This document shows, piece after piece, positions 1 to 41,699 of a stretch of 41,699 nt of DNA (the first letter of the stretch is position 1; every line of letters begins with the position of its first letter). Source of the stretch: a virus. The notes beneath the pieces are model-generated. The model saw nothing but the letters and a program-made list of their open reading frames with translations, had not been told where the DNA came from and did not search any database. The stretch covers positions 1 through 41,699 of the IMG/VR virus record IMGVR_UViG_3300044712_001278. The stretch is one strand, 5' to 3'. Both the position numbers and the translations under genes were made by a program.

Positions 1-1
1 C

Positions 2-1381
2 TGGCCCGAGCAGGATGATACCGGCACCTGGTGGTGCCGCCGCTGCGACAAGGGGGGCGACGCGATCCAGTTCCTCATCGAAGTCGTGGGGATGGCCTTC
101 CCCGAGGCCTGCAAGGCAGTGGGCCGCGAGATCCCCGAGCACCAGGAGATGCGCACCCCCCAGGCGCGCCGGCCCGCAGCCGCCTCCTCTTGGCAGCCCA
201 AAGACCCCGATGCGCCGCCGGCCGCCTGGCTCGAACACGCCGAAAAGTTCGTCACCTGGGCGCACAACCAACTGATCCACCTGGGCGACGGCCCCGGCAC
301 CCCCCTGGCATACCTGGCAGGCAGGGGCATCACCCGCGACAGCGCCATCACCCACCGCCTCGGCTGGAACCCCGGCGAAAAAGGGAGCGACCTCTACCGC
401 GCCCGCGAAGCCTGGGGGCTGGAAACCGTCATGAAAGGGGACAAAAAGAAAAAACTCTGGCTTCCCATCGGCCTGGTCATCCCCTTTTACAAATCCCCCC
501 CCCACCCCCCTTTGGCAAAGGGGGGTGACGAGCTTTCGAGGCGCGGAGATTTGATGACAAAGGGGGGTGACGAGCTTGCGATTCGGGGGGATTTATGCCG
601 CGTCCGGATCCGGATCCCCAAAGAGCGCCGCACCCCGGAATTCTCCACCCCCTACTTCATCGTTCCCGGCTCCGCCATGGACACCTTCGTTGTCGGCGGC
701 GATGCGAAAGGCTACGTGATAATAGAGGCAGAGCTGGACGCCATCCTGGTGGCCCAGGAGTGCGCGGGCCTGCGGATCGGCGCTATGGCCATGGGCAATT
801 CCACCGCCAAGCCGACGGCAGCCGCCTACGTCATGCTCGCCGCATCCCTGCACATCTCAAACGCCCTCGACTACGACCTCCGGGAAGGATCTACGGAAAA
901 CGCCGGCGGCTCCGCCTGGCTTTGGTGGAAAAACCAGTTCCCCCAGGCAGAACGCTGGCCGGTACCGGTCGGCAAGGACCCCGGCGACGCATTCCAGGCC
1001 GGCGTCAATATCCGCCAATGGGTAATGGCGGGGCTCCCCCCTATCTTCAGCATCCCGGCGGGAACGATCCCGGCAGTTTGTGAAACAAAACCGGCCGAAA
1101 CCGAAACGACTGCGACGGAAACGGAAAAAAAGCCCGTCACCGTCCAATACATCCAGGGAAAAAGCCGGGGCGGGCTGATCTACTTCATCACCGACAGCGC
1201 CAAAAACAGGGCGAAACTCGCCGAAAAATTCCCCGGCAAGGCCATCTTCACCCATGCCGAGATCCTTCTGCTCAAGGGGATGGCCCCAGAAGAGGCGGAG
1301 AAATTCATCGTCATAAAGGAAACCTTCGGCCCCGACGCCGAAATCAGCGCCACAGGGCCGGCAAACGAGGAGAACCCATGA
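2..1381 (+). CDS. DNA primase, CHC2/TOPRIM type (5' end cut off by window)
   Basis: This is a phage primase that would make RNA primers at replication forks. The reading frame is open from base 2. Comparison with the second copy at 40898 shows that 44 N-terminal codons are missing, so the full protein would be about 503 residues. The visible part has the end of the CHC2-type zinc finger (WWCRRC, then KGGDAI). It also has a TOPRIM core: the acidic motif VIIEAELDAI near base 716, a DYD motif near base 870, and GKDPGDAF near base 973. A 104-base palindromic repeat is translated in frame in the middle (491-594). The stop overlaps the dnaN start as ATGA, so the two genes are probably translationally coupled. 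Family assignment rests on motifs read by eye and is strong. Confidence 0.9.
   Translation, partial: WPEQDDTGTWWCRRCDKGGDAIQFLIEVVGMAFPEACKAVGREIPEHQEMRTPQARRPAAASSWQPKDPDAPPAAWLEHAEKFVTWAHNQLIHLGDGPGTPLAYLAGRGITRDSAITHRLGWNPGEKGSDLYRAREAWGLETVMKGDKKKKLWLPIGLVIPFYKSPPHPPLAKGGDELSRRGDLMTKGGDELAIRGDLCRVRIRIPKERRTPEFSTPYFIVPGSAMDTFVVGGDAKGYVIIEAELDAILVAQECAGLRIGAMAMGNSTAKPTAAAYVMLAASLHISNALDYDLREGSTENAGGSAWLWWKNQFPQAERWPVPVGKDPGDAFQAGVNIRQWVMAGLPPIFSIPAGTIPAVCETKPAETETTATETEKKPVTVQYIQGKSRGGLIYFITDSAKNRAKLAEKFPGKAIFTHAEILLLKGMAPEEAEKFIVIKETFGPDAEISATGPANEENP
491..594. repeat. Palindromic repeat element inside primase ORF (copy 1)
   Basis: The element begins with AAATCCCCCC and ends with GGGGGGATTT, which are terminal inverted repeats. 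Inside it lies a CCCCCCTTTG / CAAAGGGGGG palindrome, and the block around GGGGGGTGACGAGCTT occurs twice. It is translated in frame as about 35 residues (including PLAKGGDEL and MTKGGDELAIRGDL) between the primase segments IPFY and CRVRIRIP, which would read well as neighbours without it. Close copies lie at 15369-15474 and 41516-41619. Confidence 0.9.
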
Positions 1382-2511
1382 ACTTCACCATAAACCAGAA
1401 AGCATTCAGCGCCGCCATCGGCCGCATCCAGGGCATCGCCACCCCGCGGCAGACCATGCCCGTCCTGGAAAACGTCCTGATCGCCGCCTCTGCGCTGCGC
1501 CCCGTCCTGCACATCAGCGCCACCGACCTGGAGGTCGGCTATACTACCGCCATCGACTGCCACGACATCCAGGCGCCGGGCAGCATCACCATCCCGGCAA
1601 AAAAGCTGTATGAAGTCCTCAGGGCCGCCCCCACCGAACAGGTCACCGTCTCCCTCAACCCGGAAAACGATCGCGTCACCATCGCCTCCGGCACCTTCGT
1701 CACCACCCTGGCCGGGGTCGCCGCCGACGAATTCCCGGCGGTACAGCCCCTCCTGGAAGGCCATCCGTTCCAGCTCGATGCCGCCGCGCTGCTGCGACTC
1801 CTAGGGCACGTGGATTACTGCCAGTCCAACGATCACACGAAATACAACCTGAACGGCGTATTCCTGCGCATCGCCGATGCCGAAGACGGCACCAGGCTCT
1901 ATGCAGCCGCCACCGACGGACACCGCCTGGCAGCCGACAGCGTGCCCCTCCCGGGAGAGCCGCGGGCCATCCCCGCCGATCTCGCCCGGGGCATCATCAT
2001 CCCGCGCAAGGGGATAGCCGAGATCCGCAAGATTGGCGGCGAAGGGGTCCTCTGCTTCACCATCGCCGGCAACAACCTGTCCATCTCCACCGACAGTGAA
2101 ACCATCACCCTGCGCCTCATCGACGGCGACTTCCCCAACTACGCCAGCATCATTCCCAGGAAGCACACTGCCAAGGCCGAGACCAACCGGCAACCCCTCA
2201 TCGACGCCCTGGGGCGCGTCTCCCTCCTGTCCGAGGGCAAACTGCACGGCGTCACCCTCGACTTCGCTGCCGGCGGCATCAGGCTCAATGCGGAGAATGT
2301 CCAGCTGGGGGAGGCCTGCGATCGCGTCATGGCCGGGTACGAGGGCGAGCCTGGCGCCCGCAAGATCAACGCGGCATACCTTACCCAGGCCCTGGCCGCC
2401 TGGGACTGCGCCGTCGTGGATATCCGCATGACCGACGAACTGAGCCCGCTCCTCATCACCCCCTACTGCGAGGACGAGCCCTGCGCCGTGATCATGCCGC
2501 TGAGGAGCTAG
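1378..2511 (+). CDS. dnaN: DNA polymerase III beta sliding clamp homologue
   Basis: This 377-residue protein has the full length and three-domain pattern of the bacterial beta clamp, the ring that tethers polymerase and other factors to DNA. Recognisable features are the N-terminal LENVLIAAS and SATDLEVGYTT segments, KYNLNGVFLR and ATDGHRLAAD in the middle domain, DFPNYASIIP after it, and the C-terminal VIMPLRS like the terminal strand of bacterial clamps. The start overlaps the primase stop (ATGA). A GAGGAG near its end is the ribosome site of the next gene. A phage carrying its own clamp presumably bypasses or competes with the host clamp. The downstream gene carries a canonical clamp-binding pentapeptide. 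Confidence 0.93.
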   Translation: MNFTINQKAFSAAIGRIQGIATPRQTMPVLENVLIAASALRPVLHISATDLEVGYTTAIDCHDIQAPGSITIPAKKLYEVLRAAPTEQVTVSLNPENDRVTIASGTFVTTLAGVAADEFPAVQPLLEGHPFQLDAAALLRLLGHVDYCQSNDHTKYNLNGVFLRIADAEDGTRLYAAATDGHRLAADSVPLPGEPRAIPADLARGIIIPRKGIAEIRKIGGEGVLCFTIAGNNLSISTDSETITLRLIDGDFPNYASIIPRKHTAKAETNRQPLIDALGRVSLLSEGKLHGVTLDFAAGGIRLNAENVQLGEACDRVMAGYEGEPGARKINAAYLTQALAAWDCAVVDIRMTDELSPLLITPYCEDEPCAVIMPLRS

Positions 2512-2512
2512 A

Positions 2513-3511
2513 ATGGAAGAGAAGAACGAAGACGGGATCTGCGTGGAGCGATTCGAAAGGATTTATATTCCGATCCACAAGAAACTCAATTGCGCATTGA
2601 GCATCACGGTTGCGCGCGGCGATTCCGGAAAGTGGTACTTCGGCCGGGATATCCGAACCGGGCAATGGGGCAGCGGCTATGCCGCATGGCCTAAATTTTC
2701 CGATCAATATCCATCCCGGGGAGATGCGATAGTCGCGGCTGTTGCAAACATCCGGAAGGTATTGCTGAAAAACCAGGGATCTCCCGGGGAGGCAAAAAAA
2801 ACGAAGTTGCTCATGGGGATCCTTGACGAGTTCGTGTCTGCTATCCCGGTGCAAGATCCTCCGCCGAACGTTTTTTCTCCCCAGGGGAACCTTGCATTCT
2901 GCAGCGGGCTGCAAATGCTCTGCATCCCTAGGGAGAAAAAGAAAACAGCCAGGGGCCCCACGTCAAAAGACTGCCAGCTGTCGCTTTTCTCCGATCCGGA
3001 ACCGACGCCGGCGAATCCTGTAAACTCCCTCATGGAGAAAGGCTTCTCCCGGGACGAGGCGAAGATCCTCCTGGCCGGCTTCGACCTGCTCCGCTACGAC
3101 AAGGAAGTCAAGACCGTCTGGGTCGCCGAGTCGCAGATCACCTGGGACAGCAACGAGAAAGGGTGGGCAGTGGATCCGGAAAAGGAAGAGCCGCGCTGGT
3201 ACAAGACAGGCAAGTCTCCTTACAAGACCTTTGCCGAAGCGGAAAGGGCGGTCAAGACTATCATAGACGACGCGGCCACCATCGAAGTCAACAAGCTCGG
3301 CATTGTCGACAACGGCGCCGGGCGCAAACTGCTCAAGGAAAGCGAAGGTTTCGAATTCTACCGCTCCGAGGGGATTATCCCCGGCCACGGCACCCCCAGG
3401 ATAAAAAACATGGGCACAAACTGGGGCAACTGGAAGAAATTTGAAACCGGGGAAGAGTGCCAAAAGGCATGGGACGAACTGATGCTCACTGATAAGGCGC
3501 TGCAGGGATAA
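2513..3511 (+). CDS. Unknown protein with a canonical beta-clamp-binding motif (QLSLF)
   Basis: This 332-residue protein starts two bases after the dnaN stop, with GAGGAG inside the dnaN end as its ribosome site. Residues 155-159 are QLSLF (bases 2975-2989), an exact match to the QL[SD]LF consensus by which polymerases, MutS, Hda and others dock on the clamp. The motif lies in a charged, probably flexible linker between two domains. The first (about 30-90) is rich in aromatic residues (KWYFGRDI, WGSGYAAWP). The second (about 170-332) has repeated W/K patches and a helix near the start that looks like a small helical binding module (GFSRDEAKILLAGF). I do not recognise either domain. The most economical inference is a clamp-recruited replication or repair factor, or a clamp modulator. 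Confidence 0.85.
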   Translation: MEEKNEDGICVERFERIYIPIHKKLNCALSITVARGDSGKWYFGRDIRTGQWGSGYAAWPKFSDQYPSRGDAIVAAVANIRKVLLKNQGSPGEAKKTKLLMGILDEFVSAIPVQDPPPNVFSPQGNLAFCSGLQMLCIPREKKKTARGPTSKDCQLSLFSDPEPTPANPVNSLMEKGFSRDEAKILLAGFDLLRYDKEVKTVWVAESQITWDSNEKGWAVDPEKEEPRWYKTGKSPYKTFAEAERAVKTIIDDAATIEVNKLGIVDNGAGRKLLKESEGFEFYRSEGIIPGHGTPRIKNMGTNWGNWKKFETGEECQKAWDELMLTDKALQG

Positions 3512-3539
3512 CGGCCATTTCAACGGAGGCAACCAAACT

Positions 3540-3863
3540 ATGAATCGATTCAAAAACTGGCTGAAAGCAAAACTGCGTCACTGGCTGGAGATTGACGAAC
3601 TGGCACGGGGAGTCACGAAGCTGAATCAGGTCACGGCTGATCTCGTGAATATCGGCGTCGATGTCCATTTCAAAGACCCGCACATGATCCTGATTTACTC
3701 CCGGCTGAACTGGGGGCAGATTCGGGAGATCAGGGCCGATTTCAAGGATATGCGGGAACTGATGGAGTTTACACGCGAACTGAAAGCGCGATTTAACACC
3801 CGCTCCGAAATTTGGGACGCGCCGCCTATGGTACAGCAGATGCGGCGGGATATTGGATATTGA
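3540..3863 (+). CDS. Hypothetical protein, basic N-terminus
   Basis: This 107-residue protein follows a good GGAGG site. The first 20 residues are rich in K, R, W and L (FKNWLKAKLRHWLEI) and could form an amphipathic helix that touches membrane or nucleic acid. The rest is mixed alpha/beta with a central hydrophobic strand (HMILIYSRLNW) and a charged helix. It has no recognisable catalytic motif and I do not know its family. It lies in the post-clamp block of small genes. Confidence 0.65.
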   Translation: MNRFKNWLKAKLRHWLEIDELARGVTKLNQVTADLVNIGVDVHFKDPHMILIYSRLNWGQIREIRADFKDMRELMEFTRELKARFNTRSEIWDAPPMVQQMRRDIGY

Positions 3864-3949
3864 TAACGGGGCGGCGGATGAGCGGCCAGTCTTTGGGCCG
3901 GTGCATTCGACTGGTTAGCCCTTTCGGCTACTAGTCGGGGAGAAAAGGG

Positions 3950-4030
3950 ATGATCAAATTCAGATGCATTTTTTGCGGGAAAGAACACGACACGGTGGAG
4001 GAATGCAATGCCTGCGAAGCAACGCACTAA
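3950..4030 (+). CDS. 26-residue zinc-knuckle miniprotein
   Basis: This very small gene has a GGGAGAAAAGGG leader seven or so bases before the ATG. The product contains CIFC (residues 6-9) and CNAC (19-22) separated by nine residues, a CXXC/CXXC arrangement able to hold one zinc ion. It overlaps the start of the next gene, whose ribosome site GGTGGAGG lies within it. That overlap and the clean leader argue that it is expressed. The 86 bases before it hold an imperfect hairpin (GACTGGTTAGCC / GGCTACTAGTC, 3908-3935) and no gene. Confidence 0.55.
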   Translation: MIKFRCIFCGKEHDTVEECNACEATH

Positions 4031-4271
4031 AACCGCATATGTCTGCGCCGTCACCTACAGCGGGGGATTCGACCTAAACTTTGACTGTGCGGGGGTTCTG
4101 GACTGTAAATACGCGCTGTGTTACGCGATGCCGCCTGATGGCACTGACCCCTGCTGTCATTACGACTGTGGCACATGTGTTTCGCCGCACGCAAAACTGG
4201 CGGCAATTGGAAAAATCACAAAAAAGCTCTCTTCTGCTGCCAAGGAGATTGAAGAGCAACTTGAGGGCTAA
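4008..4271 (+). CDS. Cysteine-rich small protein
   Basis: This 87-residue protein has many cysteines in its first 60 residues (VCAV, DCAGVLDCKYALCY, CCHYDCGTC) and a lysine-rich helical tail (ITKKLSSAAKEIEEQL). The pattern suggests a metal-binding or disulphide-knotted fold, but I do not recognise a family. GGTGGAGG lies eight bases before the ATG. It overlaps the preceding miniprotein by 23 bases, so the pair is likely translationally coupled. Confidence 0.6.
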   Translation: MPAKQRTKTAYVCAVTYSGGFDLNFDCAGVLDCKYALCYAMPPDGTDPCCHYDCGTCVSPHAKLAAIGKITKKLSSAAKEIEEQLEG

Positions 4272-4352
4272 CGTCACAAGGCTGTGCTACGGAGCGCAGC
4301 GGAGATAGCACCTGCCGCTGGTTATATTTCGGCGGTGCCACGGAGGAAAACG

Positions 4353-4742
4353 ATGGAAGATAGATTTTGGGAACCAGTAACAGACCTCGAAGTAATGGCG
4401 CTCGATACAGACTGTAACCCCATGAAAGATGACCCCGAAGAGCCTCAAAAATACGGCTCTACAGTTATCGGCTTCAACTTGGATGATCCGGAGGGGTGTC
4501 GGTCAATCCTTGATATCACTGGAGAGGGTGACAGGGCCGAAGATGAAGCGTTTGCAAGGCGGATCGTTTTCTGCCTGCAAAACATCGGGGAATGCCCGAA
4601 GTGTGGTAGCGGCCCACTGTATCAGGATCGAGTCGAAGCGTGGGACGATATGGCGCACTGTGATGCTTGTGGGGCGGGTTTAACCGGCGATGAGTACCGT
4701 GCGGCGGTTAAGGAGTACGAGGCACGGGCAAAAGAAATATAA
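4353..4742 (+). CDS. Acidic protein with zinc-ribbon pair
   Basis: This 129-residue protein is read from the ATG preceded by GGAGG (CACGGAGGAAAACG). An upstream in-frame ATG at 4284 has no ribosome site and would add 23 implausible residues. The N-terminal half is strongly acidic (DDPEEP, NLDDPEG). The C-terminal half has CPKC and CDAC 23 residues apart, a zinc-ribbon spacing, with YQDRVEAWDD between. Restriction-alleviation and phage zinc-ribbon proteins often look like this, but no specific function can be assigned. Confidence 0.6.
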   Translation: MEDRFWEPVTDLEVMALDTDCNPMKDDPEEPQKYGSTVIGFNLDDPEGCRSILDITGEGDRAEDEAFARRIVFCLQNIGECPKCGSGPLYQDRVEAWDDMAHCDACGAGLTGDEYRAAVKEYEARAKEI

Positions 4743-4776
4743 CAAGGCACAATCCAAATAACGCAAGGAACCGTTT

Positions 4777-5100
4777 ATGTCCAATTGGCGTAAATATCGA
4801 TCAGAAGAAGAGAAACGCAAGCGGAGTGAAAAAGCCAGCCGGGCCGCCTGTGCCCGGTGGGATGCCTACCACGCATCTATCCCGCGGCCCGATTATGGAG
4901 AACTGCCGGTTGACTGCTTCCGGATCACCGTTGAAAACCTGATTATCGGCAAAACCGACGTCCTTGTTTTTCACCCCGCAGGCAAGTCCGGCCGCTACAG
5001 GGTCGATGTCAACGGCCAATACTGGAAAACCTGCGGCTGGACAGACGCCACCGTCCGGATCAGGAAAAGCTGCAAGCGGATGCCAATAATTCAACTATAG
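4777..5100 (+). CDS. Hypothetical basic protein
   Basis: This 107-residue protein starts with a lysine/arginine-rich helix (KYRSEEEKRKRSEKASRAA), followed by a compact region of predicted strands (DCFRITVENLIIG, VLVFHPAG, RYRVDVNGQYW). The leader CGCAAGGAACCG gives a moderate ribosome site. The basic helix plus beta fold could bind nucleic acid, but I do not recognise a family. It sits between two other small early-type genes on the same strand. Confidence 0.6.
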   Translation: MSNWRKYRSEEEKRKRSEKASRAACARWDAYHASIPRPDYGELPVDCFRITVENLIIGKTDVLVFHPAGKSGRYRVDVNGQYWKTCGWTDATVRIRKSCKRMPIIQL

Positions 5101-5108
5101 GAGTCACA

Positions 5109-5360
5109 ATGTACCAGTTCCCGGCAACTAAATTTATCAGCAACACCTTGTGGCGCCAGTGGTGGCACCTGCTCACCGAGGTCATGGAGATCGGCAAGGC
5201 ATTACTGCGCCGCGATCTCCAGCACGCCGCTACCGAAACCTGGGATGCCCGTCACAGCGCCGAAACCCTGCACCGCATACTGCAGGGGAAGGGCGTGGAC
5301 GTGCGCATGGCCCAGGAGCATGTCATCAGCAACAACCTGGAGCGGGGATACTATGAGTAA
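5109..5360 (+). CDS. Small helical protein, possibly MazG-like
   Basis: This 83-residue protein is preceded by ATAGGAGTCACA. The central helix run (WWHLLTEVMEIGKALLRRD, then ETWDARHSAETLHRIL) has spaced acidic residues reminiscent of the all-alpha MazG/dUTPase-like nucleotide pyrophosphohydrolases common in phages. It is short, and I cannot confirm the full EXXE...EXXD metal site, so the MazG call is tentative. It overlaps the next gene by eight bases. Confidence 0.55.
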   Translation: MYQFPATKFISNTLWRQWWHLLTEVMEIGKALLRRDLQHAATETWDARHSAETLHRILQGKGVDVRMAQEHVISNNLERGYYE

Positions 5361-5469
5361 CCAGCCTGATCTTTTCACCGCCCAGGCCTGCGACCATCTC
5401 CCCGTCGCCCGGCGGAAATTCGTAAACGGCAGGCTCATCTGCGGGCGCTGCGGAAAGGTGCTGCGATAA
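5353..5469 (+). CDS. 38-residue zinc-finger miniprotein with clamp-motif-like N-terminus
   Basis: This tiny protein is read from the ATG at 5353, which follows GGAGCGGGGATACT and overlaps the end of the preceding gene. It begins MSNQPDLF. QPDLF resembles the QXXLF class of beta-clamp-binding peptides, with the D-L-F positions matching the consensus. The rest holds CDH (residues 13-15) and CGRC, a likely zinc site. Small Cys proteins of this type are common in phages, but the pairing with a clamp-like motif in a phage that encodes its own clamp is notable. Its stop and the next start share one base (TAATG). Confidence 0.6.
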   Translation: MSNQPDLFTAQACDHLPVARRKFVNGRLICGRCGKVLR

Positions 5470-5663
5470 TGTCGGAACACTATCCGAAACACACAAAAGC
5501 GGTCATGGCGCACTGCACTAAATGCGGCCGCCACACCATGCACCGGGTCGACAACGGCCGCCTCGGCTCGTGCCTGGAGCCACACTTCACCGGACTCAGC
5601 AAGGCGCAGGAAAAGCGCCGGGAAAAACAGGAAGCCGAACGTCAGCAGCCGGGGCTGTTGTAA
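5469..5663 (+). CDS. Phage zinc-finger protein
   Basis: This 64-residue protein has CTKCGRHTMHRVDNGRLGSC, followed by a glutamate/lysine-rich helical tail. This CXXCG...C/H layout with the NGRLG turn resembles small zinc proteins found in many phage genomes, usually of unknown function. It is coupled to the previous gene by a TAATG overlap. The tail (KAQEKRREKQEAERQ) is highly charged. Confidence 0.65.
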   Translation: MSEHYPKHTKAVMAHCTKCGRHTMHRVDNGRLGSCLEPHFTGLSKAQEKRREKQEAERQQPGLL

Positions 5664-5669
5664 CCGGAC

Positions 5670-5772
5670 TCACGCAACGGCGCTACGGCGCAACGAAAAC
5701 CTTGAAAGGGGTTTAAGGTTTTAACCCAAAAGAAGATTTTGACTTTCGTCGCGCCGTTGCGTCGTCGCGTGA
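5670..5772. repeat. Long hairpin element, GCAACG-arm subtype (element 1 of 6)
   Basis: The left arm (TCACGCAACGGCGC...CAACGAAA) pairs with the right arm (TTTCGTCGCGCC...GCGTGA) over nearly 30 bases. The centre is AT-rich and reads GGTTTAAGGTTTTAACCC followed by AGATTTTGACTTT. Very similar centres recur in the five CACGAA-arm elements downstream, so arms and core seem to evolve separately. It fills the gap before the membrane protein gene and leaves that gene's leader (AAAGGATTTTAA) intact. Confidence 0.75.
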
Positions 5773-5788
5773 AACAAAAGGATTTTAA

Positions 5789-6010
5789 ATGACCTGGCTC
5801 CTGACCATAGCATCCCTTGTCGGCGTGGTGATGAACATCCGCCTCGACCGGCGCTGCTTCTACATCTGGACCGTAACCAACGCCTGCTGGTGCCTGGTCG
5901 ATTTTTACCAGGGACTCTACGCCCAGGCCGCCCTCTTCGCCGTCTACTTCCTGCTCGCCGTTTACGGGGTGTACGAGTGGGAGAAAAGGAAAATCGGGAA
6001 GCATGCCTGA
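5789..6010 (+). CDS. Small membrane protein, PnuC-like
   Basis: This 73-residue protein has two to three hydrophobic segments (WLLTIASLVGVVMNI, YIWTVTNACWCLVDFY, ALFAVYFLLAVYGVYEW). The W-T-N-W pattern and the AVYGVYEW ending followed by a basic tail resemble the short PnuC-like (nicotinamide riboside transporter-related) membrane proteins of phages. The length is about a third of a full PnuC, so it would have to work as an oligomer or do something else. It overlaps the small terminase gene by eight bases, which places it at the start of the packaging operon. Confidence 0.55.
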   Translation: MTWLLTIASLVGVVMNIRLDRRCFYIWTVTNACWCLVDFYQGLYAQAALFAVYFLLAVYGVYEWEKRKIGKHA

Positions 6011-6737
6011 CAGCGCCCCCCACATATCCCTCGTAGAGGAGCAGATCCTAGCCGAGGCGGTCGAAAAGACCGGCAGGGCATACCAGGAAGCCCCCACCGT
6101 CGCCAACCTGCGCGAATGGAACGCCGCCAGGGCCGCACAGGACAAATACCACCGCGAGCAGGAAGCGGCCGCCACCGGCCACCGCTTCCGCAACCTGGCC
6201 GAGGTGGCCCGCTGGCTGATCCGCCAGGGCTACAAGGTCAACGAGCGCACCGTGCGCAACCATCACAAGGCCGGGCTTTTCCCGGTTCAGGCCGGCGGCG
6301 AATTCCGCCAGGCCGACATCGAGGCATACGCAAAGAACCACCTTGACCGCCCCGGCTACGAGGGCGAATACAGCCCGGCCGGCAGCGCAAAGGACCGCCT
6401 CGCCGAAGCCATGGCCGAAGAGCGCGAACTGCGCAACAAGAAACTGAAAGGCGAGCTGATCGACGCCGCCGAGGAAGAGGCCAGGGACGCCAGGCTGTGG
6501 CGCGCCGTCCGCGCCGACATGGAAAACCACGCGCCCGGCGTCATCAACGAACTGGTGGACAGGGTCATGGCAGCGATCAGCGATCAGCGGACAGCGTACA
6601 GTGAACAGGAAGGCCTGGAAGCGGCCAAGCAGAGAATCACCGGCCTGGTCCCCGAGCTGCGCCTGAGCTACGAGGAATTCCTGGCCGAACTGTTCGATAG
6701 ATATGCCCAGCAAGGCGGGATTGAGGTGGAACTTTAA
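6003..6737 (+). CDS. Terminase small subunit
   Basis: This 244-residue protein should recognise the packaging site on concatemeric DNA and guide the large subunit. A winged-helix-like DNA-binding segment lies at about 60-115 (FRNLAEVARWLIRQGYKV, NERTVRNHHKAGLFP, GGEFRQADIEAYAK), as in Nu1-type small subunits. A long charged helix follows (KDRLAEAMAEERELRNKKLKG) and then a C-terminal region for large-subunit contact. It is directly followed by terL without a gap. Bases 6571-6598 are four tandem heptamers of the form CAGCGNN lying within the coding sequence. They encode AISDQRTAYS, which resembles the start of the fibre protein at 17115. Confidence 0.8.
   Translation: MPDSAPHISLVEEQILAEAVEKTGRAYQEAPTVANLREWNAARAAQDKYHREQEAAATGHRFRNLAEVARWLIRQGYKVNERTVRNHHKAGLFPVQAGGEFRQADIEAYAKNHLDRPGYEGEYSPAGSAKDRLAEAMAEERELRNKKLKGELIDAAEEEARDARLWRAVRADMENHAPGVINELVDRVMAAISDQRTAYSEQEGLEAAKQRITGLVPELRLSYEEFLAELFDRYAQQGGIEVEL
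6571..6598. repeat. Heptamer array CAGCGNN x4 inside terminase small subunit
   Basis: Four consecutive 7-base units read CAGCGAT, CAGCGAT, CAGCGGA, CAGCGTA. The last unit is the same as the one repeated at 17118-17145. Seven is not a multiple of three, so unit gain or loss would shift the terminase frame. Confidence 0.8.
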
Positions 6738-8621
6738 ATGAACTTAGCCACCCAACCCACAACCAAATTCATCACCTTCCGCCCGGCGGAACAAAAGGCC
6801 TTCCGCCGGCGCAAGCGCCTCCCCGGCCCCCAGTGGGCCGAGCGCAATATCTACGTCCCGGTCGGCTCCCGCCAGGGGCTCTACCGCAACCACAACAACC
6901 CGCCCCTGCACGGCATCCTCGAGGCCGCCTCGCGCCCTCACGTGCGCACCGTCGTCATGGCCAAGGGGATCCAGACCGGCGGCACCCTGGTCTTCTATGC
7001 CCTGCTGTTGCGCGAGGCCGATTACAGCGGCGGCGGCGATAACGCCCTGATCGTCATGGCCGACGAGCGCAGCGTCAAGAAACTGAGCAAAAAGCGCCTG
7101 CAGCCCATGATCGACAAGAGCCCCACCCTGGCCGCCATCAAGTCCGGCAACCCCGACGACACCACCATATACAGCATCACCCTGGCCGACGGCTTCACCA
7201 TAGACATCGGCTGGGCCTCCTCCGAGATGTCCGTCTCCTCCGAATCCTACCGGGTCGTCATCCTGGACGAGATCAGCAAGTACAAGGCCACCGGCAACAT
7301 CCAGGACGCCAAAGGCCGCGCCACCGTTTACCCCGACAGCAAGAAAATATTCATATTCTCCTCCCCCGGCGTAGACTCCGACGACCCGGCCGCCCGCGAT
7401 CCGCTCATGAAAGAGGCCGAGGCCTGCGACGTCATCATGGAATACCACGTCCAGTGCCCCGACTGCGGCGCCGACCAGGTCATGACCGACGAGCAGATCA
7501 AGTATCCCATGCAGCAGGCCCTGCTCCCCGGCAGCGAGGCCGCCGACGCCAAAACCATCCGCCGGCTGAAACTGGCCTACTACGAATGCCCCCACTGCCT
7601 CAGCCGCTGGAACGACTTCAAGCGCGACAAGGCCGTGCTCAAGGCCATGAAGCACGGCTGGCAGCCCATAGACAAGAGCATCGAGCACCCGCAAAGCCTT
7701 TACTTCCACTATCCCTCCTGGCTCTCCCCCTTCATGAGCCTGTCCGAAGTGGCCGCCCGCCGCATCGAGGCCCAGGGCGACGACGAAAAGCTGCGCAAAT
7801 ACGAAAACCTCGTCGCAGGTCGGACGTACCGGCACGAAAAGAAAGAGCGCCCCCACGCTTCCATCCTCTCCCTGCGCGACGACCGCCCCGAGGGGCTTGT
7901 CCCGTCCGTGCCGATCGCGGCCATCAGCATCTTCGCCGACATGCAGAAGAGGGGCTTCTGGTACAAGGTCACCGCCTGGGGTTTCGGGCTGGAGCAGGAA
8001 AGCTGGACCCTCAAGGCGGGATTTGTGGACAGTTGGGAAGCCCTGCGCAAGATGATGTTCGAAAGCGTATTCGAGGACGTGCAGAAAAACCCTTATTACA
8101 TAACCCTGCGGGCGCTGGATTCCGGCGGCGGCGAAGGGGAAGAGCACGCCGACCTTTCCCGCACCGCAGAGGCCTACCTGTTCGCCGCCGCAAACCCCGG
8201 CGTGCTGTTATTCAAGGGCCGGCGCCAGCTAACCCGCAATTACAGCAACCCGACAGATATCGACAGGATACCCGGCACGAACAAGCCACTGCAGGGATCC
8301 GCCAAGCTGTACACCATCAACACCACATTCTACAAGGACAAGCTCGCAGGTAAACTGCTGGTCAACCCCTCGGATCCTGGGGCCTGGCATCTGCACAAGG
8401 ATATCGACGAGGATTTTGCAAAGCAGATGTGCGTAGAGTACAAGAATCCCCAGGGGCACTGGGAGTGCCCGAAAAACAAGGCCAACCATTACTGGGACTG
8501 CGCCTCCAATGAGCTGGCCCTGGTGGAGATCGCCCAGGTCAAGTTCTGGCAACGGCCGGAGGGCGCAGAACAGGCCGCTCCGCAACGGAAAATTTACAGC
8601 AAAGGGGTAATACATGACTGA
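6738..8621 (+). CDS. Terminase large subunit, GpA family
   Basis: This 627-residue protein is the packaging motor and nuclease of the lambda gpA family. Its N-terminus has the typical GPQWAERNIYVP region. The P-loop region is AKGIQTGGT (residues 75-83), where the usual lysine of GKT is replaced, a kind of deviation also seen in lambda gpA. Walker B is VVILDE (173-178). Two cysteine pairs, CPDC (240-243) and CPHC (284-287), form the family zinc-binding insertion. The C-terminal half carries the nuclease domain (ALDSGGGEGEEHAD, then HYWDC near the end). It directly follows the small subunit, and its end overlaps the HTH gene by eight bases. Confidence 0.93.
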   Translation: MNLATQPTTKFITFRPAEQKAFRRRKRLPGPQWAERNIYVPVGSRQGLYRNHNNPPLHGILEAASRPHVRTVVMAKGIQTGGTLVFYALLLREADYSGGGDNALIVMADERSVKKLSKKRLQPMIDKSPTLAAIKSGNPDDTTIYSITLADGFTIDIGWASSEMSVSSESYRVVILDEISKYKATGNIQDAKGRATVYPDSKKIFIFSSPGVDSDDPAARDPLMKEAEACDVIMEYHVQCPDCGADQVMTDEQIKYPMQQALLPGSEAADAKTIRRLKLAYYECPHCLSRWNDFKRDKAVLKAMKHGWQPIDKSIEHPQSLYFHYPSWLSPFMSLSEVAARRIEAQGDDEKLRKYENLVAGRTYRHEKKERPHASILSLRDDRPEGLVPSVPIAAISIFADMQKRGFWYKVTAWGFGLEQESWTLKAGFVDSWEALRKMMFESVFEDVQKNPYYITLRALDSGGGEGEEHADLSRTAEAYLFAAANPGVLLFKGRRQLTRNYSNPTDIDRIPGTNKPLQGSAKLYTINTTFYKDKLAGKLLVNPSDPGAWHLHKDIDEDFAKQMCVEYKNPQGHWECPKNKANHYWDCASNELALVEIAQVKFWQRPEGAEQAAPQRKIYSKGVIHD

Positions 8622-8853
8622 GGAGAGGATCACCCGGAAAGAAATCGACGAAGTCAAGCGCCAGCATATACTGCGCAACCTGCTTTACTCTCCCCAGGAA
8701 GTGGGCCAGATACTCTGCATATCGGTCCGGACAGTATTCCGGCTTGTAGAGGAGGGGGAGCTGAACGCCGCCAACGGCAAGAAAAACGCCGGCAAGACCA
8801 GGATCACCGCCGAGTCTGTAGAGATTTATCGTCAAAAAATAGTCACAAATTAA
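8614..8853 (+). CDS. Helix-turn-helix protein, excisionase-like fold
   Basis: This 79-residue protein has the MerR/excisionase-type HTH: LYSPQEVGQILCISVRTVFR, followed by the wing-like VEEGELNAANGKKNAGKTRI and TAESVEIYRQK. It overlaps terL and lies between packaging and head genes, an odd place for an excisionase or regulator. Three CAAACC repeats spaced exactly 10 bases apart lie just after its stop and could be its operator. It may regulate late genes, act as Xis, or assist packaging. The fold call is firm; the role is open. Confidence 0.75.
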   Translation: MTEERITRKEIDEVKRQHILRNLLYSPQEVGQILCISVRTVFRLVEEGELNAANGKKNAGKTRITAESVEIYRQKIVTN

Positions 8854-8866
8854 AATCGTTTTATGT

Positions 8867-8892
8867 CAAACCACGCCAAACCCTGCCAAACC
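8867..8892. promoter_or_regulatory. Three helically phased CAAACC repeats
   Basis: CAAACC occurs at 8867, 8877 and 8887, so each copy falls on the same face of the helix; copies 2 and 3 extend to GCCAAACC. They lie in the 114-base gap between the HTH gene and the next head gene, which otherwise holds no gene. A DNA-binding role is inferred from spacing and context only. Confidence 0.5.
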
Positions 8893-8967
8893 GCTCTCAC
8901 GCTAATCGAAAATATGTGAAATCATACCGGCTATCATAGTTTCCCTATCCGCAAAACGGGAGAAAAG

Positions 8968-9207
8968 ATGGCCATTGATTTAGCGACCGCTGAAACAAAC
9001 CTTAATCTCTGGATCGCCGCCGACGCAGCACTTACCGGCGGCGCCCAATCCTACCGATTAAACACCGGCACCACCGACCGCATGGTCACCAAGGTCGATG
9101 CCGCCGAAATCCGCAACAACATTAAATTCTGGAACGATATGTGTATCACCCTCGGCCGCAATGACGGCCGGGGCGGCATCTCCGCCGTGCAGGTGGCGCC
9201 GATTTGA
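8968..9207 (+). CDS. Small head-tail connector-like protein (gpW position)
   Basis: This 79-residue protein follows GGGAGAAAAG. It lies between terminase and portal, where lambda-like phages encode gpW or similar small connectors. The N-terminal helix (DLATAETNLNLWIAADAAL) and the central VDAAEIRNNIKFWNDM fit an all-helical adaptor. Its stop overlaps the TTG start of the portal gene. Function is inferred mainly from position. Confidence 0.6.
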   Translation: MAIDLATAETNLNLWIAADAALTGGAQSYRLNTGTTDRMVTKVDAAEIRNNIKFWNDMCITLGRNDGRGGISAVQVAPI

Positions 9208-10856
9208 GCGCCCTGCCCACCGAAATAAAAGTCCTCGGCCGCACCTACCAGGTCCCCATCACCACCGTTGACCGGATCGTCAACTGGTTCGACCCCGTGC
9301 GCGGCCATGCCCGTTTTATGGGCCGCGCCCAGATGGCCATATCAGGCGGCTACACCGGCGCCCGCCGCGACCGCAAGCAGACCTCAACATGGCGTCCCGG
9401 CGACGGTGACGCCGACACCGTAATACTCCCCGACCTCCCCACGTTGCGCGACCGCACCCGCGACCTGGAGCGCAACTCACCCATCGCGGCGGGCGCCATA
9501 TCCACAAAGGTCACCTGTGTGGTCGGCTCCGGGTTGACTCCCCATTCCTGTATCGACCGGGATGTCCTTACCGGGCTTACCGATGACCAGGCCGACGCCT
9601 GGCAGCGCGCCGCCGAGCGCGAGTTCCGGCTTGCCACCTCCGGCAAGGATTTCGACATAGAGCGCGGCCATTCCTTCCCATCCTCCCAGGACCTGGTTTT
9701 CCGCTCCGTCCTATCCGCCGGCGACATATTCGTCAACATGCCGCGCCGCTCTCGCCCCGGCAACCCCTACACGCTGCGCCTCAACTTCATCGAGGCGGAT
9801 CGCGTCTGCAACCCGCAGTTCAAGGTTGATACCCCCGAGCTTGTCGCCGGAATCGGCAAGGATGCCGACGGCGCCCCCAAAGAGATCCACGTCGCCAAGT
9901 TCCACCCGGGCAACCTGCGTTACACCCAGAAGCGCGAATGGTATCCCCCTATCCCGATATATAACGCCCGCGGCGAGCGCCAGGTGCTGCATATCTACCG
10001 CAAGCTGCGCCCCGGACAGACCCGCGGCGTCCCCGATCTCGCCCCGGTGGTCGAGATGCTCAAGTCCATAACCAACTACACCGACTCGGAGCTGCACGCC
10101 GCTGTCGTCTCGTCGCTCTTCACCGTATTCGTCAAGTCGGCAAGCGGCTCGCCCAACATCATGATGTCCGGCGTAAACGGCACGACCCAGACCCAGACGC
10201 AGATCAACACCAACGGCCTGGAGCTTGGCTCGGGCAACGTGCTCGGGCTGTTTCCAAACGAGGACATCACCTTTGCCGATCCCAAACGCCCCAACACCGC
10301 CGCCGGCGAGTTCCTGCGCAACATGGCCGAGCAGGTGGGGGTTGCCATAGAGCTTCCTTACGAACTGCTCCTCAAGCACTTCACCGCGTCGTACAGCGCC
10401 GCCCGCGCCGCACTTCTGGAGGCGTGGCGTTTTTTCCTGCGCAGCCGCGCCTGGCTGGCCGAGGAATACTGCCAGCCGATATGGGAAGCGGTCATCACCG
10501 AGGCGGTCATCCGCGGGCGCCTGGCCGCCCCCGGGTTCCTGGCCGATCCCCTGGTGCGCATGGCATACCTCGGCTGCGAATGGGTGGGCGACAGCATGGG
10601 GCAGATCCAGCCGGTCCAGGAGGTGGAGGCCGCGGCCCTACGCGTCAAGGAAGGGTTTTCCACCAAGGCAAAAGAGACCATCGCGCTCACCGGTGGCGAC
10701 TGGGAGCGGGACGAAAAACAGCGGGCGAAAGAGCAGAAGATCGAAGGCCCCCGCATCGCGGCGCGGATGGCAACGGAGACGCCCCCGGCGCCGCCGGTGC
10801 CCCGCGACGAAAAAGACGACGAGGCGGACGACAAGCCCGATCTGGAGGCAGCATGA
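9204..10856 (+). CDS. Portal protein, lambda (gpB) family
   Basis: This 550-residue protein forms the dodecameric ring through which DNA enters and leaves the head. It has lambda-portal landmarks: RDRTRDLERNSPIAAGAI near the start, VVGSGLTPHS, NFIEADRV, HIYRKLRPGQTRGVP, LAPVVEMLKSITNYTDSEL, and the LPYELLLKHFTASYSAARAAL region. The start is a TTG overlapping the previous stop, chosen because the family N-terminus begins here and no nearby ATG fits. The stop overlaps the protease start as ATGA. The C-terminal tail is highly charged. Confidence 0.93.
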   Translation: MSALPTEIKVLGRTYQVPITTVDRIVNWFDPVRGHARFMGRAQMAISGGYTGARRDRKQTSTWRPGDGDADTVILPDLPTLRDRTRDLERNSPIAAGAISTKVTCVVGSGLTPHSCIDRDVLTGLTDDQADAWQRAAEREFRLATSGKDFDIERGHSFPSSQDLVFRSVLSAGDIFVNMPRRSRPGNPYTLRLNFIEADRVCNPQFKVDTPELVAGIGKDADGAPKEIHVAKFHPGNLRYTQKREWYPPIPIYNARGERQVLHIYRKLRPGQTRGVPDLAPVVEMLKSITNYTDSELHAAVVSSLFTVFVKSASGSPNIMMSGVNGTTQTQTQINTNGLELGSGNVLGLFPNEDITFADPKRPNTAAGEFLRNMAEQVGVAIELPYELLLKHFTASYSAARAALLEAWRFFLRSRAWLAEEYCQPIWEAVITEAVIRGRLAAPGFLADPLVRMAYLGCEWVGDSMGQIQPVQEVEAAALRVKEGFSTKAKETIALTGGDWERDEKQRAKEQKIEGPRIAARMATETPPAPPVPRDEKDDEADDKPDLEAA

Positions 10857-12274
10857 GAATAATCGACATCATCAACGACGCCTGGGCCGTCACCCCGGAA
10901 ATGTTCCAGGAGATCCAGCGCATCTACGTTGCGCGGATGATGGGTCCCAAGCTGGATAAGGAAGAGATCATCGCCGCCATCGAGGCGAAGACCGGCCAGC
11001 CCTTTAAGCCCTCCACCTACGGCTCGCGGGTCCAGGACGGCGTCGCCGTGCTCAATGTCGAGGGGGTTCTCGCCCGGCGCATGAACATGATGATGTATAT
11101 CTCCGGCGGCACCTCCATGGAGCAGGTCCAGAATGATTTCATGGCTGCGGTCAACGACCCGGCAGTCAAGGGGATCATCCTGGACATCGATTCCCCCGGC
11201 GGCACCGTCTCGGGCACGGAAGAACTTGCAAACGCCATTTTCACCGCCCGTGGCAGCAAACCCATCATCGCCTATACCGGCTCCACCATGGCCTCCGCTG
11301 CCTACTGGGTCGGAGCGGCCGCCGATGCCGTCTACATCTCCGGCAACACCCCCCAGGTCGGCTCCATCGGCGTGGTCGGCTCCCATGTGGATGTCTCCCG
11401 CCGCGAGGAGCAGATGGGAATTAAAACCACCGAGATATCTGCGGGCAAATACAAGCGGATTGCATCCTCCTACGCCCCACTTACCGAGGAAGGGCGGGCC
11501 GTGCTCCAGGAGTCGGTGGATTCAGCATATACCGCATTCGTCGATGCGGTCGCGCAGTTTCGAGGCACGACAACCGATGACGTGCTCAACCGCATGGCCG
11601 ACGGCCGTGTTTTCAGAGGCCGCCAGGCGATAGATGCAGGGCTGGTGGACGGTGTTTCCACCCTCGATGATCTGATCAACTCCATGAACCAGGGGCGCCC
11701 CATAACAGGCGTCCCGAGCAAATCCGCAATATCAATAATGCACGCCCCGGCCGGTGCGCCCACGGCGGCAAACGAAACGGAGGAAAACATGAACACAGTT
11801 GCCGAATTGAAAGAGAAATATCCCGACCTTTGCCTGTCGCTCATCGCCGAGGGCGAGGCCGGCATGGCGGCGGCGGTTGCCGCTGCCAGACAGGAAGGCG
11901 CTGCCGCCGAACTGCAGCGCATCCTTGCTGTAGAGGCACAGCTTATTCCCGGCCACGAGGCGCTCATCGCCAGTTTTAAGGCCGACGGCAAGACCACCGG
12001 CCCCGAGGCCGCCGCTGCCATCATCGCCGCAGAAAAGGCCCAGCGCACGGCGGCGGTCGCCGCCATTGACGCCGCTGCCGGAACGGTTGTGGTTGCAGCG
12101 GAAGCGCCGGTTGATGCATCCACGGCAATCGATCCGAACCTCCCTGTTGAGGAGCGGGCAAAGGCGGAATGGGACAAGTCTCCCGAGATCCGCGGCGAGT
12201 TCGGCTCCCAGGCATCATACCTCGCATTCCGCAAGGCGGAGGAAGAGGGCCGGGTAAGAATCCTCAAGAAATAA
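10853..12274 (+). CDS. S49 (SppA/gpC-like) capsid maturation protease with C-terminal scaffold
   Basis: This 473-residue protein begins at an ATG overlapping the portal stop. An open frame continues upstream but runs through the portal gene. Residues 60-290 are an S49 serine protease of the lambda gpC type. DIDSPGG (111-117) forms the oxyanion region, serine 148 in MASAAYW is the likely nucleophile, and lysine 201 in SAGKYKR is the likely base. PQVGSIGVV also fits the family. The C-terminal 160 residues are alanine- and glutamate-rich and helical, as in an internal scaffold, and can also be made alone from an internal start at 11789. The order portal, protease/scaffold, cement, capsid is lambda-like. 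Confidence 0.92.
   Translation: MRIIDIINDAWAVTPEMFQEIQRIYVARMMGPKLDKEEIIAAIEAKTGQPFKPSTYGSRVQDGVAVLNVEGVLARRMNMMMYISGGTSMEQVQNDFMAAVNDPAVKGIILDIDSPGGTVSGTEELANAIFTARGSKPIIAYTGSTMASAAYWVGAAADAVYISGNTPQVGSIGVVGSHVDVSRREEQMGIKTTEISAGKYKRIASSYAPLTEEGRAVLQESVDSAYTAFVDAVAQFRGTTTDDVLNRMADGRVFRGRQAIDAGLVDGVSTLDDLINSMNQGRPITGVPSKSAISIMHAPAGAPTAANETEENMNTVAELKEKYPDLCLSLIAEGEAGMAAAVAAARQEGAAAELQRILAVEAQLIPGHEALIASFKADGKTTGPEAAAAIIAAEKAQRTAAVAAIDAAAGTVVVAAEAPVDASTAIDPNLPVEERAKAEWDKSPEIRGEFGSQASYLAFRKAEEEGRVRILKK
11789..12274 (+). CDS. Nested scaffold protein (Nu3-like internal start)
   Basis: An in-frame ATG at protease codon 313 has a strong ribosome site (ACGGAGGAAAAC). It would give a 161-residue helical, Ala/Glu-rich protein beginning MNTVAELKEKYPDL. 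Lambda C/Nu3 and many related phages use this nested arrangement to make free scaffold in excess over protease-linked scaffold. The ribosome site is directly visible; use of the start is inferred. Confidence 0.75.
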   Translation: MNTVAELKEKYPDLCLSLIAEGEAGMAAAVAAARQEGAAAELQRILAVEAQLIPGHEALIASFKADGKTTGPEAAAAIIAAEKAQRTAAVAAIDAAAGTVVVAAEAPVDASTAIDPNLPVEERAKAEWDKSPEIRGEFGSQASYLAFRKAEEEGRVRILKK

Positions 12275-12313
12275 AACAGCGGGTATCCGCAAAAAATACG
12301 GAGGTAACAACAC

Positions 12314-13078
12314 ATGACTACTTTAGCAACAGATAAGGCAAGGGTTTTCGAACTGGGAGAGATGAACGACATCCCGGTCATTGCCAGCGATATCATCTAT
12401 GAAGGCGCAGCGGTCGGCGACAACGCCGCCGGCTACGCCCGCCCCATTGTGGGCGGCGACAATTTCCTCGGCTTCGCATATTCCAAGGTCGACAATTCGG
12501 CCGGCGCCGCGGGCGCGAAATATGTCAGGGTCCGCAGCGAAGGGGAGATCCAGCTTTCCGTCTCCGGCGCGGTCATCACCGACGTCGGCCAGCCGGTATA
12601 TGCCACCGACGACGATACGTTTGTTTTCCTCCCCACCGGCGGCACCTTCATCGGCTTCGTGAAACGCTTCGTCTCGTCAGGGGTGGTGATCGTGGAATTC
12701 GACGTAAACGAACTGCGCGACCCCTATGCCGGCAAGGTCAAGGAGACTCTCTCCGCTGCAACCAAAACCCTCGATGCCCAGGACACCGGCAAGGTCATTT
12801 TCTGCACGGTGACAACGGTGGTCACCCTCCCGGCTACCGCCACGGCCCTGGCGGATGTGACTCTCGTCTGCATGGCCCCGTTCGGCACCGCGCAGATCAG
12901 CGTTGACCCTGCCGCGGCCGACAAGATCATGGGGCCGGACCTCGGCGGTGTGGACAACAAGGACCTCATCAATACACTGGCGACTGCAAGGCGCGGCGAT
13001 TATGTCACCCTCACCGCCGGCCACGCCGACGGCTATGTGATCAACCGGATGAAGGGGACCTGGGCCGCCGAGGCGTAG
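12314..13078 (+). CDS. Head decoration (cement) protein, DUF2190/gpD-like
   Basis: This 254-residue protein starts after GGAGGTAACAACAC. The first 130 residues fit capsid-stabilising proteins: DIPVIASDIIYEGAAVG, GYARPIVGGDNFLGFAYSKVDN, VRVRSEGEIQLSVSG, then VGQPVYATDDDTFVF and FIGFVKRFVSSG. A second domain (about 135-254) with threonine/alanine strands looks like an added jelly-roll or Ig-like decoration. It lies directly before the capsid gene. Confidence 0.8.
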   Translation: MTTLATDKARVFELGEMNDIPVIASDIIYEGAAVGDNAAGYARPIVGGDNFLGFAYSKVDNSAGAAGAKYVRVRSEGEIQLSVSGAVITDVGQPVYATDDDTFVFLPTGGTFIGFVKRFVSSGVVIVEFDVNELRDPYAGKVKETLSAATKTLDAQDTGKVIFCTVTTVVTLPATATALADVTLVCMAPFGTAQISVDPAAADKIMGPDLGGVDNKDLINTLATARRGDYVTLTAGHADGYVINRMKGTWAAEA

Positions 13079-13114
13079 GCGTAACACACAAAAAAATAAC
13101 GGAGGTAAAAAGAT

Positions 13115-14071
13115 ATGGGAGCAACAACTTTAAGTTCTAGAGCGATCATCGGGTCGTATTACGAGGCACTGGCCCAGAACAAGGGCGCTGAATGGGTCCC
13201 GCAGATTTCCATGCCGTTCGATAGCAACCAGGAATCGGAGACATACCCCTGGCTCGGCATGTCCCCGGCCATGCGGGAATGGATCGGAGGCCGCAATGCC
13301 AAGGGATTCCGCGAAAACGGTATCACCATCGTCAACAAGCATTTCGAGGCCACCATGGAAGTGGCGGTTCAGGATCTGAAGAGGGACAAGACCAGCCAAA
13401 TACTGCTGCGCATCCAGGAGATGGCCGACCGCACCAACGCCCACTGGGCAAGCCTTCTCTCCACCCTGATCATCGCCGCCGAAGCGGCGGTCTGCTATGA
13501 CGGCCAGTATTTCTTCGACACCGACCACAGCGAGGGGGATTCCGGCACCCAGAGCAACGACCTTTCCATCGACATCTCCGCGCTTCCAACACAGGTCCAC
13601 GGCAGCACCACCGCCCCCAGTGCCGAGGAGATGTCCCTCTGCGTGCTCCAGGCCATCTCTGCGATCCTCGGATTCAAGGACGACCAGGGCGAGCCCATGA
13701 ACGAGGGAGCCAGCAACTTCCTGGTGATGGTCCCCATCTCCCTTTTGGCCGCCGCCCAGGGCGCGGTGACCGCCGAGGCCTTTGCCAGCGGGGGGACCAA
13801 CCTGGTTCCCAATCTGCTCCGCAAATCCAATTTCAATATAAACGTGGTCGCCAATGCCCGCCTCACCTGGACCGCGCAATTCGCCGTTTTTCGCACCGAC
13901 GGCCGGGTCAAGCCCTTCATCTGCCAGGAAGAGGAGCCGGTCGTACTCAAGGCCATCGCCGAGGGTTCGGAGATGGAATTCACCCACAACAAACACCAGT
14001 ACGGTGTTGACTGCTGGCGCAACGTCGGGTCCGGCTACTGGCAGCATGCCTGCCTGGTTACTATGACCTAA
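13115..14071 (+). CDS. Major capsid protein, Mu gpT-like
   Basis: This 318-residue protein starts after ACGGAGGTAAAAAGAT. It matches the Mu-type major head subunit family rather than lambda gpE. Landmarks are SMPFDSNQESETYPWLGMSPAMREW, GRNAKGFRENGITIVNKHFEATMEV, DRTNAHWASLLSTLI, GQYFFDTDHSEGDSGTQSN, and HKYGV-like HQYGVDCWRNVGSGYWQ at the end. The head module therefore combines a lambda-type terminase, portal and protease with a Mu-type shell protein. A strong hairpin terminator follows. Confidence 0.92.
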   Translation: MGATTLSSRAIIGSYYEALAQNKGAEWVPQISMPFDSNQESETYPWLGMSPAMREWIGGRNAKGFRENGITIVNKHFEATMEVAVQDLKRDKTSQILLRIQEMADRTNAHWASLLSTLIIAAEAAVCYDGQYFFDTDHSEGDSGTQSNDLSIDISALPTQVHGSTTAPSAEEMSLCVLQAISAILGFKDDQGEPMNEGASNFLVMVPISLLAAAQGAVTAEAFASGGTNLVPNLLRKSNFNINVVANARLTWTAQFAVFRTDGRVKPFICQEEEPVVLKAIAEGSEMEFTHNKHQYGVDCWRNVGSGYWQHACLVTMT

Positions 14072-14091
14072 AAGCATTTGACCAGAGGACT

Positions 14092-14118
14092 AAGGGGCGG
14101 GCGTCCCGCCCCTTTCTT
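14092..14118 (+). terminator. Intrinsic terminator after capsid gene
   Basis: AAGGGGCGGG pairs with CCCGCCCCTT over a CGT loop, followed by TCTT. It lies between the capsid and the next small gene and may lower downstream transcription without fully ending it. The ribosome site of the next gene begins at its right edge. Confidence 0.75.
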
Positions 14119-14127
14119 GAGGTGGCA

Positions 14128-14355
14128 ATGTACAAATACAAGGCTTTAAAAAACGTGGAGATCGGTTCCGGCATCCTGGAACTTAACAAGGGGCAAGCTG
14201 CGCCGCGCATCCGCGCCAGACAGATCACCGACCTGGGCGAAGGGCTTTACGAGGTGACAGGGGTCGTGCAGTTCAAGGCCGGCGAGGAATTCGGTTATGA
14301 CGGCGAAGTAGGAAAGGCACTTTCTGAAAAACTTGCCTTAAAAAAAAAGAAATAA
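14128..14355 (+). CDS. Small head-region protein, unknown
   Basis: This 75-residue protein is read from the ATG preceded by TTGAGGTGG (a GTG six bases upstream overlaps that ribosome site and is less likely). It is a small beta-rich protein (KYKALKNVEIGSGILELNKG, LYEVTGVVQFKAGEEFG) with a lysine-only tail. Position after the capsid suggests a head completion or minor head role, but no family is recognised. Confidence 0.65.
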   Translation: MYKYKALKNVEIGSGILELNKGQAAPRIRARQITDLGEGLYEVTGVVQFKAGEEFGYDGEVGKALSEKLALKKKK

Positions 14356-14381
14356 GTGCAGAGGAATTCTGGGGGCTGTGA

Positions 14382-14702
14382 GTGGACTTCAACGTCGACA
14401 ATGAAATGCTGATGGCCGAAATGGCAAACTGCACGGTGGAAATCGCTCTAATGGGGGCGCCTTTGGACTCCTTCAGGGCGATTCTGGAAGATCCGGTCGA
14501 TGTTTATACCCCCTATGATGCCTCTATGATGACGACCTCTCCGGCCATTACCTGCCTGTCGGAAGATTTTGAAACAATCCCCGATCAAGGGTCTCTGCGT
14601 ATTACCCGCGACCTGGACGGGACTGCCGAGATATACCAGCAAAACGGCATATCAAAACCGGATGGAGCCGGTTTTGTAAATCTTCAACTCACAAAGGTCT
14701 GA
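14382..14702 (+). CDS. Head-tail joining protein, gpFII-like
   Basis: This 106-residue protein uses a GTG start. It has the layout of lambda gpFII: a short N-terminal helix, a strand with an acidic proline pair (FRAILEDPVDVY), TTSPAITCLSEDF, a turn with DQGSLRITRD, and a terminal strand (GAGFVNLQLTKV). The position between capsid and tail-side genes agrees. The match is by pattern only, so confidence is moderate. Confidence 0.55.
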   Translation: MDFNVDNEMLMAEMANCTVEIALMGAPLDSFRAILEDPVDVYTPYDASMMTTSPAITCLSEDFETIPDQGSLRITRDLDGTAEIYQQNGISKPDGAGFVNLQLTKV

Positions 14703-14710
14703 AAGGGGAC

Positions 14711-14941
14711 ATGATGGACATGAGCAAAGAAGAACTCTCTATGATCATAGAGTCCGCAGTGTCAAAAGCGGTGCGTGCCCATGTTTGCATCTTCTCCGCC
14801 GAAGAGAAACAACTTTTGAGGGACGTGGCTGCAGGCGGCAAGGCATTCAAGCGGATAATCATTTATTTGATCGTCGGCTTTCTGCTGGTCGGCATCGGGA
14901 TAAAATGCATCCCGGATATAACAAGAGTGCTGGACAAGTGA
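14711..14941 (+). CDS. Single-pass membrane protein
   Basis: This 76-residue protein has an N-terminal charged helix (KEELSMIIESAVSKAVRAHV), a middle helix (FSAEEKQLLRDVAAGGKAFKR) and one clear membrane segment (IIIYLIVGFLLVGIGI). Such proteins near lysis genes may be holins or holin partners, but one segment and position are the only support. The next gene starts at a GTG overlapping its stop. Confidence 0.65.
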   Translation: MMDMSKEELSMIIESAVSKAVRAHVCIFSAEEKQLLRDVAAGGKAFKRIIIYLIVGFLLVGIGIKCIPDITRVLDK

Positions 14942-15153
14942 AATGCGACCTCAAAGAAACTTGCACCATTTACGCCCGCCACGGCGATTCCATCTGCGCC
15001 TCTGTCTTCTGCCGCGACGCCTGCCCAACGACTGCCCGATCTTCTACTGATACGGCTGCCACTGTCGAAACGGGGAATGTAGACGGAAATAAACGATTTA
15101 CCACGAAGGACACGAAGGCCACGAAGAAAGCGCAACACCAGAAGGGGTTTTAA
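14938..15153 (+). CDS. Cys-rich small protein with repeat-encoded tail
   Basis: This is read from a GTG that overlaps the preceding stop (GTGA), 71 residues. The first 32 residues contain six cysteines (KCDLKETC, ICASVFCRDAC), suggesting a metal-binding or disulphide fold. The last 19 residues (beginning FTTKDTKATKKA) are translated from the left arm of a hairpin repeat element, so the original stop was probably lost when the element arrived. A short partial duplicate of its start lies at 15232 on the other side of the element. Confidence 0.5.
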   Translation: MKCDLKETCTIYARHGDSICASVFCRDACPTTARSSTDTAATVETGNVDGNKRFTTKDTKATKKAQHQKGF

Positions 15154-15214
15154 GGTTTAACCCGTAAATGCTTTGGTTTTAGATTCTCTTCGTGGTCTCC
15201 GTGTTCTCTGTGGT
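15100..15214. repeat. Long hairpin element, CACGAA-arm (element 2 of 6)
   Basis: The left arm ACCACGAAGGACACGAAGG pairs with the right arm CTTCGTGGTCTCCGTGTTC...TGTGGT. The centre contains GGTTTTAAGGTTTAACCC. It is flanked by two copies of ATACGGCTGCCACTGT (15047 and 15246). Confidence 0.7.
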
Positions 15215-15295
15215 GGATCGGGGTTTGACTCATGAAATGCGAATATATACGGCTGCCACTGTAAAAACGGCGGCGCAAGAAAGGGACGCTGACCG

Positions 15296-15487
15296 ATGAC
15301 CTGCTACATCTGCCGCCGCACCGGCGCGAAAACCTGCGGAGAGCACTGCGGTCTGTGCGCGGAGCAGGAAATCCCCCCCAACCCCCCTTTGACAAAGGGG
15401 GGTGACGAGACGTCGACGAGTCGGGGGGATTTGATTACAAAGGGGGGTGACGAGCCTGCGAGTCGGGGGGATTTGGAGAGACCATGA
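15296..15487 (+). CDS. Zinc-knuckle small protein with repeat-encoded tail
   Basis: This 63-residue protein begins CYICRRTGAKTCGEHCGLC, a two-pair cysteine layout typical of a small zinc knuckle. The C-terminal 38 residues (from about IPPNPPLTKGG) are translated from a copy of the CCCCCCTTTG element, the same family that sits inside the primase. Its stop overlaps the endolysin start (ATGA), so the element has been kept in frame up to the coupling point. Function is unknown. Confidence 0.5.
   Translation: MTCYICRRTGAKTCGEHCGLCAEQEIPPNPPLTKGGDETSTSRGDLITKGGDEPASRGDLERP
15369..15474. repeat. Palindromic CCCCCCTTTG repeat element (copy 2)
   Basis: It has the same architecture as 491-594: AAATCCCCCC at the left, CCCCCCTTTG/CAAAGGGGGG inside, a duplicated GGGGGGTGACGAG block, and GGGGGGATTT at the right. 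It is two bases longer than the primase copies. Confidence 0.88.
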
Positions 15488-15909
15488 ACAGGATTGACAC
15501 GCTGGAACCGGAATTCAAGTTGAAGATCCAGGACCTCATCGACGAGCTGGCCGCCGTCACTGGGCTGAAATGGGTGATCGTCCAGGCCCGCCGCACCATG
15601 GCCGAGCAGCAGGCCCTCTATGACCAGGGGCGGACCCAGCCGGGGAAGGTGGTCACCAACGCCCGGCCCGGCCAGTCCGCCCACAATTTCGGCCTGGCCG
15701 CGGATCTCTGCCCGATCAACCCGGCCACCGGCGACTGCTGGTGGGACGCCCCGCAGATGACCTGGCGCAAGCTCGCCGAGACCGCACACGAGATGGGGCT
15801 GGTCTCCGGGTTCTTCTTCAAGAGCATCTTTGACGCACCCCACGTGGAGGCCCCCGACTGGCGGGACCGGCAAGAGGCATGGAAGCGCGGGGAAATAACA
15901 ATCGAGTAA
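15484..15909 (+). CDS. Endolysin, M15 (VanY/L-Ala-D-Glu) peptidase
   Basis: This 141-residue cell-wall peptidase would cut peptide cross-links in peptidoglycan at lysis. The M15 zinc site is visible: SAHNFGLAAD (residues 65-74, ligands His67 and Asp74) and DAPHVE (His120). VIVQARRTMAEQQALYDQG near the start is the family's substrate-side helix. It has no signal peptide, so release needs a holin. The start overlaps the previous stop. Confidence 0.92.
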   Translation: MNRIDTLEPEFKLKIQDLIDELAAVTGLKWVIVQARRTMAEQQALYDQGRTQPGKVVTNARPGQSAHNFGLAADLCPINPATGDCWWDAPQMTWRKLAETAHEMGLVSGFFFKSIFDAPHVEAPDWRDRQEAWKRGEITIE

Positions 15910-15925
15910 ACAAAACGGAAGATCG

Positions 15926-16052
15926 TTAACCACGAACCACACGAACCACTCGAAAGAAAGGCAAAAACAAAAAAACGGTTTAAGGGTTTAAAACAAATAA
16001 AGCGGGTTTAAAGTTTCCCCCTTTTCGTGTTTTTCGTGTGTTTCGTGGTTAA
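15926..16052. repeat. Long hairpin element, CACGAA-arm (element 3 of 6)
   Basis: TTAACCACGAA at the left pairs with TTCGTGGTTAA at the right, with the ACACGAACCACTCGAAA / TTTTCGTGTTTTTCGTGT stretches also complementary. The core has GGTTTAAGGGTTTAAAAC. It fills the gap between endolysin and the next gene, leaving GTGGAGGCAAAA as that gene's ribosome site. Confidence 0.88.
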
Positions 16053-16080
16053 ATCAGATTTTTTAAAAGTGGAGGCAAAA

Positions 16081-16566
16081 ATGGACCTGAATCAAATCTG
16101 TCTATGGATCTGCGAGAACCCAGCCGTTATCGCAGGGGTGCTGATAGTGATCATTACTGAGGTAATGCCGTTTCTACCGACGAAATACAACGGCATAGCC
16201 CACGCACTGATCGGCATGCTGGCGAAGATCCCGAAGGGAGCCGCCAAGCTTTTACTGTTCGCTGTACTCTGTACCCTGTCCGCTGGCCTCACGGGCTGCC
16301 AGCCCTTCACCATCAACGCCACCAACACCGGTTGCTGCAATGGGGGCAAGGTTGAACTCCCCCGCGACTCCGCGACTCCGCGTGAGAACGGGTTGGAGCC
16401 TCTATCCTGCCACGGCGGGGTTGTTGTCATTGTCAATAACTCCAACAACAAGGATGTGCCGGTCGATGTCCTACGCGGGATGCTCCAGAACGCCACACTC
16501 CAGGGCAACGTCCCCCTCCAGGGGGGCGCGGTGAATTACCCGACCCAAAACGTGACGGGGAAATAA
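16081..16566 (+). CDS. Membrane protein with internal lipoprotein signal (holin/spanin-like)
   Basis: This 161-residue protein follows GTGGAGGCAAAA. The first hydrophobic segment is AVIAGVLIVIITEVMPFL (residues 15-32), with a holin-like or anti-holin-like look. The second, LLLFAVLCTLSAGLTGC (57-73), ends in a lipobox (L-T-G-C), and residues 46-73 alone, starting at an internal Met (base 16216), look like a complete lipoprotein signal peptide. The rest is a Cys-, Pro- and Asn-rich periplasmic stretch. It may be a fusion of a holin-like protein with an outer spanin-like lipoprotein, or may use both starts. The lysis position next to the endolysin fits. Confidence 0.7.
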   Translation: MDLNQICLWICENPAVIAGVLIVIITEVMPFLPTKYNGIAHALIGMLAKIPKGAAKLLLFAVLCTLSAGLTGCQPFTINATNTGCCNGGKVELPRDSATPRENGLEPLSCHGGVVVIVNNSNNKDVPVDVLRGMLQNATLQGNVPLQGGAVNYPTQNVTGK

Positions 16567-16570
16567 AACG

Positions 16571-17113
16571 ATGTCGGATATCCGCGTCTATGAAACTCCA
16601 GGTTATCACACGATAACCAAAAAACCGGTTGAGCAACGGTGGTATGTCCTTAATTTCTCACGGGTGCTCAAGCCGGGAGAAACCCTTTCGGGTGTGTCCG
16701 TCGATGACGGGGCGGCGGACGTACTGTTGTCGGCATCCGTCACCGGCCAGTACTGCCATGTGCAACTGGGAGGCGGCGCCGACGGTTCCAGCATCCCGAT
16801 CCGTGTAGTAGTGACCGGCAATGCAGGCACCATCGCCGAGGCGGATCTGCTCCTGGCTGTATCCGATCCCATTGACTATATCCTGCCGGTCATCGAGACG
16901 TACAGCGGCGACACGGTCATATGGTACGACACCGTAATAGGCGCTTATTACCGGCTGGCATTAGAGGACGGGGCGCTGGTGCCGGTTGAGGTAGCGGACC
17001 CTGCCCTGGGCAGCTACAAACCGGGCGAAAGCGTTTACTGGTACGACAGCATCCTGGCAAAGGCATTCAAGTTGATACTTGAGAACGGGGCCATCATCCC
17101 GGTGGAGGTGTAG
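16571..17113 (+). CDS. Fibre/tail adaptor-like structural protein with internal duplication
   Basis: This 180-residue protein has an N-terminal beta domain (about 1-105: RWYVLNFSRVLKPGETLSGV, VTGQYCHVQLGG, GTIAEADLLLAVSDP) of the kind found in phage fibre-tail adaptors. Two related copies of a 30-residue unit follow: GDTVIWYDTVIGAYYRLALE...VPVEV and GESVYWYDSILAKAFKLILE...IPVEV. The gene immediately precedes the fibre gene, and its last bases GGTGGAGGTG serve as that gene's ribosome site. Confidence 0.65.
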   Translation: MSDIRVYETPGYHTITKKPVEQRWYVLNFSRVLKPGETLSGVSVDDGAADVLLSASVTGQYCHVQLGGGADGSSIPIRVVVTGNAGTIAEADLLLAVSDPIDYILPVIETYSGDTVIWYDTVIGAYYRLALEDGALVPVEVADPALGSYKPGESVYWYDSILAKAFKLILENGAIIPVEV

Positions 17114-17114
17114 A

Positions 17115-19325
17115 ATGCAGCGTACAGCGTACAGCGTACAGCGTAGAGTAAAAATCCTCGTAGGGGTATTGATGGCAGCGGTTTGCATCTGGTCCCTGTT
17201 TCCTGTCCCCTGTTCCCTGTCCGCCCCTGGCGATCAATTGACCCCGATCCGCCCATTTTCCAACTACTCCACCCTGTCCGACATATCCGAGACCGATGGC
17301 GCGTTGCGGTTCCGTGGCGCTGCGGTAAGCGGGACGAGTTCCTGGGGTGGCATCACCGGTACGCTGTCTGCACAGACCGACCTGAATTCGGCCTTGAGTG
17401 CCAAACAGGACGCCGCCACCGCCGCCACCGACTCGGAGCTGTCCGCACACACCGGGAGTACCAGCAACCCCCACAGCGTGACGGCCGCACAGGCCGGGGC
17501 CGACCCTACGGGCACCGCGTCGAGCGCAGTCTCCACTCACGCCGGACTGACCGACCCGCACACCGGCTACATGCTGGAATCCAACATCGGGACCGGCGCC
17601 AACAACTACCCGCAGCTAAACGCCAGCGGGCAACTTCCCGCAGTGTCCGGGGCGCTCCTTACCAACCTCCCGGCTGCCACAGCTCTCTCCGCCCAGTATA
17701 TAGACTGGAGTGCGTCCACCGGCCCAACCTCCATCGCCAACAAGCCGACGCTAGGGACCATTGCGACACTCAACACCGGGACTTTGACCGATGGGCAGTA
17801 TTGCACGTACTCAACTGCATCAGGGATCGTCTGCAACGCATCCGGCGGGTCGCACGATGCCGTGACGCTGTCAACCGACCTTGGCAACAATCTCCTCGGG
17901 GTATCAACTCAGCAACTCACCCTCGATTCGCAGACGGCTAACCGGTTTTTCGCCGCGCCGAACGGATCGGATGGAGTGCCATCGTTTAGGGCGATGGTCG
18001 CCGCAGATGTACCCACCCTCAACCAGAACACCACCGGCACGGCGGCGGGGCTTACCGCCCAGTATATCGACTGGAGCGCATCCAGCGGCGGCGCATCCAT
18101 CGCCAACAAGCCGACGCTCGGCACGGCTTCGGCGCAGGACGCCGGCTATTTCGCCCTTGCCGGCCATAACCACTCGGGCACCTATGAACCTGCCGACGCC
18201 ACGATACTGAAACAGGCCGACGTTGATGACACCCCGGTAAACGGCATAACCACGGCCCCTGTCTCCTCCAATTGGGCATATGATCACGCCGCCGCTGCCG
18301 ATCCTCATACCGGATATATGTTGGAATCGAACCTGGGTACCGGGGCGAATAATTACCCTCAACTGGATGCAAGCGGGCATCTCTTACCCACAATATTACC
18401 CATTACCGGCACATGGGATGCATCGGCCGTGTCGATCACGCTGGGAGGCATCACATTCGGCAACGGCGCTACATCCGGCGGCTTTTACCGGATGTATGAG
18501 GACACAGACAACGGGACAAACTACATCCAGGATCAGGCACCGGCAGCGATCACCTCGAACCGGACACATTATCGGGGGGATTACGATTCTCAGGAGGTTG
18601 CGGAAGGGGATGTTGACGCCAGTGGGCATGTGACGGCATTGGCTACCAGCTCAACCCCGCAAGTCGCAGGGATAGAAGTGGGCAATGTCTCCGATACCAC
18701 CATCACAAGGGCAGAGGCTGGCCGGATAGCCGTAGAAGGCGTGAACGTGCCTACCATATCTACAACCGATACATTGACCAACAAGACCCTTGATGCTAAC
18801 GGAGCCGGCAACGTCCTAAAGGGTTACGGGTATATCACATTTACCAAAGTTCACAATCGGGGTAGTGCAACCGGCGCGGTGGGAACTACGGAAACGACTC
18901 AGCTTTATGGAGTGCCGTCATTCGCTGATGACGTGGAAACCAACAACTATGTTGACTACATAGGGGAAGTACCAAGAGATTGGGATAGCTCCGTTGATCC
19001 TGTTGCTTACTTCAAATTTCGCCTCGGCGGGGCTGATACCGGAGATCATGACTATATCGTGAGCATGATCGACATTGCCGATTCAGGCGCGGCGGCTGGC
19101 ACTCCCGGCGATGCAATTAATCTGGGCTATACCGCTGATGGTTCAGGGGCAGATGGAGATATTGAAACGGCTACAGCAACCCTAACCGGGTGGGGCGCGG
19201 CGGCAACTGCTGGCTCTTACTGGCTTATCCGGGTGACAAGGGATGGCGACGATGGGACAAACGACGCCTCAACCGTGGACAGCTACCCAATGGCCCTTAC
19301 AATACGCTATGGGTTTACTCAGTAA
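17115..19325 (+). CDS. Tail fibre-like protein with signal peptide and heptamer repeats
   Basis: This 736-residue protein is read from the ATG just after GGTGGAGGTGTAGA. Residues 1-36 look like a Sec signal peptide: basic start, then ILVGVLMAAVCIWSLF, then CSLSA. This coding stretch contains two tandem heptamer arrays (17118-17145 and 17193-17220). The body is a repetitive fibre: AQYIDWSAS...SIANKPTLGT occurs twice, and DPHTGYMLESN(I/L)GTGANNYPQL occurs twice. The C-terminal domain (about 560-736) is a compact globular tip. Fibres of this type bind host receptors. A signal peptide on a virion fibre is unusual because virions assemble in the cytoplasm. Met20 (base 17172) is an alternative start. 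Confidence 0.8.
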   Translation: MQRTAYSVQRRVKILVGVLMAAVCIWSLFPVPCSLSAPGDQLTPIRPFSNYSTLSDISETDGALRFRGAAVSGTSSWGGITGTLSAQTDLNSALSAKQDAATAATDSELSAHTGSTSNPHSVTAAQAGADPTGTASSAVSTHAGLTDPHTGYMLESNIGTGANNYPQLNASGQLPAVSGALLTNLPAATALSAQYIDWSASTGPTSIANKPTLGTIATLNTGTLTDGQYCTYSTASGIVCNASGGSHDAVTLSTDLGNNLLGVSTQQLTLDSQTANRFFAAPNGSDGVPSFRAMVAADVPTLNQNTTGTAAGLTAQYIDWSASSGGASIANKPTLGTASAQDAGYFALAGHNHSGTYEPADATILKQADVDDTPVNGITTAPVSSNWAYDHAAAADPHTGYMLESNLGTGANNYPQLDASGHLLPTILPITGTWDASAVSITLGGITFGNGATSGGFYRMYEDTDNGTNYIQDQAPAAITSNRTHYRGDYDSQEVAEGDVDASGHVTALATSSTPQVAGIEVGNVSDTTITRAEAGRIAVEGVNVPTISTTDTLTNKTLDANGAGNVLKGYGYITFTKVHNRGSATGAVGTTETTQLYGVPSFADDVETNNYVDYIGEVPRDWDSSVDPVAYFKFRLGGADTGDHDYIVSMIDIADSGAAAGTPGDAINLGYTADGSGADGDIETATATLTGWGAAATAGSYWLIRVTRDGDDGTNDASTVDSYPMALTIRYGFTQ
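17118..17145. repeat. Heptamer array CAGCGTA x4 at fibre start codon
   Basis: Four perfect copies of CAGCGTA begin directly after the ATG of the fibre gene. Gain or loss of a unit by slippage would change the frame of everything downstream. Confidence 0.93.
17193..17220. repeat. Heptamer array NNCCTGT x4 in fibre signal region
   Basis: Four consecutive 7-base units read TCCCTGT, TTCCTGT, CCCCTGT, TCCCTGT. They encode the signal peptide's C-region (SLFPVPCSLS). Confidence 0.85.
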
Positions 19326-19335
19326 AGGAGCGGTT

Positions 19336-20115
19336 ATGAAAACATTACTTCTAATCGCATGGTTGATATTATTCACCACCCCTTGTTTTGCCGGATTCGG
19401 GTATCAGGTGGTGGATGGCGGCGGGGTGCCAGTTACGGCGAGTGGCGACACATCCATCCTCTTTTTTTGGGGGTTTGAGAATAACGACATAGATACACTT
19501 GGAGGGCTAGGTGTCGATTACCCAAATGCGTTAGGAGGTACAGCGTCGGAAACCCCCACCATCGACACTACCAACTACAAGGTTGGCACTCACGCGCTTA
19601 GAATAAATGACGGCTATGAACGGACATATTTTACAATCTCCAGTGAGGATTTAGCAGATGGGAACGCCGGGGCTATAGGGTTCTGGGTGCGGGTACATAC
19701 TAATGATTCGATAGGCACGAATTTACTGAAGATCAAAAACGCCGATGCCACCAATCTGATATTAATAAAACTTTTGGCAAACGGCCATATTGAGATTACG
19801 TGGAACCAGGGGGGGAGCGAAACATGGCTGGAGGGAACCACTACCCTTTCTGCGGATACATGGTATTGGGTTGAGTTTCGGTATAATTCAGCAACGCCCA
19901 TCCGATCATTGCATGTTGGTACTGGAGACTCCGACCCTGCTGCTGAAGCATCCAGTTCGGCGGCATTTGCAGGATGGTCTGACCAAAATATGCTTATTGT
20001 CGGTAGAGATAACGGTATTGCAACAGCCCTAGACTACACCCTTGATAATGTAATTATCAGGAACACGGCCACAAGTTTATTTTCTTTACGCAACAGCACA
20101 TCAAGCCCACGGTGA
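19336..20115 (+). CDS. Exported LamG/concanavalin-like protein
   Basis: This 259-residue protein is read from the ATG after AAAGGAGCGGTT. It has a textbook signal peptide (MKTLLLIAWLILFTTPCFA, cut before G). The rest resembles a LamG/concanavalin-type beta sandwich: ILFFWGFENNDIDTLGG, VGTHALRIND, AGAIGFWVRVHTNDS, HIEITWNQGG, and TWYWVEFRYNS are typical strands of such carbohydrate- or surface-binding domains. It lies between fibre genes and is less GC-rich than its neighbours, which suggests separate acquisition. It could be a receptor-binding accessory or a secreted, non-virion product. Confidence 0.75.
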   Translation: MKTLLLIAWLILFTTPCFAGFGYQVVDGGGVPVTASGDTSILFFWGFENNDIDTLGGLGVDYPNALGGTASETPTIDTTNYKVGTHALRINDGYERTYFTISSEDLADGNAGAIGFWVRVHTNDSIGTNLLKIKNADATNLILIKLLANGHIEITWNQGGSETWLEGTTTLSADTWYWVEFRYNSATPIRSLHVGTGDSDPAAEASSSAAFAGWSDQNMLIVGRDNGIATALDYTLDNVIIRNTATSLFSLRNSTSSPR

Positions 20116-20118
20116 ATT

Positions 20119-21531
20119 ATGTTTATATCCCTGTTTATATTGCTGTTATTCCCGGCCATTGCTTTTGCCGCCCCTGTCATTACAAGTGTGGGGAGCGTAA
20201 CTAATGGTAGTAGCGCAACAATATCAGGATCGGGTTTCGGCACGAAAGCAACCGCCAAACCATACTTATATGCCCCGTTCGAGGGGTCATTAAATCCCTC
20301 CGATTTAGGGACAGTGACAGCGTGGGCCGCTACAGAAAACGCATCTTATTCGGCAGGACAGGGGGTGAATGGTACAGGTGCCGCTGTCGGCTCTCCGGTT
20401 GATGACTCCCATCCGGTGACTCTAGGCATTGACTCCAGCGGGTTCAACTGGAGCGATTACGGGCAGAAGTGGTATGTGTTCCGCAAGATGAAACATAATT
20501 TTGCATTTTCTCGCCCAAACAACTGGAAATATATAAGGGTATGGCCTGCAAGCGAATTGTACCCTAATTTCAGAGTTGCCCCTACAGCTACGGGGGGCAG
20601 CGGGTCTTACTTGACTGAGGGACAGAATGTGGGTGGTTACTATACCGACACCACCGGCATAGGTGATGCTGATGTATGGCATGAGGACGAGATAGCCGTG
20701 CAAAGCAACAGCGGTTCTACCACCACGGACGGGGTGCTGACAATCTATTTTGACGGCGCACTGATTGTCAACCAGACATCCGAGGTGCAGCTAAAAGGCG
20801 GGGCGTACACCACGCCCATGACCCGTCTATATCCGTGGCACAATGTATTTGAATCGGCAGGATCAACCAATTATCCCCTCCCGGCTGGCTCTTATGTCTG
20901 GGGGGATGATATCTATGTTGATAACACCTGGCAGCGGATAATGATTTGCTCCGGCTCGGCATGGGCGGCAAGAGGCACATGCGAAATCCAGATACCTCAC
21001 ACAACATGGTCGGACGACTCTATTCAATTTTACGGTAACCAGGGCGCATTTGCCGATGGAGCAACCGCATATCTCTACGTTGTTGACAGTACCGGCGCGG
21101 CGAACAGCAGCGGCTATGCTGTCACGTTCGGTGCGGGCGAATCCGACACCACCGCGCCAACAATTACAGCCTTTACCATGCCTGCAACCGCCTCCAGTCT
21201 GACCGTCAACGTATCCTCTTTCACCGCCACGGACGAAGTGGGGGTAACTGGCTATTGCATTAATGAGAGTGCTTCCGCTCCCACAGCTGGAAGTTGTAGT
21301 GGATCAGGGTGGGCGGCTTCGGCCCAGACCTCTTATACATTTGGCAGCGCTGGTAGCAAAACCCTCTACGCCTGGGCAAAGGACGCAGCGGGAAATGTCT
21401 CGGCAGCTTACACCGGACAGCCCTGCACCATCACCCTGACAAAACAGATTTCATCCTGCACCGCATCGGCCAGCGGGGGGGTAACGTCAAACGCCTCGGC
21501 AACCGGCGGGGTGACGGTGGCGGGGGAATGA
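20119..21531 (+). CDS. Exported protein with TIG-like and Ig-like domains
   Basis: This 470-residue protein starts three bases after the preceding stop. The signal peptide is MFISLFILLLFPAIAFA. A TIG/IPT-like segment follows (PVITSVGSVTNGSSATISGSGFG), then a long central domain with LamG-like strands (LTIYFDGALIVNQTSEVQLKG and DDIYVDNTW), and a bacterial Ig-like domain near the C-terminus (APTITAFTMPATASSLTVNV through KTLYAWAKDAAGNVS). The end is a Ser/Ala/Gly low-complexity tail. Such architecture suits surface adhesion. Its place in the structural operon implies a fibre or virion decoration, but the signal peptide argues for export. Confidence 0.75.
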   Translation: MFISLFILLLFPAIAFAAPVITSVGSVTNGSSATISGSGFGTKATAKPYLYAPFEGSLNPSDLGTVTAWAATENASYSAGQGVNGTGAAVGSPVDDSHPVTLGIDSSGFNWSDYGQKWYVFRKMKHNFAFSRPNNWKYIRVWPASELYPNFRVAPTATGGSGSYLTEGQNVGGYYTDTTGIGDADVWHEDEIAVQSNSGSTTTDGVLTIYFDGALIVNQTSEVQLKGGAYTTPMTRLYPWHNVFESAGSTNYPLPAGSYVWGDDIYVDNTWQRIMICSGSAWAARGTCEIQIPHTTWSDDSIQFYGNQGAFADGATAYLYVVDSTGAANSSGYAVTFGAGESDTTAPTITAFTMPATASSLTVNVSSFTATDEVGVTGYCINESASAPTAGSCSGSGWAASAQTSYTFGSAGSKTLYAWAKDAAGNVSAAYTGQPCTITLTKQISSCTASASGGVTSNASATGGVTVAGE

Positions 21532-21532
21532 T

Positions 21533-21997
21533 ATGAGCATACGCCAGCAGATAGTTGCCGCCGCTCTTGCCCGGCTCCAGACCATCACCATCGCCAACGG
21601 GTGCGCCACCGACATCGGGCTCAATGTGTTCTGGTGGCGCAGGCGGCCCATCCCGGCCGGCCAGCTCCCGGCGGTGGTCGGGTATGACACCTCGGACCAG
21701 ATCACAGGCGAGGGGGCTTGCATCGGCTATAAGGCCCACAGCCTCAATCTCAGCATCGAGGTTATCGCCCAGGAGGACGAGCCGGACCTGCTGATCCGGG
21801 CGGCCATGGACGACATAGCCTCGCTGGAACTCCGGACGGTGGGGGCATCCTACTGGCTTGACGGCCTCCCGGACGGGACAAACGCATGGTGTGAGGTCAC
21901 GTCATGCGACATGGATGTGGACGAGGCGGCCAGTCCCCAGGCCGCCGCCAGGGTATCAATTACAGTGCATTACGAATCCCCGCGGGGGAGCATTTAG
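21533..21997 (+). CDS. Tail terminator / minor tail protein gpU-like
   Basis: This 154-residue protein has the tail-completion layout: N-terminal helix (MSIRQQIVAAALARLQTI), strands around PAGQLPAVVGYDTSDQ, SLNLSIEVIAQ followed by the helix PDLLIRAAMDDIASLEL, and a last strand (RVSITVHYESPRG). It immediately precedes the tube gene, the usual position of the terminator. The start is one base after the previous stop. Confidence 0.7.
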   Translation: MSIRQQIVAAALARLQTITIANGCATDIGLNVFWWRRRPIPAGQLPAVVGYDTSDQITGEGACIGYKAHSLNLSIEVIAQEDEPDLLIRAAMDDIASLELRTVGASYWLDGLPDGTNAWCEVTSCDMDVDEAASPQAAARVSITVHYESPRGSI

Positions 21998-22012
21998 AAA
22001 GGAGCTGAAAAC

Positions 22013-23254
22013 ATGGCACAGGCACAGGGGGCGCAGGCCCTGACTTCGTTGCAGATGGAGCGCAGTTTCAAGACCGCCGCGACTTCTGTGAAATCGAAAA
22101 AGGTTTACTTCATCGACAACAGCCTCGGGAGGTCGCAGACGAGCGAGACCTCCAAGGTCAAACGTGGCGCGTCCCGCCAGCCCACCAGGGGGATCGCCGG
22201 GACGGTGGATGTGGGCGGTTCCATATCCGGCGAGATCATGGCGACATCCGCATTCTGGGCGGCGGTCCTGGGCAGCGTCCAGATCACCGGCGCCACCGTC
22301 ACGGTGGGCTCCGCCCTCGCGACCCCGGCTTTTGCCTACGACTGGGTGAATCAGCAGGTGACGGTCACATCCACCGCCCACGGGCTGGTTATCGGCGATA
22401 CGGTGGAGGGGATATTCACCGCCCCGGCGCTGTTGAACGGCACCTATTATTATCCCGTCATAGACGTCCCAACCGTGGACACCTTCGTCATCTGGGTCCC
22501 CATGGGGGGCTCAAGCACCATCACGTGCACCACCATCAAGAAATGCACGGCCGGGACCTTCACCTATACCTACAAAGGGGGCGGCAAGCTCCCCAGCTAC
22601 ATCGTTGAGAAGGGTTTCCCTGACATCGCCCAGTATTTCAAGTACACGGGCTGCACTGCCGGTTCGCTGGATATCAGCAATATCGCCGCCTCGGGCATCG
22701 CGTCGTTCAACGTCGATTTCATGGGCGCTGCGGAGACAACCGCCACCTCGTCATTCGACAGCGGCACCCCCATCGACAACACCAAGATCAGCTTCGACAA
22801 CACCCTGCTGGCCGCCGCCGATGTCAAGGAAGGGGGCAGCGCCATCAACTACCTGAAAAGCATCTCCATCAAGCTGGACAACGCCCTGGACGGCGACACG
22901 TTTGTGGTCGGCGGTGGCGGGGTGCGCGGTGGGATCAATGCCGGGGTCTACCAGGTGACAGGGAGCATCCAGGCGGTATTCCAGGACATGGCCCTTTATA
23001 CGAAGGCGCTCAACCGGACCGAGTCCAGTCTGGATCTGGCATGGAAGTTAGGGACCGGAGCAGGGACCGCCGGAAATGAAAGCGTGCAGATCGTCATCCC
23101 GGAGCTACTATTCTCCGCAAAGTCTCCGCCAATCTCTTCCGATGGCGGGGTGTTCATGGACATGGATTTCACCGGCGACTATACGGACAATGCCGACGCG
23201 GCCGCAATCAAGGTCATAGTCAAATGCACCCAACTGCCGGGGCAGGTTATATGA
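22013..23254 (+). CDS. Major tail tube protein with inserted domain
   Basis: This 413-residue protein starts after GAAAGGAGCTGAAAAC. Landmarks are the N-terminal EVSKVKRGASRQPTRG-like region (SETSKVKRGASRQPTRGI), SISGEIM, and the core strands GSLDISNIAASGIASFNVDFMG, SISIKLDNALDG, GVYQVTGSIQAVFQD, and LLFSAKSPPISSDGGV. About 75 residues after position 95 (AYDWVNQQVTVTSTAHGLVIGDTVEG...) look like a separate surface-exposed insertion. Siphophage tubes often carry such Ig-like additions. Synteny with the terminator and chaperone supports the call. Confidence 0.85.
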   Translation: MAQAQGAQALTSLQMERSFKTAATSVKSKKVYFIDNSLGRSQTSETSKVKRGASRQPTRGIAGTVDVGGSISGEIMATSAFWAAVLGSVQITGATVTVGSALATPAFAYDWVNQQVTVTSTAHGLVIGDTVEGIFTAPALLNGTYYYPVIDVPTVDTFVIWVPMGGSSTITCTTIKKCTAGTFTYTYKGGGKLPSYIVEKGFPDIAQYFKYTGCTAGSLDISNIAASGIASFNVDFMGAAETTATSSFDSGTPIDNTKISFDNTLLAAADVKEGGSAINYLKSISIKLDNALDGDTFVVGGGGVRGGINAGVYQVTGSIQAVFQDMALYTKALNRTESSLDLAWKLGTGAGTAGNESVQIVIPELLFSAKSPPISSDGGVFMDMDFTGDYTDNADAAAIKVIVKCTQLPGQVI

Positions 23255-23260
23255 AAGGCA

Positions 23261-23410
23261 TTAACCACGAAACACACGAACCACTCGAAAAAAAGGCAAA
23301 AAAAAGGATTTGGGCTTAACACCAAAAACGGGTTTAAGTTTTTAACGATTTTCCCCCTATTCAGTTTTTAGATTTTGTCTTTTTTCGTGTATTTCGTGTG
23401 TTTCGTGGTT
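23261..23410. repeat. Long hairpin element, CACGAA-arm (element 4 of 6)
   Basis: TTAACCACGAAACACACGAA pairs with TTCGTGTGTTTCGTGGTT across an AT-rich centre with GGGTTTAAGTTTTTAAC and AGATTTTGTCTTTT. The remaining part of the 260-base gap (23411-23514) holds a short GCGGG/CCCGC hairpin and the AAGAGG site of the next gene, nothing else that I can see. Confidence 0.92.
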
Positions 23411-23514
23411 CCCGATTTTGTTGCGGTGAATGGTCTTACAAGGGCGGGGATGGAAAGTCCCGCTACAACCAAAATACGAAAGCCGGGCTGTGAATCGCCA
23501 CGGCAAGAGGATTT

Positions 23515-23922
23515 ATGGACATATCGCATATCATAACAGGCAAAAAGGCATCCGTGACCGTCGAATACTGCGAGGGGGTGACCGTTACAATCGGTTATCT
23601 CCCCCGAGAACGGGTCACGGAGATCATCCGGGCCGCCACCCAGATCGTTTTCGATAAAAAGACGCACGAACGGAAGCGGGAACTGGACAACATCCTTTTC
23701 GGAGAAAACCTGGCGGTGGAATCGATCACCGGCTGGAGCGGGTTCGAGTCCGATGGTGAGCCGGTCCCGTGCAACGAGCAGAATATCAGGCTGATGATAA
23801 GGAACTCCGTCAAGTTCAGCCAGTTCTTTTCCGACCAGTACGCAATCCTCGAGGATCTGATCGAAGAGGAGAAGGAGGCGGTAAGAAAAAACTCCGTGAC
23901 TTCCTCTGGCGGCGGTTCCTGA
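23515..23922 (+). CDS. Tail assembly chaperone gpG-like
   Basis: This 135-residue protein is preceded by AAGAGGATTT. It matches short-form tail chaperones in position between tube and tape measure and in pattern (VTIGYLPRERVTEIIRAA, ITGWSGFESDGEPVPCNEQN, FSQFFSDQYAILEDLIEEEKEAV). It should coat the tape measure protein during tail assembly. Codons 124-126 (AGA AAA AAC) contain a slippery heptamer that would route a minority of ribosomes into the GT fusion. Confidence 0.85.
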   Translation: MDISHIITGKKASVTVEYCEGVTVTIGYLPRERVTEIIRAATQIVFDKKTHERKRELDNILFGENLAVESITGWSGFESDGEPVPCNEQNIRLMIRNSVKFSQFFSDQYAILEDLIEEEKEAVRKNSVTSSGGGS

Positions 23923-24182
23923 ACAATGACATCTGCTGTGATAAATGCCGGGAATGGGAGAGGGAACGCGGGGTCGCTCTTTTATGCGAGACGGATCGAG
24001 GCTGCCCCCTTCCGCCGCTTTTGCCGGAGGCGTGGCGGATACTGGAACTCCGGGGGCTCCTGGCGGCGCTCCATGATCTGAGTGCCGCGGAAACCGTCTG
24101 CCGCCTCTTCGGGGCGGACCTGGAAGATATGAAGATGCTGGCGTTTCTTGAGAGCGAAATCAGGAAATTGCCCGGAGAATAA
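23515..24182 (+). CDS. Tail assembly chaperone gpGT-like (predicted -1 frameshift product)
   Basis: A -1 slip at A-AAA-AAC (23886-23892) joins the first 126 codons to the frame starting at 23892 (CTC CGT GAC), giving about 222 residues. The T part has several cysteines (DICCDKCREW, VALLCETDRGCP) and ends EIRKLPGE just before the tape measure start. The T frame has no convincing start of its own. Fusion G/GT chaperones at this locus are a conserved siphophage feature; the slip itself is inferred. Confidence 0.82.
23886..23892 (+). promoter_or_regulatory. Slippery heptamer A-AAA-AAC for -1 frameshift
   Basis: The zero-frame codons are AGA AAA AAC, so the bases match the X-XXY-YYZ rule in the correct phase. 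The zero-frame stop follows 28 bases later, at 23920. Confidence 0.85.
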
Positions 24183-24183
24183 T

Positions 24184-26106
24184 ATGGCGGTGGACATCAA
24201 ATTTCTATTGAGCGCCAAGGATGACGCCTCGCAGGTATTCGGCAAAGTGGCGGACTCAGCAAAAAAGGTTGAGTCCGGTGTCTCCGGCGCCTTCGGCGGC
24301 CTGGCCGGGTCGTTCGGCAAGATCGGCGGGGCCATCGGTGCCATTGTGGCCGGGGCGGGATTCAAGACGCTGGTGGATTCCACGATCAACTGGAACCTTG
24401 AGGCGATCAAGCTTTCTAAGACCCTGGGGATCACCACGGAATCGGCCTCCGTGCTCAACCTGGCACTGGGGGATGTCTACGTCTCCCAGGATACCATGAT
24501 CGCCGGTGCGCAGCGGATTGCAAAAACACTCTCCACCAATGAGGAGGCATTCGCAAAGCTGGGGGTGGCTACAAGGGACGCAAACGGGCATTTTAAAAGC
24601 ACCACCGAGATCATGACCGATGTCAACACCAAACTGAACAACATCAAGGCAGGCACCGACAGGAACGTGGCGGGCCTGTCCATATATGGCAAGGGGTGGC
24701 AGGAGCTGTCCGGCCTCCTGAAACTGAACAACGAGGCCATGAAGGATGCCGAGGAAAAGGCGAAGCGCCTGCACCTGATAGTAGGCCCGGACGGGGTGGA
24801 GAAAACAAAGAAATACCGGGCCGCCCTGAACGACATCGAGGACATCGGCAAGAGCCTGGCGGTGCAGTTCGGCAGCGTGCTCCTGCCGGTCCTGGTAAAG
24901 GTCGGGACATGGTTCGGGGAAAGCGGACCTGCGCTGGCGGGGATATTCGATAAGGTCCTGAAGGGAATGATGAAGACCTTCGAAACCCTTGGCTCCTGGA
25001 TCGGCCTGATGGCCTATCGTTTCGTATCCCTCGGGAGCGTGATCAAAAACGTCTTCACCGGCAACTTCGCCCAGGCGAAACAGGACTGGCAGAATATGGT
25101 AGCAGCGGGGGAGGATTACTCCAAAAAGGTCAAATCCCTCTGGACAAACTGGGGGGATGAAAAAACGCCCGCCAGTAAGGCCCCGACGGGGGAGACGTTC
25201 GGCGGGAACGAAAATGCGGACGCGGGCAAAGAACTGGAGAATAAACTCGCCGCACAGGTCCGGGCGTGGCAGGAGGCCGCGAAAAAGATCATTGACATCG
25301 AGAGGGACAAGTGGGGATCAGTCCTTGACGCCCAGAAAACCGCCCTGGACAAGCTGGAAAAGGAGTATGACGCCAGGGTCGCAAAATTGGATAAATTCAA
25401 GGATACCCTGGCGGGGATCAAAAAGTCATGGCAGCCCGCGCCGGGGAATGACCTTTCCGGCCTTCTGCAGAGGGAAAGGGAGCTTGACGACACCACCTTC
25501 GACCCGTCGGAGAAGATACAGGGCTACAATGAACTGATCAGGCTCCATCGGGATCTGAACCAGGAGATTATTGACGGGACGGATATCATTGTCTCCAAGG
25601 CCCAGGCTGACCGTGACGCCCAGATCGCAGTGGACCGGCTGGCAGAGAAGATCCAGGGCGTCGAGGCGGCAATGGCCAATGAGGAAAGCGCCGTCGTTTC
25701 CCTGGCGGAGAAGATCATCGCGCAAAACGAGGCGATTGCCGAATCCAACCGCCAGCTTGAACGGCTGAAAACCATGCTGGACTCGCTCCACGACAAGGAC
25801 ATTAATGTCAACATCAAAATCAACGGCATTGCGGACCTGGAAAAGGCGTTGAACTTTACCGGGCAATCCCCGACGGTGACCCCGACCGACATCCCCCAGT
25901 ATGCCACCGGCACCCAGTATGTCCCGCGCACCGGCCTTGCCATTGTCCACCAGGGGGAGCGGATCGTGCCGGCCAGTCAGAATAGCACCACCTATAACGG
26001 CGGGAACAACATCACCGTCCAGGTCGTCACCCAGTCAAAAGACCCCGACGGCATCGCCCGCGAAATCGCCCCGGCGTTGAGTAAGTACTTGGGTCGCAAG
26101 CTGTGA
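24184..26106 (+). CDS. Tail tape measure protein
   Basis: This 640-residue protein is read from the ATG after CCCGGAGAATA; an upstream in-frame ATG at 24148 lies within the GT frame. The N-terminus has VDIKFLLSAKDDASQVFGKVADSA, then a Gly/Ala-rich hydrophobic stretch (AFGGLAGSFGKIGGAIGAIVAGAG) as in tape measure proteins. The TTESASVLNLALGDVYVSQD and ELSGLLKLNNEAMKDAEEKA segments follow, with two or more membrane-like helices around 250-300. The C-terminal half is coiled coil. At the usual 1.5 angstrom per residue this predicts a tail of roughly 95 nm. Confidence 0.92.
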   Translation: MAVDIKFLLSAKDDASQVFGKVADSAKKVESGVSGAFGGLAGSFGKIGGAIGAIVAGAGFKTLVDSTINWNLEAIKLSKTLGITTESASVLNLALGDVYVSQDTMIAGAQRIAKTLSTNEEAFAKLGVATRDANGHFKSTTEIMTDVNTKLNNIKAGTDRNVAGLSIYGKGWQELSGLLKLNNEAMKDAEEKAKRLHLIVGPDGVEKTKKYRAALNDIEDIGKSLAVQFGSVLLPVLVKVGTWFGESGPALAGIFDKVLKGMMKTFETLGSWIGLMAYRFVSLGSVIKNVFTGNFAQAKQDWQNMVAAGEDYSKKVKSLWTNWGDEKTPASKAPTGETFGGNENADAGKELENKLAAQVRAWQEAAKKIIDIERDKWGSVLDAQKTALDKLEKEYDARVAKLDKFKDTLAGIKKSWQPAPGNDLSGLLQRERELDDTTFDPSEKIQGYNELIRLHRDLNQEIIDGTDIIVSKAQADRDAQIAVDRLAEKIQGVEAAMANEESAVVSLAEKIIAQNEAIAESNRQLERLKTMLDSLHDKDINVNIKINGIADLEKALNFTGQSPTVTPTDIPQYATGTQYVPRTGLAIVHQGERIVPASQNSTTYNGGNNITVQVVTQSKDPDGIAREIAPALSKYLGRKL

Positions 26107-26903
26107 GTCGCCAAGAATACGCTGATGTCGATTATGTGGAGTTCGGCTATTCACAGAGCGAGAATATTGTTGTCTTCACCTACAACGGGACCCGGTACTT
26201 ATTCGGCGGTCCATCGGGTCGTTCCGGTTCAGTCCGAATGCTCCAGACCGAGGAGGTGACAACGGGTGGTGCCCGTGTAGTCTATCCCCCATGGGGCGCC
26301 GTTCATACAATGCAATTTGATTATAATGCCGTTAACAGCACCGACCGGGACGGTTTTATCTCCTTTTTCGATACGGTGGATGCCAGGGCAAAAACATGGA
26401 CCTATACCGAGGCGGTCAACAATGACACTGTTGTCTGCAGGTTTCGTGACCCGTGGATCGGCTACGAAGAACGATACCTGGACATTTCCCGGATATCGTT
26501 CGCTTTGGAGGCGCAGGCCTCATTTTTTACGGCCTCATCGGTGCCGGGAATAGCCCAGGCAGACACCGTGATCACCCGCCTTTACATGCCCCTCTCAGTA
26601 CGGAGGGAGCGGCAACAGCCGTCGCTCAGATTCACGGACGGCTCGCTCGCGGTGTTTAATAAGTCGGCACTCCGCCGCGACACCCGCGCCCTCTCCCTGC
26701 CCTACAGGACCAGGGCCGAACTGGCGGCGATCATCGCATTTTATTGCTATTCCGCACGCGGCGGGTACAACCCTTTCTCCTGGACATTGGATGGGGTAGT
26801 CAAAACCGTCCGCTTCAGCGCGGAGGGACTCTCCTGGACGCAGCCCCAGAACATTGCGGATGAGCTTTACGAGGTCACCTGCAGCGTGGAAGAGGAAGTT
26901 TAG
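26103..26903 (+). CDS. Distal tail / minor tail protein
   Basis: This 266-residue protein uses a GTG overlapping the tape measure stop. It is beta-rich in two related halves, with LQTEEVTTGGARVVYPPWG, AVNSTDRDGFISFFDTVDARAKTW, and DISRISFALEAQASFF in the first and RTRAELAAIIAFYCYSARGG, NPFSWTLDGVVKTVRF in the second. The order tape measure, this gene, hub is that of distal tail or minor tail proteins. No catalytic motif is seen. Confidence 0.65.
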   Translation: MSRQEYADVDYVEFGYSQSENIVVFTYNGTRYLFGGPSGRSGSVRMLQTEEVTTGGARVVYPPWGAVHTMQFDYNAVNSTDRDGFISFFDTVDARAKTWTYTEAVNNDTVVCRFRDPWIGYEERYLDISRISFALEAQASFFTASSVPGIAQADTVITRLYMPLSVRRERQQPSLRFTDGSLAVFNKSALRRDTRALSLPYRTRAELAAIIAFYCYSARGGYNPFSWTLDGVVKTVRFSAEGLSWTQPQNIADELYEVTCSVEEEV

Positions 26904-26941
26904 GCCAGAAAGGCGATTACCACGAACTATCGAAAGGCGAT

Positions 26942-27097
26942 TTAACCACGAAACACACGAACCACTCGAAAGAAAAGCGAAACAAAAAGGGTTTTAATGT
27001 TTTAACCCCAGAATAGATTTTAAGTGTTCAAGATTTTACCCAAACCCGGATTTATAGATTTTGACTTTTTCGTGTATTTCGTGTGTTTCGTGGTTAA
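26942..27097. repeat. Long hairpin element, CACGAA-arm (element 5 of 6)
   Basis: TTAACCACGAAACACACGAA pairs with TTCGTGTGTTTCGTGGTTAA; the centre contains GGGTTTTAATGTTTTAACCCC and AGATTTTGACTTTT. A partial extra left arm (ATTACCACGAACTATCGAAA, 26916-26935) precedes it. It fills the 237-base gap before the hub gene, leaving AAAAGGAAGG as that gene's leader. Confidence 0.92.
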
Positions 27098-27140
27098 TGA
27101 TGTTTTTGAAGTATTTCGTGTTTAAAAGGAAGGTTTTGAT

Positions 27141-29150
27141 TTGAAGAGTTTCCCCTCCGAATTTGCCATCGAACTGGCCCGCACGGACGGCCCGGCGCCC
27201 CACTGGGTCCTCAAGATCCAGAAGGACAGCGATACCTGGTATCTCTCCGACATCGCCGGCAACATCGCCGTCTGGGACGTTACCGGTTACGATGCCGTTT
27301 CCGACTGGGGGGCGATTCAGGGCGGGGTCAACGGTTCGTTGGACGAGTTCCACGTCACTGAGCATACTGTAAGGCTGCTGCTCGGACGGGCAATCGACGG
27401 CAGCGGCAATGACCTGGAGGACCTGATAGATGCGGGGTCCCTGTTCGGCGCCACCTTTACCCTTTACCTGGGCCTCTCCGGCATCGCCGTTGCGCCGCAG
27501 ATCATGGACGTTTACAAGCTCCGGGACCTGGGGGATATGGACGACACCACTGTCACCCTGCAACTCCAGGACCTGACCGCTGACCTGGAAAAGTGCTACA
27601 TAGGTAGCAAGCTCTCCCTTGACGACTATCCCAATGCCGATCCGGACGACGTGGGGAAGGTCATCCCCATCCCCTTCGGCAACGTGACCAAGATCCCTGC
27701 CCTGTGCATCAACCAGACCGCTACTTATGTCTATATTTTTTCCGACCGGCCGGTTACTACCGCCCCCCATGTCTATGTGCGGGCTCGTGACGATCTGGCG
27801 GATATCGATATCACCGCCCACTGTACAATCTATACCGGCCAGACCGGTTCGGAGCACGCCTCGTACCCCGGCAAGGGGGTGTTGACCATCGACTCCGGAC
27901 ATGCGGCATCCATCCAGGCCCTGGTGCAATTTGTCCTTACCGACGGGATTGGGGTAAGCGACACCATCGACGTCTCGACGGGCAGCCACGGCCACACGGT
28001 GAGCGAGGTAAGCAGGGAACAAGTCGCCTCCAACCAGGGGACAACCTACGGCGACAGCAGCTCCACATCGGTAAACATCCAGCCCACGTACCCATCCGTG
28101 GCCGACATCGTGGAGCAGACCAATTACTGGACATACTCTTATGGCGGCAATGGCTATGCCAAAAACGTTTATATCAACGGGGTCCTGGTCCACAGCGGCT
28201 CATCGTCCGGGTCCATGCAGACCTGGTCCGGGACTACCGAGAGCCTGCCCCATCTGTACGTTGAGAACACCTCCGGCACCAACTGTTGGGCGCGTTTCGA
28301 GGAGGTCACAAGACGCGTCGTTACCTACACGCCGACCACCTCCAGCGACCCGGCCACAGGCGTCGCGAAATCAGGCAGCGCATCCAAAACCGGTACGGTG
28401 ACCCTCGACCAGCCCCCCTATGCCAAGGACATCGCCCGGCTGGTGCTGGTTTCCGTTACCTCCGACAATTACGCCCCGACGGACGCCCTGGATTACATAC
28501 TTGATCAGGCCGGGCAATCTGCCGTTACCAACCGCGTCACCCTCTCCGATACATACCGGTTTGACGGCATAATAAATGAGTACCGGACCGCTCTCCAGTG
28601 GCTGAATATCCTATCCTTCCAGGTCGCCGCCCGTTTTGCCATGGTGGGCGGTTCCCCCATGCTCCTCCCCCGCTGGCCGGGGGAACATGTCAAGACCATT
28701 AAGAGCTGTATTGTAGACGAGGGGAGCGGTAAAAGGATGCTGGTGCGCAGGCTCACCCCTTACGAGGAGATCATCAACCGGGTGATTGTGCTCTACAACC
28801 GTGACTGGACAAAGAGCGGCGATGAGGCCTATCGGGCCAATTACAAGGCCCCGGATGATACCGCCTCCATCGCCAAATACAGCCTCCATGAGCGTCCCGA
28901 ATTGTTCCGGTTCGATTTTGTCACCACCGCCGCACATGCGCGAACTGTTGGCGAGACGTTCCTACGGAACCATAAAGAGAGACATTGGGTGGCTGAATTC
29001 CCACGCCACCTGGCGGACATGGACCTGGAGCTGGGTGACACCCTCCTCCTGGAATTTCTCGGCGATAAGGTGGGGATAGTCATCCCGGCAGAGCCGGTCC
29101 CCGGCAGTTACCAGGCGGCCGACCTGATCAAATTGACCGTGAGGATTTAA
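27141..29150 (+). CDS. Tail hub / tip protein
   Basis: This 669-residue protein uses TTG after AAAAGGAAGGTTTTGA; no ATG is near. The first 200 residues resemble baseplate-hub N-termini (FAIELARTDGPAPHWVLKI, DFTLYLG-like TFTLYLGLSG). The middle (about 260-430) is a repetitive Ser/Thr-rich beta region. The C-terminal third includes ALDYILDQAG, RFDGIINEYRTALQWLNIL and ELGDTLLLEF, typical of hub/tip (gpJ-like or phage tail protein) C-terminal halves. It should connect the tail tip to the fibres and spike. Confidence 0.75.
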   Translation: MKSFPSEFAIELARTDGPAPHWVLKIQKDSDTWYLSDIAGNIAVWDVTGYDAVSDWGAIQGGVNGSLDEFHVTEHTVRLLLGRAIDGSGNDLEDLIDAGSLFGATFTLYLGLSGIAVAPQIMDVYKLRDLGDMDDTTVTLQLQDLTADLEKCYIGSKLSLDDYPNADPDDVGKVIPIPFGNVTKIPALCINQTATYVYIFSDRPVTTAPHVYVRARDDLADIDITAHCTIYTGQTGSEHASYPGKGVLTIDSGHAASIQALVQFVLTDGIGVSDTIDVSTGSHGHTVSEVSREQVASNQGTTYGDSSSTSVNIQPTYPSVADIVEQTNYWTYSYGGNGYAKNVYINGVLVHSGSSSGSMQTWSGTTESLPHLYVENTSGTNCWARFEEVTRRVVTYTPTTSSDPATGVAKSGSASKTGTVTLDQPPYAKDIARLVLVSVTSDNYAPTDALDYILDQAGQSAVTNRVTLSDTYRFDGIINEYRTALQWLNILSFQVAARFAMVGGSPMLLPRWPGEHVKTIKSCIVDEGSGKRMLVRRLTPYEEIINRVIVLYNRDWTKSGDEAYRANYKAPDDTASIAKYSLHERPELFRFDFVTTAAHARTVGETFLRNHKERHWVAEFPRHLADMDLELGDTLLLEFLGDKVGIVIPAEPVPGSYQAADLIKLTVRI

Positions 29151-29165
29151 AAACAGAAAAGCGAT

Positions 29166-29318
29166 TTAACCACGAAACACACGAACCACGCGAAAGAAAG
29201 GCAAAAGCAAAAAAGTCTTAGGTTTAAAACCAGAAATCGAATTTAAGGTTTAAAGATTTGACCCTCTGTAATTGGTTTAAGGTTTTTCCGTTTTCGTGTA
29301 TTTCGTGTGTTTCGTGGT
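29166..29318. repeat. Long hairpin element, CACGAA-arm (element 6 of 6)
   Basis: TTAACCACGAAACACACGAA pairs with TTCGTGTGTTTCGTGGT. The core contains GGTTTAAAACCAGAAATCG and a second GGTTTAAGG. An extra right-arm fragment (GTGTTTCGTGGTTCC) follows at 29338-29352. It separates hub and spike genes. Confidence 0.9.
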
Positions 29319-29369
29319 CCCGATTTTATAGGTTAAGTGTTTCGTGGTTCCGAATTAATGGAGGTGCAA

Positions 29370-31400
29370 ATGAAAAGATTGATCGCCATTGTAATATCCA
29401 TCATCCTGTTTGGGCAGGCTGCATATGCGGCGACGGCAATCACCACACGGGCGGCCAAGGGGCAGCCTCTCACCTGGCCGGAGATCGATGCTAACTTCGT
29501 GGCGTTGCGTGATGTCCTCGACGGCTATATCACCTCGGCCAATAACGCCCTGGCCGCGCTCCAGGCGGGCCAGCAGGGCGGGACGATAGGCTTCCCCACT
29601 GTCGCCGATATGACTCTCGGATATGCCGCCGGAACCGTTGCCATGGTCACCAATGATTCGGACCAGACCAACAATGTCCCATGGATCAAATCCGGTGCCG
29701 CCGGTTCCGGAAGCTGGACTAAATCCAACCTGGCGCCGGTCCTGCCCGTATTCGACAGCCGGAAATATACGACACTGGAATCAGCAGGGACCGCCATCGG
29801 CAATACAGTCCCCGCCGTCCTGGAACTATCAACCGGGCTCACAGTCACCAGTAATTATGCAGTCACTTCTAATATCCTCATCCGCCAGGATTTTGGGGGC
29901 ACGATCAACGTAGGGAGCGGCTACACCCTCACCCTCCCCTATTTTCGGCCGGAGCGGCGCCAGATATTCACCGGTGACGGCAACGTGAAATTTACCGCCG
30001 CCACCCAATGGTATGACCACACCCAGGCGGCCGGCGCCACGGTCGTCTATCCCGAAATGTGGGGGACAACCGCCAACGCCGTTCAGAAGGCGGCCTATTC
30101 CATCGCCTCCCAGACCGCCGGGACAACAACCCCGACCTATATGGGGGGAGTAGTCGATTTGGCCAACACCCATTATGCCGTTACCGACACGTTTGTGATT
30201 CCCGACCTTGTGACCGTCACTGGCCCTAAAATAATGAGCTACCAGGCGACCATAGTCGCCACGGCCCCCTGGGCGGATGCCTCGCACCCCGTCGTCCAGC
30301 TCGGCCGTCCCCTCGGGACTCAATACTGGAGCACCGGGTCCGTAATTAAAAATTGCACGGTAGATGCCAGTCGCCTGGCCAATGTCGGCGTATATTCCAA
30401 ATCGGCAAACGAGGGAACATGCGCCGAGGGACTGATCATCCGCAACGCCCGGCAGAAGGCGGCATGGTATCAGGATACCTATTCCGGAACGGGCGACCCG
30501 CGAATGATGCACGCCTGTATGCGGGACTTGATGATCATATTTCCCATAAATGATTATCCGGCAGACTATCCGAATCCCGACACAGACGTTATAGGTGTAT
30601 ATGTGTCCGGTCCGAGAACCAGCGTATCTACTGTGTCGATGAACACGGACATCTCCAGGATCACCGTTACCTCCGGAGGACCGTCCGGGGTGACAAAATA
30701 CAAGGCTGGAATCATGGTCGAAGGGCACACCCTGACCGATATCCACAATAGCCACGCCGAATATGCAACCGCCGGAATACAGATCGGCGACACATACCCC
30801 GCCTTCGGGGTCCATGTCGATTCATTCGATTCTCACCCTTACAATACATACGGGGTCCGCATCGCCCACAACTCCACGGTTGGGGTTGATTTGCAAAACA
30901 TTTACGGGGCGGGCAACACCCACACCGTCTATGATACCAGGACCAGTCAAACGGCGGATATCACGGATAATATCATCACCAAATACAGTGACAATAAATG
31001 GTATTTATTCAGCTCCGCGTCGCAAAATCCGAATTTTCATCTGTCCAGGTCAAGGAGCGGCACATACACTCCACCGGCCGGGACGACCATGCTTCTGGAA
31101 CATACAGGCACCGGCGGCACCCCGACGTTAATGCTCACCGGTGCGGCCGGCCAGTCCGCATCAACCGCCGCATCAATAAAAATGGGATACGAAGGGGGGA
31201 CCGTCTACACGGCATTGTCGCTTTACAATGATAATATCATGATCGATGGCTACGGCGCCGGGCGGCGCGTCGGTGTCCCTGCTACATCCACAACAGCCGG
31301 GAAACCGGGGCAATTTGCGGCGAGCAGCAGTTATATCTATGTCTATACGGGAGATGGGACAACCCATAGCTGGGTGAGGTCATCAGCGGCGAGCTGGTGA
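29370..31400 (+). CDS. Tail spike-like protein with signal peptide
   Basis: This 676-residue protein is read from the ATG after AATGGAGGTGCAA. Residues 1-20 are a classic signal peptide (MKRLIAIVISIILFGQAAYA). AITTRAAKGQPLTWPEIDANF follows, a motif common at the base of phage fibres. A long region of beta-helix-like repeats (about 200-530: VYPEMWGTT, GGVVDLANTHYAVTDTFVIPD, NCTVDASRLANVGVYSKSAN) suggests a pectate-lyase-type spike that binds or cuts surface polysaccharide. The C-terminal GQFAASSSYIYVYTGDG resembles fibre-end modules. It is the last gene of the rightward late operon. The signal peptide is odd for a virion part. Confidence 0.8.
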   Translation: MKRLIAIVISIILFGQAAYAATAITTRAAKGQPLTWPEIDANFVALRDVLDGYITSANNALAALQAGQQGGTIGFPTVADMTLGYAAGTVAMVTNDSDQTNNVPWIKSGAAGSGSWTKSNLAPVLPVFDSRKYTTLESAGTAIGNTVPAVLELSTGLTVTSNYAVTSNILIRQDFGGTINVGSGYTLTLPYFRPERRQIFTGDGNVKFTAATQWYDHTQAAGATVVYPEMWGTTANAVQKAAYSIASQTAGTTTPTYMGGVVDLANTHYAVTDTFVIPDLVTVTGPKIMSYQATIVATAPWADASHPVVQLGRPLGTQYWSTGSVIKNCTVDASRLANVGVYSKSANEGTCAEGLIIRNARQKAAWYQDTYSGTGDPRMMHACMRDLMIIFPINDYPADYPNPDTDVIGVYVSGPRTSVSTVSMNTDISRITVTSGGPSGVTKYKAGIMVEGHTLTDIHNSHAEYATAGIQIGDTYPAFGVHVDSFDSHPYNTYGVRIAHNSTVGVDLQNIYGAGNTHTVYDTRTSQTADITDNIITKYSDNKWYLFSSASQNPNFHLSRSRSGTYTPPAGTTMLLEHTGTGGTPTLMLTGAAGQSASTAASIKMGYEGGTVYTALSLYNDNIMIDGYGAGRRVGVPATSTTAGKPGQFAASSSYIYVYTGDGTTHSWVRSSAASW

Positions 31401-31437
31401 TTTAGCCTGGGATAATTTGGGATAATTACCATGCAAA

Positions 31438-31466
31438 AATAGGTTAGGCATCACGCCTAACCTATT
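31438..31466 (-). terminator. Leftward terminator beside attachment site
   Basis: AATAGGTTAGGC pairs perfectly with GCCTAACCTATT over a 5-base loop. Read on the minus strand it is followed by TTTTT, so it ends leftward transcripts: the integrase operon in the phage form and a restored host tRNA-Ala transcript after integration. Confidence 0.82.
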
Positions 31467-31472
31467 GATTTC

Positions 31473-31518
31473 TGGTGGAGCTGATCAGGATCGAACTGAC
31501 GACCTCTTGAATGCCATT
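31473..31518 (-). other. Attachment core: 3' half of tRNA-Ala(GGC)
   Basis: On the minus strand the 46 bases run from the anticodon loop ATGGCAT (anticodon GGC) through TCAAGAGGTC, the T-loop TTCGATC and the acceptor end AGCTCCACCA. The 5' half of the tRNA is absent: the bases before it (CCGTGTTA on the minus strand) do not form the expected stem. A tRNA 3' fragment next to a tyrosine integrase is the classic attP (or prophage junction) signature; integration would rebuild the host tRNA. Confidence 0.88.
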
Positions 31519-31539
31519 AACACGGCGGTGGGGGAAGGT

Positions 31540-31569
31540 GGCGGAATGACTATGTTATTCCGCCTTTTT
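31540..31569 (+). terminator. Rightward terminator at integrase 3' end
   Basis: GGCGGAAT pairs with ATTCCGCC over a 9-base loop, followed by TTTTTATTA on the plus strand. It would stop late-operon readthrough into the integrase gene in antisense. It overlaps the integrase stop codon. Confidence 0.78.
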
Positions 31570-32628
31570 ATTATCCCGGTGGGATATCTGGTTTCGCCAT
31601 TTGCGGGTGGCGTCGATGATTTCGCGTTTCCGGCGGGATGATATGTGGGTGTATTTGCTGGTGGTTTTGATGTCCTGGTGATCGAGGATCTCCTGGGCGC
31701 CGCGGAGATCGCCGCCGGCCTCGAGGATGTCGGTTGCCATGGCATGGCGCAGGCCGTGGGTGCCTTTGATTTTTACGCCAGCCCTGGCTGCATTCCCCTG
31801 GATGAGTTTCCGGATGGTAGTGTAAGGCTCGTCGGTGGTCGAGTTTGTGAAAACATACCCCTGCGGCGCACGAAATGGCTTCAGGAGGGCAAGGATGTCC
31901 GGGGAGATGATGGCATATCGGGCGCGGCCGTTTTTGGTTCTCCCGAGGTAAATGCGTCCATCGTCGTGGATGTTTTCCCAGCGGATATGGCGGGCTTCGA
32001 CAAATCTGATTCCTGTTTCATAGATCGTGAGGAGAAGCGCCTTTTTTATTGCCCGGTCCCGGACGGAGGTTCCGGATTCCCGAAAGTTGATTTCGACCTC
32101 CGCCATAAAGCGGGTGAATTCGTCGGGGTCAGGCGGTTCGGGGATGTTGCGGAAGTGCCGAAGTTTCTCAATCCGGAAAGGGAGCGGCCTTGCCATATCC
32201 CGATCGGCGGCCCAGTTGATAATTACCTTGAGGTAGTCAAGGCACTGGTTGCAGTGGGCAGGCGTGGCCTTGTGAGCGGCCTTGAAATCATCGATGAGTA
32301 TGCGGGTGATGGATTTGACGGCGTGACGGCCGAAATGGGGCCTCAGTTTGGCGACGGCCCAGCTGAATGATTTGCAATAGCCGGGGGAGCGGTTGGTCTC
32401 CAGCCAGGCCAGGAATTTGGGAATGATCTCGTTGAGCGTGGGGTTGGTTTTTGGAGCTGCATCTGCATGGTGCGCCCGCTGCAGCTCCAGGTCGCGGCGG
32501 ACGGCTTCGTCATAGGGGCCTATCCATGTTTCATAGATGCGGCGACGGCCGCCTTTCGCCGACGGGTCGGGTATCCAGATGTATATCTGCCAGGCGCCTT
32601 CTATTGTGGGGTGTCTGCGGACGGCCAT
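31555..32628 (-). CDS. int: Tyrosine-family site-specific integrase
   Basis: This 357-residue recombinase catalyses integration and excision at the tRNA-Ala site 37 bases beyond its stop. The catalytic set is complete: Arg208 (ETGIRFVEA), HGLRH (His291, Arg294), His317 (ILDHQD) and the nucleophile Tyr326 (SKYTHIS). A core-binding domain lies at about 65-160 and an N-terminal arm-binding region precedes it. The ATG directly follows the TGA of the upstream exported-protein gene, so expression of the two is probably coupled. Confidence 0.96.
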   Translation of the reverse strand: MAVRRHPTIEGAWQIYIWIPDPSAKGGRRRIYETWIGPYDEAVRRDLELQRAHHADAAPKTNPTLNEIIPKFLAWLETNRSPGYCKSFSWAVAKLRPHFGRHAVKSITRILIDDFKAAHKATPAHCNQCLDYLKVIINWAADRDMARPLPFRIEKLRHFRNIPEPPDPDEFTRFMAEVEINFRESGTSVRDRAIKKALLLTIYETGIRFVEARHIRWENIHDDGRIYLGRTKNGRARYAIISPDILALLKPFRAPQGYVFTNSTTDEPYTTIRKLIQGNAARAGVKIKGTHGLRHAMATDILEAGGDLRGAQEILDHQDIKTTSKYTHISSRRKREIIDATRKWRNQISHRDNKKAE

Positions 32629-32988
32629 TCATTTCGCCCTATATTTCACGGTTTCTTTGGTTTTCCATTCTCGTATATTTAGATAACGTCCGGACTCTAT
32701 AAACATCGTATCGGTAAGAATGCGGCATTCACGGGAATCAAGAACCACACCGGCAAACATTTTGTCTGCCAATTCATATCCATTGAAATCATACCCGGCG
32801 ACAGTCGCATAGACTTTGCCACGTTCCCCATTGTTACAGACCTCGGCCTTAATACTTATTTCGGCATCCCCTAAACTGTTAACCCGTAGATGTATTGCAT
32901 CGATGGATGATACTTCAATTTCGTCAAGAGCATAGGCATTTATAGCCAAGATAATATACAACAATATGAAACTGAAGTTGATCTTCAT
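32629..32988 (-). CDS. Small exported protein coupled to integrase
   Basis: This 119-residue protein starts after AAGGAGGCCGT on the minus strand. It has a Sec signal peptide (INFSFILLYIILAINAYA) and a mature part rich in beta strands (AIHLRVNSLGDAEISIKAEV, GKVYATVAGYDFNGYEL, CRILTDTMFIESGRY). The fold resembles small immunoglobulin-like periplasmic proteins, but I recognise no family. Its stop abuts the integrase start. Placement in the lysogeny operon suggests a gene that alters the lysogen's envelope, for example superinfection exclusion. Confidence 0.75.
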   Translation of the reverse strand: MKINFSFILLYIILAINAYALDEIEVSSIDAIHLRVNSLGDAEISIKAEVCNNGERGKVYATVAGYDFNGYELADKMFAGVVLDSRECRILTDTMFIESGRYLNIREWKTKETVKYRAK

Positions 32989-33016
32989 ACGGCCTCCTTG
33001 GGATTGTGACGTATTC

Positions 33017-33029
33017 AGTTATTTTTTAA
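33017..33029. promoter_or_regulatory. Candidate operator AGTTATTTTTTAA (copy 1)
   Basis: This 13-base sequence overlaps the stop of the XRE gene and precedes the exported-protein gene. An exact copy lies at 33393-33405 upstream of the same XRE gene, so the two flank it. Confidence 0.4.
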
Positions 33030-33381
33030 TGCTTGATTTTATGGCTTTGGCAGCGAGCTCGGCCATTCTCAGGATCATCTGGCGGTCGGCTTCGGCGGAC
33101 TGCCGATAATTCTGGATCAGCTCCATCTCTTCCGCGGTTAATTTCCCCTTCGCGATCTCTGGCATGGTTGCTCCAAAGAAAATGAGGGATACGGCGTTTT
33201 TGCCGTGGGCTTTTGCAATGCGGGCAAGGACCTCGGGGGATGGATAGGAGTCGCCGTTTTCGTAGGAGGAGAGGGTCTTGTTGCTGATTTTGATGCTTTC
33301 GGCGAATTCCCTCTGGGAGAGGCCTGCGGCATTGCGAAGGGCACGGATTCTCAAGCCTATGGCTTTTCGAGATATTTCCAT
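33019..33381 (-). CDS. XRE-family transcription regulator
   Basis: This 120-residue protein has an N-terminal HTH: RIRALRNAAGLSQREFAESIKI, SNKTLSSYENG, YPSPEVLARIAKAHG. The C-terminal helix (EEMELIQNYRQSAEADRQMILRMAELAAKAI) probably mediates oligomerisation. The minus-strand region before it (33382-33460) has TTGACA followed 17 bases later by TTACTA, with a short palindrome AGTTA/TAACT between, so it may be autoregulated. Confidence 0.88.
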   Translation of the reverse strand: MEISRKAIGLRIRALRNAAGLSQREFAESIKISNKTLSSYENGDSYPSPEVLARIAKAHGKNAVSLIFFGATMPEIAKGKLTAEEMELIQNYRQSAEADRQMILRMAELAAKAIKSSIKK

Positions 33382-33383
33382 GC

Positions 33384-33416
33384 CCTTTAGTAAGTTATTT
33401 TTTAACTGTTTGTCAA
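33384..33416 (-). promoter_or_regulatory. Candidate leftward promoter with operator
   Basis: On the minus strand TTGACA (33411-33416) is followed by a 17-base spacer and TTACTA. The spacer holds the palindrome AGTTA-AAAAA-TAACT, and the 13-mer AGTTATTTTTTAA (33393-33405) is shared with 33017-33029. The -10 match is weak. Confidence 0.45.
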
Positions 33417-33460
33417 TTTATTCCATTACCCTCGGATATCCGTTAATTTCGGACATTTTC

Positions 33461-33808
33461 TTAAAAATTTTTTCCCTTTTTCTCATATTTCAGGACTGTG
33501 ATAAGCGTATCCATGATGATCTTGCGCCCCTCTGTAGAGCAAGATGAAAGCAGCTCAAGAAACACCTTTTCGCTGTCATCTTTAACGGTTCTGATATTTT
33601 CGGGGAGGAAAAATTCATATATGTCCACTCCCAGAACATCGGCCAGTTTGCTCAAGACCTCTTTCCCTGCCGAGCGATGTCCGGATTCTATCTGCGCAAT
33701 ATGGGTTACGCCTGATTTCCTGGCCAGTGCATTTTGGTCCAGTCCGGCCCGGAGCCTCAACCGGATCAAATTCGCCCTGATTCGCCTGTCTATGCTGATT
33801 TTGTCCAT
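33461..33808 (-). CDS. XRE-family transcription regulator
   Basis: This 115-residue protein has the HTH core RANLIRLRLRAGLDQNALARKSGVTHIAQIESGHRSAGKEVLSKLADVLG in standard XRE order, then FLPENIRT and a C-terminal helical part (LELLSSCSTEGRKIIMDTLITVL). It is the first gene of the leftward operon running through the second XRE gene and the exported protein to the integrase. It is divergent from the small gene at 33974 across a 165-base control region. Confidence 0.88.
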   Translation of the reverse strand: MDKISIDRRIRANLIRLRLRAGLDQNALARKSGVTHIAQIESGHRSAGKEVLSKLADVLGVDIYEFFLPENIRTVKDDSEKVFLELLSSCSTEGRKIIMDTLITVLKYEKKGKNF

Positions 33809-33973
33809 GTAATGCTTATCGGCACAGTCAGTGTAAACCTTAAAAGTGTATCAGGGGAATCCTTAGCGTTTGCCCGTAATGCTAAGTTTTTTAGATGTGA
33901 TGGTCCTTTGCGCTTTACCAGCGCTTAATAATAAAGTATTAATAGCCAAAATTCAGAAAGGAGGTTTTGTAAA
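33809..33973. promoter_or_regulatory. Divergent control region between XRE gene and rightward small gene
   Basis: No gene is visible. It contains the inverted repeat CTTAGC (33862-33867) / GCTAAG (33881-33886), a likely repressor site. A weak rightward promoter is possible: TTGCGC at 33908-33913 and TAAAGT at 33932-33937, 18 bases apart. AAAGGAGG at 33957-33964 is the ribosome site of the next gene. Confidence 0.5.
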
Positions 33974-34162
33974 ATGCCTAACGTCCTGCCGAATACCCGC
34001 GAAGGCAAGCACGATAAGCCACAAGAGGTTTTAAGGGAGGTCCGACGGATCGCGTATAGTGACCTGTCGGACGCAAAGGCCAGGCTGTTGATCATGATCG
34101 CTGCTGCTCCCTTGAAAGCCTCCGTAATAGTGAAGCATATTCCTCAGCTTTTTCATCGCTAA
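33974..34162 (+). CDS. Small protein convergent with CI-like repressor
   Basis: This 62-residue protein has the strong ribosome site AAAGGAGG and a basic N-terminal half (LPNTREGKHDKPQEVLREVRR) with a hydrophobic helix (ARLLIMIAAAPLKASVIV). Its last 71 bases overlap the 3' end of the repressor gene on the other strand. The C-terminal part could simply be antisense to that gene. It may be a regulator, but no motif is recognised. Confidence 0.5.
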   Translation: MPNVLPNTREGKHDKPQEVLREVRRIAYSDLSDAKARLLIMIAAAPLKASVIVKHIPQLFHR

Positions 34163-34481
34163 TATAGTTAATCTGCTTTTCCGCCACCCGCAGCGCATCT
34201 AACAGATATTTCTTTTCGGGGGACAATTCATCGCTGGGCAGGACGCCTGGCGCCCCCGTGAACATCTCCCCCTCGCCGGTTTCCAGCCAGTTTAAATTCA
34301 AATTTGGAAAGATTTTCAACAAATCTTTCACATCCGAAATTTTATCTCGATCGATCCAAGTATAAAGTGTCGAATCCTTAATGCCCGTATAGCGTGCAAG
34401 TCCTTGAATATTCTTGACATTTGCATACGTCGCCAAATCAAGCAATATTTTTTTTGTTTTTGAGTATTTTTTTTCTTGCAT
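34092..34481 (-). CDS. CI-like phage repressor
   Basis: This 129-residue protein has the phage CI repressor HTH type: LATYANVKNIQGLARYTGIKDSTLYTWIDRD, then LLKIFPNLNLNWLETGEGEMF, the signature end of that domain. A C-terminal helix (SDEKAEEYASLLRRLSREQ) may serve in dimerisation. There is no S24 peptidase domain, so induction would not be by simple RecA-type self-cleavage. It is divergent from the Cro-like gene at 34570. Confidence 0.85.
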   Translation of the reverse strand: MQEKKYSKTKKILLDLATYANVKNIQGLARYTGIKDSTLYTWIDRDKISDVKDLLKIFPNLNLNWLETGEGEMFTGAPGVLPSDELSPEKKYLLDALRVAEKQINYISDEKAEEYASLLRRLSREQQRS

Positions 34482-34569
34482 TTGGGATATTCTTAAATTA
34501 TATTTTTGACAGATTCACATAATTAATAAAAATTTTACCACTTGCGCAAAATAATTACAAGGGAAAGCA
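34482..34569. promoter_or_regulatory. Divergent promoter/operator between CI-like and Cro-like genes
   Basis: This 88-base AT-rich region holds no gene. TTGACA lies at 34506-34511 on the plus strand, with TAAAAA 15 bases downstream. The palindrome TTGCGCAA (34542-34549) is a possible operator; TTTGCGC also occurs in the other control region at 33907. Confidence 0.5.
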
Positions 34570-34785
34570 ATGATTCTTACATCCGACGTGGACTGGGAAG
34601 CAACCAGGGAAAAACTGAAATACATCAATCTGCCTGTCTGGGCCAGGGCAAAGGGGTTTGGTTCGGGGATGGTGAGGCAAATTGTTAACGAATGCTACCC
34701 GCACGAAGGAAAGAAGTCATATAGGGTAGTGCAAGCGCTGTACCAGGATGGTTTCCTGGTGCTGAAAGAAAAAGAGGCGGCGTGA
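34570..34785 (+). CDS. Cro-like small DNA-binding protein
   Basis: This 71-residue protein is the first gene of the rightward early operon, divergent from the CI-like gene. The sequence LKYINLPVWARAKGFGSGMVRQIVNECYPHEGKKSYRVVQALYQDGFL fits a small HTH of the phage Cro or early-regulator kind. Position supports the role. The next gene may start at a GTG overlapping its stop. Confidence 0.65.
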   Translation: MILTSDVDWEATREKLKYINLPVWARAKGFGSGMVRQIVNECYPHEGKKSYRVVQALYQDGFLVLKEKEAA

Positions 34786-34799
34786 GCGGGGAGGATGAA

Positions 34800-35045
34800 A
34801 TGGAAGGTTTTAATGCCTGTAGGCGATACATCGAGATGCTGGTAAGCCTAGAAGTTAAAAAATATGCCGAGAAGAAAACGCTGGAGAGGTATGTTTTTTC
34901 CGATCAGATCAGAGGGGCTTTAGGGATGGCACTGGAAGTTTTCCAGTATAAGTCCCCTGAATATCGAGAGGTTACAAAATGGCGAGATTGTCATAACCGG
35001 AATGAATTCGGCGGATGGATCCCGAGGATGGAAGAGGCGGCGTGA
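34800..35045 (+). CDS. Small early protein, unknown
   Basis: This 81-residue protein is read from the ATG after GGGGAGGATGAA. A GTG at 34782 overlapping the upstream stop is the alternative start. It is helical and charged (CRRYIEMLVSLEVKKYAEKKTLERYVF), with no family recognised. It lies in the early operon. Confidence 0.6.
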   Translation: MEGFNACRRYIEMLVSLEVKKYAEKKTLERYVFSDQIRGALGMALEVFQYKSPEYREVTKWRDCHNRNEFGGWIPRMEEAA

Positions 35046-35046
35046 T

Positions 35047-35256
35047 ATGCAGGCCATGGGCATGTTGCAAATAGTACCGAATAATTATCTGCCACGAATT
35101 GATCGCAAACAGGTGCGTTTCCCTCGCAGTAAGAAACGTCGAATCTGTAAAAAGTGGCGCCTTAAAGATTCCTCTTGGAAGGATACAATCCCATACGTTA
35201 TCGCTGGGCACTCTATCTACATACATCCGGATAATATTAGGTTACTAAATCTGTAA
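35047..35256 (+). CDS. Small basic early protein
   Basis: This 69-residue protein is read from the ATG at 35047, just after the preceding stop. It is strongly basic in the middle (RKQVRFPRSKKRRICKKWRLKD) with a beta-like C-terminus (TIPYVIAGHSIYIHPDNIRLL). Nucleic-acid binding is plausible. No family is recognised. Confidence 0.55.
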   Translation: MQAMGMLQIVPNNYLPRIDRKQVRFPRSKKRRICKKWRLKDSSWKDTIPYVIAGHSIYIHPDNIRLLNL

Positions 35257-35309
35257 ATACACGGAGGCGGTTAAGCGTGATTTTAAGCACGCCATGAGGT
35301 CATAGCAAG

Positions 35310-35429
35310 GGGTATCAGAAGGCGCTGGGGCCGATACCCGCTAATAGACTGCTCGCTCCAGCCATGACCGCCTATACTAAACCGGGTGACAATTTCCGAG
35401 AGGCAAGGGGGCCGAGCCCGGCGGCCCCC
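35310..35429. other. Hairpin-rich leader without a gene
   Basis: The gap 35257-35447 holds no convincing gene. It contains GGGTATC/GATACCC (35310-35339) and GGGGGCC/GGCCCCC (35407-35429). It may be a structured leader for the next gene or a small RNA; the evidence is only base pairing by eye. Confidence 0.35.
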
Positions 35430-35447
35430 GCAAATGAGGGATTGAAT

Positions 35448-35648
35448 ATGGCTACATGGCAATCTGTTTCTGACGGCCTTCCAGATACCGACACTACCGT
35501 AATGACGTTCAGCCCTGAGAGTAACGAGCCGATCTGGCCGGCGTATCATGACGGAGAGCAGTGGGTGGATCTGATGGGGGCGCCGATAGACGACGCGCAG
35601 ATCACTCACTGGATGGATTTCCCTGAACCACCGGAGGCTGGAAAGTGA
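35448..35648 (+). CDS. DUF551-like protein
   Basis: This 66-residue protein is read from the ATG after GAGGGATTGAAT. The pattern WQSVSDGLPDTDTTVMTFSP, then YHDGEQWVDLMG and ITHWMDFPEPPE matches the short DUF551 family (W...LP...V...HWMPLPEPP) common in phage early regions. Its role is unknown. Its stop overlaps the GTG of the next gene. Confidence 0.8.
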   Translation: MATWQSVSDGLPDTDTTVMTFSPESNEPIWPAYHDGEQWVDLMGAPIDDAQITHWMDFPEPPEAGK

Positions 35649-35908
35649 GTTCAATCGAGGAGAGGCTGGACCGGATCGAGGCGATGCTGAAGATTTTGAT
35701 AGCCTCGAAAGAGCCAGGGGGAGACGTCGCGGTGGCGGAGTTTCAGCTTCTACTAGATCTGAAAAAGGGTTTACCTCCTGATGAGTATGAGTTGGAGCAT
35801 GGCAGGGTGATGGCCCAGCGGTTGATTCGGGCAGGGAATCCGTTAGGTGCGGCAAAAATGCTAAAGGCCTCGCAGCGCAAGGCGGCGAGGCTTAGGGGGA
35901 GTTTATGA
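35645..35908 (+). CDS. Small early helical protein
   Basis: This 87-residue protein uses a GTG that overlaps the previous stop. A leucine-rich N-terminal helix (IEERLDRIEAMLKILIA) suggests a coiled coil, and the rest is helical (AEFQLLLDLKKG, VMAQRLIRAG, AAKMLKASQRKAARLRG). No family is recognised. The next start overlaps its stop (ATGA). Confidence 0.6.
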   Translation: MSSIEERLDRIEAMLKILIASKEPGGDVAVAEFQLLLDLKKGLPPDEYELEHGRVMAQRLIRAGNPLGAAKMLKASQRKAARLRGSL

Positions 35909-36159
35909 GGCGCACTGTAGGCATGTCTTTCCGGTCTTTATCCTTTGCGTTTGTTGGTTACGTCCTTCCTTACATCCTCATGGCCATTTTCCTGGCCTTT
36001 TTCTTCAATTCCTGCACCGATTCGATTATAGCGCACCAGATCCAGGCGTCGCCTTTGACGCTTGAACAACAGGAGGAGATCGTCCATCGATGGTCCGAAC
36101 GCGTCCCGCGAGAGATCGTGGAGGGCGCGGACGGGGAGCCTTATCTCGTTAAGAAATAG
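35905..36159 (+). CDS. Small membrane protein
   Basis: This 84-residue protein has one strong membrane segment (FAFVGYVLPYILMAIFLAFFF) and a polar C-terminal tail (LEQQEEIVHRWSERVPREIV). The start could also be Met7 (35923). It is followed closely by a second small membrane protein. The function is unknown. Confidence 0.6.
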   Translation: MRRTVGMSFRSLSFAFVGYVLPYILMAIFLAFFFNSCTDSIIAHQIQASPLTLEQQEEIVHRWSERVPREIVEGADGEPYLVKK

Positions 36160-36168
36160 GAGGCCGTG

Positions 36169-36300
36169 ATGCTTAATTTTATTTTCGGCGTTTTCGTGGG
36201 CGGGATCGTAATGACGGTTATCATTTCATTGTGCAGCGCGGCCAAGTGTGGCGACTGCGCTTATGTCAAGACGGTTTTGAGGGAAATCAAGGAGCAATGA
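36169..36300 (+). CDS. 43-residue membrane miniprotein
   Basis: This short gene has an excellent ribosome site (TAGGAGGCCGTG). The product has a membrane segment (FGVFVGGIVMTVIISLCS) and a short Cys-containing tail (KCGDCAYVK). A small terminator-like structure follows. Confidence 0.6.
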   Translation: MLNFIFGVFVGGIVMTVIISLCSAAKCGDCAYVKTVLREIKEQ

Positions 36301-36306
36301 CCTTTT

Positions 36307-36366
36307 AGCGCCGCCGGTATCCCTCCCGAACCGGCTAGCCTCCTCCTGGTGACGGCGCTCTTTTTC
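36307..36366 (+). terminator. Terminator-like structure
   Basis: AGCGCCG (36307-36313) pairs with CGGCGCT (36353-36359), and CTTTTT follows. The large loop contains a second stem (CCGG/CCGG). It may attenuate early transcription or be a small structured RNA. Confidence 0.55.
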
Positions 36367-36392
36367 TATCCACATATCTTTAAGGAGGCTGC

Positions 36393-36587
36393 ATGCCGAG
36401 TATTGACCAGGTTACGCAGGCGTATATAACCAGTTCGGACAATGTTATTAATGCCTATCAGCAGCAGATCCAGGATTTAAAAATCGAAAACGTGACGTTA
36501 AGGATTAAGCTCGACAGGATGACCAGGTTGTTTGACCGACATTTCGGAGGGATTACTCATGGCTCAGTCGATAACATTCCAGTGTGA
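36393..36587 (+). CDS. Small coiled-coil protein
   Basis: This 64-residue protein follows TAAGGAGGCTGC. Its centre is a heptad-like helix (NAYQQQIQDLKIENVTLRIKLDRMT). Its 3' end overlaps the next gene. No family is recognised. Confidence 0.6.
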   Translation: MPSIDQVTQAYITSSDNVINAYQQQIQDLKIENVTLRIKLDRMTRLFDRHFGGITHGSVDNIPV

Positions 36588-36729
36588 TGATTGCGCGGCT
36601 TGCAGGTATTGCAGGATGAAGAAGGGCACGTTCCGCGAGGAGTTGATCAGTTGGGCAAAAGATAGCAGGTATGTTTGCCCGGAATACGAGGAGAAGCGAT
36701 TCCATGGGCTGGAAGGGGTGCGGGCATGA
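36559..36729 (+). CDS. Cys-rich small protein
   Basis: This 56-residue protein starts at the ATG after GGAGGGATTACTC and overlaps the preceding gene by 29 bases. FQCDDCAACRYCRMKKG gives four clustered cysteines, with one more at VCPEY, suggesting zinc or Fe-S binding. The next start overlaps its stop (ATGA). Confidence 0.6.
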   Translation: MAQSITFQCDDCAACRYCRMKKGTFREELISWAKDSRYVCPEYEEKRFHGLEGVRA

Positions 36730-36905
36730 ATATCGTGGATACGCCGTGCGGCCCTGTTAAGGTGTTCTCCAGGGATGAGATTAAGGAAATGGAGAAGGCA
36801 AGGATTATCACTTATATCGATGATATCCCTGATCTGCACAGATTCAGCCGCGTTTCAGTTCCGGAATGCTGGGGCCGCGGGTCGTATTCGGGTTATGCGA
36901 GATGA
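36726..36905 (+). CDS. Small early protein
   Basis: This 59-residue protein starts at an ATG overlapping the previous stop. It has a charged middle (SRDEIKEMEKARIITYIDDIPDL) and two cysteines. It overlaps the next gene's ATG. I recognise no family. Confidence 0.5.
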   Translation: MNIVDTPCGPVKVFSRDEIKEMEKARIITYIDDIPDLHRFSRVSVPECWGRGSYSGYAR

Positions 36906-37639
36906 GCCCGGAAGAGGAATGGCTGGACAAGAATACGTTTGATTGTGAGCGGTTTTCATGTCGGATGCAGCCAAAACAGTGCTTATTGAATCAAAAAGAT
37001 GCCAACCCTGTGTGTATAGGCTGCCCGCAGACTGGAAATATCGAGGTAGGCCAAAAAACACCAGCAAAGACTAAATGGAGCGGCCAGCGAATGGCGGAGA
37101 ACGAGGATATGTCACATATAGGGACGTGCCCGGTTTGCAAGGAACCTGGGAAGAAACTAATAAGCAGGAACGGCCGGTGTTGGGGTTGCTATAACAAAGG
37201 CGTGCAGGATGTCTCGCGTGATAAGACAAACAAGGCCACAGTCAGTCGAATGTGCCGTGCATCCGGATGCAAGAAATATAAGGTCAAAGATGGATTTTGC
37301 ACCGTGCATCATAAGGAATATGCGGTGGGGACGATCTACACTCCCCCGCCCCCCCTCTCTGATGTCCAGGCGCAGGAAAAGGACGTCCTGGGCAGTCTGC
37401 TGGCACCCTTACCCTTCGATCAGGGCATGTTCGTGCCGATGGATGATGATCTCTATAGGCGCGTACAGGACCTGGGTCTAATGCACGAGGATGTGGCCGT
37501 TCTACTGCTGCATCTGCTGGATGGACATCTGCGCTGGCGTGATGAGTTCTCCCGGAGCACACCCCATCTCGCCGCCCCCGCACCCCTATCCTTTCAGAGA
37601 GATGCCCAGCCCAATGGTCATAAAGAGGCCGGGGCATGA
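36902..37639 (+). CDS. Multi-cysteine zinc-finger protein
   Basis: This 245-residue protein is read from the ATG overlapping the previous stop. It contains at least three cysteine clusters: CERFSCRMQPKQC...CIGC (15-41), TCPVCKEPG...RCWGCYNKG (about 75-100), and MCRASGCKKYKVKDGFCTVHH (about 117-137). The C-terminal part is helical (LYRRVQDLGLMHEDVAVLLLHLL). Several zinc modules suggest nucleic-acid binding or transcription control, but no family is recognised. It is coupled to the gpZ-like gene by an ATGA overlap. Confidence 0.7.
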   Translation: MSPEEEWLDKNTFDCERFSCRMQPKQCLLNQKDANPVCIGCPQTGNIEVGQKTPAKTKWSGQRMAENEDMSHIGTCPVCKEPGKKLISRNGRCWGCYNKGVQDVSRDKTNKATVSRMCRASGCKKYKVKDGFCTVHHKEYAVGTIYTPPPPLSDVQAQEKDVLGSLLAPLPFDQGMFVPMDDDLYRRVQDLGLMHEDVAVLLLHLLDGHLRWRDEFSRSTPHLAAPAPLSFQRDAQPNGHKEAGA

Positions 37640-38313
37640 TCACTGTGACGTGCAAGATGGAGGGGATGGATAAGGCGCTGGCTGCTTTAGACCCTAAGAT
37701 CGTTAAGGCGGCTGCCTACCGTACCATTAACAGGTCGGTGGATGGACTGGTGACCGACATCAGCAAAGTGGTCCGCACCACATTCAACATTAAGAAACAG
37801 GACATCGATCCCCGGATCAAGAAAGAGAAGTGCCCGGATTACAACACGCTGCGCGGGTCGGTCACCGTATCCGATGAGCCCAAGAGCAAGATCCCCTTGA
37901 TCATGTTCGGGGCAGTGGAGCGCCGCAACCTGGCAAGTGGATCGGTCAAGACCAGGAAGGGCAAGGATGGTTTTTACTCGCAGAAGCTGAAGCGCAAGGG
38001 GCAGGCAGGTGTGTCCTACAAGGTATTGAAGCAGGGCGGCAAGGGATTCAGCGGCAACGCCTTCATCATCCCTGGAGGGCGCGGATCTCTCCAGGTGGTG
38101 CGCCGACTGAAAGGCCAGAAGGGCAGGTTTGCCCTGGAAGAGAAGCGGGTGATCAGTGTCGCGGCCATGGCGGGCAGCACTAAGCAGGGAGTCATGGTTC
38201 GCATAAGGCAGGCGGCTGAAAAGCGAATGGCGGTGAACTTTGAGCGAGAGCTTAAATACTACCAGGCCCGCGCAGCATCTGGCCTCAGCATCGGTGGCAG
38301 CAGACGCCCATAA
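37636..38313 (+). CDS. Minor tail protein Z-like
   Basis: This 225-residue protein resembles lambda gpZ, which is involved in tail completion. Matching features are an N-terminal helical part with AAAYRTINRSVDGLVTDISK and a basic middle (NIKKQDIDPRIKKEKC). They continue with IPLIMFGAVERRNLASG, KRKGQAGVSYKVLKQGG, a GFSGNAFIIPGG segment, and a C-terminal basic helix. A tail gene here, between zinc-finger early genes and the replication module, is misplaced. It may have been carried over from an ancestor with a different gene order, or be a different protein sharing the fold. Confidence 0.7.
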   Translation: MITVTCKMEGMDKALAALDPKIVKAAAYRTINRSVDGLVTDISKVVRTTFNIKKQDIDPRIKKEKCPDYNTLRGSVTVSDEPKSKIPLIMFGAVERRNLASGSVKTRKGKDGFYSQKLKRKGQAGVSYKVLKQGGKGFSGNAFIIPGGRGSLQVVRRLKGQKGRFALEEKRVISVAAMAGSTKQGVMVRIRQAAEKRMAVNFERELKYYQARAASGLSIGGSRRP

Positions 38314-38321
38314 TATTTTCA

Positions 38322-38413
38322 CGGGTCCTCCCGGCAGGGTAACTCCCTGCGCCTCAGCGAGCGCGCAGGATTTGGTTACGATTAATTTTTTTTTCGCTTT
38401 CCGATTTTCGGAA
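38322..38413. other. Triple-hairpin segment, possible cos or terminator
   Basis: The 136-base gap after the gpZ-like gene holds CGGG-TCCT-CCCG (38322-38333), GCAGGG-TAACT-CCCTGC (38334-38350) and TTCCGA-TTT-TCGGAA (38399-38413). T9 lies between the second and third hairpins (38386-38394). The GGGTCCTCCC sequence and dense hairpins remind me of some phage cohesive-end regions, but I cannot verify this and the terminase lies 8.7 kb away on the circular map. A terminator function is the safer reading. Confidence 0.45.
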
Positions 38414-38449
38414 TAGAGATTACCTCGGCGCTTCAAGGAGTTATGATAT

Positions 38450-38860
38450 ATGTCGGAGAAAATGGGAAGCCGGCTGTTTACACCCGAGGCGGCGGCGCGA
38501 TCGTTCGGCGCGGACATGCTCAGGGCTGACAAGTGCATTCTCTGGATAGTTGACCAGCTGCACCCGGCCGGCGCCTTCTGCCCTGACTGCTCCGCCTCTA
38601 TTATCGACGAGCGCCGCCAGGCGCGTTTCTATGCCCTGGAGCAGATCCGCTGCCCCGCCTGTGGCAAGAAATTCACCGCCGCCACCGGCACCATCCTCAA
38701 CGGGGCCAAGCTGGAGCCCACGGAGATCTACCTGCTCGCCGTGCTGACGCATCTCAAAGTCTCCCCTGTTTCAATCGCCGCCTGCCTGCGCTGCCACGTC
38801 GACACGGTCCACAACTGGCAGGCCCACTTCCGCGCATTCCAGGAGATCATTGGTGCCTGA
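38450..38860 (+). CDS. Zinc-ribbon/HTH protein related to transposase N-termini
   Basis: This 136-residue protein follows CAAGGAGTTATGATAT. CPDC and CPACGKKFTAATGTIL form a zinc ribbon, followed by LEPTEIYLLAVLTHLKVSPVSIAACLRCHVDTVHNWQAHF, an HTH. The ribbon-plus-HTH order and the RCPXCGKKF...TGTI pattern recall the N-terminal domain of IS1595-type transposases, but the DDE catalytic part is absent. It is therefore probably a DNA-binding protein of phage use, perhaps a regulator or origin or packaging factor. It is just before the helicase gene, whose start overlaps its stop. Confidence 0.75.
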   Translation: MSEKMGSRLFTPEAAARSFGADMLRADKCILWIVDQLHPAGAFCPDCSASIIDERRQARFYALEQIRCPACGKKFTAATGTILNGAKLEPTEIYLLAVLTHLKVSPVSIAACLRCHVDTVHNWQAHFRAFQEIIGA

Positions 38861-40475
38861 CAGCCTCCCCCCCGACACAACCGGCGACGACATCCGCGCC
38901 CAGGTCGAAGAGCGGCGGCGCATCGAGGCCGAGGCCCTGGAGGCGAACGCCAAGCCCGAAGCGCCCGTCGTCACCCCGCGCCTGATAAAGCAGTGTCTGC
39001 AGTCTAACGAGCTGGGCGACGGCACCCTCTATGCCGCACTACACCGCGGCCAGTACCTCTACAACAAGAACACCGCCCAGTGGCTGGCATGGAAGGGTCA
39101 TCATTGGGACATCGACATCATGGACGCATCATTCGCCGCAGTCGAGACAGTAGCCACCACCTACCTGGAGGCAGGCCACGCATTGAAAGACCAGATCGAC
39201 GAGCTATACACCGCCGAGAAAAAAAGCGAAGCCGAGGCCCTCAAAGGCCAGCAGAAAGCCTTTTACGCCCGGGTCAAAAAGCTCCGCTCCGTCACCGGCG
39301 TAAACAACTGCCTCACTTACAGCCACCGGATCCGCGAGCCCATAGCCATCAAGGGGGACGAGATCGACACAAACCCCTGGCTGCTGGCCTTCGTCAACGG
39401 CGTTCTCGACCTGCGCACCGGGAAATTCCGCGACGGCCGCCCCGACGACTACCTGCTCAAGGCCGTCCCCCACGAATGGCAGGGCCTCGACGCCCCCGCG
39501 CCCACGTTCCATGAATACCTGCACAGCTCCCTCGACGGCCCCCCCGAACTCAGCGCCGAAGGCCGCGCCGACTACAGCCGCCAGCTCACCGAATTCATGC
39601 TGCGCGCCCTGGGCTACGGCATCACCGGCCTCTCCACCGAGCAGATATTCCTCGTCCTCAGCGGCCCCGGCGGGCGCAACGGCAAGGGGATCCTCGTCGA
39701 GACCCTGCGCTACGTCCTCGGCTCCCTGGCCGGCCCGATCCCCTCCGAGATGCTCCTCGACCAGGGGCGCGCGAAATCCAGCTCCGGGCCGTCACCCGAC
39801 ATCATGGCCCTCAAGGGCCTGCGCCTCGCCTTCGCCTCCGAGACCGACGAAGGCCGCCGCTTCTCCCCCGGGCAGGTCAAATGGTACTCCGGCGGCGACA
39901 CCCTCACCGGCCGGCTGCCCCACGACAAGCGCAACACCTGTTTCGACCCCACGCACCTGCTTATCCTGCTTACCAACAACCTGCCGCACGCCCCCGGCGA
40001 CGACTTCGCATTCTGGGACCGGCTCAAGCTCGTCCCCTTCCACTACTCATTCGTCGCAGATCCGGACCCGGCAAAGCCCAACCAGAAAAAGCGCAACGAC
40101 AACCTGCGCGAAAAACTAAAGAGCGAGGCCGCCGGGATCCTGGCCCTCCTCGTGCGCGGCTGCCTCCAGTGGCAGCGCGACGGGCTCAACCCGCCCGCCA
40201 TAGTAACCAGCGCCACCGAAGAATACCGCATGGACGAAGACACCATCACTCAATTCGTGGACGAATGCTGCATCCGCCTCAGCGGCTCCGTGGTCAAGGC
40301 CGCCGACCTCTACAAGGCATTCTCCACCTGGTACCAGGAGCACATCGGCGAGAAGGTCCCCAAGCAGAAGAAATTCGGGGCCATGCTCTCCAAGCAGTTC
40401 AAGAAAGACAAGGTCGGAGGGGTCGTCAAATACTATGGCCTCGAACTCAACGGCGAACAGCAGAGCAGTTTCTGA
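38853..40475 (+). CDS. Replicative helicase, D5/P4-type (SF3) with primase-associated C-terminus
   Basis: This 540-residue protein is read from the GTG seven bases after AGGAG; a TTG one codon upstream is possible. The C-terminal half is a superfamily 3 helicase of the phage/plasmid P4/D5 group. Walker A is GPGGRNGKG (about 271-279), Walker B is near LRLAFASETDEG (about 323-334), and sensor 1 is LLILLTNNLP. The middle has the D5_N-type FVNGVLDLRTGKF segment, and a C-terminal winged-helix region follows (KAADLYKAFSTWYQEHIG). It should unwind the origin at 40599-40888 and work with the primase encoded next. Confidence 0.92.
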   Translation: MPDSLPPDTTGDDIRAQVEERRRIEAEALEANAKPEAPVVTPRLIKQCLQSNELGDGTLYAALHRGQYLYNKNTAQWLAWKGHHWDIDIMDASFAAVETVATTYLEAGHALKDQIDELYTAEKKSEAEALKGQQKAFYARVKKLRSVTGVNNCLTYSHRIREPIAIKGDEIDTNPWLLAFVNGVLDLRTGKFRDGRPDDYLLKAVPHEWQGLDAPAPTFHEYLHSSLDGPPELSAEGRADYSRQLTEFMLRALGYGITGLSTEQIFLVLSGPGGRNGKGILVETLRYVLGSLAGPIPSEMLLDQGRAKSSSGPSPDIMALKGLRLAFASETDEGRRFSPGQVKWYSGGDTLTGRLPHDKRNTCFDPTHLLILLTNNLPHAPGDDFAFWDRLKLVPFHYSFVADPDPAKPNQKKRNDNLREKLKSEAAGILALLVRGCLQWQRDGLNPPAIVTSATEEYRMDEDTITQFVDECCIRLSGSVVKAADLYKAFSTWYQEHIGEKVPKQKKFGAMLSKQFKKDKVGGVVKYYGLELNGEQQSSF

Positions 40476-40598
40476 TTTTGCAGGAAGATCATTGGCCGGG
40501 GCTTTTTGAACCAGGGGAGGGGCAAGGGGGATAGATAGAATGGCTGGATGGCACGCGACAGTAACCGACATGACCGGGGATCCAGCGCGCTCCCGACG

Positions 40599-40888
40599 AT
40601 CAGGACCATAGGACGATGGCAGGATAGACGCAATCCCACTATCCTGCTTGCAACATTTTGAAATCAAAAGGGATTAACCGACTATCAGGACGATAGGACA
40701 GAGTTGTAAAAAACTATTTTTTACATTTTCGGCGTAGCCTAAGCATTAAATCAGGATGATAATTCTTTACAAATACGTCCTATCGTCCTGATAAATAAAA
40801 AAAGTATAATAATATAAAGACTTTAAATAATAGGACGATGATTGAAAACGGGATTTTTTATTGTCCTATCGTCCTGATAATCATCCTG
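40599..40888. other. Iteron array, probable replication origin
   Basis: The 422-base gap between helicase and primase genes holds no gene. The 17-mer TATCAGGACGATAGGAC occurs exactly at 40683-40699 (plus) and, inverted, at 40777-40793 and 40863-40879. Degenerate copies lie at 40599-40614, 40750-40760, 40830-40842 and 40880-40888. GCAGGATAG (40619-40627) and CTATCCTGC (40639-40647) form an inverted repeat. A strongly AT-rich stretch (40790-40830) lies between two inverted iterons and would suit DNA unwinding. The location between helicase and primase supports an origin, though a regulator-binding region is the main alternative. Confidence 0.75.
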
Positions 40889-40897
40889 GAAGGAACC

Positions 40898-41699
40898 ATG
40901 AACCTCCTCGACCTGGCGCAAAAATACGGCACATACCGCAAGCACAGCACTGCCAAGGGCGGCGAATACGTGGGGCCGTGCCCCGTCCGCTCCACCTGTG
41001 CCGGCTCAGGGGAAGACCGCTTCCACATCTGGCCCGAGCAGGATGATACCGGCACCTGGTGGTGCCGCCGCTGCGACAAGGGGGGCGACGCGATCCAGTT
41101 CCTCATCGAAGTGGAGGGGATGACCTTCCCCGAGGCCTGCAAAGCCGTGGGCCGCGAGATCCCCGAACACCAGGAGATGCGCACCCCCCAGGCGCGCAGG
41201 CCGGCAGCCTCCTCCTGGCAACCGAAAGACCCTGATGCGCCGGCGGGCGCCTGGCTCGAGCACGCCGAAAAATTCGTCACCTGGGCCCACAACCAGCTGC
41301 TCCACCTGGGCGACGGCCCCGGCACCCCCCTGCACTACCTGGCCGGCAGGGGCATCAGCCGCGACAGCGCCATCACCCACCGCCTCGGCTGGAACCCCGG
41401 CGAAAAGGGTGGCGACCTCTACCGCGCCCGCGAGGCCTGGGGGCTGGAGACCGTCATGAAAGGGGACAAAAAGAAAAAACTCTGGCTCCCCATCGGCCTG
41501 GTCATCCCCTTTTACAAATCCCCCCCCAACCCCCCTTTGGCAAAGGGGGGTGACGAGCTTGCGAGGCGGGGGGATTTGATGACAAAGGGGGGTGACGAGC
41601 TTGCGATTCGGGGGGATTTATGCCGCGTCCGGATCCGGATCCCCAAAGAGCGCCGCACCCCGGAATTCTCCACCCCCTACTTCATCGTTCCCGGCTCCG
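40898..41699 (+). CDS. DNA primase, CHC2/TOPRIM type (second copy, 3' end cut off by window)
   Basis: The ATG follows GGAAGGAACC. The 267 visible codons contain the complete zinc-finger region: cysteines 28, 34, 56 and 59, with His43 between (GPCPVRSTC, FHIWPEQ, WWCRRC). From base 41029 it matches bases 1-671 with about 95% identity, differing by 34 substitutions and one 3-base indel (an Ala run is one residue shorter). It carries the same in-frame palindromic repeat (41516-41619), translated as residues about 207-241. The zinc finger and TOPRIM (beyond the window in this copy) together define a phage primase working with the upstream helicase and origin. Confidence 0.93.
   Translation, partial: MNLLDLAQKYGTYRKHSTAKGGEYVGPCPVRSTCAGSGEDRFHIWPEQDDTGTWWCRRCDKGGDAIQFLIEVEGMTFPEACKAVGREIPEHQEMRTPQARRPAASSWQPKDPDAPAGAWLEHAEKFVTWAHNQLLHLGDGPGTPLHYLAGRGISRDSAITHRLGWNPGEKGGDLYRAREAWGLETVMKGDKKKKLWLPIGLVIPFYKSPPNPPLAKGGDELARRGDLMTKGGDELAIRGDLCRVRIRIPKERRTPEFSTPYFIVPGS
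41516..41619. repeat. Palindromic CCCCCCTTTG repeat element in second primase copy (copy 3)
   Basis: It is 104 bases, the same position within the gene and the same architecture as 491-594, with four base differences: one near the left poly-C tract and three between the two GGGGGG blocks. Both primase copies therefore inherited the insertion from a common ancestor. Confidence 0.92.

Follow-up and report, generated by a model that had tools for sequence, protein, structure and literature searches.

Imperfect end repeat of a temperate phage record very probably marks an assembly seam in a complete circular genome

The metagenomic virus record IMGVR_UViG_3300044712_001278 closes by repeating its own beginning imperfectly, and its ends raise the question of whether they come from two related prophages lying side by side in a chromosome or from strain variants that met during assembly. 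The window analysed here is the entire IMG/VR record, 41,699 bases, and it ends at its own overlap. Comparison of the window with itself by blastn aligned 1-674 with 41029-41699 at 94.7% identity (E 0, which rules out a chance repeat) and revealed no other long repeat. At this identity the ends do not form the perfect direct terminal repeat of an ordinary circular contig.

Two primase alleles at the ends of the record

Our gap-aware count gave 34 substitutions and one 3-nt in-frame indel between the two end copies, in agreement with the original prediction, except that the head copy measures 674 bases rather than 671; the tail copy is 671 bases long. The first 84 and the last 127 bases of the repeat are blocks of identity, and every difference is confined to 85-547 (41113-41572). 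The repeat falls within a single primase gene, whose product has an N-terminal zinc ribbon and which is cut at both record ends (Table 1); neither copy contains a stop in the primase frame. The 34 substitutions are distributed as 22 at the third, 8 at the first and 4 at the second codon position, and 22 of the 32 differing codons are synonymous and 10 non-synonymous. Because the differences lie mostly at third positions and remain in frame, they look like natural coding variation, that is, two real alleles from two strains, as judged from the letters of the record. Sequencing error as their source was ruled out by the third-position bias, the in-frame indel and the absence of stops.

Table 1. 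Positions of the genes, repeat copies and att core in the window
Feature	Position	Strand	Evidence
3' part of the primase (head fragment, 5' end open)	2..1381	+	PHROG DNA primase
Beta-clamp-like gene of DNA polymerase III, downstream of the primase	1378..2511	+	Three DNA_pol3_beta domains
Terminase large subunit (TerL), lambda gpA type	6738..8621	+	GpA_ATPase, GpA_nuclease
attP core: 3' half of a tRNA-Ala(GGC) gene	31473..31518	-	45-nt core exact in Desulfuromonadia genomes; ARAGORN
Tyrosine integrase adjoining attP	31555..32628	-	Pfam Phage_integrase 7e-24; PHROG integrase 3e-43
D5-type helicase/primase, preceding the primase in the window and in relatives	38850..40475	+	Pfam D5_N; colinear with L007, L008
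5' part of the primase (tail fragment, 3' end open)	40838..41698	+	Pfam Zn_ribbon_DnaG, Zn_Ribbon_Prim; PHROG DNA primase
Head copy of the repeat: variant haplotype of the primase 5' part, with 1-547 modelled as the strain-variant in-tip of the graph	1..674	+	94.7% identity to 41029-41699; de Bruijn model
Tail copy of the repeat: primase haplotype closing the 41,025-bp circle	41029..41699	+	Self-alignment; de Bruijn model
Exact copy of the final 127 bases of the record; closing vertex at k=127	548..674	+	Exact match
Final 127 bases of the record, matching 548-674 exactly; longest exact repeat of the window	41573..41699	+	One repeated 127-mer, no repeated 128-mers

The primase probably starts at the ATG at 40898. 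When the tail of the window is joined to its head, the gene order of the related loci L007 and L008 is restored: in L007 the helicase is followed by the primase, beta clamp and TerL in a single run, and L008 has colinear matches to the helicase, primase and TerL. The gene content is that of a temperate phage with lambda-type head genes, comprising a gpA terminase, a lambda-family portal, an S49 protease and an integrase with attP. A gene at 37636-38313 resembles minor tail protein Z or Neck1 (Pfam Minor_tail_Z 2e-9; PHROG tail completion 2e-18) and sits in the early region beside the replication genes, well away from the remaining tail genes.

Direct repetition of one end by the other is also what a packaged linear genome with true terminal redundancy would display, had its ends diverged. 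However, the repeat lies inside a gene and the terminase is lambda gpA-like; terminases of this type package from cos sites, without terminal repeats. Moreover, the terminal repeats of phages arise through copying, and every virion chromosome carries them in identical form, as stated for non-permuted repeats (PMC10563150); within one molecule, 34 differences over 671 bases would not be expected to last. We therefore give terminal redundancy a practically negligible chance.

Two kinds of repeated element were also observed in the window. A G/C-rich palindromic repeat with the core CCCCCCTTTGGCAAAGGGGGG occurs at 491-597, 41516-41622 and 15369-15474. Inside the primase it lies in frame and adds about 30 residues (KSPPHPPLAKGGDELSRRGDLMTKGGDELAIRGD), an insert that is missing at the same point from the primases of L007 and L008. 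Its first 35-44 bases resemble dispersed repeats in 20 of the 58 genomes of the Desulfuromonadia order searched, and the repeat recalls the palindromic elements found within Rickettsia genes. The second element, of about 150-170 bp, is present in four copies (23250-23419, 26928-27099, 29150-29327 and 15912-16062) that are about 80% alike and lie mostly between tail genes. Its imperfect inverted ends (AACCACGAAACACACGAACCACTCG ... CGTGTATTTCGTGTGTTTCGTGGTT) give it a MITE-like appearance, and similar ends were found scattered in 5 of the 58 host-order genomes.

A circle with one variant arm

Contigs produced by metaSPAdes and MEGAHIT break where paths meet, with end overlaps equal to maxK, which is 127 in the usual metaSPAdes series (the largest k commonly used) and 141 for MEGAHIT (PMC10914622); strain variants form bubbles in the assembly graph, and contigs terminate there (PMC10563150). 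In the window, the last 127 bases (41573-41699) recur exactly at 548-674, and no longer exact repeat exists anywhere in the record, which contains one repeated 127-mer and zero repeated 128-mers. The end of the record thus repeats an earlier stretch for exactly the maximum k, 127 and not 128, as expected of a lasso-shaped path. Both this match and the fact that the window is a whole database record had escaped the original prediction.

We modelled the graph from the 41,025-bp circle (675-41699) and a piece of the head haplotype that begins at base 1. With k set to 127, the graph consisted of a 674-base arm leading into a loop of 41,152 bases; joined, the two reproduced all 41,699 bases of the window exactly. 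The path at k=99 fell 28 bases short, and at k=55 and 77 the graph took a different form. Built from the window itself, this model shows that the record stops at the point required of a k=127 lasso, and that other values of k place the end elsewhere.

The following sequence of events would account for the record. In a k=127 de Bruijn graph, the phage would be a circle with one extra arm, the primase allele of a second strain (1-547), entering at the vertex 548-674. The assembler would start on the arm, travel once around the circle through the other allele (41029-41572) and stop on sequence already used, with the usual k-base overlap. One feature does not follow directly from this lasso: the shared stretch on the left is 84 bases long, whereas 127 would be expected from a complete bubble arm, so an arm that is a dead end or branches further has to be assumed. 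Base 1 may accordingly be where the arm stops dead or where strains branch apart again; in the simplest account, the reads of the variant strain would run out there or the strain would branch again upstream.

Taken as a whole, we hold it highly probable that the record is the complete circular genome of a temperate lambda-type phage, 41,025 bp in length (675-41699), recovered from a mixed-strain short-read metagenome, and that its divergent ends are an assembly seam. The sample would then have contained at least two strains, and we infer a metaSPAdes-like assembler run at k=127. The original prediction had also offered mixed-strain assembly, by long-read joining of variants; the mixing of strains is supported here, but the joining by long reads is not, since a 127-base overlap fits short-read de Bruijn assembly. 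Two haplotypes at the ends would likewise follow if long reads had joined two strain variants or if a read were chimeric. Yet this explanation does not predict a closing overlap of exactly 127 bases, nor that a related phage should show the same length in an unrelated gene (below). Neither primase copy has the homopolymer frameshifts that older long reads typically contain, and we regard this explanation as very unlikely.

The ends of 13 related metagenomic virus records were compared over the outermost 2.5-5 kb each, yielding one lasso at 127, two circles at 141 and 10 records without overlap (several of these short fragments), counts that do not amount to a base rate. The lasso was IMGVR_UViG_3300025030_000183 (G002; 45,765 bp), which bears TerL, helicase and primase; its TerL is 59% and its helicase 68% identical to those of the window. 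The suffix of this related phage matches its own head at 570-696 for exactly 127 bases, preceded by a 79%-identical variant, so that geometry and suffix length are those of the window; it differs in that the variant arm lies in a tail-fibre gene and is 79% identical, whereas that of the window lies in the primase. As the tail-fibre gene is unrelated to primase, the recurrence of the same length points to the assembler, and no shared biology is expected between the two seams. This second record, whose ends were examined as L035 (1-2500) and L036 (43266-45765), holds two tail-fibre alleles and is classed as linear; it is probably a complete circle of 45,069 bp. The two plain circles, G011 and G012 (43.0 and 43.8 kb), are more distant relatives with exact 141-base end overlaps. 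A broader TerL scan and a portal scan added mostly isolate prophages or short fragments, and the end comparison was kept to the 13 records. No copy of the phage was found among GenBank phages with 1-8000 as the query, and none in IMG/VR when a 34-mer of the shared head was sought as an exact match.

The tRNA-Ala att site and tandem prophages

The tRNA-Ala fragment at 31473-31518 proved to be real, as originally predicted: its first 45 bases (31473-31517) were matched with at most one mismatch in 46 of 277 Desulfuromonadia genomes, most of them exactly, and ARAGORN called tRNA-Ala(GGC) in all six of the core-bearing Desulfuromonadia loci fetched. ARAGORN detected no complete tRNA in the window, where phage genes flank the fragment on both sides, and none of the other fetched loci contained the core. 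An att core beside an integrase is a normal attP, as in any temperate phage.

A profile search of genomes with TerL returned distant relatives, the best being 58% identical in a Desulfuromonadaceae MAG, on which basis the host probably belongs to Desulfuromonadia. No integrase relatives were found in genome contigs. We also found no related prophage at tRNA-Ala; integrases were present in 3 of 271 Desulfuromonadia genomes, at only 35-39% identity.

In the reading that the original prediction favoured, this att core was the internal junction of two related prophages, about 5% divergent, in tandem at the tRNA-Ala(GGC) gene of a lysogen, with the contig running from the first primase through the junction to the second. 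The arrangement has points in its favour, as two alleles of one gene are present with the integrase and the tRNA-Ala(GGC) core between them, and tandem heterotypic prophages do exist, for example in Mycobacterium abscessus T36 (PMC9934374); consecutive phages of this kind would likewise produce an att junction flanked by phage genes. However, one circular temperate phage has this core too, as its attP, and the core then lies between the two repeat copies as well. A tandem junction is locally identical to attP, and therefore the att site does not decide between a circle and a tandem.

Other features of the record bear on the choice. Both prophages and the host flanks were assembled in M. abscessus T36 (PMC9934374), whereas the window has 671 repeated bases and no host DNA: over the whole record, neither a second phage copy beyond the 671-base overlap nor host chromosome on either side, at tRNA-Ala or otherwise, was found. 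In a tandem it would also have to be an accident that both ends of the contig came to lie within one 671-base stretch of a 41-kb cycle, and a right end lying exactly 127 bases past the last difference is not predicted. In addition, a simulated tandem with 5% divergence, assembled at k=127, broke at scattered chance shared 127-mers into 13 unitigs, the longest of 18 kb, instead of one 41.7-kb piece whose ends coincide. The idea of tandem prophages is not absurd, only unsupported here, and we assign it a very small probability.

Known assembly phenomena and circular genomes filed as linear

The seam of the circular phage genome resembles the contig-end overlaps described with COBRA (PMC10914622), in which a contig end repeats sequence at exactly maxK (127) where more than one graph path exists, with within-population variation among the simulated causes. 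It differs in that the right end of the window matches an internal stretch of the same contig (548-674) rather than the end of another contig, and tests of end against end would consequently miss the circle. Phables (PMC10563150) likewise describes phage variants as alternative arms in a circular graph component and mentions dead-end arms, whereas the window represents a flattened contig. The divergent end repeat is very probably ordinary and gives no evidence for side-by-side phages in a chromosome. If the seam is read in this way, it is very probably because its end repeat is imperfect that the phage was classed and stored as linear.

The biological import of the repeat is small, namely two primase alleles in one phage population. 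It carries a caution, in that strain variation can lead to an imperfect end repeat, by which complete circular phage genomes are filed as linear and imperfect ends can be misread as tandem prophages; a simple check for such records is whether the last k bases (127 or 141) recur inside the record.
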